A stretch of DNA of 64,000 nucleotides from Amphiura filiformis (Eukaryota; Echinodermata; Ophiuroidea; Amphilepidida; Amphiuridae). The notes under the pieces are model-generated. The model saw nothing but the letters and a program-made list of their open reading frames with translations, searched no databases and was not told where the DNA came from. Each line of letters begins with the position of its first letter. The stretch's first letter is position 1. A program made the position numbers and the translations under genes. Location: NCBI RefSeq assembly GCF_039555335.1, contig NC_092644.1, positions 52,479,365 through 52,543,364 of the forward strand, given 5' to 3'. This document shows, in pieces, positions 1-64,000 of the stretch.

Positions 1-450
1 ATGCATGATAGTATCCACCAGGACTAAACCAGCCCATGTTTTTAGGTCATAGTCCCCCAAAATTGTCAAGATGTCCCCAAAATTAAAATTGGCCTTGTTG
101 AGAGACATATCAAATTACTCCAATTACGCCAAGTTTCCATTCTGTAGGAAAGGAAGCATTTTGAAAGTATTTGGTTATGTGCAGAAAAAAATCCCCTATA
201 AAGACCTTTGACCCCAAATCTGTGTTTACCCCATAGACCCCAACTATAGTCCATGCCGATGACCAAGTCTCATTGTGCTACCATGTAATCTGTAAAAGAA
301 GAAGCATTTTTGTTAAAAATCGCATTTTTAGCCAAAATTACTCATGCGTGACATTTGACCCCAAAAGGGTCATGTCAAATGTAAAGGCTGGGGTAGTGGA
401 GCCTTTGCCGAAGTTTGGTTAAAATCAGTCAAATAATTAGGGAGCTAGAG
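1..450. repeat. degenerate dispersed repeat, satellite-like
   Basis: No gene is visible. The first 55 bases (a 'gactaaaccagccca'-type block) recur near 32740-32785. Positions 150-400 read, on the minus strand, like decayed units of the array at 10860-13410: GGGGTCAAAGGTC-type blocks, reversed here as gacctttgaccccaaa, spaced by 'gaagcattttt' motifs. I infer old, diverged copies of a local repeat family. Boundaries are approximate. Confidence 0.5.
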
Positions 451-508
451 CCAATTATGTCAAATGTTGACAGAAAGAAAGAAGAAGCAGAGGCCGCTGA
501 AATGCAAG

Positions 509-533
509 AGTCCAGCCGTTGCTCGGCTGGACT
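509..533. repeat. perfect 10-bp hairpin
   Basis: AGTCCAGCCG at 509-518 pairs perfectly with CGGCTGGACT at 524-533 around a 5-base loop. The same 'AGTCCAGCCGAA' word is repeated at 8760-9000, so this is a stem from a dispersed repeat family rather than a terminator. Confidence 0.6.
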
Positions 534-778
534 AAATACATAAGACGAATAAGGCGCCATGATGGAAGGTCAGGTCGGGTATCAAAGGTTATTGTAACTT
601 CAAATACTACTTGTATTTCACACCTTGCCTCTGTCACATATTTCCTGTCATATATTATTGACAGCAAGTCCTAATTTTGACTTTGCTATTGCAAAATGTC
701 ATTTCATATCAAATTAGTAGACTTTCTTTGAAAAAACATATCTCTGGTGCCTGATGGGAATACCCGTCCGCCATTTCA

Positions 779-1026
779 TTAAAGGAGTGTTTCGTGATCC
801 TAGCATCCTCTTTTTATGTCATTTTTCAGTACATATCCACGAAAAAAGCCTATTTCCAAAATTTCAGTTGATTCCGATTTTGCGTTTGCGAGTTATGAAT
901 GATTATGTACGTATTACACTGCTCCATAGACAATGCGTAGCCAGAGGTTTCCAGTGATATAAAAATCTCAACTTTTTTTGAGAAAAGTGGGGGGATGAGG
1001 CTGTGGATCACGAAATGCCCCTTTAA
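779..1026. mobile_element. MITE-like element, copy 1 (TTAAAGG...CCTTTAA)
   Basis: The left end (TTAAAGGAGTGTTTCGTGAT) and the right end (ATCACGAAATGCCCCTTTAA) are imperfect inverted repeats. A second copy in the opposite orientation lies at 37812-38127, and the interior matches along its length (for example the 'ccgattttgcgtttgcgagt' block). The TTAA at each end suggests TTAA target choice, as in piggyBac-type elements; that assignment is inference. No transposase is present. Confidence 0.7.
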
Positions 1027-1250
1027 ACTGGATCGTTTTCGCCTGGTTTGTGCCCAGATGTATTGGAGCGCGCTATACTCTCATTGAACAGGCAAAGTTC
1101 GCAAAACTAACAACATTGTGATTTGCCAATATTAATTAACATGATCCAAGGGGTCGAACATGAATTATTCATATTCATTATCTTCGTGCATGTTGAGTGA
1201 ACATGGTGAAGGCGTCTATTGTGTGTTGTTTACACTACCAACCGGGAGTT

Positions 1251-4030
1251 CAATCAGGGACCGTGCAGTTAGGACGCTGGACAACCGATTGTTATTGTTC
1301 TGCAAGGCTCACTCAGTCATTTAATAAGGCAATACAAACGATCGAATTTGGTATTCAAATGAACAAAATTTTGAGTTACACCTTTTCAGTGTAAAATTTT
1401 TTTCTTGGCCAAATGAAAAGCAATAATTTTCATTTTCAGTAAATGTCAGGAAAAACTGTAATGCTTGATACTGTATTTTTTTCTTCAAATCTTAGTGTTA
1501 AACTTAGTCGTGAAATTCAGTCATATAGTGTAAGATTTTCGATTTTGATAGGCTTCAACTCTGTCCGTGAGCCTTTTTTGGATCAACCTTTTAGCTTTTC
1601 AAAGTAATATAGTTCGCTAAAGAAGGATTTTTCCCAACTTTCTAACGCACATCACCGTGAGCGATATATCATAGTTTTGTCAGAATTTCCGTTTTGATTC
1701 CATAATTTTTGACTACCAGCTGAAAAAATTTCAAATCCACACGTGAAATACTAGCATTGTGGATCGATATCTCTGGGTGCCCGGCCTGGATACAGTTTTG
1801 CCAGAACTTCAATATAGCAAAGAAATTACCTAGTGTTTCGGTATAGTGCCTTTTGTTTGTGTTTGTTTGAAATTGCTTAAACCCACCGAAAGTCATAATG
1901 AAGCAGCCAAAACAATACAAGGTTAAACACGGAAGTTTATAACAACCTATTATAATGACCTAAAGGAAAAATCATTTATGGTAACAATGAGCCTTGCATT
2001 GTAAGTCATGGTTAAAATGTGTTGAGTACCCACCCCACCCCCATAGGCCTACACAATATTACATACCGGTACCTTATAATATTTATATAGCACGGCTATA
2101 GCTATACATTTAGAAAGTAGGTGCTATAGCGCTAAATTATGACAAATAGGCCTACACAAACCCGAACGCAAGTCTGAAATTGCAGGCTATCACGGGAGCA
2201 AATTTCCAAAATCCACCTCATTTACCAGAATTGGGGATTTGGGCTACCAAATCGCTGGTCAGGCAATCCTGGTTTTCAATGGAAAAGGGACCTGGGTTGA
2301 CAACAATTGAAATATCGATTATTTCTCCTGGTTGCTCTCGAGGTAAAGTACTAAGTTTGACATTTTCGGAGCACGAAGGGAAAAGGGTAAAATAAAAACG
2401 GAAATTCTGACAAAACTATAATATATAGACCCACACGATGTGCTTTACAGAGGTGGGAAATATCTTTCTTTAGCAAACTATATTAGTTTGAGACGCTAAA
2501 AATGAATTCTGTAAAAAGCTCACGGGCGAACTAAAGGCCTATAAAAATCAAAAATATCACACTAAAAGACACAATTTGATGCTTAATTTTAACACCAGGA
2601 TTTAAAAAAACAATGTTCATCCAAGCACTATGTTTTTATTTGACATTACTGAAGAAAAAAACAATTTTGCTTTATATTTGACCGAGAAAATAAATTTCAT
2701 AGCAAAAGGTGTATCTCGGAATTGTGTTGATTTTAACATGTATCGATCGACTTTTAGCGCGACTAAGCATTTCTAAAGAATCGTTTAGACTGCGTGGTTC
2801 CATATACAGTCTGCCGCCTGGACAACCAATTCTTTAGAAATGCTTAGTCGCGCTAAAAGTCGATCGATACATGTAAAAATCAGCACAATTCAGAGATACA
2901 CCATATTGCTATGAAATTAATTTTCTCGGTAAAATATAAAGCAATATTTTTTTTTTTCTTCAGTAATGTCAGTTAAAAACTTGGTGCTTGATATACATTT
3001 TTTTAAATCCTGGTGTTAAAATTAAGCATCAAATTGTGTCTTTTAGTGTGATATTCTTGATTTTTATAGGCCTTGAATTCGCCTGCGAGCTTTTTACGGA
3101 ATTCATGTTTTAGCGTCTCAAACTAACATAGTTTGCTAAAGAAAGATATTTCCCACCTCTGTAAAGCACATCGTGTGGGTCTATATGTTATAGTTTTGTC
3201 AGAATTTCCGTTTTGTTTTACCCTATTTCCATTGATGCTCCGAAAATGTCAAACTAAGTAAAAGTAGGCAATGGTGAGTACTTTTATCTCGAGAGCAACC
3301 AGCAGAAATAGTCGATATTTCCTTTGTTGTTATCCAGGTCAATTTTTCATTGAAAGCAAATTGCCCGACCAGCGATTAAATCCCCAATTGGGTGTTCTGG
3401 TTAAACATGATCAGTAGGAGCGCTATAGGTCTGGGAATTTCTTTGCTATATTGAAGTTCTGGCAACACTATAGCCATGCCGGTATTCCTATTAAACCCAG
3501 GGATATCGATCCACAATGCTAGTACTAGCCTTTAGATTTCACGTGTTGATTTAGACATTTTTTCAGCCGACAGTGAAAGATGGTGAAATCAAAACGGAAA
3601 TTCTGACAAAACTATGATATATAGCTCACGGTGATGTGCTTTAGAAAGTTGGGGAAAATCCTTCATTAGCGAACTATATTACTTTGAAAAGCTAAAAGGT
3701 TGATCAAGAAAAAGCTCGCGGGCCGAGCTGAAGCCTATAAAATCGAATATCTTACACTAAATGACTGAATTTCAGGCCTAAGTTTAACACCAGGATTTAA
3801 AAAAAAATCAGTATCAAGCATTATAGTTTTTCCAGCCATTTACTGAAAAAATGAAAATTATTGCTTTTCATTTGGCTGAGAAAAAAAATTTTACACTGAA
3901 AAGGTGTAACTCAAAATTTTGCTCATTTCAACACCAATTTCGATCGTTTGTATTGCCTCATTAAATGACTGAGTGAGCCTTGCAGAACAAAAGAATCGGT
4001 TGTGCAGGTAGCTGACTGTATAGCGGTCAA
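1251..4030. repeat. large nested foldback: four alternating copies of one ~430-base block
   Basis: One block occurs four times in alternating orientation: inverted at about 1251-1700, forward at 2396-2808, inverted at 2809-3226, forward at 3590-4030. Shared words include 'acggaaattctgacaaaact', 'tagcgaactatatta', 'caccaggatttaaaaaaa' and 'aatcggttg', or their complements. The spacers also match in inverted orientation (1720-1900 with 3420-3550; 2180-2395 with 3230-3400), so the whole region is a near-palindrome centred near 2808. The left half carries about 250 extra bases around 1920-2170. No transposase ORF was seen. It resembles a foldback element or two head-to-head MITEs, and it ends about 120 bases before the SLC23 start codon. 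Confidence 0.8.
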
Positions 4031-4153
4031 CCGGTCACGGTGAAAAACGCTTCTATTGGTGTATGTGATTGAATGGGGCCTGCATCGTAATCAATATTTT
4101 TGTTCCTTTCCTATATTTTGTATTCAACTAGATAACGATTAACGAGTAATTCC

Positions 4154-4315
4154 ATGGCTACGCAAGTAGATAATTCGATACAAATTGTTGATCTGAATGA
4201 CGAGGTTCAATGTGAAAATGCTGACGAGAGACAAAATATGGAGAAAAAGAAGATCGTGATTTTTGATGTGGATGAACGGCCACCTTGGTACCTTGCTATT
4301 GTCCTTGGGTTTCAG
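4154..4315 (+). CDS. SLC23A: SLC23 exon 1 (start codon)
   Basis: ATG at 4154 opens 54 codons ending ...[12 protein letters not shown], the conserved entry to the first membrane helix of the family. The donor is GTAGGT after 4315 (phase 0). The first ~38 residues are acidic and cytosolic-looking, as in other members. The ATG is the only in-frame one giving the expected short N-terminus; a non-coding 5' exon cannot be excluded. Confidence 0.88.
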
Positions 4316-7300
4316 GTAGGTATAAAAGTATAGGGAATACAATTCAGATGTAGCGTTTCCTGTATTATGTCTGTAGGATGCTCTACTGAGGATGGTTAGT
4401 ACTGTAAGAGATACATATTATGGACAGAGACCGATAAAACATAAACAAACATGATGGAAATATACAGCAGACCATTAACATCGATATTGGTCAATGTTTG
4501 TAGAACATAACATCACATCTTCCGTCTTTTAAAATGATACAAATCATTACTGTTGTATACAAGGAGTAGTGTCCTTGTACCAATGTCCTGCATAATCATG
4601 ATAATAACATCAAAAATAAATTGTTTCTTTAAAGCAGTCTTAATTTATGCGACTCTTTAGTCTATGAGAACGTAATATTTGTGGTCCAATTTTTGGCTAC
4701 CATTTTGACAAGCAAATAAGGTACCAACCAGCACTGTGCCCTAATTTCTACTTCATGGATAGCAGCCATATCCTGAAGTATTTAGAGTCATTAATTTTAC
4801 ATGCTTGTTATTTTCTATGAAACAACATTAAAAGACAATGGCATGCTTTTATCAGACAAGGGGCTGTGCAAGAATTATGAGCACCGGGGGCCATATTTTC
4901 AAATGATGTTCCAAAAGTTGCTTGCCCTCCCCCTCTCGGCCTGCCGAAAATCCCCCCGCCGCATGCCAAAAAATCTTTGATCCCCCTTTGCACGTGTCAA
5001 ATGTTTGAGTTCCTAATTTCCTAAATATAGGCGCTCAATGAACAATATTCCTATCAGCTCTCCATTTCACCCATGGGTAGAGAGAGGCCTTGCCCATGTG
5101 CACAGCACGATGGCACCGCCGATTGCGAGGTAGAGCTTGTACTACTGCACCACCGTGCCACAGCGCCGGGCACAGCGCCACCGTGATTCCTTGTAAAGAA
5201 CTTGTAGCGTTCTAATATCTCATTTTTCTTTGGGTTGCATACTTGATCAAATGTTTGTCTTGTAAATATCTGTGCCCGTTTCACCAAGCAAATATTTCAA
5301 CATTTTAACTTGATGCGAATCTTTCTTGTTACCATGAGCTAGCTCCGTTATAAGCCCAATTATTCTTTCCAATTTTTTAAAATATTTTTTAAATATCTCA
5401 GCATGTTCAGTGAGGGATCGTAACTCCTTATTAGCTTCCTAAGCGTTTGCTTGTTCTGTTGGATTCGTCGTAACCATCGCCACCATGATCTAGCCCTGCT
5501 TTACTTACGTAATCGCGTCCAAAATCACTTCAGTAGATAATGAAAATCTCACTCTCTCACATGTAGGGTTCTCTAGTCAGGATGATTAGTATTATTAGAG
5601 ATATTACCAGATGGACAGATACGGTAAAAGATATTGGTCATAATATAACATATAGAACAAAATATCACAATGTCTATAGGCTTTTATAGGCCGCAGTGTG
5701 CTGTCATCTATTTAATCTGAGGAATATGACGAATATGAAATTGGGTTAGCTATAGGCGCAGGGATAAGGTTGGGGTTGGCGTACGGGTTACAGTCGATAT
5801 GACGAACTTTATTTTCGCCAGACCTTCGACACGCAGTTCTCTGCTTTGGTACAGCAGGCTGTAAACTGACTGTGCAACTAAAACCCAGGTCAATCAACAG
5901 CAGTGTGCTGACAGCAAGAATTGGTGGGAATTTTGGACAGTCCACACTATAATCGGTCGTTTAAATTAATTTTAATTAACCACCGTGTCGTTATATTTCA
6001 GCATTTTTTGACGTTTTTTGGTGGAGCTATCACGGCACCGCTATTACTTGCTGGTCCGCTATGCATGGATCAAGACCAGCTGGCGGTTAGTCAACTCATG
6101 TCGACTGCATTTTTCATAGAAGGAATTATCACATTTCTGCAAGTTACTTTTGGCGTTAGGTGCGTACGTAAATGTCTGTGTGTTTTCAATTAATTATGTT
6201 ACGCTATGTACAAATTGTTGCTACTTTCTATTTAGTCCTTCAATGAACCATGTGTAACGTAAAAATGGGAAAATAATGTGAAACCACTGAGGTATTCCTA
6301 GCATTTCTCCATTAAGCAAGGTATCAAGGAACGGCTGTGCACACCTCATGACCTGGTGTTGACTATTCTGTTAACCTAATTGATCTGTGATCTTGAAGCA
6401 GGTTGATCAGGTTTGGTAATTGTGCTTATGAATGTGATCATGAGGTCACCACAGTTGTTTGATAGCATGTAAAACTACGTCATTTTAAAGAAAAATTAAA
6501 CACTGATGACGCTATTTATCATAAATCGTGTTTTTATCTTTACAAGGGGTAGATATTGGCATAATGGCATTAAAACATCAGAAAAAGAGTAACAAATAGT
6601 AACAAAAATGTTTTTAAAACTTTTTATCATGAAATGTTAAGAATAATAATATACAGAATAAAAGATACCACAAAAAGCAGAAAAAGGTGGATAAGTTGGA
6701 AATTCTATGTTTAAAAGAGCTGGAAATATATGTACATATTAGTGTGATAGTTGTTGGTATTGTCTAGGTCTAAAACTGAACATTATATAATGTTTTGTTA
6801 GAATGTTTCATAAATGATCACATCAAACAACCGTGTCATAATATCACAGTAAGGTTTCCTGGTGGTATAGAGTGTAGGAAAGGAGTCAAAATTTGACAAA
6901 GTCAAGTGAAAAACTTTCTAGTGTGTTTGCTTACAGTTTCATCGGTGAATCACTGCATTTTTTTCAAAGCCAGCGTTGTTGGGATTATCCAACATAATAA
7001 CTGGTGGGAAGTTATGTCACTTCCGGTTGTGAACCTACATGAAACCTACATGTAGTTGCAGTCTGCAGCGGATCATTGATCTTTATTCAGCGATGGATTA
7101 ATTGTTGCCATTTTTTGTAGATTGCCCGTTGTTCAGGGAGGAAGTTTCGCATTTCTTGTGCCAGCATTTGCCCTTCTGGACACATATGACGAATGCCAAG
7201 TATCGATAACTCGTGCGTATATTTTCTTACATAGGTATATCTTAAAAATTCTCCCACACACTCGCACAAAAATTTTAGACTTAGAGGCCTACATCAAGTA

Positions 7301-10300
7301 GTTCTTTAGTTATTAAATGAGTATCTTATGTGGCATAATTTTCTCAAAGTTCCTGCTTTCTTTTCCAGGTCTAGTTTCTTTAACTTTATAATCACAAGTT
7401 AAACCAATTCCTAGGCCGACGTAAATACTTTGGTCTGATAATAAATAAAATCCTTTCAGTTTGACCAAAGTTAAGATTCAAGAGTGGGTTAGCCAACAAA
7501 CCAGACAGTCTAAACCTAAACTAACATTGCCATAGGTATAATATACTACGAGGGACTATCTGATGAAATAGCTTGAGATATCCAGTCCGTTTCTCTCCCT
7601 AGCCAAAAATAATTCTGACTTTAGTACAGATCTGATAGACTAAGTTTGGTTTGTTAAGGGGGTACTACACCCCTCGATAAGTTTGTGTCTGTTTTTGCAT
7701 TTTTCTCAAAAACTAATAACACAGTGGTAACAAAAGTTATGTATATTATAGGAGCAAGGAATCCAATTACTACACTGGAATTTCAGTGACCCAAGACAAG
7801 CGGTTCGTTATTTATAATAAGAAATAAGGTACCGATAGGATGTACCTCATTTTCTATCATTATACTGAACCGCTTGTCTTGAGTCACTGAAAATTCAGTG
7901 TAGTAATTGGATTCCTTGCCCCAAAAATTCAAAAATAGTCACAAATTTACCACAGGGGTGTAGTACCCCTTTAAAGCCAAACATGTAGGTATATTACGAG
8001 GAAGGGTAAAGACGATACTTTCATTAGTGATAATATTATAAATAGTCTAATTCTTCTTTAGCGTCTTTAGTTCCATTTATAATTGTGTAAATTTTGATGC
8101 ATCTTATGTGCAATATAATTGTTTGTAATTCTGTGCCAGTGATAAAGTATAATAAATAAACAAATAAATAATTAATACGATTCAATAGCTTATTCTTCCA
8201 GGCAAAACAACTCACGCACATTTATCAACACGCATCTGCACATTTAAACATAGAACCATCTCGCAAATAGACCCCACACCACACCCACGGAACACGCACA
8301 CCCCATCAAGCCCTTTATTGTAAATAATGAAGGTGGTGAGAGAATGTTTGTCGAATTTGAGTATAGTCTGGTACATGAAACAAGGCATCCAGCATTATAG
8401 AGTAACCGTTATATCAAATTTCAATTACAGCAAATTCAACAAAAGCAGAAATGGATAATTATACAGAGGTTTGGCAGATAAGGATGCGTAAGGTATCATT
8501 ACATAAGTAAACAATAATAGTATTAGGGAACACCTATTCGAATTCCCGGGAGAGGGGGATTTTTTTGAACAAAAAACTTCGCCCGCTAGTAAGACAACAA
8601 AAATTCGCCAAATGATGAGTATAAAATTACATTTCCCCAACCCAACTCTAACGGCGGCAAAAAACTAAATTCCGCCCAACTGAAACTCCCAAGTCCTCCC
8701 CTCTGAAAATCGAATGGTGCGTTCCTTAACTAGTATTATTACTACCATGATTTCTGTCCAATTGGTTTCTCTGTCTATTGTTTCTGTTCAATTTCTTTAG
8801 CCCAACCGAACTTCGGCTTATCTATTGTTTTTCAGCAATTTCTTCCTAGTCCAGCCGAACTGGACTATTATTTTTCAGCAAGCTGAACTTCCGCTGGACT
8901 ATCGTTTTTCACCAATTTGTTCTTTTTAGTCGAGCCGAACTTCGACTGAACTGTTGTTTTTCAGCAATTAGTCCAGCAGAACTTCGGCTCTTGAATGTAT
9001 TGTATGTATGTAACTATGTGGTCTAATAAAAAATGAGCTCTTATTGTCACTGAGGCTGTTAATTAGACACAGTGAGACAGTACAAGTGTGAGACCTAAGA
9101 GTACACCAGACACATCATATAATTGCATCTTGAATACGAGGAATGTCCTCCTGATATCAAATAATTTTGATTTGTTGAAATTCGCGATATAGTACAAATT
9201 TTATGACAAATTATTTGCCATAAAAATTTGTATTATATCGGGAACTTCAAACAAAATTGATATTAAAAGAACATTCCTAGTATTCAGAATACAATTTGGT
9301 GTGTCTGATGTGCTCTCAGAGCTTCTCAGGTCCTACAAAAATAGGTGACCGACCCCTTAATTGACAAAACATCTCTATAGCTGACCTTTCGTATTTTTCC
9401 CAATACCCTAAATTTTAAACGGCGTTTCTCCTAGGTACATACACTTTAAGTACACATCATTAGATTGATAAAGTTTACTTCAAGGACTGTTAAATATCAA
9501 AAATATAAAGTTTTTATTATATCTATTTTATATAATAAAAATTGTTTGATATCGGAAGGACATTCTTCAGAACCCAATTTGGTGTATCTGATGTGCTCGA
9601 CAAAAAGTACTGGCAAAGGTGGGTGACTGTGACTGACTGACCCCTTCAACTATTCCACAATGATATGGTTTATGATGCATATTACAATGCTATAATTCAA
9701 CGTCATGCTTTTTAAGAGCACAGGAGATGACTGCTAGTAAAAAATATAATAGGTAGTATTAAAATTATATATTGTACATAAACAAAACTATTATTATTGA
9801 ACAGCAAAACACATATGGCAATACATGTATTTGTATTCGTCAAGATATGCGTGATGTCCAAACTGTAAACCTCTGGAGTTTACAATTTGAATATAATATA
9901 ATTAGACTCGGTATACTTGATTAAAAGTATGCTTTTTCTCATCTGTATTTTTAATATTATTTCATTTTTCCATGTTGAATGTTCTGAAACTTAAAGGATT
10001 GTACACTTGCCGAACGACTAAATGGTATTACAACAATAGTGCAATTGATTTCAGTTTACATGCAATACAATCGTGCAAATCATGTTAAACTTGCCGTATT
10101 TGGCAGATGAATAGTACTTAGAGTGCTAATTAATCGAGGCTTTGGAGGCATTTTAACAGTACCCTCATTCTAGCAGAAAAAGGTCATTGACCTTTGCACA
10201 GATGGTCAAGTTCAAAACTACTTAGACCTGTTCAAAACTTAATAAAGATTCAGAAAAAGTATACTTTGTCCTATCTATGATGCACGGGTATAGAGTTTTG

Positions 10301-13300
10301 GGCAAAAGAGTAACATTGTGACGTCATAGGTCCAATTTTGCCCCGCTGGGGGATGATATTTGCTCTGATTTTGATGAAACTGGTCTCAAATTATTGGTCT
10401 TGTTGCAAGGAATCATAAAAAGGATATAGTTTTAACTATATATCTTGGGTGCTTTCTTATCCAGGTAACACAACAAATTGTCAAGGTCAAATTGATTCAA
10501 TATAGAACTCAATGCGACTCAATAGCTATTGTCTATTTTGATGTGCTCCTGAGGTAACGAAACATCCTACATACATGACATAGCGCAAACTATTATTTTT
10601 CTGATTTATCATGGAAAGGCTAATAATTTGGGACCGTTTTCAACAAAATCGGAGCATTTTCCAATTTTGCTCCATGTGGTGCCAAAATTAGACCTATGAT
10701 GTCAAATGTTACATTTTTGCTCATAACTCCATAACCGTACATCGTAGATATGTCAAACGATACCTTTGATGAATCCTTATGACTAGAGGAACACATTGCC
10801 TGTCCTTTTAACCATTGGAAAGTCCGAGCAATTTTGAACTTGACCTCTGTGTAAAAGTATATGTAGTTTTTATTTGGGTCCATTAACGGGTCACTTCCGG
10901 TCCGAGACGAAACACCTTCAACATGCATGTTTTGCCACAAACAACATAGCTAGGTGACGCCAATTGCACACAACATTTAAATCAACCAGAGTCTATAGGG
11001 TGTTCACAGTTTTGGGGTCAAATGTCATTAAGAGTGTCACTTCCGGTTAACAACAACTAACGTCTGTATTCGTGGTCGCAGGACCACACATGCCCTGTCT
11101 AGTTATTATTGTTATTATCATCATCAACTTCATCATCATAGCATCATCTTCATCAACAACAGCAACAACTACAACATAGTCGTCGTCATCGTCGTCGTCG
11201 TCTTCATTATGAACAACAGTTGTCGTCATCATAATCATCATCATCGTCGTCTTTATCGTCACTAAAATCATCACCATTATCATCATTATCTTCGTCGTCA
11301 ACATGGTCATCAATTTAATCTCCTATTCACCTTATTGCTATCATCACCGTTATCATCACTATCACTCCAATTTCGCTTGCAGATTCAAGCAGGTGCAATC
11401 ATAGGGCGTCTTTTCTACAGATTCTGATTGGCTTTACTGGTATTATTGGCTTTCTGTTAAAGTTCATCGGTCCAGTGACCGTTGCACCGGTAGTAACTTT
11501 GGTTGGTCTTGGTGTGGTGGCTCCTGCAGCTGCAAGGGCTGGACAACATTGGGGTATTGCAGCATTGTAAGTGCCAATTTTTTCTCCAAAAATGTTAGGT
11601 CTTTTTAATATACGAGTATAACTGATGGAGGTGTAACTGTCTATTGAGTTCTGTCAAATTCTACGAATTTGTATCTGTTTATTGTCTTCCGCCACCAATC
11701 CTTCTTCTTCTGTCAGTCCGCTTCTTCTCCCACAATCAACATCGTATAGTAACATCACTTGCAGACATGCATCGTTGTTACGCTGTGCCTTTGGGCTGTT
11801 CACATATTTGGCGTCAAAGGTCATTATGGGGTCACAACTTCTGGTTTACAGCTAAAAACATGATTTTCGACATTCAAAATGTTTTTTCTACATATAACAT
11901 AGCACAGTGGCGCCACTTGCACACTTGCATTGACATTAGCCAGTGTGTATGGGGTGTTCACAGATTTGGGGTCAAAGGTCAATGAGGGGGTCATTTCCGA
12001 TCTGAACGTCAAAAAAAACATTCAAAAATCCAATTCTGTCTCGAATAACAGGCACTGGCAATTGAGCATTATAATTAGTTAACCAATTTGGGGCAAAATT
12101 CATTAAGGGTCACTTCCGGTCCAAGATAAAAAAATCTTCAAATGCTTCTTCTGCCACAAACAACATAGCAGAGTGACCCCAATTACACATATGATTGACA
12201 TTGGTCAGTGTGTATAGGGTGTTTACAGGTTTGTGGTCAAAGGTCATTAAGTGGTCACTTCCGGTCTAAAAACAAATACCTTCAAAATTTTAATTAACTA
12301 ATAAACACATACCACTGTGACGGTATGTTCACACATTAATTGTTGTTACCAAGTGTATTTGTGGCATCTTTTATTTGGGGTCAGAGGTCATTAAAGGGTC
12401 ACATCCGATCTGAAACCAAATACCGTCAACAATTTTTATTAGCCATGGAAAAACATAGCTGAGAGCCGGTTTGTTTGTACATGAATTGCTATTACCCAGT
12501 GTAGATTTGGTATTTTTTTACTTGTGGTCAAAAAAATTAAGGGGTCATTTCCGGTTCGAGATGAAATACCTTCAAAATGCATTTCCTGCCACAAACAACA
12601 CAGCTTGGTGACGCCAACTGCACACATGCATTGACATTAGCAAGTGTCTATAGGGTGTTCACAGATTTCGGGTCAAAGTTCATTAAGGGGTCATTACCGG
12701 TCGACAACGACTGTCTTCATGGTCGCAAGACCACAGTTATGTCCGAGAGATATGTTCAAAAGTTCCATACTTACACACATTGACATTAACCAGTGCCCAC
12801 ATATTATGGGTTTAAGGGAGCCACAAACGTGATTTCTGACACTCAAAGTGCTTCTTCTACAAAATAAAAATAGCTTAGTGGTGCCACTTGCACACTTGCA
12901 TTGTCATTAGCCTGTGTTTATGGAGTCAAAAGGTCACTAAGGAGATCATTTTACGGTCTGAAATAAAAACATTCAAAAATCCAATTCTGTCTTAAGTTAC
13001 ATAGTACAATAACGCCACTTGCACATAAGCGTTGTTATTGGTCATTTTCTATAAGGTTTTAACCAATTTGTGGCAAAGTTCATTAAGGGTCAGATTCGGT
13101 CCGAGACAAAAAATCTTCAAAATGCTTTTTCAACAAAGCAGAGTGCAGCCACCTGCACACTTGCATTGTATCTTGCACACGTGCATTGTATAGGGTGTTC
13201 ACAGATTTGGGGTCAAAGGTCATTAAGGGGTTCCAGTCCGAGACGAAATACATTCTAAATGCATCTTCTGCCACAAACAACATAACTGAGTGACGCCAAT

Positions 13301-16300
13301 TGCACACATGCATTGACATTAGCCAGTGTGTATAGGGTGTTCACATAGTTGGGGTCTCTACCGATTGACAACAACGAGTAACGGTCTTCGTGGTCGCAGG
13401 ACCACGTGATGACAAAACATTTTAGGCTATAATTAATACGACTGAAGCATCAAAATTTGCCAAACAAAACTGGGCTACTTTTTGGTATTTCAGTTTTAAA
13501 ATTGGATGCATAGATTTTGAGTTATTGCCTTAATTACTTTTTGGGAGGTGCTTATGAATGTCAAATGTTTACACCTCACTGTTACTTTATTATAATGATT
13601 TCTTACAAACAAAATGGATAATATCAATAGAGACTTTCCTTTGTATGTTCAATATCATTGACTGTTTTTAATATATCATGAGATTGCAAAACAGAAAGAA
13701 AAATTCTTTAATACTTGCTTGATTTTGATTTTGAGATTGATTTTGAATAGTTAGACGAGCGTTCGATCACGACGTATGGGAATTTCGACCTCTCTTATGA
13801 TTCCAAACAGGATGGGCTAACGAACCCAACGATATTTTTTTCACATGACAAAACAGTGGCATGGTCGATGGGAATTAGATAAATTAAACATAATTAGGTT
13901 AGCCGTCGCAAATAATAAGGAGACAAGTAGAAAAAATGATCCCGCCTTGGAATCGAACTGGAACCTCAGTTTTACGAGGTTTTCAGTGGGTTCGATTTCC
14001 AGCCGGGACTACTTTTCTACTTGTGTCCCTTAATATTTGCGACGGCGAACCAGGTGAAAAATTATATTAATTGTTTCAAATGCCAAGATGCTTTACGTGA
14101 ACTACAGTAACATATACCAAAAGTTTTTTACATCCTTTGTCTTTAAACAGAACGATCGTTTTGATTTTATTATTCTCTCAATTGTTGAGTAAAATTGAAA
14201 TCCCTATCCTCGGATGGAAACATGGGAAGTGTAGCATTGCAGGAAAGATTCCGATCTTCAAGATGTTCTCGGTAACTATTGTATGCGAGTCAACACAATA
14301 TTCAATTTCACCCACATTCACATGCACCCTACCCCACCCCACTGCATGTACCAGACGTACGCACACGCACATTCTCTCACTCTCCCGCAATTTACAGGAT
14401 TAGTTTTTCGTAAGTTGACGCGGTATGTAAACGCGTGACGTCATAATGTATATGTTATGTGCCGTAATCAAATGTAGTGAACATTCACAGCACTAATACG
14501 GTACTTCAGTATGACAGGTAATTCTTACAAAAATAACGCTTAGGTTGTTGAGGTTGGAGCACATCAAGTCGTCATTTTGTTACAAGATTACGACTTGCCA
14601 AGTCAGTACTCAGGACCTAACATGTCCCTAATTTATACACTTTTCGTATGGAATCATTGGAAAATTGATTTCTTCTTTTTATCAGATTGTGTTTGGTGTA
14701 CTACTCACATGGATGATTGCTTTAATTTGCACTACAAGTGGAGTTTTCCCGGAAAATCCATCCACTTACGGTTACGCAGCGCGAACAGACCTTAAGTCGT
14801 ATGCTATAGAAGAAGCCTCGTGGTTTTACATACCTTATCCAGGTAAGCGCAGATTAAAGTAACTGATTATACAGAAATTATTATTAATGCTACGTCTGAT
14901 ATATTACCAATTTCTCTCGTTCGTGATGAGATTCATCAGGTTTGTAGATAATTATATTTTGGGGTCTCTTTCTTACAATACCCAAAATTGTCTTGACACT
15001 GACCTGACATATTTCTTCAGTATCCTTTCATCTTCTTTGCTGGTGGTAACAAACCTCCATTCCGTGGTGGCGTGTTCTTCAGGAGGGGGTCATGCACGTG
15101 ATCATGGTGATATGCCCTTCGTCTCTATTCATGACTTCAGGTTGAGATTCTCTGAGATTCCTCAAAGACGTGTTCGGCTTCGTGGCAGTAGCAATATTGT
15201 TCTTATTATACATCCGAATAGCTCTCTAGCTGCGCCTTCCACATATGAACTCACTACAAGTCCTTTGCTGAGGAGGATCTTTGGTGGTTTTGGAAGGTTG
15301 TCCCTGGTATTTTTAATAAAAAAATCTCAATAGTCCACTGTGGGTAGCCACACATCTTCAATGTCTTTCTGATGCTGTCTTCCTGTTTCTGCTTGACTTG
15401 CGTTTCTATGATGATCTTATCCAGCAATGTGCGTATTACTCTCAACTTTTGATATATAGGGGTAGGAGCTCAGATATTGGTCATTTGGTCTGTGTCGATA
15501 TCCTTGCGGTAAACCAGTAGCTTGACTGAGCCATCCTCATTTCTGACGATGACTGTGTCTACTATAAATACGGAATGCGGTCCTCTTCTTCATTCTCGTA
15601 GGTAAACTTTCTGTTGGATCGGTGTTGTTGAGGTGGCTTGTGAGGCTGTCAACTTGATGTTTTTGACTATTTCAAGGATATCAGCGACATACCTCTTCAA
15701 CATCCTTCCTTACACTCCATCGTGACTGTTACGATGACTTGCTCTTTTAAGAACACTACCCAGCAAACACAAAACTGTTTTTTAAACGTTTTAAACATGT
15801 TATATTTTGGGTTTTGGTTTAGATAAAACGTTTTAATAACATTAAATGTCTGGTTATATAAAGGTCATGGAAACGTTTTAAAATGTTTTGTATGAAAACA
15901 CACTACAACAATATTTTTAAAATGTGTTCAAAATGTTATTGTAAAATATTTTTTGCAAACATTTTTCGCCAAATATTTTGTCAACACTTAAATAACATTA
16001 TGTTAGAATATTTGCAGTAGATCAACAAATGTTTTTTAATGTTATGAAAACGTTTTATACCCTTTATATGTCCTTAATATAACCCGACATTTAAACATTA
16101 TCTGACAACCTTTTATAACATTTTGCGAATGAAGTCGAAAACGTTTTGCGTTTGCTGGGTAGCTATTATACAGGTTGGCTGTGATCGAAGACACCTGGCT
16201 GCCCATGCCACCAAACAATTCGTCGGCCGAATCACAAATTGACGTATTCGACTTTTTTGACATTTTCATGAAGAAAGTAGACAACCCTCTTCATAATTAT

Positions 16301-19300
16301 CAAATCCTAACTATTATAGATGCTGCTTCATTACTGAGATAATTAATCAATTATCCTAGTATTTGCTAAACGCCGTTGGATCGGTGTTGATGAGGTGGCT
16401 GTGAGGTTATCAACTGGATAGTGACGTATCTTGCCATTCGTAAAAATCGCCGTTTCACAGAGCGACGTATTTGCCGTCGTATTTGTATTTTTGCGTCAAA
16501 ATCGTGTTTTCGCCGTTTCACACGCTGAAGTATTTTGTCGCATTGAAATATAACGGTGTTATTTGCGTCTTACATTGTGTAATTTTTGCCGTTCAACATA
16601 TATTAACGTTTTTGTTGCTTTGATGACTACTCAAATAAAGTGAAGCACCTATGACTAAAATAGCATTTATATTAACTTGATGAATGTCTTCTTTAGACTG
16701 GAATGGTATTCGTTCAACTAGATGGTATATTTTAAGAGTACTGAAATAATAAATTTCTCAAAAACTGCAATGCCGTTTTTCTCGAAATACGTATTTTGCA
16801 AATAGATCTCTATAATGTGATACGGATGACGAATTGTTTGTATATCTTGTCCCTGAAGGAGATGTTGTGGTAAGAATAAAGGCAAGGAGTTCCATAATGT
16901 CATCAACCGAGGGCAGAGCTCATTGTTTGAGAGATTTTTTCTTTCTTTTAGCAGTCGCTTGATGACCTCGAACGATTTATCCACCGGCGTATTCGGGAAA
17001 TACAGCTTTCATAATATAGAAATCTCCTGAATATTCCAATAAAACCATACAATCAAATTCTTTTGTAAATGAACGGCTTCGTAGAAAAGCAAAATGCTGC
17101 TCCTGCAAAACCATGCAATATGCACTTATGATGGAGTTCACTTTCAGTCTGCCCACGCTTTCTTATGTTTTATATTGCTGAAGACATGTCTAATTTGTAG
17201 ACACTCTATTATGTTGTACGTATCCATTTTCCAATGTTGTTCTTTCCTGGAAGATTCACGTTTATTTACACTGTGTACTTTGTCATTGTTTCTTAATCAA
17301 CAGGACAATGGGGATTACCAGTTATAACTCTTGCTGGAGTACTTGGTATGTTTTCAGCTGTTATTGCTTCCGTCATTGAGTCATTAGGAGATTATTATGC
17401 TACCGCAAGGGATGGCGGGTGCACCCCTCCACCGCCTCACGCTGTAAACCGTGGAATAGGAGTCGAGGGCATCGGTTGTTTATTGGCTGGATTATGGGGT
17501 ACAGCTAATGGAACAACTACATTTTCCATGAATGCTGGTCTTGTTGGTCTCACAAGGGTGAGATTAACACATACCTTGTATCATAGGCCTATAGGTTGCA
17601 ATTAAACAACTTTATTTACATAAGTTTTCAACACTTCCGTTTAGGATCTACATTGAGAACGTACTTTTCATTCATAACCTCATTAATAAACGCGATGCGT
17701 GCGATCCAATCACATCGTGGCGGACACAAATCGAGGTCATTAATATCTCACAATTGACTGCAAACAAACTACGCGTGCGCTGGCGGCCGTATTTGGATTG
17801 CGCGCTACCATATTTGCACAGATTGTGATACGCACTTTTGTTATTGGTCGTCCTGTTTTAGCCTGATCGATTTTTGGAAAGGAAAGATGTAAAAATCATT
17901 AATTTTTACAAACTTTGAAGCAAGATTTTGTGTTATTTTGTAAAGTGAAGAGATCAAAATGACGGTTATGAATGAGGAATATCGGATATTCCTCGGTTCC
18001 AAAGGCAAAATGTTTAAATTTTTCACAATGCCCTCCAAATAATCGATGCGCAGTTATTAACCTCTAAATAAATCATTCATGTGGCAGCTGAGATGTTGAT
18101 GCATCAACTTTCAGTACGCGTGCATTATTTTGTACAATTTCACTCCCAACAGTTGATACGCATTTATTAACCTATACATGTATATTGTTGTTGAAATGGC
18201 AGGTCGCGACTATACATAACCGGTTTTCTTTACATTTTCTCTGTAGGTTGGAAGCCGAGTGGTCGTACAAATGTGTGCATTAATAATTATAGTCGTGGGC
18301 ATGCTCGGAAAGGTCACTGCGCTTTTTTCTAGTATTCCAGTTCCGATTGTTGGAGGAATGCTTTGTATCTTATTTGGTAAGAAAACATCAAATATGTAAT
18401 GTATATACCTAAATTTATTTGTAAATAATGAGTTTGTGAATTTGCAATCAAAATCAGATAATTTGCAAACTATGCGAAAGACTTATTTTGCAGGGGTAGA
18501 GGTAGAGAAAAGCTGAATTCGGACAGTGGCAAAGTCCAAGTGGGGGAGCAAATATCAATATGGCCCCTTGTCGCCGCCATTGGACCCGTTCAATCCATCT
18601 GTGTTTGTTGGGACCATCTTCGCGAAAGAAACATCATAATGTAAACTACATGTATCTTGCTATTGACTTCTTCTTACTTGACACACTATCCAATAAGGCA
18701 GCTAAACTTGATTGAATGTGCAGTGGTGTTGTTGGTTACAAAATATTTGAAGTTGGACTATATAGACGATTCTTCTAATGCAATGCTTCAGTTGTATACT
18801 GGGTAAAGTGAACGCGGTATGTAAACGCGTGAAGTCATATCAAATGTCATATGCAGTATCAAATGCAGTGAACTTTGACAGCACAATGTATACGGTACAT
18901 ATGATATGCAATTCTTACTAAAATAACGCTTTGAATCAGTATAAAGTCGTCATTTCACTGTCATTTTGTTACAAGACTACGACTTACGACAAGTTCGATG
19001 ATTATAAAATACGAAACAGAGGTCAGAAAGTATCACAGGTTTTTTTTATCACCTTTGATCTGGGTTTCGTATTTCGTGAAAATGCGTCGAATTTTACATA
19101 TAGCAGCGGATGTTGATCTTTTTTCTTGTGAAGTTTGGCTCAGATAAAACTTGAGAGCTTTTCAATTTTTCCCAAGTTGCAAAGCTCAGAATCGCATAAT
19201 TAATTAGTAATTAAATTAATCAATTTGTCGCATATTGGACGTGTTTATCATCTGTCAGTATTTGACCATTGCCATATCCCTGAGTGACGGATGTCCGCCA

Positions 19301-22300
19301 TGTTGATGGATGTTGCGAAATCAGGACGTAAAATTACTACCTCCTAAACTTATTTTCTGGCTGAGCTCGATATCCGTTATTGTACACTCGAAGTATTGTA
19401 TCAATCATAATAATAATATAATAATAATGCATTTATAATGCGCCATCTATCTAGACAACCTATTCCGAGGCGCAAACATTGAACAATTAAAAATTAACAC
19501 ACAATTATAAAAACAGTCACATATAGAAGTCAATTGTCATAAGCAATCTTAAACAGATGAGTTTTTAAAGTCTTTTTGAAAATATCAAGTGAATCACATA
19601 TACGCAGATTTAAAGGAAGCAAGTTCCAAAGTGCAGGTGCACAAGCATAGAAGGCCCGGTCGCCAAATGATGAAGAAGTCCATGGAACTGAAAGAAGACA
19701 TTTATCCGATGATCTAAGGTTTCGTGATGGAATATAAAAATTGATAAGTTCACTGATATAACAAGGTGCCATGTCATGGAGCGCTTTCCAGGTGAGAAGA
19801 AGGAGTTTGAAATGAATGCGATACCGTATTGGTAACCAATGCAGACGTTGTAAGACGGGTGAAATATGGTCAAATTTCCTAGTCCTTGTGAGCATGCGTG
19901 CAGCAGCATTTTGAGCCTGTTGAAGTTTATTGAGTTGTCGTTCAGTGATTCCATATAATAAAGCATTTCCATTGTCATTGATGTGACCAAAGCGTGGACA
20001 AGTGTTGCAGCAGTATCATAATCGAGCACTTTGCGAATTTCATTAATGTTTCTAATCTGAAAATAAGTTGATTTGCACACATTTTTGATGTGGTCGTCCA
20101 TTGAGAGAATGTTGTCAAATATAATTCCTAGATTGCGAGTATTAGTAGAAGCTTGAATGTTGGCAGAATCAATTTGAAGAGAGTTGGAGCGAAGTTTTGA
20201 TTGATTATATTTGGAGGTGATAATAAGAAGTTCAGTTTGTCATCATTTAATTTCAATTTATTTACAGTCATCCATGATTTAATGTCCTTGATACATAATT
20301 CAATTTGCGAACGTGAAGAAAGTTCATCTGATGCACTATCTAAATCAAAAGATAAATAAAGCTGTGTATCGTCGGCGTACATGTGAACTTGTAATCCATG
20401 CTTGCGGGCGATGTTCGCTATTGGAGACGAGTAAATGGTGAAGAATTGAGGTCCTAATACAGATCCTGGGGGGGCACCGAAAAGGAGTGGAATGAATGAT
20501 GACAAACAACCATTGATGTTGACAGCCTGCAATCTGTCGGTCAAATAAGAACGGGTCCATTCAAGTGCACTACCTCTAATACCAAAAGAGGAGAGACGCG
20601 ACAGAAGGACACCATGGTCTATGATGTCGAAGGCAGCAGATAGATCAAGTAATACCAAAAATACACCACGTTTTTTATCCAAATTACATAATATGTCATT
20701 TTGAACACGAAGTAATGCTGTTTCAGTTCCATGATGTTTTCTATACGCTGATTGGAAGCGCTCATATAGGTTGTTCACAGTAAGATGATCAGCTATACGA
20801 GATGAAACAACTTTTTGACTATATAGACGATTCTTCTAATGCAATGCTTCAGTTGTATACTGGGTAAAGTGAACTTCATCGACTCTAGATACTACACTCT
20901 TGGAAATATTTTACTCAACTTGAGTAAAAAGGTCACAACTCAACAAAATGAGTAAAAATTACTTAAATTGAAGAAATAATACCCAACATTGAACTCATAT
21001 TGATAAATAGTACCCAACATTAAGGTTACTATTTATTGATATTGGCTCAATGTTGGGTACAATTTACTCAATTTGAGTAATTTGTTATTCAGTTAGATGA
21101 GTTGTGACCTTTTTACTCATGAATATAGAATGACTTGTACGATTTAGGCTGAGTTGAGTGATCGCTTATTGGTTGAACTCCCATGGTCAAGTGGTTAAGC
21201 GCTGGTCCTAGGTTCAATTCCTGGGCGAGATCACTTTTTCCTATTTCCTCCTTTAATAATGGCTCCATAGTAAAACTGATAGAAGAATCACTATGGTGTC
21301 CTTAAATAACATTTCTAACCTTCTACTAGCATGTAACCGCCAGCGTTTTATCGTAAAGGGAACTTTGGCAGCTTTTCAGGTTACTTTTTGGTTCACCTCA
21401 CAGAATTCTAATATACACAAGAACTGGTCATCCCTATACCGATGCGTGGCCGCAAACGTAACCGTCCCGGCTGAAAAATAAATCAAAAAAGGTACGGCAA
21501 GAATTTTTCGCATCACGTACGTCGAAGTTCACTTTTCAATGTGCAAACTGTAGTTAGGATAATGAAAACGACTGGTAAGCAAGTCTACTGAATGACCTCA
21601 AAATCTGAAGAGAAAAAAATGGCGGACCTTCGCCCACCTTCGCCGGACCCTTTCCAGAACTAATACAGCATATTTAGCCATTGTCAACATGGGGTCATCG
21701 CCAAGAATATTTTCCTTAAATAAAAAACTAACACCTCCGCTATATGGTATTTCACGATATAACATTAATGGAAAGAAAAGTGCAAATGTTTTTCGTGTTT
21801 CGAATCTGACGAGTGACACGCTCTAATGACGTCATGATGTAAACAAGGTAATCGTCATTAATAATTAATTAGGTAAACCCATATATGGAGGTATCCAAAA
21901 ATATGCTAATTAGAAGTTCAACGAATCAGAATGCGATCCTGGTATCCTATTCTATGCAAATTGAAGGAGGTTACGTGAACACATACACTAATTCTCATCT
22001 AGCTTTACTATATAAATCTATTGAAGCACTATTCTTTCTTTCCAAAGAAAGTATATTTCTGATAGATTTATATAGAGTTGAACTTGTAAAAGGCGGCCTG
22101 AATAAAGTTATCCCTGCCAAATTACCGTGCACGCGAAAACTACCCATTTGCGCTAACTCTGCTATGTATCGTTTATTGATTTTAGGTACGGTATTGGCTG
22201 TGGGACTATCTAATCTTCAATATGTAGATTTGAATTCGCCTCGTAACCTGCTTATTATCGGTTTCTCATTGATTATGGGTTTGCTTATCCCATATTGGGC

Positions 22301-25300
22301 TGGAAATAATCGAGAATTGATTCAAACAGGTAAGCACTAAGTAATCACCAAGACTGCATCTGTCATCCCTATTCACAAGATAGATTCGAAGACTAATCCA
22401 TCTATGTACCGCCCCATCCCTTTGCTCTGCATCATCAGCAAGGTCATGGAAGCTGTTATACAGAACCAACTTCAGAAATACCTCCTTGGAAACCAACTGA
22501 TATCGGATGGGCAGTTTGGATTTGGGCTGCGTCGCGGCACGGCTGGTGTCCTTGCAGTACTGACCCAGGGGTGGTTCGGCTCCCTGGACAGAGGCAACGG
22601 GGTGCGCCTGATTGCACTGGACATTAGGGGAGCATTTGACGAGGTCTGGCATGGTGGTCCTGGCTCGCTTTGGTCCTTCCCTGGATTGGGAACTGCCTGA
22701 CGGGTCGTGCCATCAAGGTTGTCTTATCTGGCCAGTCATCAAGTGCTTTCTTCGTCGGTGCGTTGGTTCCCCAGGGGTCAGTATTGGGCCCACCCATTTT
22801 TGTTCTCTGTCTTCATTGGTGACTTGGGTGGTGAGTTTGGGGACCGGCTCTACCTCTGTTCAGGTGGTTCGACCTTGTTCTGTGAGATTGCGTCTAGAGA
22901 CAGCCCGGAGCTGTTTCTGCTGGCCTGGACAGAGGCCTGGAGGGATTGAGGAACTGGGAGGACGGATGGGGGTGACCTTCGGGCCATATCGGGGTGTAAG
23001 GCAGTGACGATATCAAGAGGGGGTACGGCCGGGCTGGATCTTGTGTTTGGTGCCGCCGGTGCGTGTGAGGGGCTGGAGGTCCTAGGGTGGACGGGGCACA
23101 TTTCTAGCGTCTCTCCGTTTGCGGGGCTCTGGTTCGCTGTGTGATGGAGTGCGCCTCGCTGTCTTGGGTGAATGCCGGCGCCGCCACTCTGAGATTGTTG
23201 GACTCTATCCGGAGGGAGGGGCCTTCGGGTCGTGGGTGAAAGGAAGCGGGCACGGTGCTGGGCATCACATCTCTCCATCAGAGACGTCAGGTGGCTGCAG
23301 CGGCGGTCCTCGGCGTGATGCACGCCGGCTTGTGCCCGCCAGGTCTGGTTGCGCTGCTGCCACAGCAATTTGTAGTCGGGGGTTGGGGGGGGGGGGGCTA
23401 CCCGCCCGGCTTGTCCGTGCCTTGCTGTGCTCTCGCACTGCCCGTTTCCGGAGCCATGTCTGCTGGCGGGGCCTTCATCCACGGTTGAAATGGTCGGAGA
23501 CGTGTCTGGCAGCGGCGCACCGTCCTTTGGGTCTGGTTCTTTTGTTTTACCCCTTCACTCTTATTATTCCTAAGCTGCTGCCACTGATTGGCCCACGTGG
23601 TTGTCTTTTATAGTGCCTAGGTGCCTATATAAGCTCTTGACCTATGTCACTCTTCATGGGATATTATTCACTCTTGCATTTTATGAAAAAAATAAGTAAA
23701 TTCTCACATTTGATGCAGAAGCATTTTGAATAATCAATGACAACAACAACAACAACAACAAGAACAAGAACAACAACAACAACAATAATAACAATAATAA
23801 ATTTTAATATCACAATCGATTAGAGTATTGCCACCATCTGTGATCAGATTTAACTGACAACCACGTCGTTTTATCATTTCGTGTGTTTTTTTCTGATATC
23901 TAATGTTTTTGATTTTTTTAATTTGCCGTTACCAATTCTACTACATGCTTAGATTTATATTCCTGTTACAATAGTCCGAACTGCTTTCACTACATATGCA
24001 ATAACGTACGATAGCTCATCCGTTTTAATTATGAGATGTGTTGGTGCTATCACTAGGATCCACAACCCCAATACATTTCCACATACATTTTTTCGTGTTT
24101 TACCCAAATTGCATAATCTTCAATGTTTGTACCCATAGGAATCCTTGAATTAGATCAAGTCATTGTTGTTCTGCTCACTACTGGAATATTTATTGGTGGT
24201 GTTTTGGCATTCATCCTGGATAACATAATACCTGGTAAGGCACTTTTGTATTTTTAAATTCGGTGATGGATACATAAAAACTTACTTTATTCTTAAATTC
24301 TCCCGTAGTATACTCAAATGCCTTAGGCAAATTTTGGGACTATCCTGTGCGCTTATATTTGTGAACAATGGGAATGAAAGTTGCGCTGAAATTGCTCTAC
24401 TGCTGACATGTCAAATCTCCCTTCGATAACGCTAAATTATACGGAACTGTTTGGTTAAACATCCTAGCCAACTGTCATACAACAGATACGCACGACGGTC
24501 CATTAAAATGGGTTTGCACGCTACATGCCCGGGGTAAGGGTTTAAATAAGAATTAGGGTTATCAGGATTAGGGTATAGGATTGGGGTTAGTGTTAGGATT
24601 AGAGTTTAAAAAAAAAGCGCAGTGATTTATAGTGCGCTACGCACAGGCACAACGCCTAGACGTTGATCCACAAGCCTCAGCACACTTTACAGGTTGTCGC
24701 TGACCACTACGGCCCACATCATTCCACAAACCATTAAACAACAAATCAGGGACTTTGCTGCTTCAAGAGCGCACACCCTAGACATTCCACAAATAACCAT
24801 CGCAACCAGGATCAGCTCCCCGAGTTTCGTACGGGTTACAACGAGACAAATTAGCAGTGAGTTCCTTGTCCAGGGGAATTTCAAGCTAACTCAATTTTCT
24901 TTCCACGTGAGCGTACTAGGCACCGCCAGGGTTCGAACCCACAACCTCTCGCACCACAGTCGAACTCCTTATCGATTGAGCTAACTTGACTGCTTACGCC
25001 TCATTAGTAGGGGTTTGTAACTCTTAAAACAGCAAGAGCAATCCTGTCCCACCCTCTATTTTGCTATTGTTACTTTACCCTGAAATTTGGTCGTATTTTA
25101 TTGTTCCCATCGATCACATAAAGTAAGATATAACCCATAAACCTGTAGGGTTATTATACATATATTATCTACGATATAAGCATATATTCCGCCACGCAGG
25201 CTGGTATGACGATTTTGATCCACCACCTTGGCTAATTTCGAGAGAGGCTTTAAGGGACCTGGTTTATAAGCTGATTTCGGCAAGAAGCTATATACTGCCG

Positions 25301-26055
25301 AACTTAAGACACTTTCAGCAATAGCCTCTTGCCGAATCGCCGAAATAAACTGATGTCGGCAGTAAAGCAATTTCGACCACCTTGAAGTTTATGGAGTCCA
25401 TTGATACTTACTTTTACTCTTAAAAAAATAAGTAGAGCAAAGTTAAAAGTTGTTGTCGAAATTAAAATAGTGGATCCTTTCATATTTCGCAAAATTTGGT
25501 TCAACGACATCATCGATGGAGGAATGGCATAGTATCAGGCTTTCTCAAAGTTATACTTTAATGTTGGTAATCATCCAAAAAGGCCTATTCAGTGATTTGC
25601 TCTTTCGAAACATTCTTTGTAACTAGCATAGACGTGCTAACATAGCCTGCTAGTGGTAAAGCTGAAAGCCGTATATTAAATACAACTTCAACTTCGTCAA
25701 TATTGGCAGTTAATATTTTGCAAATTTTTTCATTAAAAAAATCCTTGATAACTATTTTAATGACTTATTATTCACTTTAAACCAATTTATATAGGCCTTT
25801 AACTATGTGTTTGACATTATTTTAGGAACTATTGAAGAAAGAGGCTTAGTTGCATTTTCACAACAGTCCAAAGAGGACTATGGAATAAACTCCTTGGATG
25901 TGTATGAACTTCCATTTGGTATGACACTTCTTCGACAGTGGAAATGGACACAGTATATCCCATTTAGTCCGACGTACACAAGGAAGAGAATAACGGTTGA
26001 CAAAAAGGATCGTTCTAATGTGGAAAATGTAGAGACTATTGCAAACGGGGTTTAA
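4154..26055 (+). CDS. SLC23A: SLC23-family nucleobase/ascorbate transporter, 11-exon gene
   Basis: Plasma-membrane permease of the NAT/NCS2 family, whose animal members move vitamin C or nucleobases with sodium; the substrate is not decided here. CDS exons: 4154-4315, 6002-6159, 7121-7212, 11383-11566, 14151-14271, 14686-14842, 17304-17557, 18247-18376, 22186-22329, 24139-24234, 25826-26055. All have AG acceptors and GT donors, and phases join to 1728 bases (575 residues plus stop), near the usual family length. Family landmarks in order: [116 protein letters not shown], and a C-terminus ending at TAA 26053. The exon 3/4 junction is doubtful because the best homology there is frameshifted. 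Introns are packed with repeats. Family call sure; exon 3 end and coding integrity less so. Confidence 0.9.
4316..6001 (+). other. SLC23A: SLC23 intron 1
   Basis: No gene seen. A roughly 90-base segment near 4380-4470 recurs imperfectly near 5575-5660 ('aggatggttagtactgtaagagata' against 'aggatgattagtattattagagata'). A short GC-rich patch lies at 5095-5190. Small ORFs here show no family resemblance. Confidence 0.6.
6002..6159 (+). CDS. SLC23A: SLC23 exon 2
   Basis: Continues from exon 1 as [21 protein letters not shown]..., then [21 protein letters not shown] helix residues up to QVTFGVR. This matches the TM1-TM3 region of the family (GFQHYLT...PLLLAEALC). The acceptor is ttatatttcag and the donor GTGCGT. 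It ends in phase 2; the split Arg codon is completed by exon 3. Confidence 0.9.
6160..7120 (+). other. SLC23A: SLC23 intron 2
   Basis: AT-rich, with no gene or clear element. A weak inverted pairing of 'ctcatgacc' (6347) with 'catgaggtca' (6439) is too short to call. Confidence 0.5.
7121..7212 (+). CDS. SLC23A: SLC23 exon 3
   Basis: Begins with the third base of an Arg codon, then [26 protein letters not shown], the highly conserved [10 protein letters not shown] motif of TM3 in NAT proteins. Two donors are possible: GTGCGT after 7212 keeps the downstream frame open, while GTATAT after 7216 leads to a stop in exon 4. The extracellular loop that usually follows is short here, so a small undetected exon between 7213 and 11382 is possible. 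Confidence 0.82.
7654..7974. mobile_element. MITE with TTAAGGGGGTACTACACCCC ends
   Basis: The left end (7654-7673) and the right end (GGGGTGTAGTACCCCTTTAA, 7955-7974) are near-perfect inverted repeats. A second inner inverted pair ('caagacaagcggttc' 7794, 'gaaccgcttgtcttg' 7866) makes the whole 321 bases foldable. No ORF. TTAA at both ends suggests TTAA target duplication (inference). Confidence 0.8.
8750..9000. repeat. imperfect tandem cluster with hairpin cores
   Basis: About four units of 55-60 bases, each carrying 'AGTCCAGCCGAACTTCGGCT'-like self-complementary words followed by 'gttTTTCAGCAATTt'. The GCCGAACTTCGGC core is a hairpin by itself. It is related to the hairpin at 509-533. Confidence 0.65.
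9105..9625. repeat. dispersed inverted-repeat family, two adjacent copies
   Basis: The consensus 'gtattcagaatacaatttggtgtgtctgatgtgctc' appears at 9278-9314, in inverted form at 9105-9165 and in part at 9560-9600. Related copies lie at 43640-43710, 53865-53945 and 58275-58355. The 9105-9314 copy folds on itself around 9210. Confidence 0.6.
10140..10860. repeat. dispersed repeat family ('gactagaggaa' type)
   Basis: Recognised by words such as 'aatccttatgactagaggaa', 'caattttgaacttgacc' and 'gatagatcaaacgatac'. Related copies lie at 26950-27260, 37020-37560 and 44040-44560, in mixed states of decay. No coding potential. Confidence 0.55.
11100..11310. repeat. low-complexity triplet tract (ATC/GTC)
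   Basis: A run of 'cat/cgt/caa' triplets such as catcatcatcatcg and gtcgtcgtcatcgtc. It gives an 88-residue Met/Asp-rich minus-strand ORF that is an artefact of the repeat. Confidence 0.75.
11383..11566 (+). CDS. SLC23A: SLC23 exon 4 (possible frameshift)
   Basis: After the acceptor gcttgcag the phase-0 frame reads IQAGAIIG, the family motif (IQGAIMVAS), but hits a stop within 7 codons. The next frame reads [54 protein letters not shown], the expected TM4-TM5 sequence. One base appears lost in or next to GGG at 11404-11406. If exon 3 ends at 7212, the second frame is open throughout but codes unusual residues (HSSRCNHR) before ASFLQ. The exon ends with donor GTAAGT, phase 2. Confidence 0.8.
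11567..14150 (+). other. SLC23A: SLC23 intron 4
   Basis: Mostly the satellite-like array up to 13410, then AT-rich sequence and a foldback at 13897-14051. No gene seen. Confidence 0.6.
13897..14051. repeat. 155-base palindromic MITE-like foldback with tRNA B-box-like words
   Basis: The left arm (ggttagccgtcgcaaat...) and right arm (...atttgcgacggcgaacc) are imperfect inverted repeats along their length. 'GGGTTCGATTTCC' at 14000 and its rough complement near 13955 resemble the internal promoter box B of tRNA genes, in inverted orientation. It could be a foldback made from a tRNA-derived SINE. No full cloverleaf is visible. Confidence 0.6.
14151..14271 (+). CDS. SLC23A: SLC23 exon 5
   Basis: Completes Leu, then [20 protein letters not shown], then [20 protein letters not shown]. 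It corresponds to the family stretch with FSQYL and the loop before (L/I)FKLFPVL. The acceptor is tttaaacag and the donor GTAACT; it ends on a codon boundary. Confidence 0.88.
14405..14600. repeat. dispersed repeat, copy 1
   Basis: 'gcggtatgtaaacgcgtga...', 'attcttac(a/t)aaaataacgctt' and 'gtcgtcattttgttacaagattacgactt' recur at 18803-18985 in the same order and orientation. It lies in SLC23 intron 5. No coding signal. Confidence 0.65.
14686..14842 (+). CDS. SLC23A: SLC23 exon 6
   Basis: Reads [21 protein letters not shown], then [20 protein letters not shown], then [17 protein letters not shown] and (A)WF-x-x-PYPG are typical of the family loop before TM7. The acceptor is tttatcag and the donor GTAAGC; it ends in phase 1. 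Confidence 0.9.
15150..15720 (-). mobile_element. Penelope-like retroelement fragment (degenerate)
   Basis: On the minus strand, pieces of the Penelope-like reverse transcriptase C-terminal region and linker are readable across frames: [20 protein letters not shown], then [14 protein letters not shown], then [17 protein letters not shown], then [15 protein letters not shown]. These match the order KVYRKPTHTDQ, GVVRTL, ALxxCGYPxW, VVPYVxGxSE seen in this family. Several stops and frameshifts show it is dead. A 148-residue plus-strand ORF over it is a shadow. Confidence 0.72.
15756..16162. mobile_element. 407-base MITE, CTACCCAGCAAAC termini
   Basis: CTACCCAGCAAACACAAAAC at the left and GTTTTGCGTTTGCTGGGTAG at the right are near-perfect inverted repeats. 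The interior is AT-rich with repeated 'aacgtttta' words. No ORF. The superfamily is not settled from the ends alone. Confidence 0.8.
17304..17557 (+). CDS. SLC23A: SLC23 exon 7 (signature motif exon)
   Basis: Codes [54 protein letters not shown], and [21 protein letters not shown]. This covers TM7-TM10 with the TM8 glutamate (IES-x-GDYYA) and the NAT signature N-x-G-x4-T-R. The residue before the signature Asn is Met, where the family usually has Gln, Glu or Pro. The acceptor is aatcaacag and the donor GTGAGA; it ends on a codon boundary. Confidence 0.93.
17558..18246 (+). other. SLC23A: SLC23 intron 7
   Basis: No gene. 'tgatacgca.tt.ttaacct' type words repeat near 17690, 18045 and 18150 ('cgatgcg...agttattaacct', 'gatacgcatttattaacct'), probably an old local repeat. 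Confidence 0.5.
18247..18376 (+). CDS. SLC23A: SLC23 exon 8
   Basis: [20 protein letters not shown], then [24 protein letters not shown], the family TM11-TM12 region (VGSRRVIQ...GKFxALFxSxPxPxxGG). The acceptor is ttctctgtag and the donor GTAAGA; it ends in phase 1. Confidence 0.92.
18756..18814 (+). repeat. 59-base direct repeat, left copy
   Basis: The block starting 'gactatatagacgattcttc' and ending 'actgggtaaagtgaac' is repeated without visible change at 20817-20875. The two copies bracket the CR1-like LINE and the dispersed repeat at 18803-18985. Confidence 0.8.
18803..18985. repeat. dispersed repeat, copy 2
   Basis: Same order of blocks as 14405-14600 ('gcggtatgtaaacgcgtga', 'aaaataacgctt', 'gtcgtcattt', 'ttgttacaaga.tacgactt'). 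Confidence 0.65.
19400..20817 (-). mobile_element. CR1/Jockey-like LINE, 5'-truncated, inactive
   Basis: Minus-strand reverse transcriptase: [54 protein letters not shown], then a C-terminal part [20 protein letters not shown] ... [14 protein letters not shown]. The active-site box YADD is intact, but the usual (V)PQGSVLGP reads [10 protein letters not shown], and frames break near 20130 and 19900. An 'ataataat' tail at 19410-19430 marks the 3' end. Flanked by the 59-base direct repeat. Confidence 0.85.
20817..20875 (+). repeat. 59-base direct repeat, right copy
   Basis: Identical by eye to 18756-18814; sits exactly at the 5' edge of the CR1-like LINE. Confidence 0.8.
20921..21120. repeat. 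200-base foldback
   Basis: 'tgagtaaaaaggtcacaact' (20921) pairs with 'agttgtgacctttttactca' (21100). Inner arms 'taatacccaacattga' and 'tcaatgttgggtacaa' also pair. MITE-like, no ORF. Confidence 0.7.
21178..21235 (+). repeat. tRNA-derived fragment (SINE head or tRNA relic)
   Basis: TGGTCAAGTGG (21184) resembles internal box A and GGTTCAATTCC (21211) box B of a tRNA gene, but only about 16 bases separate the boxes, so the anticodon arm is missing. Not a working tRNA. Confidence 0.5.
22186..22329 (+). CDS. SLC23A: SLC23 exon 9
   Basis: [56 protein letters not shown]-(F/Y)-VDLNSxRNL is one of the most conserved stretches in animal SLC23 proteins. The acceptor is ttgattttag and the donor GTAAGC; phase 2 in, phase 1 out. 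Confidence 0.93.
22340..23640 (+). mobile_element. GC-rich non-LTR retrotransposon fragment, inactive
   Basis: Plus-strand reverse transcriptase readable over three frames: [52 protein letters not shown], then [12 protein letters not shown] and [14 protein letters not shown]. The last should be a YADD box; here both Asp are replaced by Gly. It looks like a Jockey-group LINE. Base use is strikingly GC-rich from about 22500 to 23560 compared with its surroundings. Many frame breaks. Confidence 0.75.
23739..23800 (+). repeat. (AAC)n microsatellite
   Basis: Run of aacaacaac with aagaac and aataat variants, just downstream of the GC-rich LINE fragment; may be its tail. Confidence 0.85.
24139..24234 (+). 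CDS. SLC23A: SLC23 exon 10
   Basis: [20 protein letters not shown] then [13 protein letters not shown], the last membrane helix, ending in LDNxIPG as in the family. The acceptor is tacccatag and the donor GTAAGG; phase 1 in and out. A near-identical copy lies at 41669-41764. Confidence 0.93.
24550..24606 (+). repeat. degenerate TTAGGG-like patch
   Basis: Repeats of 'attagggttatcaggattagggtataggattggggttag' kind. It resembles interstitial telomere-type sequence but is too degenerate and short to call telomeric. A CCCTAA-like patch lies at 26886-26918. Confidence 0.4.
24606..24992 (-). mobile_element. tRNA-derived SINE
   Basis: On the minus strand the head reads TTAGCTCAATCG (box A, 24973-24984) and, about 40 bases on, GGGTTCGAACCC (box B, 24929-24940), the spacing of a tRNA gene. 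A ~300-base body follows, ending in 'gcgctttttttttaaa' at 24606. Acceptor-stem pairing is poor, so it is a SINE rather than a tRNA gene. Confidence 0.72.
25826..26055 (+). CDS. SLC23A: SLC23 exon 11 (stop codon)
   Basis: [18 protein letters not shown], then [20 protein letters not shown], then [17 protein letters not shown], ending at TAA 26053-26055. PGT-x-EERG and YxxPxGM...YIPxxP match the cytosolic C-terminus of animal SLC23 proteins. A second copy with an altered end is at 42307-42515. An AATAAA at 26211-26216 is a possible poly(A) signal. Confidence 0.93.
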
Positions 26056-26217
26056 AAACCTCGTGAGATTTGGTACTGTGTCATACACTCGAGTGTTTAC
26101 ATGTAAAATGTCATTGTGCACTGGATTCTTGATTTGATCAAATTGGTCACCATCTTTTAACATTTTCTATTTAATGCCAGGAGACAATACTTTTTAGGCA
26201 AGGTAGATCAAATAAAT

Positions 26218-26662
26218 ATCTCAAAAAAAGTAACTAACCCCCCTTAAATAATTACCATTATTCAAAAACAGGTGAATGTATTACAAATCTGTAAAATGCG
26301 TTGGAAGCAGAATTTATTTCTGCACATTTTGACATCTCATTTGCAGCAATTGGCTAAATATTGACGTCACAGCGTACATTTAAATCCGTGTAACCCAAGA
26401 TTTGAAAGTTGCAGTAAATTGTATTGATTTTGTATTCAGTGTAATGGAAGGAAATCTGTGTAATGATATCTGAGTGTTTTTGTATTGTAAAAATTTGTAA
26501 GTAAGTGCAATTTTCAGATCTGGGCCTCACTACATTAAATTGACCGGTTTTATTGTTTTCTGGGCTATCGTATCAAATGAGGTGTCAAAATGATTTGTAA
26601 TACAATAGCCCCTTTTTGAATAATGACCATTATTTAAGGGGGTTAGTTACTTTTTTTGAGAT
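26218..26662. mobile_element. 445-base MITE
   Basis: The left arm (atctcaaaaaaagtaactaa) and the right arm (ttagttactttttttgagat) are inverted repeats of about 50 bases that continue into 'cccccttaaataat..ccattattcaaaaa' and its complement. It lies 160 bases past the SLC23 stop and so could be in the 3' UTR. No ORF. Confidence 0.82.
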
Positions 26663-28284
26663 GTTTACTAGCATATAAATGGTTTAACTCTGTGGATAAT
26701 TTCCATTGTCAAGATTGTTGCTGCATTACGAGGTGCTATCGATAACGTTTGCGTCTTTAATAAAGGGTTTAGACATTTTTCTCATAGCTTCTAATGGTTG
26801 TTTCAATCACGATGAAGCCCTCTCGCAAATCTTGTAAAAAGACATTTTATAGGGGGCCTTCTTAACTTGATCCTTCTTCTGGAAACCTAAACCCTAACTC
26901 CAAATCCCAACCCTAAAATCTATTGGTGCCATTCTATCCTTATTTGATTTGTTTATCTAAACGAACATTTTGACACCTCTTTTAGCAAAATTGGAGCACT
27001 TTGATGTTTTTGACCCCCCATAGAGCCAAAAACGTGACCCATAGAGCCAAAAACGTGACCTTTGGCCTTTTTGGTTATAACTAGATAGGTCAAACTATAC
27101 ATTTTCTGAATCCGTGTGACTAGAGGAATGCAATTGAATGGTTTTTAACACAATTTGAGCAAGTTTGAAATTTGACCCTGTGCAAAGTTCGATGATTTTT
27201 CCCTCTTGGGGCCAATTTATATTTTTGGGAACATCCTGATTATATTTTGGGTTATCTCAGGAAACTAAAAAAATTGGTTTGGTTCGATTCTGTGGGGGTG
27301 CAAAGCAGGTGGTCCTAACTCTCCTAGTAGTTATTTCAGAAACAAAAAAAGATGCATGATGCGTTAAGTAGATTGGGTATATTATAAGGGCCCCTTGGTC
27401 ACCAATGAGAGTGCAACTTGCTGATTTTTCTGATTATGTGCATTCAAATGAATGTAAATAAACATAAATAAATATTCATTAATTCAGTTATCCCTTTATG
27501 CTAACCAGAGTGTTTTTGTTTATGTTTTTGTTTTGTTTTTGTTGTAATTTTGACTACATTCGTGAAATTGTTGATATATTCATTTGAATTTGTATGTTTG
27601 AATTGTTTGAATAAAGATGATGAATACTAAGCATTAAATTTGTATCGCAACTATGAGCTCGCGCGCTGGGAAACCGAATTTGTTACTTAAACAGAAAAAC
27701 ACCCCCCGACACACACACACCCCACACACCAACATGTGTTCATATTCATGAGTATTATATAAATTGATTCCAAATATAGAGTTTAGAGAAACATGCAGAA
27801 TATTTATAATGAACCATGGAATCATGAAGGAAAGATATATTTAGTCGGTTTTGACGTCATAACACCAATATTTGTAATAATTTACGGTATTGACTCACAA
27901 GGAAGTATTGGCGAAACGTGTGTGTGTGTGTGGGGGATATTTGATATTTTGTCGTCCCCCCCCCCCCATCCCAAAATGTGGAGACAGGACATGTCCCACC
28001 TGTGCCACCCCCCGCCGGATTGACGTCCATGCCGACGTGGGTTTAATAAAACCTGTTTTGTCATCTTCTATATACATAAGCAGGTAGGCTTTGATTTCTT
28101 TCTTCCATTTCCAAACGTTGGAGTGACCTGCTTAACTGCAATGCATAAACCGTGAAGCTTTGAGGTTTCTAAGGTTTTTAGAGAAAGATTTCGTGACTTA
28201 TAGAACTACTTATACAGGGGCCGCGATATCCCCATTTCTGACGTCGCCATCATGGCCATTACATTAAAACGTAATCATGAACTA

Positions 28285-28530
28285 TTACTTTGTAAATTAA
28301 ATCTAATACTGGAACTGAAATTTGCAACTCACTTTGCTACGTTGCGTCCGAAAACTTCGTCAGGCATCTGATTGATGATGTTGTGATGACGTCAGGTGTT
28401 GTGACGTCGGGTGTTGTGACGTCATCACAACATCATCAATCAGATGCCTGAAGAAGTCCGAAATTTTCGGACGCAATGTAGCAAAGTGAGTGAATTTCAG
28501 TTCCAGTATTAGATTTAATTTACAAAATAA
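28285..28530. repeat. 246-base palindrome with TGACGTCA core and hammerhead-like arms
   Basis: Left arm 28285-28400 and right arm 28420-28530 are inverted copies ('ttaaatctaatactggaact', 'gcatctgattgatgatgttg' and complements). The centre carries GACGTC at about 28389, 28404 and 28419, two of them as full TGACGTCA. Each arm also holds CTGA(A/C)GAAG, a TCCGAAA/TTTTCGGA hairpin (28457-28471 in the right arm) and CGCAA, the same layout as the hammerhead-like motifs elsewhere here. Confidence 0.75.
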
Positions 28531-28769
28531 TGTTTTGAAATACTGGATGAATAATCTACACCAAGATGTAATCATGAAATCTTTCCAAACAATTCTGAAT
28601 GTGTTATGTGTTGGTAAAGCTAAATTCGCCAAAGTACCCTACTGTAAGTATGCTGGTAAGTATACCGTACGTTGTGCCCAAAAAGTCACATATCACACAA
28701 AAAAATCACAGAAAATAAAAAATTCGCCCTAAAAAATAACCTCTCAAAAAAAAAAATCTTTCTTTTCTT

Positions 28770-28904
28770 TTATTTATTATTTATTATTCTTATTATTAAT
28801 TAATTAATTAATTAATTAATTAATTAATTAATTAATTAATTAATTAATTAATTAATTAATTAATTAATTAATTAATTAATTAATTTATTTATTTATTTAT
28901 TTAT
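28770..28904. repeat. (TTAA)n and (TTTA)n microsatellite
   Basis: About 22 uninterrupted TAAT units from 28796 to 28884, then TTTA units to 28904, with TTTA/TTAT on the left side. Confidence 0.95.
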
Positions 28905-29739
28905 AAATAAGGGGAAAACGTTTTCATATATGTGATGCAATCAAGCAAATTAAATTTTCAGTTTCTTATAGGATAGTAAAAAATCATTTACAAATCTGGA
29001 TTTTGCAGAAAACCCCATTGAAATTGAACAACCAGTTCCAGAGATATGTGCAATTAAAGAGTTTCCAAAACAACAGGAAACAGAAGGAAAAGTTCCTTTG
29101 TTTGGCTATATCTCAAAATCAATATTTCCGAGTTCCGACTGATTTTGCTTGATCGCATCACATATTAGTGTGTGTTGCTTTATCTCAAGACGGAAAGACA
29201 AATGGAAATATAAATGCAATTATTGGCTTTCCTGATAAATTTCCAATATCAATGTATTAGTATTAAGAAGTAGACTGCAGGTTTTTAGTTCAGTGGCTAA
29301 AAATGGAAAAATATTGCCATCTCAATGGCCTTAAATCCATAATATAAGATTTCGGTCAAATTTTAATTTTGTTCTTTTTTGGGTCCTTTTAAAAGGACCA
29401 AAATAATGAACATACATTTAATTCAAATTTCTCTACAAGCACAACACCCTAGGTTCAATCCAAATAGGTGCAAGTTAGGGCATGTGTTAACATTACAGAT
29501 ATGCCAGAAAATCAGGTTTTAAAAAGATAACCAAATTTATCTTAAAAGATCGTACATTATGGTTTTAAGTAGCCGTTAAGGAGGAGGGAATCTGATTCTG
29601 ATATCCGTATATAAATTATCATGGGCCCCAATAGAAATAACCCGTCTTTTTAGGCTTTTGTGTTGTATCCAGGAGTTCAGGTTGTTGCACTATTAAACAT
29701 TGCTGATCAAAGAAAGTCCGTTGACATTTGCATTAAATA

Positions 29740-29745
29740 TTTATT
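29740..29745 (-). promoter_or_regulatory. candidate poly(A) signal of copy A
   Basis: TTTATT on the plus strand reads AATAAA on the minus strand 56 bases past the copy A stop. The same hexamer sits 56 bases past the copy C stop (62347-62352), so it is shared between paralogs. Confidence 0.5.
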
Positions 29746-29800
29746 TTATATAACTACAAAAATGGATTGAAAACTAGGCCATTAGAATAACCCACTCCGT

Positions 29801-29928
29801 CTAAAGAGATGTATATTGTTTTCTTCTCCTCCTAGCATAGAATATTGTCACTATGCTGATGAAGACATGTAATACTCCTAGTCCAACAAAAGCGGCAGTG
29901 AAGTCTCCTGTAACTTGTTTTAGGCCTC
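29801..29928 (-). CDS. SLC16A: SLC16-like copy A exon 4 (last)
   Basis: GGLKQVTGDFTAAFVGLGVL, then HVFISIVTIFYARRRRKQYT and SL-stop. It is the final helix and basic tail. The acceptor (minus) is accaatag; TAG is at 29801-29803. Confidence 0.85.
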
Positions 29929-32900
29929 CTATTGGTTAAAGTAAAAGTAAAAGAACAAAACATAATATTCAAAGTCATTGTATGTCAAAGTTATTGCATG
30001 TCAATTATAGTTTTTAACTTTAAGGTTGTGCCTTTGCTTTGGGTTATTTTCCTGAGCAAAATGTGCGCAAAACCTTGACGGGGACATAGATCCCCTCCCC
30101 CACCTCCACACATGTGTTGGCAAAATTAGCCATTTTCTGTTCTCCTTCTACTCCAGAAATATACATCATTAATATGTACCGAATGAAACAAATGATTTTG
30201 CCACATATAGTGAGAGAGGCGATTCATCACCCAGTTTTCAGGCATTGTCATGCGATGTTAAAACTAACCTCTCGGATTATTCGTTTTTCATGAGTACGGA
30301 AGGCATAATGAGGCCACGTTATCCAACTCACCTGTTATTGGTCCTGCTAATATATTTCCAATACCCACGAATTGATATGTCCAAGCAATTGCCGCCAACG
30401 TAAATTGGTTCTCAACAGCCATTGCTTTAGCAAGAGTCATTGCTAATGGAAACTGGGCACCGACACATATTCCAACGATAAACGCAAATATCGCGAGAAC
30501 CCAAAATGTTTTTGCGACTAAATCTAAAATGAAACACGCCGCCAATGAAACCATTAATACAATAAAGAGATGAATATCAGAAATCAGTTTCAGATCAACT
30601 AAAAGTCCACTTCCCAGTCGGCCTAATAAAAGACCTTTACCCCCAATAGTAGAAAGATACACGGCTTTTTTCAGAGAAAGAGCTTTTGTTATTGCGTGAG
30701 GAACAAGGAAAATAACCCACGTAGTATACAACAAGCCATTCAGCAAGAATATGACTTGAAATGTGGCAAACGCTGGATACCCTGTGAACAGTTTCACCTT
30801 TAGTTTGCTTCCCAACAACGTTATACAATTTTGAAAACAATTTTCGTGTTTTACAGGCAACGTTTCGACTCTTTGTTCGTCACGCACCCATGAAGGTTTT
30901 CTAAAAATAGCACTGGCAGGAACTGCGTTGAGGGAAAATGCCGCTATAAGTGCAAGAGTACTGCGCCATCCATATTCCCGAATAAGCCGTTCAGATAATG
31001 GTGGTAAAATCATCATTCCTATCGCACCTCCAGTCAAAGATATACCATTTACGGTGGCAAACAATTGAGGGAAATACCAGTTGAGAGGTTCAATACTTTG
31101 GACTTGTGTAAAAGCTTGCCCTACACCTGTAATACAATAACAATAAAGTAGCTTAGGGAATGGTAAATTAATTATAATCCTAGTAATTGAAATGGCCACT
31201 TTGCCAAACGCTATTTGGATAATTTTACATGACGTAAATCCTATGGGGTTATTTGGGGTTCTTGTTCAGGATCACGGTCTCAAAATATTGCTTGGCAGAC
31301 AACAGATTCGAGTTCAGCATACCCAAATTAACAACAATAAGCTGGTTGCCAACTTTTACCCAAATTGGCCGAAAATAGGATTTTTCCCAAATAGAACCAG
31401 TCTATATTATGTCGGTATGTCCGAATGTCTAAGTACCACAGCGTCATCATCCCTATTATCTTCGTGTCAAAAATTGCCGTGACAGTAGAGCGAATCCACT
31501 AGTTCTTTAACAGCCACGCATCGCGATTTTGTTCGAGATAGGCCGAGCTACCCAGGCTATTGCACACGCCCGTGGACGATAAAAAGGTACGCTTCATTGC
31601 CACTGCGAATTAAGCGTTTCCACATATCTCTGAAATTACAAATTTTTACGATCTGCGCGAGCTCATTATTCTGTTTAACGTTTGAACTCAAGAAAATTCG
31701 ATAGATTTTCAGTTTTTGCTTTCAATACCCTGACTGGAAGTTCAATCCCTGACAAGAGATTACCCTATTCTTTCAGCACATATATTCAACTGCAAGCCAA
31801 ACTATGGATTTTAACATAGACCAAAAATAAAAGGATATTTTTTATGATTTGAGATTATAATCACACATTGACACATTAATGGAAAATGCACACCATCAAC
31901 ATACATTTTTCATTAGGCCTATAGCTAGGAATAGATACCAGAAATACTTTAACGCTGTAACATGCTATGAATAAAATTATCATTATGTGGCGGTCTTTTC
32001 AAATTATAAGCTCTTGTATGTATTGTATGAATTAAACTGTGTGTGGTCTGTGGCTGACAATTCTATAGACACAATGAGAGAGTGCAAGCTTCAATTATCC
32101 TGGTCAATAGGATTATGAATATGACTCTTTTGATTAAATGGAAGTGGGGAAGATATCTCTAGACGTGAGAATTTTATTTTATTAATCCAGTTTATTTGTA
32201 ATCTAGTGCGTTTACATTTCCACGTGATTCCGTCTGTACAAATATAATTATTAACCTGATGGTGACGCTGTGCGTACGTCCGAAATATATTCCTTTATAT
32301 AAACATATGCAAATACATGTAAATTTAATTAGGAGATAAAAGGAGATATCTTTACCGACCTGCCATGGCCATTCCAAATGCCAGGCCCGGTACGTTTGGA
32401 GTAACGCAACAAATGCCGAATCCCACAGCTGACAATAGTCCACCTACTGCTACCATTTGTCTGACATTCAAAGTCCCTTCCAAAATCATTGTAAATGGAC
32501 CTGCACATAAATATTTAGATACGTAATCTGGCCATGTAAACATAATACTGGACAAAATACCTAAACTTGTAAAAATTAGACGCAAAAGTATATTTTTATC
32601 ATAAAAGCATATTGTAAGACAGTCCGCTATCAACACTATCACAGAATCATAGGATAAATGTATGAGCTCGGCCCCCTCAAATGGAGAGTTTGGCACCACT
32701 TGCTGTAATCAGAGATAATGTCATCATGGGGACAAAACAGTGCATGATAGCATCCCCCAGGACTAAACCAACCCATCTTATTTAGGTAAAACATTGGCAC
32801 AGGGAATGATGCTGCTCAGACTCCGAGTGTTGCTGTATCAATATCACACAGGACCACAGGGATGAGAAAAGGTGAATTTTGCCGCTCTCATTCGACAGCC

Positions 32901-34430
32901 CAAAAAGGTTGACCTTTTTGTATTTCGATGGTTTGAAAAATTGAAGAACAACAAAAAGGATAATAGACGCTAGCCAGCCTCAAAAACTGTATTTATAATT
33001 ACATTTGTTTCACAATTTTCCAACATTTTTGGACAATTTCCTCGCCCTTTTTTGCTGTAAAATTATTTCCCTTCCCTTCTTCTTTTGCCGCCCCTTCCAT
33101 TTTGCCGCCCTCTGCTCGCGCCCCAGGGTCCCCACTCCTAATACCCACGTGAACACTGCTGATGAAGTCAACCGATGGTTGATGAAACGTCTATAAACGT
33201 AAGTTTTGACTGGTTTTGATGTCGTGATGAAATTCTTTAAGGTGATTGGTCAATTGTTGTAACTAGCTTGCGAATCAAAGATCTCTATGATGTATCGTGA
33301 AGCTCTCATTGAAACACACATAATAGGGCAATGCTAATCTAATTACAATATCGCCGAGGCGTTTGTGACAGCTAAAAAGATCACTAACTGAACCTAGTAA
33401 TAGATTGAGAACTTTGTGTTGTTGAGCTGTTATGTCCTATTTTGTCTTTGATACACGGCTTTCGGCTTAACCACTAGTATGTTTATGATTTTTATAATTC
33501 TCCGGATGAGCAAATAAACTGAATATTCTTTCAGCATTGTTCAGCGGCGAGACTCATATTATATTTGTGGATTGATATAAAATAGCATACATGTACGCAG
33601 TTGGGAGCATTACAGCGATATGCAGCCGTACTGTCAATGTACCACTTTTTGGCTTCTACCTTTAAAAGCATGCAAGCTATATTGATACCGAGAACGAGAA
33701 GATTTGCCCCTTCATTTTGCATACCACTTTGTCAAATTGTTTTTTCTCATTTCTTTAAAAAATGCAAAAACAAATGCAAAAACAAATGCAATGGGTGTAG
33801 TACCACCTTAAATACAATAAAATACATCTTTTGGTCATTGTTTCACATTCATATCTTTTTCCGTTGTCGAGAAACTCAAATTATTGATTTCCGGAAATCT
33901 TCGTTATTTTCCGGAAAATGGGGGATTTGAATAAAACCAGCTATAAAAGACCAATAAACTCACATTTTAATGTTTTTTGTTGCATTAGGTTACAGAACAC
34001 TGTTCTTTTGCATTTAAAACCTAAAAATACCATTTAAAAAAATTAATTTTGTCAAAATTTAGCAAAAACCGAAATTTTATGAATCCCGATAATTGACAAT
34101 TATTTTGGTCATTTTGGTAATACACTACGCTAACTTCGCTAAGTGAGCTTTACGCGACGCGACTGGCTCTCTTTCGTGTGATAAAGTTTAGGACTTATTG
34201 ACTTATTTTCAACCAACCTACTTTTACATACCCAATATATTTCCCAATCCAACAAACAAGCTACAACAGAGTCCAACAATTGCAGACGTAGAATTGAGAT
34301 CGGTGATGAAAGAGATGTAGAAAACACCTAAAGATTTATCGACTCCAGCTTTCAGGAAGGTTAAGACGAAGCGAGAAAATACAACGAGAAACCCCCGTGC
34401 ATTTATATGGTTAACTTGTGAAGTTTCCAT
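29801..34430 (-). CDS. SLC16A: SLC16/monocarboxylate-transporter-like MFS protein, copy A (complete)
   Basis: Four exons on the minus strand: 34430-34232, 32500-32360, 31126-30332, 29928-29801. They join in frame to 1263 bases (420 residues plus stop). The product is a multi-spanning carrier of the major facilitator superfamily, most like proton-linked monocarboxylate transporters: a short N-terminus, 12 likely helices, and a basic C-tail RRRRKQYTSL. Landmarks: KSLGVFYISF (TM1), AVGGLLSAVGFGICC, YFPQLFATVNGISLTGGAIG (TM4-5), RLIREYGWRSTLALIAAF, GGKGLLLGRLGSG, VGICVGAQFPLAM. The TM1 DG(G/S)(W/F)GW motif is absent (ARGFLVVF) and the YF-x-KRR part of the TM5 motif is YFPQLF, so substrate and proton coupling may differ. 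It faces SLC23 tail to tail. Substrate unknown. Confidence 0.85.
30332..31126 (-). CDS. SLC16A: SLC16-like copy A exon 3
   Basis: A 795-base exon, the same length in copies B and C, coding most helices from GVGQAFTQVQSIEPLNWYF to GIGNILAGPITG. The acceptor is gtattacag and the donor GTGAGT on the minus strand; phase 1 in and out. Confidence 0.9.
31127..32359 (-). other. SLC16A: SLC16-like copy A intron 2
   Basis: 1.2 kb, AT-rich. At 31195-31240 it aligns with the B and C introns and shows the site without the 639-base element seen in B. No gene. Confidence 0.6.
32360..32500 (-). CDS. SLC16A: SLC16-like copy A exon 2
   Basis: GPFTMILEGTLNVRQMVAVG, GLLSAVGFGICCVTPNVPGL, AFGMAMAG. Position and GGLL...G spacing match TM2-TM3 of the family. 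The acceptor is ttatgtgcag; the in-phase donor is GTCGGT after 32360. A GTAAAG five bases on would break the frame. Confidence 0.82.
32501..34231 (-). other. SLC16A: SLC16-like copy A intron 1
   Basis: Contains a repeat shared with the window start (32739-32790), a hammerhead-like motif (33159-33191) and short 'caaatgcaaaaa' repeats at 33760-33795. No gene. Confidence 0.6.
33159..33191 (+). other. hammerhead-like motif, lone copy
   Basis: CTGATGAAG (33159-33167), a perfect 6-bp hairpin TCAACC-GAT-GGTTGA (33168-33182), T, then GAAACGTC (33184-33191). This is the conserved core layout of a hammerhead ribozyme (CUGANGA, stem II, GAAA), but stem III would be minimal and one extra base precedes stem II. 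Self-cleavage is not shown. Confidence 0.45.
34232..34430 (-). CDS. SLC16A: SLC16-like copy A exon 1 (start codon)
   Basis: Minus-strand ATG at 34430-34428. METSQVNHINARGFLVVFSR, then FVLTFLKAGVDKSLGVFYIS, then ITDLNSTSAIVGLCCSLFVG. KSLGVF is the typical TM1 end of monocarboxylate transporters. The donor is GTATGT; phase 1 out. No matching exon exists next to copy B, and for copy C it would lie outside the window. Confidence 0.82.
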
Positions 34431-34599
34431 GTGATCAAGTCAATAGTTTCTGTGAGCACTTTGTGAACATGAGTAACTAATTAACCAGATCTGAAAAGAT
34501 AAACAGAGACAAACAATACAAGATCAAAAGCAAACAATTCACACAAACTTGTTTTACTATTTTTTTGTTTTTGATGGTTTGTTCGAATGAACTGGATTG

Positions 34600-34850
34600 T
34601 TTCAAGTTATGATTGGTTTTGGTCACGTGGTTTCCTATCATCCTGGCTAAGCCCTTGATTGACGTCATTACCGATACCTTTGTCTGTATTCTTTGTTAGA
34701 AACTTAAAACTTGTGGAAAGCAGTTTCGGTTTTCATTTCAGTTGCTGACATAATCGTGTGACCCCAGAATCAATTGGTTTGAAGTTACCTTGATCAAAGT
34801 ATACAAAGGAAGTTTTTAAATTTTGCAGTGCAATATTCACGAGCAGGAAA
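34600..34850 (-). promoter_or_regulatory. putative 5' flank of copy A, repeated three times in the window
   Basis: The block with 'ggtcacgtggtttccta', 'ttgattgacgtcatta', 'gatacctttgtctgta' and 'ttggtttgaagttacctt' recurs at 36220-36480 and 51240-51460 in the same orientation. It starts about 170 bases upstream of the copy A start codon, so it may be promoter or 5' UTR sequence carried along in the duplications. TGACGTCA-like and CACGTG words are present but binding is unproven. Confidence 0.45.
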
Positions 34851-35085
34851 TCCAACAATCGAAAGCGTGGTGTAGATATTCAAATAATCCTTGGATTATT
34901 TCTCTGTGAAAAAATATAGACCATCAAAATATTTCTTCCCGATATTACAAAAGAATAGACACCCAATTGATGTACACATCAAATTCATTATGCATATCGC
35001 ATACGGAATAATCGATTGAAGCTATATATATGACTTCTGATATAGGCTAGTTGCCTTTTATTCAAGTTATTTATTGCACACAAAA

Positions 35086-35336
35086 AGGCGAAAGGTGGAG
35101 GGATGTGGGGGGGGGGGGTGTTTGTGTGTGTGAAGGGACTTAGGGGAGAGTGAAAGAGAAACAGAGGGGAGAAATTGGATTAGAAGATGAAAGGGAAGGA
35201 AGGGATAGGAGAGCTCGAGGGGGGAGAGGTAGGGGGAGAGGTAAGGGAAAGAAGAACAAGACACTGGGGAGAGTAGGAGAGGGAATAGGGAAAGAGGAGG
35301 TAATTTAGGTGAGGTGATAGGGGAGCCTAGGTGAGA
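35086..35336 (+). repeat. 250-base polypurine tract
   Basis: Almost only G and A on the plus strand, with G runs of up to about 13 (35107-35118) and many GGGG groups. The minus-strand ORF here (Pro/Ser/Leu-rich) is an artefact. It could form triplex or G-quadruplex structures (inference). Confidence 0.8.
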
Positions 35337-35587
35337 TGTATGTGTTTTGCTTTCCGGGGACAAAAAGCTAATTTATAATCAAATCATATCAATTATCATC
35401 GCTTATATCTCATACAAACAAACAAACAAACCAAAAATTTTATATCGCTTATGAATGCACCAGTCACCGTGTACGCGTGTGATTGATATCCGATCCATAT
35501 ATATATTTGTTTCTTCAACATAACAAAACACAAAGGCTGATAAAGCCGATAATATGCTTAGCACAATCATGACAATAGGCAATTATA

Positions 35588-36107
35588 TACAGTAAGCAAA
35601 AGAATTAAGGTACCAGTTGTGTTCACCCCTGTATATCCTAAGTAAAGACCAATGTGTAAAAATTAAAACAAGCAGCCGATGCCTGTGCTCTTTAGCTCTG
35701 ATTCAAGACCTTATTTGTTGGAATTGGTTGAGAATTAAAGAAACGGTGATCCAAAACCTAATGAAGATACGAAATAAAAAAAATTGCACTTTTGTGTTCT
35801 AATCAATGAAAGCACGACGGTAGTTTTTCGTGCTAATCAATGAAAGCGCGGCGCTAGTTCTCTTGTTCGTGTACAAATCAATAGGGCATGTAATGTGGCA
35901 AACTGCAACTTCTAAATTTGCATCTTCCTTGGGTTTTTGGATCGTCGTGTCTTTATTCCTCGAACAATTTCAACGAATGAGGTCTTAAATTCGAGCTAAA
36001 AGATACAGCTATTGGCTGTTGGTTCCAATTATAACATATCTGTCTTTGTTTAGGATATACAGGGGGTGAACGTAACTGGTACCTTAATTTTTTTTTGGCT
36101 TACTGTA
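35588..36107. mobile_element. 520-base Tc1/mariner-type MITE
   Basis: Ends TACAGTAAGC...GCTTACTGTA with TA at both outer edges. Terminal inverted repeats run about 50 bases through 'aattaaggtaccagtt.tgttcaccc.ctgtatatcc'. CAGT-start plus TA duplication is typical of Tc1/mariner-derived MITEs. No transposase. Confidence 0.85.
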
Positions 36108-36219
36108 CTTTGACCAATGAGGTATAAAGTAGAAATTATGTTTGCAGACAAGATCTGCTCCCAGGAATCTGCTCCTATTTTTAATCTCTTGATTTTTGGT
36201 TTCTGAACAAAAGATAAAC

Positions 36220-36480
36220 TAAACCTCAGAACATATCGGTCGTTTTAAGTTATGAGTATTAGGATTGGTTTTAGTTTTAATACTTGACTGACGTCATTAT
36301 CGATACCTTTGTCTGTACTCTTTGCTAGAAACCTAAAACTCGTAGAAAACAGCTTCAGTTTTCATTTCAGTTTGTTACATTATCGTGTAAACGCAAAATG
36401 AATTGGTTTGAAGTTACCTTGATCAAAGCATACACAAGAAGTGCAATATTCACGAGCAGAGAAATCAAACATGTTAATAT
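36220..36480 (-). repeat. second copy of the SLC16-like upstream block
   Basis: Matches 34600-34850 over 'gactgacgtcattatcgata', 'cctttgtctgtactctttg', 'ttcagttttcatttcag' and 'gcaatattcacgagcag'. No SLC16 exon follows it, so it is a partial duplication. Confidence 0.6.
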
Positions 36481-37019
36481 ACATTTAAAAGGGTTGGTAA
36501 GAAAATCCATTCAGTGTTGCGTGTCCTATACCGTCTGACTTATACTTATCATAGACTACCGGCAGTGCCTGATAAAAAAAAGTGGATTATCCGTCAAAGT
36601 ACGTGAGCCACACAGACTGCAGCTACTCAGTGGGCTCACGCAGCACTGTGTTCAAAATTCCGATGCATCGTGAACAAAATGGTTATTTGAGCTATATCAG
36701 GAGACGCGGTCATTATACTTTTCAATATTAACCTGCAATTTATGTTCTGTGATTGGATTAAACACATCCCGTCTATTGATGAGGGAATGAATATATTTTA
36801 ATACCAAATATTTTTACCAATTTCATCTTTTATTACCTTAGTTATTCGTTCGGAACCACGACTTTATAAATCTCAGTTTAATATAAATATTAATATAGAT
36901 ATAAATATAATTTATACTACTCATCAACTCGGTGACATGTGAATGACTGTTGTATGGCATTTACTTTTGGACAATGCCCTTTTTTTAAACCTTTTCGAAG
37001 GTGTTTCTAGAAGTAAAAT

Positions 37020-37560
37020 GTCACAGATTTTTGAGGACTATTTTGGAATTGGTTTTAACAAAACTTGAGCAACTTTGAAATTTGACCACTATATAAGCTT
37101 ATCAACATTTCAACTTATTCCGATTTTGGCAAAAATGGTAGCAAATTGTTTGTGTAGCTGCGTAGAACCAGAAAAAGAATAGTTTTGCCTATCTACTGTG
37201 TTCCCTTACTGAGATAGAGTGCAAACAAGGTCAATTGCCATTGGGTGGCCATCGACCAATGTTGATCTCTGACTTCCATTGTATGTAAGAAGTAAAGTAA
37301 ACAGTTTAGAAGGTAAGTTCTATACCGTTTCTTGATTCTTATATCAAGATGAGCAATTTGCCACCAAAAAAACATGTCATTTTGCCTAAAAATAAGGTTT
37401 TGTAAGATAAGTCAATAACAATAGATCGTAGATAGCACAAACTATACATTTTCTTAATCCTTGTCATCAGACGAGTAGTTTGATATCTCTCTCAATAAGA
37501 TCAATTTACCCTTGTGTGACCTTTCGTGACCTCTAGCAAAAAACATACCCTACAATTTGA
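37020..37560. repeat. dispersed repeat family member
   Basis: Related to 10140-10860 ('tgagcaactttgaaatttgacc', 'aaactatacattttcttaatcc'). No coding potential. Confidence 0.5.
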
Positions 37561-37811
37561 GTCCACTACCCCCTAGTAGTGATCCGGATGGTCTATCCTT
37601 AGACCTCATGGTAACAAATATTGGTAGCCATGGGTGTTGAAATCAATCCTTAATTAAGGCCCGTATGAGATTTAGCTCATAGACTACATTGTTCACTAGC
37701 GATGGGCATGGTCACAGATAGCTAAAGATTTGGCCTTGGGAAGTGTTCATAAACCTTTTGGTTGGAAAATATAGGCGGGCAAATGAATTTCGGATCCTAA
37801 AAATCCAGTCC

Positions 37812-38127
37812 TTAAAAGGGCATTTCGTGATCCAGAGCCTCATCCCCCAATTAACAACAAAAAAGTTGAGATTTTTATACCACTGGATACCTCTGGCTAC
37901 ATAATGTTTATGTACCAAATATTTCTTGCAGATTAATTCGTTTAGCAAAAATATCGCCTAATTTGAATTTAACAGTGGCCAATGGAGCAGTGTAATGCAC
38001 ATAATCATGCATAACTCGCAAACGCAAAATCGGAATCAACTGAAATTTTGGGGATGGGTTTTTTTCGTGGATATCTACTAAAAATGTCATAAAAAGAGCA
38101 TGCTAGGATCACGAAATCCTCCTTTAA
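37812..38127. mobile_element. MITE-like element, copy 2 (TTAAAAGGG...CCTTTAA)
   Basis: Reverse-oriented relative of 779-1026, with the same ends (CATTTCGTGATCC and GGATCACGAAATCC) and interior, plus about 65 extra bases. Confidence 0.7.
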
Positions 38128-38129
38128 TA

Positions 38130-39440
38130 GGAGGGAGCCAAAAAACTGAGGGTAAAACTATGGGGTACAATGTTCAACAATTAATGTTAAGTATTCAATT
38201 GTATACGTTCAAGCTTCAAATCAACAAATCCCCGTACTTTACAATTTGGGTAGACCATGCCATAGTCGAATTTTGATAAAAATTATGTTATTATTAATCA
38301 TGATGAACGTATTCCGTTGAACTCGAAATTATACTGATGTTTATTAAACATGTTAAAATTAAAGTGTTCAATAGTAAAATAGTCATAAAGAGTTTTATAA
38401 TTAGATGATTAGTAACAATAAAAGTTATTGAATGCAACATATCTTGCATACTTATAATGGCTCACTTCAAAACTGAACAATTCTGATTTTGGAATCTAAC
38501 CAGTTTATTGATTGCGAAAACCCGAGTACAAAATCCACTTGGGAAGCTAACAAACAGAGGGAGTATGGTGACTGAAAATATCAGATGTGAAGATCTATCA
38601 ATTGCACACAAATTAATACAAATCAGCGTTTTATGCTTAAATGTAATAGCCAAATGGGCAAGTGGACTATGGAGAAGTCTACAATGTGGGTAATACTAAA
38701 ACTATAATGAGTAACAACTCGAAATGGTCATTTTTAGCTGAACAACACATGATCAAAGTGCGTATTATACTTGGCGGTGGTTTCAGTGCTGTGGCTTGGT
38801 TGGTGTTTGAATATTAGTCTAATTACCTCTCTTCTCGATTTGATTAATTTCAACTGTGGTTAAAAATTCGCCTGTTTTCGCCATTTAAACCTTACCTTAT
38901 ACACTGCAGCATCTTGGTTGCCCACGCCAAGCTCATGTTCACCAAAATCACCAAAGGAAGTTAGGAACCTGCACTTCTTTATAACATTATTTGTCCATCG
39001 AATTCAAAAGCATTGCAATGATTTCCTCCAAAAATGACCATAAAAAGCTAAGTAAATGATACCACTATCGACAAATATCATGTACGTCAACAAAATAACA
39101 TGACGTCATGCACCATATGGTTGTCTTTATTTTCATACCATATACTATAATAGACCTTTGCCGACAGTTTAACGCTCCATGATCATAAACATGTTATAAC
39201 GATTTTATTAAAAGGATTGGCAGGATATTTTTATTGCCTGGGTTTATGGCCTATGTGTTGGGGTGTGTTACGTTTTCATCCTCAAGCATCAACCTAGCCT
39301 GGGAATTCTAGTGTACAAAATATTATAACGCTCTTGTTATCAGGTGTGCCAGATGTTTGTAGCTGTTTGTGTTGTGTTAGGGGTGTGTTTAACGTGGACC
39401 GTAATCTGACTTTTACCGCTAAATGACGCGCCGTCGATCC
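38130..39440. other. unassigned AT-rich stretch
   Basis: No gene, RNA or clear repeat seen. A CATGACGTCATG palindrome lies at about 39100-39111. Confidence 0.4.
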
Positions 39441-39444
39441 ACGG

Positions 39445-41620
39445 TTATCGGAATGATACAGTGCAGCGTGTCCACCAAATGGAATTCTGAAGATGATAGT
39501 CACAGTACCCAAGGTTCTCTTTCGCCTTATCTCTGAACAAATACCAAACCCTGAAGGATTCAGCTAACTGAAATTTGTTTAGCAAAGTAAGAACACAATT
39601 TGGCGCATCAGCTTTCCATAAAACTGTAGTATCGTTATGAAATACCTTAAGAACCTGTGTCTCTAAAAGTTTCCAAAACCTATCATAATTGGGGTCAAAT
39701 GAATGTTTTGACCAGACTAATTTCTGAGCTTGTGAAAAAGCCTCAACGTCAATCATACGCAACCCTCCATCACTGTAGTCATTCAATAAATAATTTCTTT
39801 TAACCCTGTCATTCCCACCATTCCAAATAAATTTAAAAAACAAAGTGTTCAATCTCTTAAAAAATGACTTAAGAATTGTAATACACAAAACCGAAAATAA
39901 GTATAAAAGCTGTGGCTGCAAAAGCCTCTTTATCACAGTAATTTTACCAATTAAAGACAAACTTCTTGAACGCCAACAACTCAAAATTTGCTGAATTTGA
40001 GTCAATTTAGGAATAAAATTTAACTCGTACAAAGCATTCACATGTAATGCAAAATGAATACCAAGTGTTTTAAAGGTATTCTCTTTCCATACAAGACCCT
40101 CATTGCTGAGGGGCTTAAATTCATTACCCTTCAACCTACAATGTACCAATATGAATAGCCTCAGATTTAGACATATTTATCTTGCATCCAGATAACCCAG
40201 CAAAAGTCCTAAGAGAATCAACAAATTTCTAAATGACTCAAAATCCCCATGCAAAAAACAAGTTGTGTCATCAGCCAAAAGACTAAATTTTTTCTCAACA
40301 TCACCAATCTTAATGTCATTGATGTTCTCATTGCTCCTGATTGAAATTGCGCAAATTGATCGATAGCGCAAAGAAACAACATAATTTTATAATCTGTATT
40401 AAGAAGCGAAATAGGGCGATGATTTTTCACAAAGAGAGGATCCTTATCTTTTTTTGGAAGTAAGGTAATTACACCATTGCGTTGTGAACTAGACATGAAA
40501 CCTTGCTCAAAAGAGTAGTGATAACAATTTAAAAGCATGTCGCAAATGTCATTGAAAAAACAATGTAAAACTCAGCCATACTGCAGTTACTGTCCGTTTT
40601 CCTATACACAATACACAGTGCTCTTACCATTGACGCGTGACCTCTACAAATAGCGTACGTTAGAAGTATGGGGATTTGCCTAGTTAACGTCGCTGTGTGA
40701 AAAATAACCGGCCAATATTAAAAGTACTCTTCTAAAATTCTAGAAAATATAGTTTTGTAACATGTCCTAAATTTTTAGCTAATTTAGATGTTTGGAAATA
40801 TGCGTACTTTGGTGTTTTAGGAAGGATATAAACGACAGATAACACCAAAAAATATGAAGAAATTATTTCCAAACCGTATTTTCAAGAATGCTGGTTAACA
40901 AAAAGCAGACCGTTGTCTCATTTCGTGAACAAAGGTCCACATACCATTGTTTCCTTGCGTTTCCTTTATAATCGGTTACCCAACTGAAGCTATAATACCA
41001 GCTCATTGTGATACCGCACATGTAAAACAGACACATGTGCACAACCAGAGAAGATCTGATTTAATCAGTTGAGCTGTTTTCAATGAGTGTTATCTTGGAT
41101 TAATAGCTTTTAATGGGGTTAAGTCCTGCAAAGTTCGTGGTGAATTCTACTGTAGCCATGACTGCATCATGCTGGCAGACCATCATAGCCTGGGCTACGA
41201 TTCATATTCAACGACTTCAAAGAAGTTAAAATTTCAGCTTTGGAAATAGGCCTATTCAGCTTATCTTTACTTTCATCCATAAATTGGGGAATATCAAGTT
41301 TATCTAAATATAAAAGTATATTATCCTTATTGCTAGGAGAAGATTTGGAAGTGTACAAGGTTTCATAAAAAAGAGTGTAATTCATTGAGAATATCTTTCT
41401 TATCTGAAATGATGGAGCCGATATCCTTTTTCAAAATATGAATATTTTTCTTCTCACTGGATTGTTTCTCAAGATTACAAAAATATCTGGAACTTTTTTC
41501 ACCATGCTCTAAAAAGTGCAAATTCTTGTCGATGGGGACCCACGCCCCGTCCACTTTGGGTCCCGCCCCATACAGGCTCCCACGGTAAAAATCCCAGCTA
41601 TGATGCCCTTGCCACATCTT
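39445..41620 (-). mobile_element. L1/Tx1-like LINE fragment, inactive, with an insertion
   Basis: Minus-strand order: [20 protein letters not shown] (41620 side), ILTSLKSLNMNRSPGYDGLP, a break, NGVITLLPKKDKDPLFVKNH with RPISLLN, ADDTTCFL, then RSRSLSLIGKITVIKRLLQP, FFKFIWNGGNDRVKRNYL and GGLRMIDVEAFSQAQKLVW. These are reverse-transcriptase and C-terminal blocks of L1-group elements of the Tx1 type. Frames break repeatedly. About 600 unrelated bases at 40575-41170 split the protein between GLPA and EFY. The 5' edge lies against the SLC23 exon 10 copy. Confidence 0.82.
40575..41170. mobile_element. ~600-base insertion inside the L1/Tx1-like LINE
   Basis: Non-coding sequence that interrupts the LINE reading between GLPA and AEFY. 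'gcagt.atggct' words occur at both edges (minus strand), possibly a target duplication. Element type unknown. Confidence 0.5.
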
Positions 41621-41668
41621 CTTATCATTTCGTTCTTACCCACAAAACTTCAATGTTTTCACCCATAG

Positions 41669-41764
41669 GAATCCTTGAATTAGATCAAGTCATTGTTGTT
41701 CTGCTCACTACTGGAATATTTATTGGAGGTCTTTTGGCATTCATCTTGGATAACATAATACCTG
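41669..41764 (+). pseudogene. SLC23A: second copy of SLC23 exon 10
   Basis: 96 bases, same length, phase and splice sites (tttcacccatag, GTAAGG) as 24139-24234, with only a few changes (GGV to GGL). Together with 42307-42515 it is the only SLC23 sequence here; no exons 1-9 precede it. It may be a duplication remnant or an alternative 3' end of the upstream gene, because phases are compatible with exon 9. Confidence 0.8.
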
Positions 41765-42306
41765 GTAAGGCAGGGCTGTTATGGTTTTAAAATCCATGAA
41801 GGTTATTAAAGATGTGGATTTGTCGATTCTGAAAATGAAATATTTCATGGATTATACTTCATTCTTTAATATATTCTCCTTTGTATTGGTAAAGCGCCCA
41901 AGTAAGACGCGAAATGGTTTGGCCTAATCCTGGGACTAGTATTGGCTGAGTCAAAAGCTGTTCTTTTGGTCCATACGCATCATCGGTGAAGGAATCAAAT
42001 AACAGGCTTAATTACAATATAATTGTTTAAGGGGAGCTTGAACTAGTGCTGTTTAAACTGCAATATGGAAACAGATACACGCAAAAGGAATGGTATGAAT
42101 TCTATAAAGAAGATCCCAGACCTATGGAAATATTAGATTATTGGCTTCTTTGACTGATTGCCCATAATGTACAATATTAAGTATGCTACATTGTTTCTAG
42201 TTAAATGGCTACTATAGCTCCTACTATCCCACTTGTCTTCAGGTTAATGGGAAATTCGTAATCAAAGAAAACTGCACATATTCCATTGTGTTTAACATTA
42301 TTTTAG

Positions 42307-42515
42307 GAACTATCGAAGAACGAGGCTTAGTTGCATTTTCACGACAGTACAAAGAGGACGATGATGGAATAAACTCCTTGGATGTATACGATCTTCCCTT
42401 TGGTATGACACTTCTGCGACAGTGGAAATGGACACAGTATATCCCATTTAGTCCGACGTACGCAAGGAAGAGAATAATAGTTGACGAAAAGGATGGTATA
42501 ATGTGGGAACTGTAG
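42307..42515 (+). pseudogene. SLC23A: second copy of SLC23 exon 11
   Basis: Same acceptor and start as 25826 ([18 protein letters not shown]...). It is conserved through [15 protein letters not shown], then a net one-base loss moves it into another frame and it stops at TAG 42513-42515, about 8 codons early. The 3' flank still matches the original for some 100 bases. The intron between the two copied exons is 542 bases, against 1591 in the original. Confidence 0.8.
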
Positions 42516-42734
42516 AGACGAATGAAAACGGGGTTTAACAACCTCGTGATATTTGGTCCTGTGTTATACACCCGAGTACCTTTTGTGTTACTTCTAACAT
42601 GTCATCTCGCACTTGGTTTTATTAAATTTGTCACTATCTTTAACATTTACTCTTTAATGACAGTAAAAACTGTAATGTGATTTAGTTTGATAGAATTGAA
42701 TAGAATTAACAAAAATTCAACTAACCTTGTTTTT

Positions 42735-42775
42735 TCAATGTGTGACACACATCTTCATCAAGTCCTATGATGTTG
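42735..42775 (-). other. hammerhead-like motif, degenerate
   Basis: Minus strand: CTTGATGAAG, then an ATGTGTG-TCA-CACAT hairpin, then TGAAAA. One base differs from CTGATGA. It is paralogous to 42893-42923. Confidence 0.35.
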
Positions 42776-42892
42776 AGATGGACTTGCCCTTTTGTTAATC
42801 ATTGAGAGGCCATCCAAATCAAGAAGAAATGGACAGAACTAAATCGCGACCACAAGTTTAAACTGACTTTCAGCACACAAACTAATTTTTAA

Positions 42893-42923
42893 TTTTCGTC
42901 GTGTGACACACATCTTCATCAGG
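42893..42923 (-). other. hammerhead-like motif
   Basis: Minus strand: CTGATGAAG, hairpin GTGTG-T-CACAC, GA, CGAAAA. Same layout as at 33159 and 43166. Confidence 0.4.
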
Positions 42924-43013
42924 AGAAGTCCTATGATCAGTGAATAGATTCATCAGGTTTGTACTTCAAATCAATTGGTAATTTTTTCGTGTCAAAACCA
43001 GTAAGTTTTTACT

Positions 43014-43206
43014 TACTATAATATTTCGTCCATCTCGTCCAAGGACTTCATCAGATATGAGCATCTGATCCACTTTTTCAAGGAAACTGGCTTCCGGTTG
43101 TGTGTAGTCTCATTTACAGTCTTCAAAGGTTTCTACAAAAAGGAAAGTGGAACAGATGCTCACATCTGATGAAGTCCTCCGAAGAGATGGACGAAATATT
43201 ATAGTA
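43014..43206. repeat. 193-base palindrome with a hammerhead-like motif in each arm
   Basis: Left arm 43014-43075 and right arm 43143-43206 are inverted copies. Right arm (plus): CTGATGAAG at 43166, GTCC ... GGAC as a possible stem II, then GAAATATT (to 43199). Left arm (minus): CTGATGAAG at 43054, GTCC ... GGAC, GAAATATT. Outside the arms lies another short hairpin (gtaagtttttacttac, 43001). In the right arm CACAT before the motif could pair with ATGTG after it, as stem I. Confidence 0.55.
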
Positions 43207-44039
43207 CATGTGTACAACAATCATTATAATTTCAATATTGTATAAAAAGTCAGATATGTATAAACAGGTAACGGTAAATCAACCATACAATGCAAACACC
43301 CTTTAGGCATAAGCTGTTTTAAAGTCAGCTCCCCAGTTCTCGTTTTGGTCTTTCTTGGGATAAACATATGCCTAGAAACGAGCATAAAATGCAAGACTCT
43401 CATATCTTTCTGTACATTGTTTCTAAACGTAGTTTATATATGCTTTCATCAGGGAATTTTAGAATATGCAAATATAAAATAAATTTGCAAATGCATATAA
43501 TATTTGCACAACCCTCTAGTTGACGATTGTTGACATAATTATGGCAACTGGTGTCCCTTTTAGTAGTTATTTAAATAAATGAAATTACGGAATCGGATAG
43601 GAACGTTTGCAACTTTGTACGATATTTTTGTGGGGACCTGAGAGCACATCATACACACCAAATTGTAGTCTGAATACGAAGAATGTCCTTCAGCTATCAA
43701 ATAATTTAAGATTAAAAAATGTATATCTGCAATAGGAAAGGTCACAATAATCAAATGAAAAATGAAATGATGGACGGCTTTTCCTCCCATCTAAATATAT
43801 AATTATTAATTATTGCAATATCATTTGGGCTGATCGAAATAATTCTAATTTAAACAAAATTCACATAAAACAGAAGCGAATAATTAGACTGTGCTCAAGC
43901 TGTAGCTTCCCGGGGTAGCATATAGGGGTGGGTGGGGGGCGTTACCATTTTGGGGGGCAAGCTACTGCTACCATAGAAAGTTGACATCAAAGGCTAAACA
44001 AAAATACATGATAAATCTTTACACAAGGTCGAATTTAAA

Positions 44040-44560
44040 ACTTGCTTAAATTGTGTTAAAACCATACCATTTATTCCTCTAGTCATAATGATTCATAACG
44101 AATAGTTTGACCTATCTAGGATACTAGTTATTTTTCAAAAAGGTCAAATGTCACATTTATCACTCTATAGGGGTCAAAATTTATTTAGTCAAATGATGCC
44201 GCCAAAATGCTCGTTTTCATATAACAATTTAAATAGAGGATTGCACAATCTATGAATGAATAACCTAGGTAACACAACAAAATAGGTCAAGCTTCATTCA
44301 GGCATATTGATCTTAACCTATTTTAAGAATGTAACAAAACACCCTACAATCCTACCATTATATGAATGGTTGAATTGTTATATCAAAACAAACATTTTGC
44401 ACCTACTCTGTCAAATCGAAGCATTTTGATACCCCCATATAGAGCCAAAAATGTAACCTGTGACCTTTTCGGACGGTACATCCTAGATAGGTCAAACGAT
44501 ACATTTTTAGAATCCTTATGACTAGAGTAATACAATGGTATTTGACTAATTTTAAAGCAT
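44040..44560. repeat. dispersed repeat family member
   Basis: Shares 'gacctatctaggatac', 'aatccttatgactagag' and 'ccatatagagccaaaaatgt' with 26950-27260 and 10740-10800, part in inverted orientation. Confidence 0.5.
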
Positions 44561-44868
44561 TTTGTATAGTCCAGCCAGAATTAAAACCAGAGAACCCGGA
44601 CTCAACAGCCATATTGATACCCCATGGAGCAAAAGTTGGGGATGTTCGGTTTTGCTCGGGATGCTCGTCATGTGAGCGCGAGATCGCATACTGGACATTA
44701 TGCTATAGGCGCATGTTCTATGGGGATTTATAAATATAGCAATTGAAAATAGCTCTGCGCCTTTGGCTCAGTCCAAATAGGTGCAAATTGGGACATCTGT
44801 AAACATAACAAATGTGCCAGGTTTGAAAAAAATTTAACCAAATTCATTTTAAAAGATCGTAGATTATG

Positions 44869-46342
44869 CAGGGTTCGGTTTTTGCCATTGCCAGTGGCAA
44901 AAACTGGCAAAACCAGTTTTTGCCACTTTTTGTCCGGTTTAAACCGGCAAAAATGGCAAAATATGGCAAAAACTCACTTATACTCACTCAAATATTAAAA
45001 AGTAACACAGGAAGCTCATAAACAGTAGCACACAACTTTAATGAATCATTCAACATATTTTTGGTCTCATCGAGTCCTTAAAATGAAAGAGTTTTGAATT
45101 TGATATATGCCACATTTCGGTTAAATGCACATGAGCAATGAAAATGCATGCCTTTAATTTCTTAATATGTTACTTAATTATAATACAAAATCTGGCCTTG
45201 TTACACTCAAGGAAATTATTAATAATTTGTTTTGAGATGAAAAAACTGAACTATAAATAACTTTTTTAGTTTTTGCCATTTTTGCCGGCAAAAACTGGCA
45301 AAAATTGTTTTTGCCAAGCGGTTAAAACCAACGCTCTGCAGGGTCTATTGTTCTATTGTTTCCGATTAGAGCGCTGACATATTGGAAAATGTTGCCAATC
45401 AATATTCATGAGAGTGTACATTCAACGTCCAGTTTGCGAAATTGGGTGAGTTGTGTTTGGTAGGTGTGAAATACATCTGACTGGGCGTTTTAATTACGTA
45501 ACGAATAAAGGCATTGACATCGTCGAATGGCTGCCCAGTGCTGTTATGTGTTTAGTTATTATATAGGCCTAATAATTATTATTAAATGTATTCATCATTC
45601 CTTTCTTTTCCGTACTTATTCTTTCCTAGGCCTACATTTTATCACTCCCTCGCTCTCATTGTCCCCTCTCACCCTCCCTCTCTCATTCCCATCATTTTCC
45701 TTATATTTCTATTTATCTACTTGTTTTTATTATCCCTTCCTCCAGCCCTCTCTCATTCTCCATATCCCCTCCTCTCCTCTTCCTCCCTCCCCCCTCCCAA
45801 GACTTCTCACAGAGGTGAATCTGTCCCTCCCCAACCCCCTCCCCTCTTTGGATACGCCACTATTTCTATACCAATCTCCTTCTTAAAATAAAATTAAATG
45901 GAAATTTCTTAAAAACAACCTTTAGCATTCAATTTATTTAAATGAAACACCTATCGTCAGGTGGGTGGTAAAGATGATTACATCGACAGCTAAAGCCTCC
46001 TTATAGTCTTCAGACCCACACAAGCACACATTTGGAATACATGAGTACAATGGTACCACTTTACACATGACTGCCCTTACACATGACTGTAGTGTGGTCA
46101 CTTATTGATACTCGCCTGTTGTGTAGAGCGTTAATATGATGCCGGATCAGTGACCAATTTAATGGCGGAACCCCTTTATTCGAAACAATGGTACCACTTT
46201 TATGAATAGCCTGTCGCAACTTCTAATCGGCATCAAACGAACAAAAGATTATATAATCTATTGCGACTCTATTTCTATTTAAAACCTCTTTGGTTAAAAC
46301 CGCGTTTTTTTTTTCACCTGCGGCAAAAACCTGCGAACCCTG
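44869..46342. mobile_element. 1474-base hAT-like non-autonomous transposon
   Basis: Ends CAGGGTTCG...CGAACCCTG, flanked by a perfect 8-base target duplication AGATTATG (44861-44868 and 46343-46350). The paralogous flank of copy A has the empty site (29555-29580, one mismatch). Subterminal TTTTTGCC/GGCAAAAA words are clustered at 44880-44965 and 45270-45320, and a polypyrimidine tract lies at 45650-45850. CAGGG ends with 8-base duplications are the hallmark of hAT elements. No transposase ORF; small Pro/Ser/Leu ORFs are artefacts. Confidence 0.9.
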
Positions 46343-46416
46343 AGATTATGGCTTTAAGTAACCATCCTGGAAGAGGTAATCTGATTACGATATCCATATA
46401 TAAATTGTCATGACCC

Positions 46417-46475
46417 CCAATTTATTTATTTATTTATTTTTATTTTATTTATTTATTTATTTATTTATTTATAAA
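46417..46475. repeat. (TTTA)n microsatellite replacing the end of copy B exon 4
   Basis: Compared with copy A, about 230 bases (29636-29868) are missing here and TTTA repeats stand in their place, removing the last 20 or so codons and the 3' flank of exon 4. Confidence 0.75.
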
Positions 46476-46971
46476 TACTTATAATACTCCTAGTCCAACA
46501 AAAGCGGCAGTGAAGTCTTCTGTAACTTGTTTTAGGCCTCCTATTGGTAAAAGTAGAAGAAAGGAACAAAACAAATGTTCAATATAATATTAGATATAAG
46601 TCAATATTTCATGATCAACATTAGATTTTAAATAACGTGCGGGTTGTACCTCTCCTTTGGTACACTTTCCTAAGCAAAATTATCGCAAATCCTGGACGGA
46701 ACGGGGGATCATAGATCCATTCTTCCACCCCCTCACACTTGTTAGTAAAATTAGCCACTTTTTGTTCTTTTTGCTACCCCCGAAATATACAACATTAATA
46801 TTTACCAAATATCATGAATATCATTTACCGCTAAAAGTGAGAGAGGTGACTCATCATCCAGTTTTCTAGCATTGTCACATTGCGTTGTTATAAACACTAA
46901 AAACTAACCTCTGGGATTATTCGTTTTTCATGAGTACGGAAAGCATAATGAGACCCAGTTATCCAACTCAC

Positions 46972-47766
46972 CTGTAATCGGCCCTGCTAATACATTTCCT
47001 ATACCCACGAATTGACATGTCCAGGCAATTGCCGACAATGCAAATTGGTTTTCAACAACCATTGCTTTAGCAAGAGTCATTGCTAATGGAAACTGGGCAC
47101 CGATACATATTCCAACGACGACCGCAAATATCGCGAGAAGCCAAAATGTTTTTGCGACTAAATCTAAAATGAAACACGCCGCCAATGAAACCATTAACAC
47201 AATAAAGAGATGAATATCAGAAATCAGTTTCAGATCAACCAGAATTCCACTTCCAAGTCGGCCTAATAAAAGCCCTATGCCCCCAATAGTAGAAAGATAT
47301 ACGGCTTTATTCAGAGAAAGACCTTTTGTCATTGCGTGAGGTACAAGGAAAATCACCCATGTTGTATAAATCATGCCAAACAGCAAGAATATGACTTGAA
47401 ATATGGCAAACGCTGGATATCTTGCGAACAGCTCCAACTTTAATTTACTTCTCAACAACGTTAGACAATTTCGAAAACAATTTTCGTGTTTTACATGCAA
47501 CGTTTCGGCTGTTTGTTCGTCACACACCCATGAAGGTTTTCTAAAAATAGCGCTGGCAGGAACTGCGTTGAGGGAAAAAGCCGCTATAAGTGCAAGAGTA
47601 CTGCGCCATCCATATTCCCGAATTAGCCATTCAGATAATTGTGGTAATATCGTCATTCCTATCGCACCTCCGGTCAAAGATATACCATTTACGGTAGCAA
47701 ACAATTGTGGGAAATACCAGTTGAGAGGCTCAATACTTTGGACTTGTGTAAAAGCTTGTCCTACAC
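46972..47766 (-). pseudogene. SLC16A: SLC16-like copy B exon 3 (intact reading frame)
   Basis: 795 bases with normal splice sites, coding YFPQLFATVNGISLTGGAIG through VGIGNVLAGPITG. It differs from copy C at only about ten residues (for example LPQLSEW vs LPPLSEW, IGAQFPLAM vs VGAQFPLSM). Confidence 0.88.
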
Positions 47767-47870
47767 CTGCAATACATTAAAAATAGCTTAGTGAATGTCA
47801 TATTAATCAAAATCATAGTAATTGAAATGGCCGCTTTGCCACACATTTTGCCTATCATTTGGTTTAATTT

Positions 47871-48509
47871 CACCCATAGTGGGTAGGAGAACATGAAAAC
47901 TAATATGAGATACTGTATTAGGATCACATATTAAGTATCATGTGAGAGTATACTCTTGTACTCCAGAAGACAGGATCACATATTAAATGTGCGACACTAT
48001 GGAATATAAAAAGCAGGATATGGGTATGTTAAAAATTGAAATGAGGTATGGGGCTGGCTGGGGGTGGCTACGGGGCGTTATCTCAAGGACAATATTGTTC
48101 AAGGTTGCGCCGCAGGCTTACAAAGAGACAATATTGTTCAAGCTTGCGCCGCAGGCTTACAAAGAGACAATATTGTTCAAGGTTGCGCCGCAGGCTTACA
48201 AATAAACAATAGCAATCAAGCTTAAACTTTAAATTAGCACCCGATAGAGGGCAGGGCCTGAAGAATGAGGGAAATTATGGGGTAAATATTTAACGGAATA
48301 AACTGCATAATCATATTATTTAGATTTATTCCGTTAAAAATCTTATTTTAACTTATCAAATTACTAGTTTTTATATTCTATGGTGTCAAATATTTAATAT
48401 GTGATCCTGTCTTCTGGAGTACAAGAGTATACTCTCACATGATACTTAATATGTGATCCTAATACAGTATCTCATATTAGTTTTCATGTTCTCCTACCCA
48501 CTATGGGTG
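47871..48509. mobile_element. 639-base inverted-repeat element with perfect 118-base termini
   Basis: 47871-47988 and 48392-48509 are exact inverted repeats of 118 bases (ends CACCCATAGTGGG...). Flanks TTAATTT (47864-47870 and 48510-48516) form a 7-base target duplication, or TTAA if three flanking T belong to the element. Copy C (63858-63875) and copy A (31220-31238) show the uninterrupted site. The interior holds three 39-base tandem units (48088-48204). No transposase. Confidence 0.92.
48088..48204 (+). repeat. 39-base tandem repeat, three units
   Basis: Units start at 48088, 48127 and 48166 (gacaatattgttcaag, then 'ttgcgccgcaggcttacaaa'), nearly identical. They lie inside the 639-base element. 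The core aatattgtt is itself near-palindromic. Confidence 0.9.
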
Positions 48510-48510
48510 T

Positions 48511-49439
48511 TAATTTACATAACGAAAGAAAATGCACATTGAACAGAAATTAGTGACATTGTGTTTTAAAGTGTAGGAGATTTTGGGGACACATTGACTT
48601 GTTTCAAATCTGTTGCAGAACATATGGTATGAATACGCCAGTAGAAATTCTAGTTGTCAACTTTCAAAATCTGCATTCAAAAGTTTTAAGTATATGTCCA
48701 CCCAATGATGAGAAGCCCATACTGTATGAATTATGTGAGAAACGTTCAGCTTTCACGGGGTCCGCCATTTTGTCAAGTGATGTCATTTTCAAGTAAAGTG
48801 TATATAGCCACAACCGTAATCACTAACTCTGCCCGGGTAACTCTATTCAGGCTCCTCTCCAGTAGCAGTGTCATTTTTTTGACATTTGACCTGTAAGATT
48901 AGCCCTGTGTAATACACAGCTACGTTTGCAAGGGCCTGATACTAACTTTTGGTTTAATTTACCCAGATTTGATACGCGTTTCAGTTCGTCAGGCCATAAA
49001 AGGTAAACAAAATGAAAAAATACTGAATATTTTTAAAGCTTATTTCATCTTCGCCGATAACTGTCTTCCCCCCGGTTAATTTGTACTAATTTGGTTTATT
49101 CACTCGATAAAACGGTTTTATCTTTCATATTTGTGATTTTTAAGATTGTGTTATTTCAATTACAAACGAAATGGTATATAATAATGATGTGTTTTCCCCG
49201 ACTTTTTACATTGGGTAGTTCAAAACATACGCTATTTTTTCATCCAAAAAGGATTCGATCTACTTCATTTTTGAAGCAGCGCCCGCAGGCGATGCTTCCC
49301 TATTTAATTTCACCGAAATGGCTTGCTGTTTTCCTGTTAAAATATAAAGAAATTAGAGCGGTGTAAACAATACTAATTGTTAGTATGCATAATTGGCCAC
49401 ACTGGCTTACACGCACTGGCTGTGATGCATATTTACACA
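48511..49439 (-). other. SLC16A: copy B intron 2, left part
   Basis: 48511-48650 matches 63866-64000 of copy C closely, so the duplication spans the intron. The remainder is unassigned AT-rich sequence. Confidence 0.6.
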
Positions 49440-50493
49440 TACAGGGTGTCCCAGTAAAAATTACCGAGTGGATAAAATTGAACGTAAGTCGAGAAGTAGA
49501 TATCAAAATCAAAAATTTTTAAATGTAGCGCATAGCCTATTTTATTGTGCATCACGTACGAAAATTTGGTTTGATTCGGTAAACTGGTTGCGAAGAAATT
49601 AACGAATATATAATGCGCGCATTAATGCAGTTCATTCCAAGTTTGATCACATGCGCTTTTTTCATACTCGCTCACCGCTTCTAAAGTTCGTGTATCTCAT
49701 CAAATTTAGTCCACATTATCTATTTTATAATCAGACGGTGTTATATTATTCATGCTTTTACTGAAGATGAATAACAGTTTGTCCAAGAAAACTTCGATAT
49801 CTGTAATTGGAAGCTTTCCAACTTTAATTCTTTAGGTTGTGCAAATATGTTATATTTCAACTTTCCAAAGAACATTTAAGCCAAGAATGACAATGATCAA
49901 GTGCTTACAGTTTACGTGTGATTTTGTGATACTATGCAACATTAATGTTGAAGTTTTAAAAGATTTAAACTTTGTATTACAATTTCTACGAAATATTGTG
50001 TGTAAAAAATTCTTTAAACCAGCTGGAATTCTTTAATGTAATAATTCTTTATGCAACATTTATATCAACATTAAAAAAAAAAAGATATTTACAAGTACCG
50101 AGTATCATCTTACATGTAAGCTTTCATTTTCAATATTGTGCAGGTTTTCAAATTTGAACAAAACCTAATTAAATGTTTTGCAAGAAATAGATTGTTTAAA
50201 AGAACGAAAAGGATTTCACAGAACAAAACATGAAGCCCGTTGACAGTTAACCACTATAGTGCGCATTGCGTTGAATGATCTTTCTTTTAAAGTTGGAATG
50301 AAGTCAATTGACTCATGTGTTATATAATCGCTCATTTCTTCGCAATCAGTCAACCGATTCCAGTCAAATTGACGTATAGGATACAGAATAAGATGGGCTA
50401 TAAGCTGAAGGTTAGGTTTAGGATTCTGGTGTCTATTTCTCGACTTACGTTCAAATTCATTTGCCCGGTATCTTTTTTCTCGGACACCCTGTA
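49440..50493. mobile_element. 1054-base mariner-like non-autonomous element
   Basis: Ends TACAGGGTGTCC...GGACACCCTGTA with TA at both edges. Inverted repeats of about 65 bases share 'ttgaacgtaagtcgagaa.tag'. The ends are typical of Tc1/mariner elements. Short AT-rich ORFs inside show no transposase. Confidence 0.85.
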
Positions 50494-50618
50494 CACACAC
50501 AACAGCGTTGGAGCGTGTTCACGACTGGCATACATGTCAGAATGTATACGTCCGAATTCCTTTATAAAAAATACGTAAATACACCTAAATAAAAATTGAA
50601 TTAGATATCTTTACCAAC

Positions 50619-50758
50619 CTGCCATTGTCATTCCTAATGCCAGGCCCGATACGTTTGGAGTAACACAACAAATGCCGAGTCCTACAGCTGACAATAGTCC
50701 ACCTACTGCTACCATTTGTCTGACATTCAAAGTCCTTCCAAAATCATTGTAAATGGAC
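50619..50758 (-). pseudogene. SLC16A: SLC16-like copy B exon 2 (frameshifted)
   Basis: Aligned with 32360-32500, it lacks one G in the GGG of GAAGGGACT, giving GAAGGACTTTGA and an in-frame stop. Splice sites (ttacgtgcag, GTTGGT) are retained. Confidence 0.88.
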
Positions 50759-50822
50759 CTGCACGTAAATAATTAAATGCGTAATCTGGCCATGAAAACA
50801 TAGTACATCTTATGTTTAGTCC

Positions 50823-51200
50823 CTGTTTGTACTAAAGCATTATTCATTCATTCATTCATTCATATTTTATTTCCATAAAAATCAAAGACATTACAAAAAA
50901 ATATATAAATATAAACACAGTACATATGGAGGAAAAGGGTGGAAGACCAAAAGGTCTGAAAGTTAGCCTTTCCTGAAATCAAATGAAATTAACAAAATAA
51001 ATCAACATTACATAACATAACCAGGGGGGTGCTCATGGAAAAGATTAACTATATTTAGAGATCAGTTTTGTTTTGTATTGATTACGGAAACGTTTAACAG
51101 ATTTTGAAGCTTTCAGATTTTTATCTAAAGTATTCCAAAGAATGGGACCTCTTGTACGTATGGCATGATCAGAAAAGACTTTCATTATATATTACATAAA
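50823..51200 (-). mobile_element. LINE 3' end fragment with (ATTC)n tail
   Basis: On the minus strand a C-terminal reverse-transcriptase ending is readable: HAIRTRGPILWNTLDKNLKA, then SKSVKRFRNQYKTKLIS. The R-x-GP-x-LWN-x-L pattern is common at the end of LINE ORF2 proteins. A 3' UTR and a (GAAT)n tail at 50823-50845 follow. The TTTATTTCCAT before the tail is shared with 60830. Confidence 0.72.
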
Positions 51201-51239
51201 GCCCCAAATACATTCAGTCATTTCAAATATTGAGTTTCA

Positions 51240-51460
51240 GTTTTGGTTTTGGTCACGTGGTTTCCTATTATCCTGCCTAAGCTCTTGAGTGACGTCATTA
51301 TCGATATGTTTGTCTGTACCCTTTGTAAACTTAACATTTGTAGCAAGCCGTTTCGGTTTTTAATTAAGTTTGTTATGTAATCGGAAATCAGGTTTGAATT
51401 TACCATGATCAATATTATACAAAAGACGCTTTTAAATTTCGCAATGCAATATGAGAAGTC
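51240..51460 (-). repeat. third copy of the SLC16-like upstream block
   Basis: Matches 34620-34850 ('ggttttggtcacgtggtttc', 'gacgtcattatcgata', 'tttgtctgtac'). It lies upstream of copy B, whose first exon is missing. Homology resumes near 51745-51800 ('cactgagaaaaaaaggccatc'). Confidence 0.6.
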
Positions 51461-52367
51461 GCCCAAAAGGCTAGAGCAAATATTATACACATTTTACCGT
51501 CCAAAAAGGATTGTCAAGATGCAAGTCTTACAAAATGGCATTTCCTGAAAGACGTAAAGTTTGTCGAAATTGGCCTACTTGGGCCAGGTTGGCGTAGACC
51601 GGGGATGGAGGTAGTTAACCCTCTCTTATTATGGGTCGTTGTCGAGTTCCTACGGGAAGATCATTTAAAACAAAACAAAACAAAACAAAGCACAAGTCAA
51701 TCTATCTTTGACAGCGTGATTTAGTTTTGGAAAAGCCAAAGCTAAGTTTCACTGAGAAAAAAAGGCCATCGAAATATTTCCACCGATATAACAAAATAAT
51801 AGCCTGAGATTTGACACTTGAATGATATACACTATTATACACTTTACTATTTATATATATAAGTTCACCCGTAACTGTGAGCGTAACAGTAGCAGCATGA
51901 TCATAGTGATACTGTTTAACCCCTGATGACTCTTTTGAAATGTTCCCGTTATATCCCGTCATATTGAGGACTCTTTTTACCACTTTTAAGCCCGATTGGG
52001 CATACTCTGACCTTCGACCCCATATGACCTCTGACCTCAAGTGACCTCGGTTTGATTTTTTCATGCTCCCGTAATATGGACAACTTGATGTCCCCCTGGC
52101 TACCGCCAATGTACCTCCTTGTCCACTTCCAACGCCCTCCCTCTCCTCCTCCCTACCCCCTCTCTTACCAGGCGCAACATATGACGTGTTATTTAAACAA
52201 TTATTATGCACCTGCTATACTCTTCCAGAAGTATCATACTCTGCTCGCTCTAGTAAAATCAGACCATTTATACGAGAACTTAATCCCCTTGAAGTGAAAG
52301 TCATGACAAAACTTCGTTTCGCAAGCTGAATTTGTGTAGGTTTGGAACAAAAAATTCTTTTAATCTA
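51461..52367. other. unassigned stretch
   Basis: 51465-51735 is absent from the copy A flank and so is probably an insertion; 51745-51830 matches 34905-34975. The rest shows nothing clear; the 169-residue minus-strand ORF at 51702-52211 has no family likeness. Confidence 0.4.
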
Positions 52368-53120
52368 ATTCAATCAGTAATTCTCAGCAACATGTGGCAT
52401 GTTTTTTTCACCCAAACCAAATTACATTTCCAAAACTTGGTTTTTAATTAAATAAAACATAAAAGGTAATTATGTAGTCTATGAGGAAATGCTGAAACTA
52501 TTGTTCTTAAATTGACGTATTTTTATTCATAAATTACACGGCTCACTGTAGATTTTCGCGTTAACTATGACTTTCAGAGGCTTTAATAGCACAGTGGTTT
52601 TGAATACATAATCCGCTATAATCCCCTAGACGTCGGAGTTTCTGCTTTTGAATTGCATTTCGCAAACTCTCTATTATACAATCTAAAACACTAAAATAGA
52701 ATCTTTCAAATGAGTTTTCTCTGGAAAATGTCATTCTGAAATCTTCAAAATGATCAAAATTCAATCAGTAATTCTCAGCAACATGTGGCATGTTTTTTTT
52801 ACCCAAACCAAATTACATTTCCAAAACTTGGTTTTTAATTAAATAAAACATAAAAGGTAATTATGTAGTCTATGAGGAAATGCTGAAACTATTGTTCTTA
52901 AATTGACGTATTTTTATTCATAAATTACGGCTCACTGTAAATTTTCGCGTTTACTATTACTTTCAGAGGCTTTAATAGCACAGTGGTTTTGAATACATAA
53001 TCCGCTATAATTTTGAATTGCATTTCGCAAACTCTCTATTATACAATCTAAAACACTAAAATAGAATCTTTCAAAATGAGTTTTCTCTGGAAAATGTCAT
53101 TCTGAAATCTTCAAAATGAT
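52368..53120 (+). repeat. tandem duplication of a ~390-base unit
   Basis: 52368-52754 and 52758-53120 are near-identical ('aattcaatcagtaattctca' ... 'tcttcaaaatgat'). The second lacks about 25 bases ('cccctagacgtcggagtt...', near 52622). Non-coding. Confidence 0.9.
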
Positions 53121-53434
53121 AGTGTGTACTTTCTTGTGCAGATAAATTGTCTACCTTTGGCTGAACACATCATAGTGGAATTTTGTCGATAAAAATAATT
53201 TTGAAAGATTTTGTTTTAGATTTGATCGTGTTTATAAATAATATTATACAACACACAAAATATCAAAATTATCTATAACAAAATACTACAATCACGCACC
53301 TAACTGAGAGGTATCACGACCATAGAATGGTAAAACTCCTATTAAATCCATTATCGTTGAATTACCAATATGGCTCAATATGATAGAGATTTTTAAATGG
53401 CCTTGAATTTTATGTTCTCTTTACTTTCTGTTTA

Positions 53435-53635
53435 TATTTTGCGCTTATACGTCATGACGTATCAGTTTTTGTAAACATTTTAACAATATTCGTTTCACCA
53501 TTTAAAAATGTTATAGCTAGGGATTTCAAGTCAGTATACGTGGATTATAGCCATAGTTTCAAATCGAATATATTTTGCGCTTATACGTATCAGTTTTTGT
53601 AAACATTTTAACAATATTCGTTTCACCAGATTTCT
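53435..53635 (+). repeat. short duplicated block
   Basis: 'atattttgcgcttatacgt', then 'atcagtttttgtaaacattt' and 'taacaatattcgtttcacca' occur at 53435-53500 and 53568-53632; the first copy has an extra 'catgacgt'. A third copy is in the direct repeat at 57919. Confidence 0.8.
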
Positions 53636-54334
53636 ATATGATTTATTAATTCAACTAATATTCAAGATAAAAACAATTCAACGAAAGTACAAGTATATAT
53701 TTAAAACAATATATCCATTTACTATAATTGAAACAAGAAGATAAACTGAATATAGGAATATTTGAATGGGTGGGCATTAACATAATACGTTGGCTGAGAG
53801 AAGTTTTACTAAAAAAAACTCTATAAAGGTCTAATAGATATTTAAAAAATAATCGTAATTATTTGATATCAGAAGGAAATTCATCGTATTCTGAATGCAA
53901 TTTGGTATGTCTCATGTGCTGTCAGGACCCACAAAAATATTGTGCAAAGGTGTGTTACAGATCCTTAAGCCAAATATAAAACTCGAATTATGTTTGTCTC
54001 ACTGAACATTAAACACATTTCCTAGTCGCCATGTTTAGCTTGATTTTAGATTATATATGTTTAGATATCAAATATCAACATGTAGCCTATATAAGTTAAA
54101 CACCACTGTTTAGCTTGTATTGAGATTTTATACAGATTGATGTTTGATATCTAAACATGTCACTTAGCTAAACGGTAGCATTTAGAGTGTTTTGGAAGGG
54201 TATAAGTGTTTAGGATGCGTTTAGATACAGATTCAAAGTGTGATAAAATCTAAACCAAAGGGACGGTGTTAATTTTATTTTGTATTTATGATGTGTAATG
54301 GAATAGGGTTCAAAATATGAAACCCTTTTCTGAA
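53501..54334 (+). repeat. 834-base direct repeat, left copy
   Basis: Repeated at 57919-58749 with only scattered changes, from 'tttaaaaatgttatagctag' to 'aaaatatgaaac..ttttctgaa'. The two copies enclose the RTE LINE and a Penelope-like piece. It contains a member of the repeat family at 9105-9625. Confidence 0.9.
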
Positions 54335-54339
54335 AAGGT

Positions 54340-57300
54340 ACATGTAGATAATAATAAAGATAAGGCTAAATGCTCCTCTCCTCCTCTAGGCTGTTTCATC
54401 CTCTGTAGTATGAAGCCCTCTTCAAGAATCTTCCATTTCTGTCTGTCTTGCGCATCCCTTGCCCAAGTGGTGCCTCTATATGCTGTTAAGTCGTCTCGCC
54501 ATCTTCGTCTTTGCCTTCCTCTTCTACGCTTTCCTGTTCTTGGTTGCCACTCGGTGACTCTTTTTGTTCATCTGTTGTCGTTTTTTCTTGCCACATGTCC
54601 CGCCCATCTCCATTTTGCTTCCCCAATCCTTTCCATGATGTCTTTGACTCCCGTTTTACTTCTTATGTCACTGTTTCTGATTTTGTCACGCAAAGTTATG
54701 TTTAACATACGTCTCTCCATGGCTCGCTGTGACGTGGTGAGTTTTTGTTCCAGATCTTTAGTAGTCGACCAGGTTTCAGCGCCGTAGGTCATGGTTGGTA
54801 ACACACATTGATCGTACATACGCCTCCTCAATGTCATTGGTAGCTTTTTGTCACAAAGGATGTCTTTGTACCTGCCAAAACAACACCAGCCAGCCTTGAT
54901 TCTCAATAAAACTTCCTCTCTTGTGTTGTCCTCCATTTTGACTGTCTTGCCCAGATACTTGTAACTATCTACTTTCTCAATCGGTTCGTTGTCAATTTCA
55001 ATGGACTCTCTAGTGTCATAGTTGGTCATGTATTTTGTTTTTCCTTTGTGTTTTTTAGTCCAATTTTCCTGCTCTCAGTGTTCAAACTGTTTAGCTGAAC
55101 TTCTAATTCTTTGACTGATGGTGATGTAAGGGCTACATCATCTGCAAACCTCAGGTTAGTTAACCATTCTCCATCGATGTTGATGCCTCTTTCTTCTAAA
55201 TCTAGTTGTTTGAAAATTTGCTCCATGGCAGTTGTGAATATTTTTGGAGAGATTGTGTCCCCTTGCCGTACTCCCCTCTGTATGTGGATAGGCTTGGAGA
55301 CATCCTTATCTATGTGGATTGTAGCTGTGGCGTTTGTGTAGATGTCTTCTAGAATCTTAACATACCCTTCGTTAACTCCAATCCTTCTTAAGGCTGCAAA
55401 TAGATCACTATGTTCCACCGAATCAAAAGCTCTCTCATAATCTATATAGCCTATACAAAGCTTCAGCTGATACTCATTTGCTTTCTCAATCAGTTGGTTC
55501 AAAGCATGCAGATGATCAGTTGTTGAAAAGCCCTCTCTGAAGCCTGCCTGCTCTCTAGGTTGATTCTCATCCAATATTATCTTGATTCTATTCTGAATGA
55601 TCCGTGTGAAGATTTTATATGCATGTGAAAGCAGACTAATAGGTCGGTAGTTTTGATATCCTCTTTATCTCCTTTCTTATGTAGAAGAATAATCTTGGCT
55701 TCCTTCCAGGCTGCTGGTATCTTCTTTTCTGTCAATATTTGGTTGTAAAGTCTTGTCAATTGAGTGATGATTTCCGCACCTCCTATCTTATACACGTCAC
55801 TGGATATATCATCAGTGCCAGGTGCTTTGTTGTCTTTCATTTGTTTTACTGCTGTCTCTACTTCTCTAACAGTTACATTTGGTATGTCTGTTTGATCTGG
55901 AGACAGGAAGTTTGGTTTACTTTGGTTAGAATGAGAGCTATATAGGTCTTGGTAAAACTCTGCACAGATGTTGAGTATTTCTTCTCTACTAGATGTAGGA
56001 ATACCATTTTGTCTTTCATCTGGCTGATTCTAGTTTTCTTACTGTTCATTTTGGAGATCTGTTTTGGTCCTTTACCACTTTCTAGGATGGACTCAATTTG
56101 TTCTCTTCGTTTTCTTCTACTTCTCTGACGTCTCTTCTTTCTAACTTCCTTCACAGTTTCCTTGTACTCTACTTTCTGAGTAGTAGTTTTGTCTATGATT
56201 TCTCTGAGTATCTTTCTTTTAATATCTAGCTCCTCAATCTCAATATCTTCTTTGGTTTTTGTTTCTTTGTTCTTTCTTGTGGTGCTATCTCTTCAGCAGC
56301 CTCTGTCACTATGCTGGATATAAGTGTAGATCTCGAGTCTATATCCATATCTTCCATATCCAGTGCTGTGAATCGATTCTTGAGTGTTAGTTGAAATTCT
56401 TCCCTCCTTTCTTTCAACCGTATTATATTTAGTTTGCTCTTTTTAGAATTCTTGATGAATTTGAGTCTTGCCAGTTTCTTGTTCAGTAGTATCTTAGCTC
56501 TAATCATCCTGTGATCGCTGCCAATGTCCACATTCGTGATCACTTCACAATTCTGTAGTATGCCTCTCTGGCTACTTAGTACAAAATCAATCTGATTCCT
56601 GATCTTTCCTCCTGGGCTTTCCCATGTCCAGTATCTGTTTTCTTTCTTTTTGAAGAAAGTGTTGGCAATGACCAGGTTTTGTTGTGTAGCATATTCAAGT
56701 AGCATCTCTCCTCTTCTGTTTCTTTCGCCAATTCCATACCTTCCCATGATTGATTCTTCTCCAGATTGACGTCTACCTATCTTGGCGTTGAAATCTCCCA
56801 TTAGTATGGTGTAGGTTGCTCTACTTTCTTCCATCGCCTTACTCACATCCTCATACATTTCTTCTACTGCTTCATCCTCATATTCGCTGGTAGGTGCATA
56901 CACTTGCACTACACATAGGTGATTGTTTGCTGTCAGTTGTACATTAAGTGAAACAACTTTATTTGAGTAGTATTTTATTTCACTGATATAGTCTTTGAAT
57001 TTTGGATGGATCATGAATCCAATTCCTTTCGCATTCCTGTTGTCCTCAGTTTTCCCATGATTATAAAGCCATGCTCCCTCTTTCAATTCTTCAATGCCCT
57101 CTCCAGCACGCTTTGTCTCTGACAGTCCTATAATGTCCCACTTGAGATCTCTCAGTTCATCAATAAGTGATTCCAGAGATTCTTCGGTCCTTAAAGTTCT
57201 GGTATTATATGTACATATATTAATACTTCTTTGTCCACTCATATGGCTCTCATCAATCTTGCAGTGTCCTTTCGGCTTTGGCTGCAAAACGTCATACGAA

Positions 57301-57413
57301 GTGTTGGCTTCCGAGTCATGACTGGGCAATCTGCAACCATCTTTTCTCTGGTGGTTGCGCCCGTATTGGCCTCGGGCATTACGGCCTCTTTTTACTTTCA
57401 CTTCCATATTGAT
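54340..57413 (-). mobile_element. RTE-type LINE, near full length, inactive
   Basis: The minus-strand endonuclease domain starts near 57407: SINICTYNTRTLRTEESLES, DIIGLSETKRAGEG, YAPTSEYEDEAVEEMY, MGDFNAKIGRRQ, IDFVLSSQR, GSDHRMIRAKI, all apurinic-endonuclease landmarks. Reverse transcriptase follows: NKAPGTDDISSDVYKIGG, REQAGFREGFSTTDHLHALN, IDYERAFDSVEHSDLFAALR, GVRQGDTISPKIF, FADDVALTS, KYLGKTVKMEDNT, then RWAGHVARKNDNR. The endonuclease frame is open for 393 codons. Frame breaks near 56200, 55860, 55630 and 55030, and a TGA in place of Trp at about 54566, inactivate it. Confidence 0.9.
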
Positions 57414-57477
57414 TCTTAAAGGGTTTTAGCCATATACTGACGCGCTGGCTGGGCTAAATGCTAACATGTTTTAAAAG

Positions 57478-57867
57478 TTTGATTGATAAAGGTTCTTATT
57501 CAGATCCATGTTGCTCACTCACAAAAATCACGTCATTGGGTGGGAGGAGGCTCAGGTCATATACCAAGAATCCGACAAAACTACACGTTGGCTAAAGGAA
57601 GCTATCTGGATCAGGAGTAGAGGAAAAGACACTATGAATAAGGACGAGGGAGCCTACAGACTGGACAAAATTTATGACCAGGTCATAAATACTCGGCAAC
57701 AAGAAAGTTTTGTGACGTCATCAAAACCAGACAAGAGTGTTGCCGGTTCTAAAAACATCTAGAAACACCAGTACCAGAGTGAACAAGATTCCTGAAAGGA
57801 AATGAAATATTTCTGAGTGAGTAGTATCATTTTAATTGGATCTGAATAAGAACCTTTATCAATCAAA
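57478..57867 (+). mobile_element. Penelope-like C-terminal fragment between perfect 31-base inverted repeats
   Basis: Arms 57478-57508 and 57837-57867 are exact inverted repeats (TTTGATTGATAAAGGTTCTT...). Inside, the plus strand codes NHVIGWEEAQVIYQESDKTT, RWLKEAIWIRSRGKDTMNKD, EGAYRLDKIYD, which matches the end of Penelope-like proteins with a GIY-YIG domain (ENHxIDW...KEAIxIR...TMNRDEG). Only this tail is present. Confidence 0.75.
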
Positions 57868-57918
57868 TGAACTATGAAGATCCTGATGAATCTGTTTCAA
57901 GGGATGTTTTAAAAGTGT

Positions 57919-58749
57919 TTTAAAAATGTTATAGCTAGGGATTTCAAGTCAGTATACGTGGATTATAGCCATAGTTTCAAATGGAATATATTTTGCGCTT
58001 ATACGTATCAGTTTTGTAAACATTTTAACATTATTCGTTTCACCAGATTTCTATATGATTTATTAATTCAACTAATATTCAAGATAAAAACAATTAAACG
58101 AAAGTACAAGTATATATTTAAAACAATATATCCATTTACTATAATTGAAACAAGAAGATAAACTGAATTTAGGAATATTTGAATGGGTGAGCATTAGCAT
58201 AATACGTTGGCTGAGAGAAGTTTTACTAAAAAACTCTATAAAGGTCTAATAGATATTTAAAAAATAATCGTAATTATTCGATATCAGAAGGAAATTCATC
58301 GTATTCTGAATGCAATTTGGTATGTCTCATGTGCTGTCAGGACCCACCAAAATATTGTGCAAAGGTGTGTTACAGATCCATAAGCCAAATATAAAACTCG
58401 AATTATGTTTGTCTCACTGAATATGAAACATATTTCCTAGACGCCATGTTTAGATTGATTTTAGATTATATGTGTTTAGATATCAAACATCAATATGTAG
58501 CCTATATAAGTTAAACACCACTGTTTAGCTTGTATTGAGATTTTATACAGATTGATGTTTGATATCTAAACATGTCGCTTAGCTAAACGGTAGCATTTAG
58601 AGTGTTTTGGACGGGTATAAGTGTTTAGGATGCGTTTAGATACAGATTCAAAGTGTGATAACTTCTAAACCAAAGGGACGGTGTTGATTTTATTTTGTAT
58701 TTATGATGTGTAATGGAATAGGGTTCAAAATATGAAACCTTTTTCTGAA
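57919..58749 (+). repeat. 831-base direct repeat, right copy
   Basis: Matches 53501-54334. It is followed directly by a second LINE (58760). Confidence 0.9.
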
Positions 58750-58759
58750 TTCGGCATGG

Positions 58760-60085
58760 GTCACAATAGGTCACAAATGCAATCATTCCTCTACCAAAGA
58801 AAAGCGACCTCTCTCTCATGACAAACTACCGTGGTATTTCGCTTATGTCCATTGCCGCAAAAGTGTACAACAAGATCCTTTTAAACAGGATCCGACCTCA
58901 CATTGATCCTTTACTGAGAAGCAGCCAGGCAAGCTTTAGATCAGGTCGCAGTTGTGCTCAGCAAATACACATTTTGAGGAGGATCATGGAAGGCTTCAAG
59001 GAGTATCAACCTCCCTTGACAGTCACTTTTGTGGACTTCAAAAAAGCCTTCGATTCCATCAACAGGTCCGTCATGTTTTCAGTGCTGCGGCATTATGGAA
59101 TACCAAAGGTTGTGGTAGATGCCATTTACAAGGACTCCAATAGTGCCGTTATGGTAGAGGGAAGTATCTCAGAGCTTTTCCAAGTAACAACTGGAGTGCT
59201 TCAGGGTGATGTGTTAGCACCATTCCTGTTCATTATCCTGGTAGATTACCTTCTGAAGAAATCAACTTCTGGAATTGACACTAGAATTGTTACCTACCCA
59301 CGTCGGTCAAGCAGGTATCCTGCTAGGATGCTGAATGACGTGGATTTTGCTGATGATATTGCCCTGTTGGAATCTTCCACAGCCCGGGCCCAGTCGCAGC
59401 TCACTAGGACTGCAACTGCAGCAGCTGATCTAGCAGGCCTTGTCATCAGCACACCTAAGACAGAATAAATGACTGCAAACTGTAACGCCCAACCAGCACT
59501 TGAAGTCTATGATACTACCATCAACCATGTCACAGACTTCAAGTACTTGGGTTCAAGATGGGCTCTAGTGCTGGAGACCTATTAAGAAGAAAAACGCTAG
59601 CCTTGGCAGCTTTCTGGAAACTGGAACGTCTTTGGAGAAACCCATCCCTGCCAATCGAAACAAAAATCAAGCTGTTTGAGACAACTTGTGTTACTGTCTT
59701 TCTGTATTGGTGTGAGTCATGGGTAATCACAAGGACATGGAAAACAAGATCAATGCCTTTGCAATATCTTTCTACAAAGTCATGTTAAACATCAAGCGTG
59801 TGGATCGGATTCCTAATGAATCCATCTACAATCTGACCAACACCACTCCACTGGTTGCCAGGGTCAAGATTCATCAACTCAAATTTCTCGGCCATATACT
59901 ACGTCTTGAAGACGACGAGTCTGTGAAAGAATATTCCCTTTATATTCCACCACATGGGAAGAAGAAACTGGGACGGCTGCGCACACTGTACTTACAGTAT
60001 GTCCAGCACCTTCTGGGAGATACTGAAAGGATGCTGCAGCCAAACACAATTGTTTCGCTTGCAATAGTTGGAGAAAGCTTGTAGT
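58760..60085 (+). mobile_element. second non-LTR reverse transcriptase fragment (RTE/Jockey-group), 5'-truncated
   Basis: Plus strand: AIIPLPKKSDLSL, TNYRGISLMSIAAKVYNKIL, ASFRSGRSCAQQIHILRRIM, VDFKKAFDSINRSVMFSVLR, GVLQGDVLAPFLFIILVDYL, DVDFADDIALLES. The active-site FADD is intact. The frame stops at TAA 59466 where related elements have KTEYM. A further part (GRLRTLYLQYVQHLLGDTER) runs to 60081, with a 'gatgatgatg' tail. Confidence 0.85.
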
Positions 60086-60574
60086 CGACTGATGATGATG
60101 AAAAAATCTTTAAAATCCACACTTTTTGGTAATATATACATTTCTAAAGGAGACAGTTTTAGAATTTTTTTAGAGAAGTGATGATTGTTAATCATTTCTG
60201 TTTATATTTTTAATGTATTTTCCTGTCATTTCCTGTAAACCTAATAAAGATATTTTTATAATTGAAAATTTTTGTCACAAAAACATTTTTTCATAAATAA
60301 TAGAGGCTGAAAGTGACAGCAAGCGGCAAAAAATGTAATTTGCCATGAAATTTCAGTCATATTCTATCTGACATCTGACTGGATGAGAGGGCCTGCATGT
60401 ATGGGTTGCATGGTGTAATAACATGTAAGCACTGACCTATCCCTAAAAGTAGTTAGCTGTAACTTGCGTATCACACACGTCCCGGGTTCAAACACCATTG
60501 TGTTATTCTATTGTTAAGCGGCTAAATAGGGTGATTCATCATTTACTCTGAATAGGCGGCCTCACACATATTTG

Positions 60575-61535
60575 TGACCGTATACTACGAATCAGCCATA
60601 AAGTCGGCCCGGTCTATTTTGTTTTATTTCGTGTTTAGAAAATATATATCATAAGCTTTAAAATGGTATATCATTAGACTTCAAACGATATCCATTGAAT
60701 GAATGAATGAATGAATGAATGAATGAATGAATGAATGAATGAATGAATGAATGAATGAATGAATGAATGAATGAATGAATGAATGAATGAATGAACGAAT
60801 GAATGAATGAATGAATGAATGAATGAATCTTTATTTCCATAATAGAAAACAACAAAATACAAAGAAATTCAACATCGAAAAATTAAAATAAAACAAGACA
60901 ATTATGGAGGAGATGATCGAAAGGCCAATAAGTCCAGCATTGACCATCCTCTTACAGAACTAAATTAATACAACAACAAACAAACAGAGTATATAAAGCC
61001 TATCACACAAGAACAAAAACGGGGCCCCAAGAACTAGTTATAAATGAGATTAGCTGTGTTTTAAACACAGGCGGGGTTATGGTTTGTTGAACTCTGCTCC
61101 TTCAACAAAATGATATTTTTTAGGTTCTACATGTGTCTCTTTTTCCACATTTCTGGTAATAAATATCAAACAGTCATAATTGGGCGGCCATTTCAAATCA
61201 TCAACAAGTCAACGAGGCTGACAAATGTTCTCTCATTGTTAATTGTTGGTTATACATACCTAGACAAAATGCAATGCTGTGTAACCCACAACTTGATCAG
61301 GATTTAGCCAAAGCAAACAAAGGCCAGGGCTATTGAAGGATTCTATAGAAATAGGTAGAAGCGTATTATCCTCTTCAGCAATAGGATTATTGATTGCGCT
61401 ATCAAATGAGATACATGTCGTACCATATTGAGGTACCTATGAATACGACCTTCACGCACATTTTACCCTGTAACTCAGAATAAAATTTGCCGACTTTACG
61501 GCTCATTCGTAGTGTACGGCCAGTCGGCCACATTT
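60575..61535. repeat. inverted pair bracketing the LINE tail
   Basis: 'gtatactacgaatcagccataaagtcggcc' (60588) and 'gccgactttacggctcattcgtagtgtac' (61490) are imperfect inverted repeats of about 40 bases, roughly 0.95 kb apart. They may be the ends of an element into which the LINE tail inserted. Confidence 0.5.
60696..60827 (+). repeat. (TGAA)n microsatellite
   Basis: About 33 near-perfect GAAT units with one GAAC variant. It is followed by TCTTTATTTCCAT, as beside the LINE tail at 50845. The 'HSFI' repeat ORFs on the minus strand are artefacts. Confidence 0.95.
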
Positions 61536-62346
61536 GAGGATAGCTGGATCAACCTCCTCTTTCTTACATCTTCTCTGTTATATACAAGGTACATAACGAC
61601 TAATAAAGCCTGCTATCATGGCGTCAGGTCAATGGTTCATTATATCTTAAAATTCTTTATTATTTGAGACAAATTCCTGTACCCATTTTACACTTGCACA
61701 GGGGATCCGTGTTTTTTGTTTTTGCTGTTTTTTTTTTCTTTTTCTTTATTTTCATTTCGTTTACATTAAAGAGTTAAGGTTGGTCCGGAGCACGGGGTCC
61801 ACTGGGGTGATACTAATTTAATGTTATTTTTTAAATGAATGCGTGTTCCCGGTTGGCTCTTTTTTTTTCAAAATATGACCTGTGCTAGACTCCAGCACAT
61901 GTTAATAGACAGTTGCGGATAAAGCCATGATCACCGACGTGCAAAACGATAAAGCAATGCAACCGGTTTCTATTTTTCTTGCTCTAGCGATTTCACAGAA
62001 AAGGTATTTATAGTACAATGCAGCGTCGGACTCTAGCTGAAGGCGTAGCATAAGTCTTACGGACTCCAAGAATGGCTCTCCACACACAAATGAACAAACA
62101 CAAAGGAGGGTGGTCTCCTCCGTGGCCAGTTTGATTTCGATGGAGCGGAACCAAATTGGTCTTTTTGCCATGCAAATTATTTAGTGTCAGGTGCTTGATT
62201 ATAGTCTGGTGATCATCTATAGTATGATCAGATTATTTATTTTCGAAAATTAAAAGAACCACTTAGCGGGAATTTTTGTAAGTTACAAAGCTGAAGTTGT
62301 GAAAGGTTGAAAGACTACAATATTATGGCATTAACAAGAATATGTA

Positions 62347-62352
62347 TTTATT
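62347..62352 (-). promoter_or_regulatory. candidate poly(A) signal of copy C
   Basis: AATAAA on the minus strand, 56 bases past the copy C stop, at the same distance as in copy A. Confidence 0.5.
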
Positions 62353-62407
62353 TTATATATCTACAAACATGGATTGAAAACTAGGCCATTAGAATAATCC
62401 ACACCAT

Positions 62408-62535
62408 CTAAAAAGATGTATATTGGTTTCTTCTCCTCCTAGCATAACATATTGTCACTATGCTGATGATGCCATATAATACTCCTAGTCCAACAAACGC
62501 GGCAGTGAAGTCTCCGGTAACTTGTTTTAGACCTC
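62408..62535 (-). CDS. SLC16A: SLC16-like copy C exon 4 (last)
   Basis: GGLKQVTGDFTAAFVGLGVL, YGIISIVTICYARRRRNQYT, SF-stop; intact where copy B is truncated. Confidence 0.85.
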
Positions 62536-63761
62536 CTATTGATAAAAGTAAAAGAAAGGAACAAAACAAAATGTTCGATATAATATTCAATATAAGTCAA
62601 TTCTTTCACGTCAATTTTAGATTTTAAATAATTTGAGGGTTGTGTCTTTGCTTCGGTATACTTTCCTAATCAAAATTACCGCAAATCCTGGACGGAATAG
62701 GGAAACAGACCCCTTACACCACCCCAACATATTTGTTAGCAAAATTAGCCCTTTTTGTTCTTTTTTTTGCTACTGCAGAAATATACAGCATTAATATTTA
62801 CCAAATATCAAGAATGTTATTTAACGCGAAAAGTGAGAGAGGTGACTCATAATCCAGTTTTCTAGCATTGTCACGGTGCGTTGTTATAAACACTAAAAAC
62901 TAACATCTCGGATATTCGTTTTCATGAGTATACGGAAAGCATATGAGGCCCAGTTCTCAAACTCACCTGTAACCGGTCCTGCTAATACATTTCCTATACC
63001 CACGAATTGACATGTCCAGGCAATTGCTGACAATGCAAATTGGTTTTCAACAACCATTGCTTTAGCAAGAGTCATTGATAATGGAAACTGGGCACCGACA
63101 CATATTCCAACGACGACCGCAAATATCGCGAGAAGCCAAAATGTTTTTGCGACTAAATCTAAAATGAAACACGCCGCCAATGAAACCATTAACACAATAA
63201 AGAGATGAATATCAGAAATCACTTTCAGATCAACTAGAATTCCACTTCCAAGTCGGCCTAATAAAAGCCCTATGCCCCCAATAGTAGAAAGATATACGGC
63301 TTTATTTAGAGAAAGACCTTTTGTCATTGCGTGAGGTACAAGGAAAATCACCCATGTTGTATAAATCATGCCAAACAGCAAGAATATGACTTGAAATATG
63401 GCAAACGCTGGATATCTTGCGAACAGCTCCAACTTTAATTTACTTCTCAACAACGTTAGACAATTTCGAAACCAATTTTCGTGTTTTACATGCAACGTTT
63501 CGGCTGTTTGTTCGTCACACACCCATGAAGGTTTTCTAAAAATAGCGCTGGCAGGAACTGCGTTGAGGGAAAAAGCCGCTATAAGTGCAAAAGTACTGCG
63601 CCATCCATATTCCCGAATTAGCCATTCAGATAATGGTGGTAATATCGTCATTCCTATCGCACCTCCGGTCAAAGATATACCATTTACGGTAGCAAACAAT
63701 TGTGGGAAATACCAGTTGAGAGGCTCAATACTTTGGACTTGTGTAAAAGCTTGTCCTACAC
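62408..63761 (-). CDS. SLC16A: SLC16-like transporter copy C, exons 3-4 (partial, continues beyond the window)
   Basis: Minus-strand exon 3 63761-62967 (795 bases) and exon 4 62535-62408 (128 bases, TAG at 62408-62410) have the same lengths, phases and splice sites as copy A and no lesions. The coded part includes YFPQLFATVNGISLTGGAIG, WLIREYGWRSTFALIAAF, GGIGLLLGRLGSG and a basic tail ARRRRNQYTSF. As in copy A, the KRR of the family TM5 motif is missing. It is likely a working gene, but exons 1-2 would lie to the right of position 64000. It is closer to copy B than to copy A. Confidence 0.82.
62967..63761 (-). CDS. SLC16A: SLC16-like copy C exon 3
   Basis: The acceptor (minus) is gtattgcag and the donor GTGAGT; it is open throughout from GVGQAFTQVQ to NVLAGPVTG. 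Confidence 0.9.
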
Positions 63762-64000
63762 CTGCAATACATTAAAAATAGCTTGGTGAATGTCATATCA
63801 ATCAAAATCATAGTAATTGAAATGGCCGCTTTGCCACACATTTTGCCTATCATTTGGTTTAATTTACATAACGAAAGAAAATGCACATTGAACAGAAATT
63901 AGTGACATTGTGTTTTAAAGTGTAGGAGATTTTGGGGACACATTGACTTGTTTCAAATCTGTTGCAGAACATATGGTATGAATACACCAGTAGAAATTCT
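63762..64000 (-). other. SLC16A: SLC16-like copy C intron 2 (partial)
   Basis: Aligns with copy B at 47767-47870 and 48510-48650, lacking the 639-base element between them. Confidence 0.8.

Follow-up and report, generated by a model that had tools for sequence, protein, structure and literature searches.

Penelope-like element remnants in the window

The window, a 64-kb stretch of DNA from the brittle star Amphiura filiformis analysed here at its full length of 64,000 nucleotides, contains the remnants of two Penelope-like elements (PLEs) and a series of hammerhead-like motifs, some of which lie in the arms of palindromes. One remnant is a 5'-truncated PLE insertion on the plus strand (57479-57903), whose left end holds 31 nt of its own 3' region in inverted orientation. 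It is flanked by a 13-bp target-site duplication (TSD), ATGTTTTAAAAGT, at 57466-57478 and 57904-57916; this repeat is rich in A and T, and 10 nt of it are found again nearby. Protein searches located the C-terminal end of the PLE open reading frame (ORF; KEAIWIRSRGKDTMNKDEGAY...) at 57490-57759 on the plus strand, where all 30 of the 30 candidate proteins matched at E ≤ 0.01 and tblastn gave 66% identity (E = 1e-35). The piece itself had no Pfam match, the GIY-YIG profile included. Its longer relatives carry a GIY-YIG-like stretch, which the Pfam GIY-YIG profile matched in one of the three relatives scanned (P0015), just below the cut-off (20.9 vs 22.6 bits), and PF01541 was precomputed in 11 of the best 120 rows listed in the wider relative search. 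The 57.5-kb piece was thus found to be the C-terminal part, and that part only, of an ORF that combines a PLE-type reverse transcriptase with GIY-YIG. At the 3' end of the insertion, CCTGATGAATCTG (57882-57903, plus strand) stops before any GAAA.

The other is a decayed PLE ORF remnant on the minus strand (15065-15415), in which the GIY-YIG region is partly missing and the reading frames are broken. Two tblastn pieces (15415-15329 and 15225-15154) share an E value of 3e-8, and the profile search gave E of about 1e-4 on two pieces, which identifies a PLE-type ORF in a decayed state. These stronger matches came from the wider set of relatives; the first, narrower set gave E = 0.15. The 3' end of the remnant beyond 15154 showed weak matches, with 15100-15065 at E = 0.038. 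A direct comparison with the relative P0001 returned nothing, as the part concerned lies outside P0001. An earlier note, made from the letters of the window, had proposed a link between the motifs and PLEs through fragments near 15150 and 57478, and the protein searches bear this link out.

The same string, CCTGATGAATCT, lies downstream of both remnants (57882, plus strand; 14940, minus strand), at a distance of about 120-165 nt depending on the ORF end chosen. Downstream of the 15.1-kb remnant, the motif reads CTGATGA-A-TCTC...GAGA-GAAA (14911-14939, minus strand). The statement in the earlier note that the motif sits apart from any coding remnant thus does not hold for all copies, as the motif lies downstream of each of the two PLE remnants. 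Next to the copies at 28, 33 and 43 kb, the PLE protein searches gave no significant match.

Occurrence of the hammerhead-like motif

A motif search was performed across the window and compared with 200 dinucleotide shuffles. The arrangement CTGATGA, exactly one extra base, a stem of at least four pairs and GAAA occurs in four copies, while the shuffles averaged 0.06 and never exceeded 1. Two of the four are the arms of one palindrome, and the copies therefore represent three independent loci. With the core relaxed to CTGANGA and zero, one or two bases allowed before the stem, 1, 4 and 0 matches were obtained against shuffle means of 0.07, 0.06 and 0.05 (n = 200), respectively. The sole match of the zero-base class, a CTGAGGA with an AT stem at 5717, stands at 1 against a shuffle mean of 0.07. 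The four well-formed copies do not have stem II directly after CUGANGA and before GAAA, as each carries one extra base. Direct reading and the motif scan thus agree with the hammerhead-like layout, and with the extra base before stem II, that had been described earlier.

Shorter strings were also in excess, with CTGATGAAG observed 5 times against 0.5 expected and CTGATGAA 10 times against 3.1 expected in the window. A fitting hairpin was absent at three of the 10 CTGATGAA sites (7560, 29856 and 43452), and these stay unexplained or are chance occurrences. Three well-formed copies fall within 28-44 kb (33159, plus strand; 43166, plus strand; 43054, minus strand), and the fourth match with one extra base, at 14939 (minus strand), is an addition to those listed in the earlier note. 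Further additions to the motif class are the copies at 57883 (plus strand) and 42956 (minus strand), at which GAAA is not within reach. The hammerhead-like motif is real, but its first description was confirmed only in part and needs corrections.

The best single motif, CTGATGA-A-GTCAACC(GAT)GGTTGAT-GAAA followed by CGTC, was found by direct reading and the motif scan at 33159-33191 on the plus strand, where it had been reported. Its stem comprises seven pairs, one being G-T, and ends at GAAA; its stem I was not above shuffles. No PLE protein match was found near this motif, and its agreement with the other copies is limited to the core and hairpin.

Palindromes with motifs in both arms

A putative inverted pair of PLE pseudo-LTRs was identified at 28282-28567 from its arm complementarity, one-sided tail and TSD. 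The palindrome proper (28284-28531) has arm pieces that are 94-98% complementary, and a 36-nt tail is present on the right side only (28532-28567). The structure is flanked by an 11-bp exact direct repeat, with the left copy, GTAATCATGAA, at 28271-28281 and the right copy at 28568-28578; a flanking repeat of this length was equalled by 1.25% of 2000 random placements. Among the 11 structures examined for TSDs, a repeat of at least 11 bp was found in two, those at 28 and 57 kb. The arms are head-to-head and their motifs read outward. The right arm carries a degenerate motif, CTGAAGA-A-GTCCGA...TCGGAC-GCAA (28448-28476, plus strand), and in the left arm (28342-28363, minus strand) the degenerate motif has GCAA and a hairpin that misses 7 nt. 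The cores of the palindrome are CTGAAGAAG / CTGACGAAG, and stem I of both arm motifs was not above shuffles. The motif is therefore present in both arms, as had been claimed for this palindrome, but the claimed GAAA is GCAA in each. MiRNA-like Rfam matches at 28.3 kb were rejected, as they were below the gathering scores and reflect the long palindrome.

According to the available text of PMC3846280, PLE insertions are bounded by inverted pseudo-LTRs, one of which may carry a 31-bp tail. Some of these insertions have TSDs of 8-10 bp and others have none. The same text also describes solo pseudo-LTRs, as well as palindromes formed at inverted junctions. The 28.3-kb structure shows the same combination of inverted pseudo-LTRs, tail and TSD. 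Because no coding part is present, its PLE descent is something that we infer.

A second palindrome (43014-43206) has 63-nt arms that are 92% complementary. As first reported, both of its arms carry the motif: the motif scan placed the right-arm copy at 43166-43196 (plus strand) and the left-arm copy at 43024-43054 (minus strand, core start 43054), and both read outward as CTGATGA-A-GTCC...GGAC-GAAA. No flanking exact repeat of 8 bp or more was found at this palindrome. Close by, at 42946-42963 on the minus strand, is TACAAACCTGATGAATCT, a PLE-tail string whose 18 nt are identical to the tail of the 15-kb PLE and which ties this orphan cluster to it. The copy at 42894-42922 (minus strand), which reads CTGATGAAG...GACGAAA, corresponds to the motif formerly placed at 42893-42923; the motif holds, on the minus strand, but the GTGT/ACAC hairpin does not abut GAAA, as GAC separates the two. 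The motif formerly placed at 42735-42775 is likewise on the minus strand (42733-42761); it begins with TTGATGAAG and is a partial duplicate of 42894-42922 at a 161-nt offset.

Alternatively, palindromes of this kind could be DNA transposons of the fold-back or MITE type, and the likeness between their terminal inverted repeats and the motif would then be accidental. The window does contain 19 self-palindromic rows, some of them overlapping, and the 43-kb palindrome lacks a long TSD. With so many rows, palindromes alone are no pointer to PLEs, and the motif occurs in just 2 of the 19. We consider such transposons an improbable source, as several observations speak against them: the 28-kb palindrome has an 11-bp TSD and a tail on one side, the motif excess comes with a fixed additional base, and the motif class adjoins both PLE remnants. 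Furthermore, the available text of PMC3846280 records PLE insertions that have inverted pseudo-LTRs but lack a TSD.

Comparison with an uninterrupted PLE

A pattern scan for the bare core and a spaced CGAAACGT recovered 17 viral-contig stretches and at least 120 genome-contig stretches, giving at least 137 loci. The abundance of this bare pattern in microbial and viral records would favour a reading of the motifs as chance matches to a short consensus: six of the 137 loci listed have a stem II of at least four pairs after one extra base, and several GC-rich loci among them reach stem I energies near -20 kcal/mol. The combination of a stem II of at least four pairs with a stem I of -12 kcal/mol or lower was found in only two of the 137 loci listed, L068 and L069, both on one contig; the other 135 were rejected, as they do not show the two stems together. 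This, the four hairpin motifs in the window where 0.06 were expected, and the association of the motif with PLE remnants make a chance origin very hard to credit.

L068 and L069 belong to a tandem pair of 5,441-bp units, each with frames of 616 and 765 codons. The second frame (ORF2) matched GIY-YIG above the Pfam cut-off and RVT_1 just below it. Of 7986 scored candidates, 2131 were related to this frame at E ≤ 1e-5. PF28514 and PF26215 were found in the best 120 of the 2131 relatives, many of which also have PF00078 and PF01541. A PDB search with L069 ORF2 returned nothing at E ≤ 0.001. Searches for PLE DNA loci confirmed none in genome contigs with alignment A1, and none in viral contigs with A1, A2 or L069 ORF2. 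The contig comes from a bacterial single-cell assembly (Epulopiscium) and is likely a contaminant from the host fish. This uninterrupted PLE belongs to another PLE clade.

Each of the two copies carries CTGATGA-A-GACCC(CTAAA)GGGTC-GAAA-CGTT, which matches the window motif down to the extra A. In L069 the motif is located about 1.0 kb past the stop of the second frame, and the next first frame starts about 0.3 kb further on. The motif thus lies outside the ORFs at both window remnants and in L069, and a conserved protein-coding segment, the alternative named in the earlier note, does not explain it, yet it is retroelement-borne.

Covariance, stem I and folding analysis

An Rfam covariance search at the gathering score gave 0 matches across the 64 kb. 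At E ≤ 10, no Rfam hammerhead was found in 28-44 kb or in the short stretches at 33.1, 42.7-43.2 and 14.9 kb; the 57.9-kb copy was covered solely by the 64-kb search at the gathering score. The uninterrupted PLE copy L069 was used as a control, and reached 16.7 bits (E = 0.076 on 141 bases) with Hammerhead_HH9 (RF02275), for which the gathering score is 52. In this alignment the extra A is an insert and helix III is a deletion. Since an uninterrupted PLE copy reaches just 16.7 bits, the Rfam negative for the window copies is weak evidence: they score worse than that copy, and it does not follow that they are unrelated. The covariance check suggested in the earlier note therefore yielded no hammerhead match but does not refute the motif, as the same library scarcely detects an uninterrupted PLE copy.

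Stem I was scored in 8 of the 10 window copies, with 57883 and 42956 left out as their GAAA is out of reach. It was no better than shuffles in all eight (fractions of shuffles as good, 0.21-0.87). The stem I duplex of L069 has an energy of -21.0 kcal/mol, which none of 300 shuffles equalled. The fold z-scores of five window copies were mostly unremarkable (-0.66, -1.15, -2.22, 0.04 and -0.15). A helix III of one or two pairs with a NUH triplet fits 33159 (GAAACGTC) and L069 (GAAACGTT), and the remaining copies vary. With no Rfam match, no stem I above shuffles and mostly unremarkable folds, the homology of the window copies rests on the core, stem II and context.

The motifs might instead belong to a separate small non-coding retroelement, that is, a metazoan retrozyme with type I hammerheads, in line with the small ribozyme-bearing repeat that the earlier note had suggested. 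The motifs at 28, 33 and 43 kb have no adjacent PLE coding match, and retrozymes are reported in diverse invertebrates in the text available from PMC7229834. According to the same text, retrozymes consist of tandem repeats of 150-450 bp that carry type I hammerheads; no such array is present in 28-44 kb, where no tandem array has a unit longer than 16 bp and none carries the motif hairpin. There is accordingly no sign of a separate repeat in this region, and the 28.3-kb palindrome shows PLE pseudo-LTR anatomy with a TSD. Stem I is not preserved, and both the identity with a PLE tail and the occurrence of the extra A in a PLE favour another origin, so that a retrozyme is highly unlikely.

Another reading accepts a PLE origin for the hairpin and gives it a role other than that of a ribozyme, as a stem-loop for the initiation of reverse transcription or for protein binding. 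The predicted minimum-energy folds of L069 and 33159 would fit this, as GAUG is paired with CGUY around stem II in both, and the reverse transcription of one PLE begins within an AC-rich stem-loop according to the available text of PMC11167929. L069 has kept the CUGAUGA/GAAA core together with a long stem I, and the same source describes a PLE hammerhead that cleaved once protein was added. Both observations speak against a hairpin that is not a ribozyme, which we regard as unlikely.

Decayed PLE ends as the probable source of the motifs

In the available texts of PMC7761336 and PMC6155905, minimal type I hammerheads sit in PLE pseudo-LTRs, and thousands of orphan copies are scattered through animal non-coding DNA. 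The window motifs have the core, the one extra A and the position in common with PLE hammerheads and, taken with this literature, were classified as decayed PLE ends. We estimate a probability of about 0.78 that they are such ends and that their motifs are remains of the minimal type I hammerhead already known from PLEs. Confidence is highest for the loci at 57 and 15 kb, good for those at 28 and 43 kb, and lowest for that at 33 kb. Each orphan copy would then be of PLE descent. Judged from their sequence, the window copies are probably inactive and functionless now.

A model of the live element can be drawn from the literature and the uninterrupted copy L068/L069. The transcript of a tandem unit would fold stem I around CUGAUGA-stem II-GAAA-CGUU and be cleaved after CGUU. 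As there is almost no helix III, cleavage would probably take place in dimers or with the aid of the element protein. The available text of PMC11167929 reports that a PLE hammerhead cleaved only with the element protein added, and that insertion in vitro was independent of cleavage. Retrotransposition would then yield copies truncated at the 5' end and inverted pairs of pseudo-LTRs placed head to head. These products would account for lone motifs and for motifs in both arms of palindromes. Decay in the window would have left stem I undetectable in the scorable copies, changed several core bases, and truncated or removed the PLE coding parts.

A hammerhead with one constant additional A ahead of stem II, directly after CUGAUGA, may be the usual form in a wide range of PLEs, in which the ribozyme would work as a dimer or with protein assistance, although we put this forward tentatively and consider it rather doubtful. 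If the extra A is general among PLEs, standard covariance models would under-detect PLE hammerheads, as the 16.7 bits of L069 illustrate, and genome counts would need a model that permits it. No literature text pairing CUGAUGAAG with 'hammerhead' was found among the searchable texts, which exclude figures and most subscription papers. CTGATGAAG was absent from the best-matching literature texts. Such negatives leave room for an earlier published description of the extra A. For free-standing or palindromic hammerhead-like motifs in animal non-coding DNA, the window suggests that they can be traced to PLE pseudo-LTRs, with no need for a new repeat.

Comparison with known systems

L069 aligns with Hammerhead_HH9 (RF02275) below the gathering score, and the window copies do not match this family. 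Metazoan retrozymes are similar in being small, non-coding and hammerhead-bearing, but the window has neither tandem repeats of such size nor a type I stem I. In the CChMVd plus-strand hammerhead, an extra A is positioned after A9. This viroid ribozyme provides an example of a natural hammerhead with an extra A (available text of PMC3705267), and no kinship is implied.

The Adineta vaga Pen2 and Pen3 pseudo-LTRs resemble the window structures in their head-to-head pairs, one-sided short tail, TSD of about 10 bp and solo pseudo-LTRs, as far as these are described in the available text of PMC3846280. They measure 181-218 bp in the same source, whereas the window arms are about 120 nt at 28 kb and less at 43 kb, and no ORF remains between the window arms.

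The minimal type I hammerheads of PLEs and Terminons differ from the window copies, which have the extra A, a stem I that is undetectable in the scorable copies and several core substitutions. They are alike in their architecture of CUGAUGA, stem II and GAAA with almost no helix III, and in their location in non-coding PLE ends and as dispersed orphans in animal genomes, as described in the available texts of PMC7761336 and PMC6155905.

Repeats and related segments in the window

Comparison of the window with itself identified an 834-bp direct repeat (53501-54334 and 57919-58749), the copies of which are 97% identical and enclose both a LINE-like element, whose minus strand matches RT and endonuclease at 55.0-57.4 kb, and the Penelope-like element insertion. 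An RT fragment was also located at 22341-22700, inside a GC-rich island (22001-24000; 0.49 vs 0.32-0.40 in the rest of the window). The self-comparison further revealed three related segments (29738-31237, 46480-47870 and 62345-63876) with long frames on the minus strand and a mutual identity of 85-94%. One of the three was scanned (30288-31265) and gave an MFS_1 match; the segments probably represent a local family of transporter genes.

Long fold-back (self-palindromic) sequences were numerous, with 19 self-comparison rows, part of them overlapping (2229-4022, 35588-36107, 44031-44571 and 49440-50493, among others). A long, diverged direct-repeat region with numerous overlapping self-matches was observed at 11720-13411, and an almost pure (ATTA)n microsatellite of ~27 units at 28795-28901.

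Hammerhead-like motifs and the comparison copy

The sole hammerhead-like match in the window without the extra base was found at 5717 on the plus strand (CTGAGGA, an AT stem and GAAA), as against a mean of 0.07 such matches in the dinucleotide shuffles. The uninterrupted copy with which the motif was compared comes from LJHE01000041.1, an 11-kb contig made up of a tandem Penelope-like element with the hammerhead motif. This contig belongs to a bacterial single-cell assembly and is very likely animal host DNA deposited under a bacterial label.
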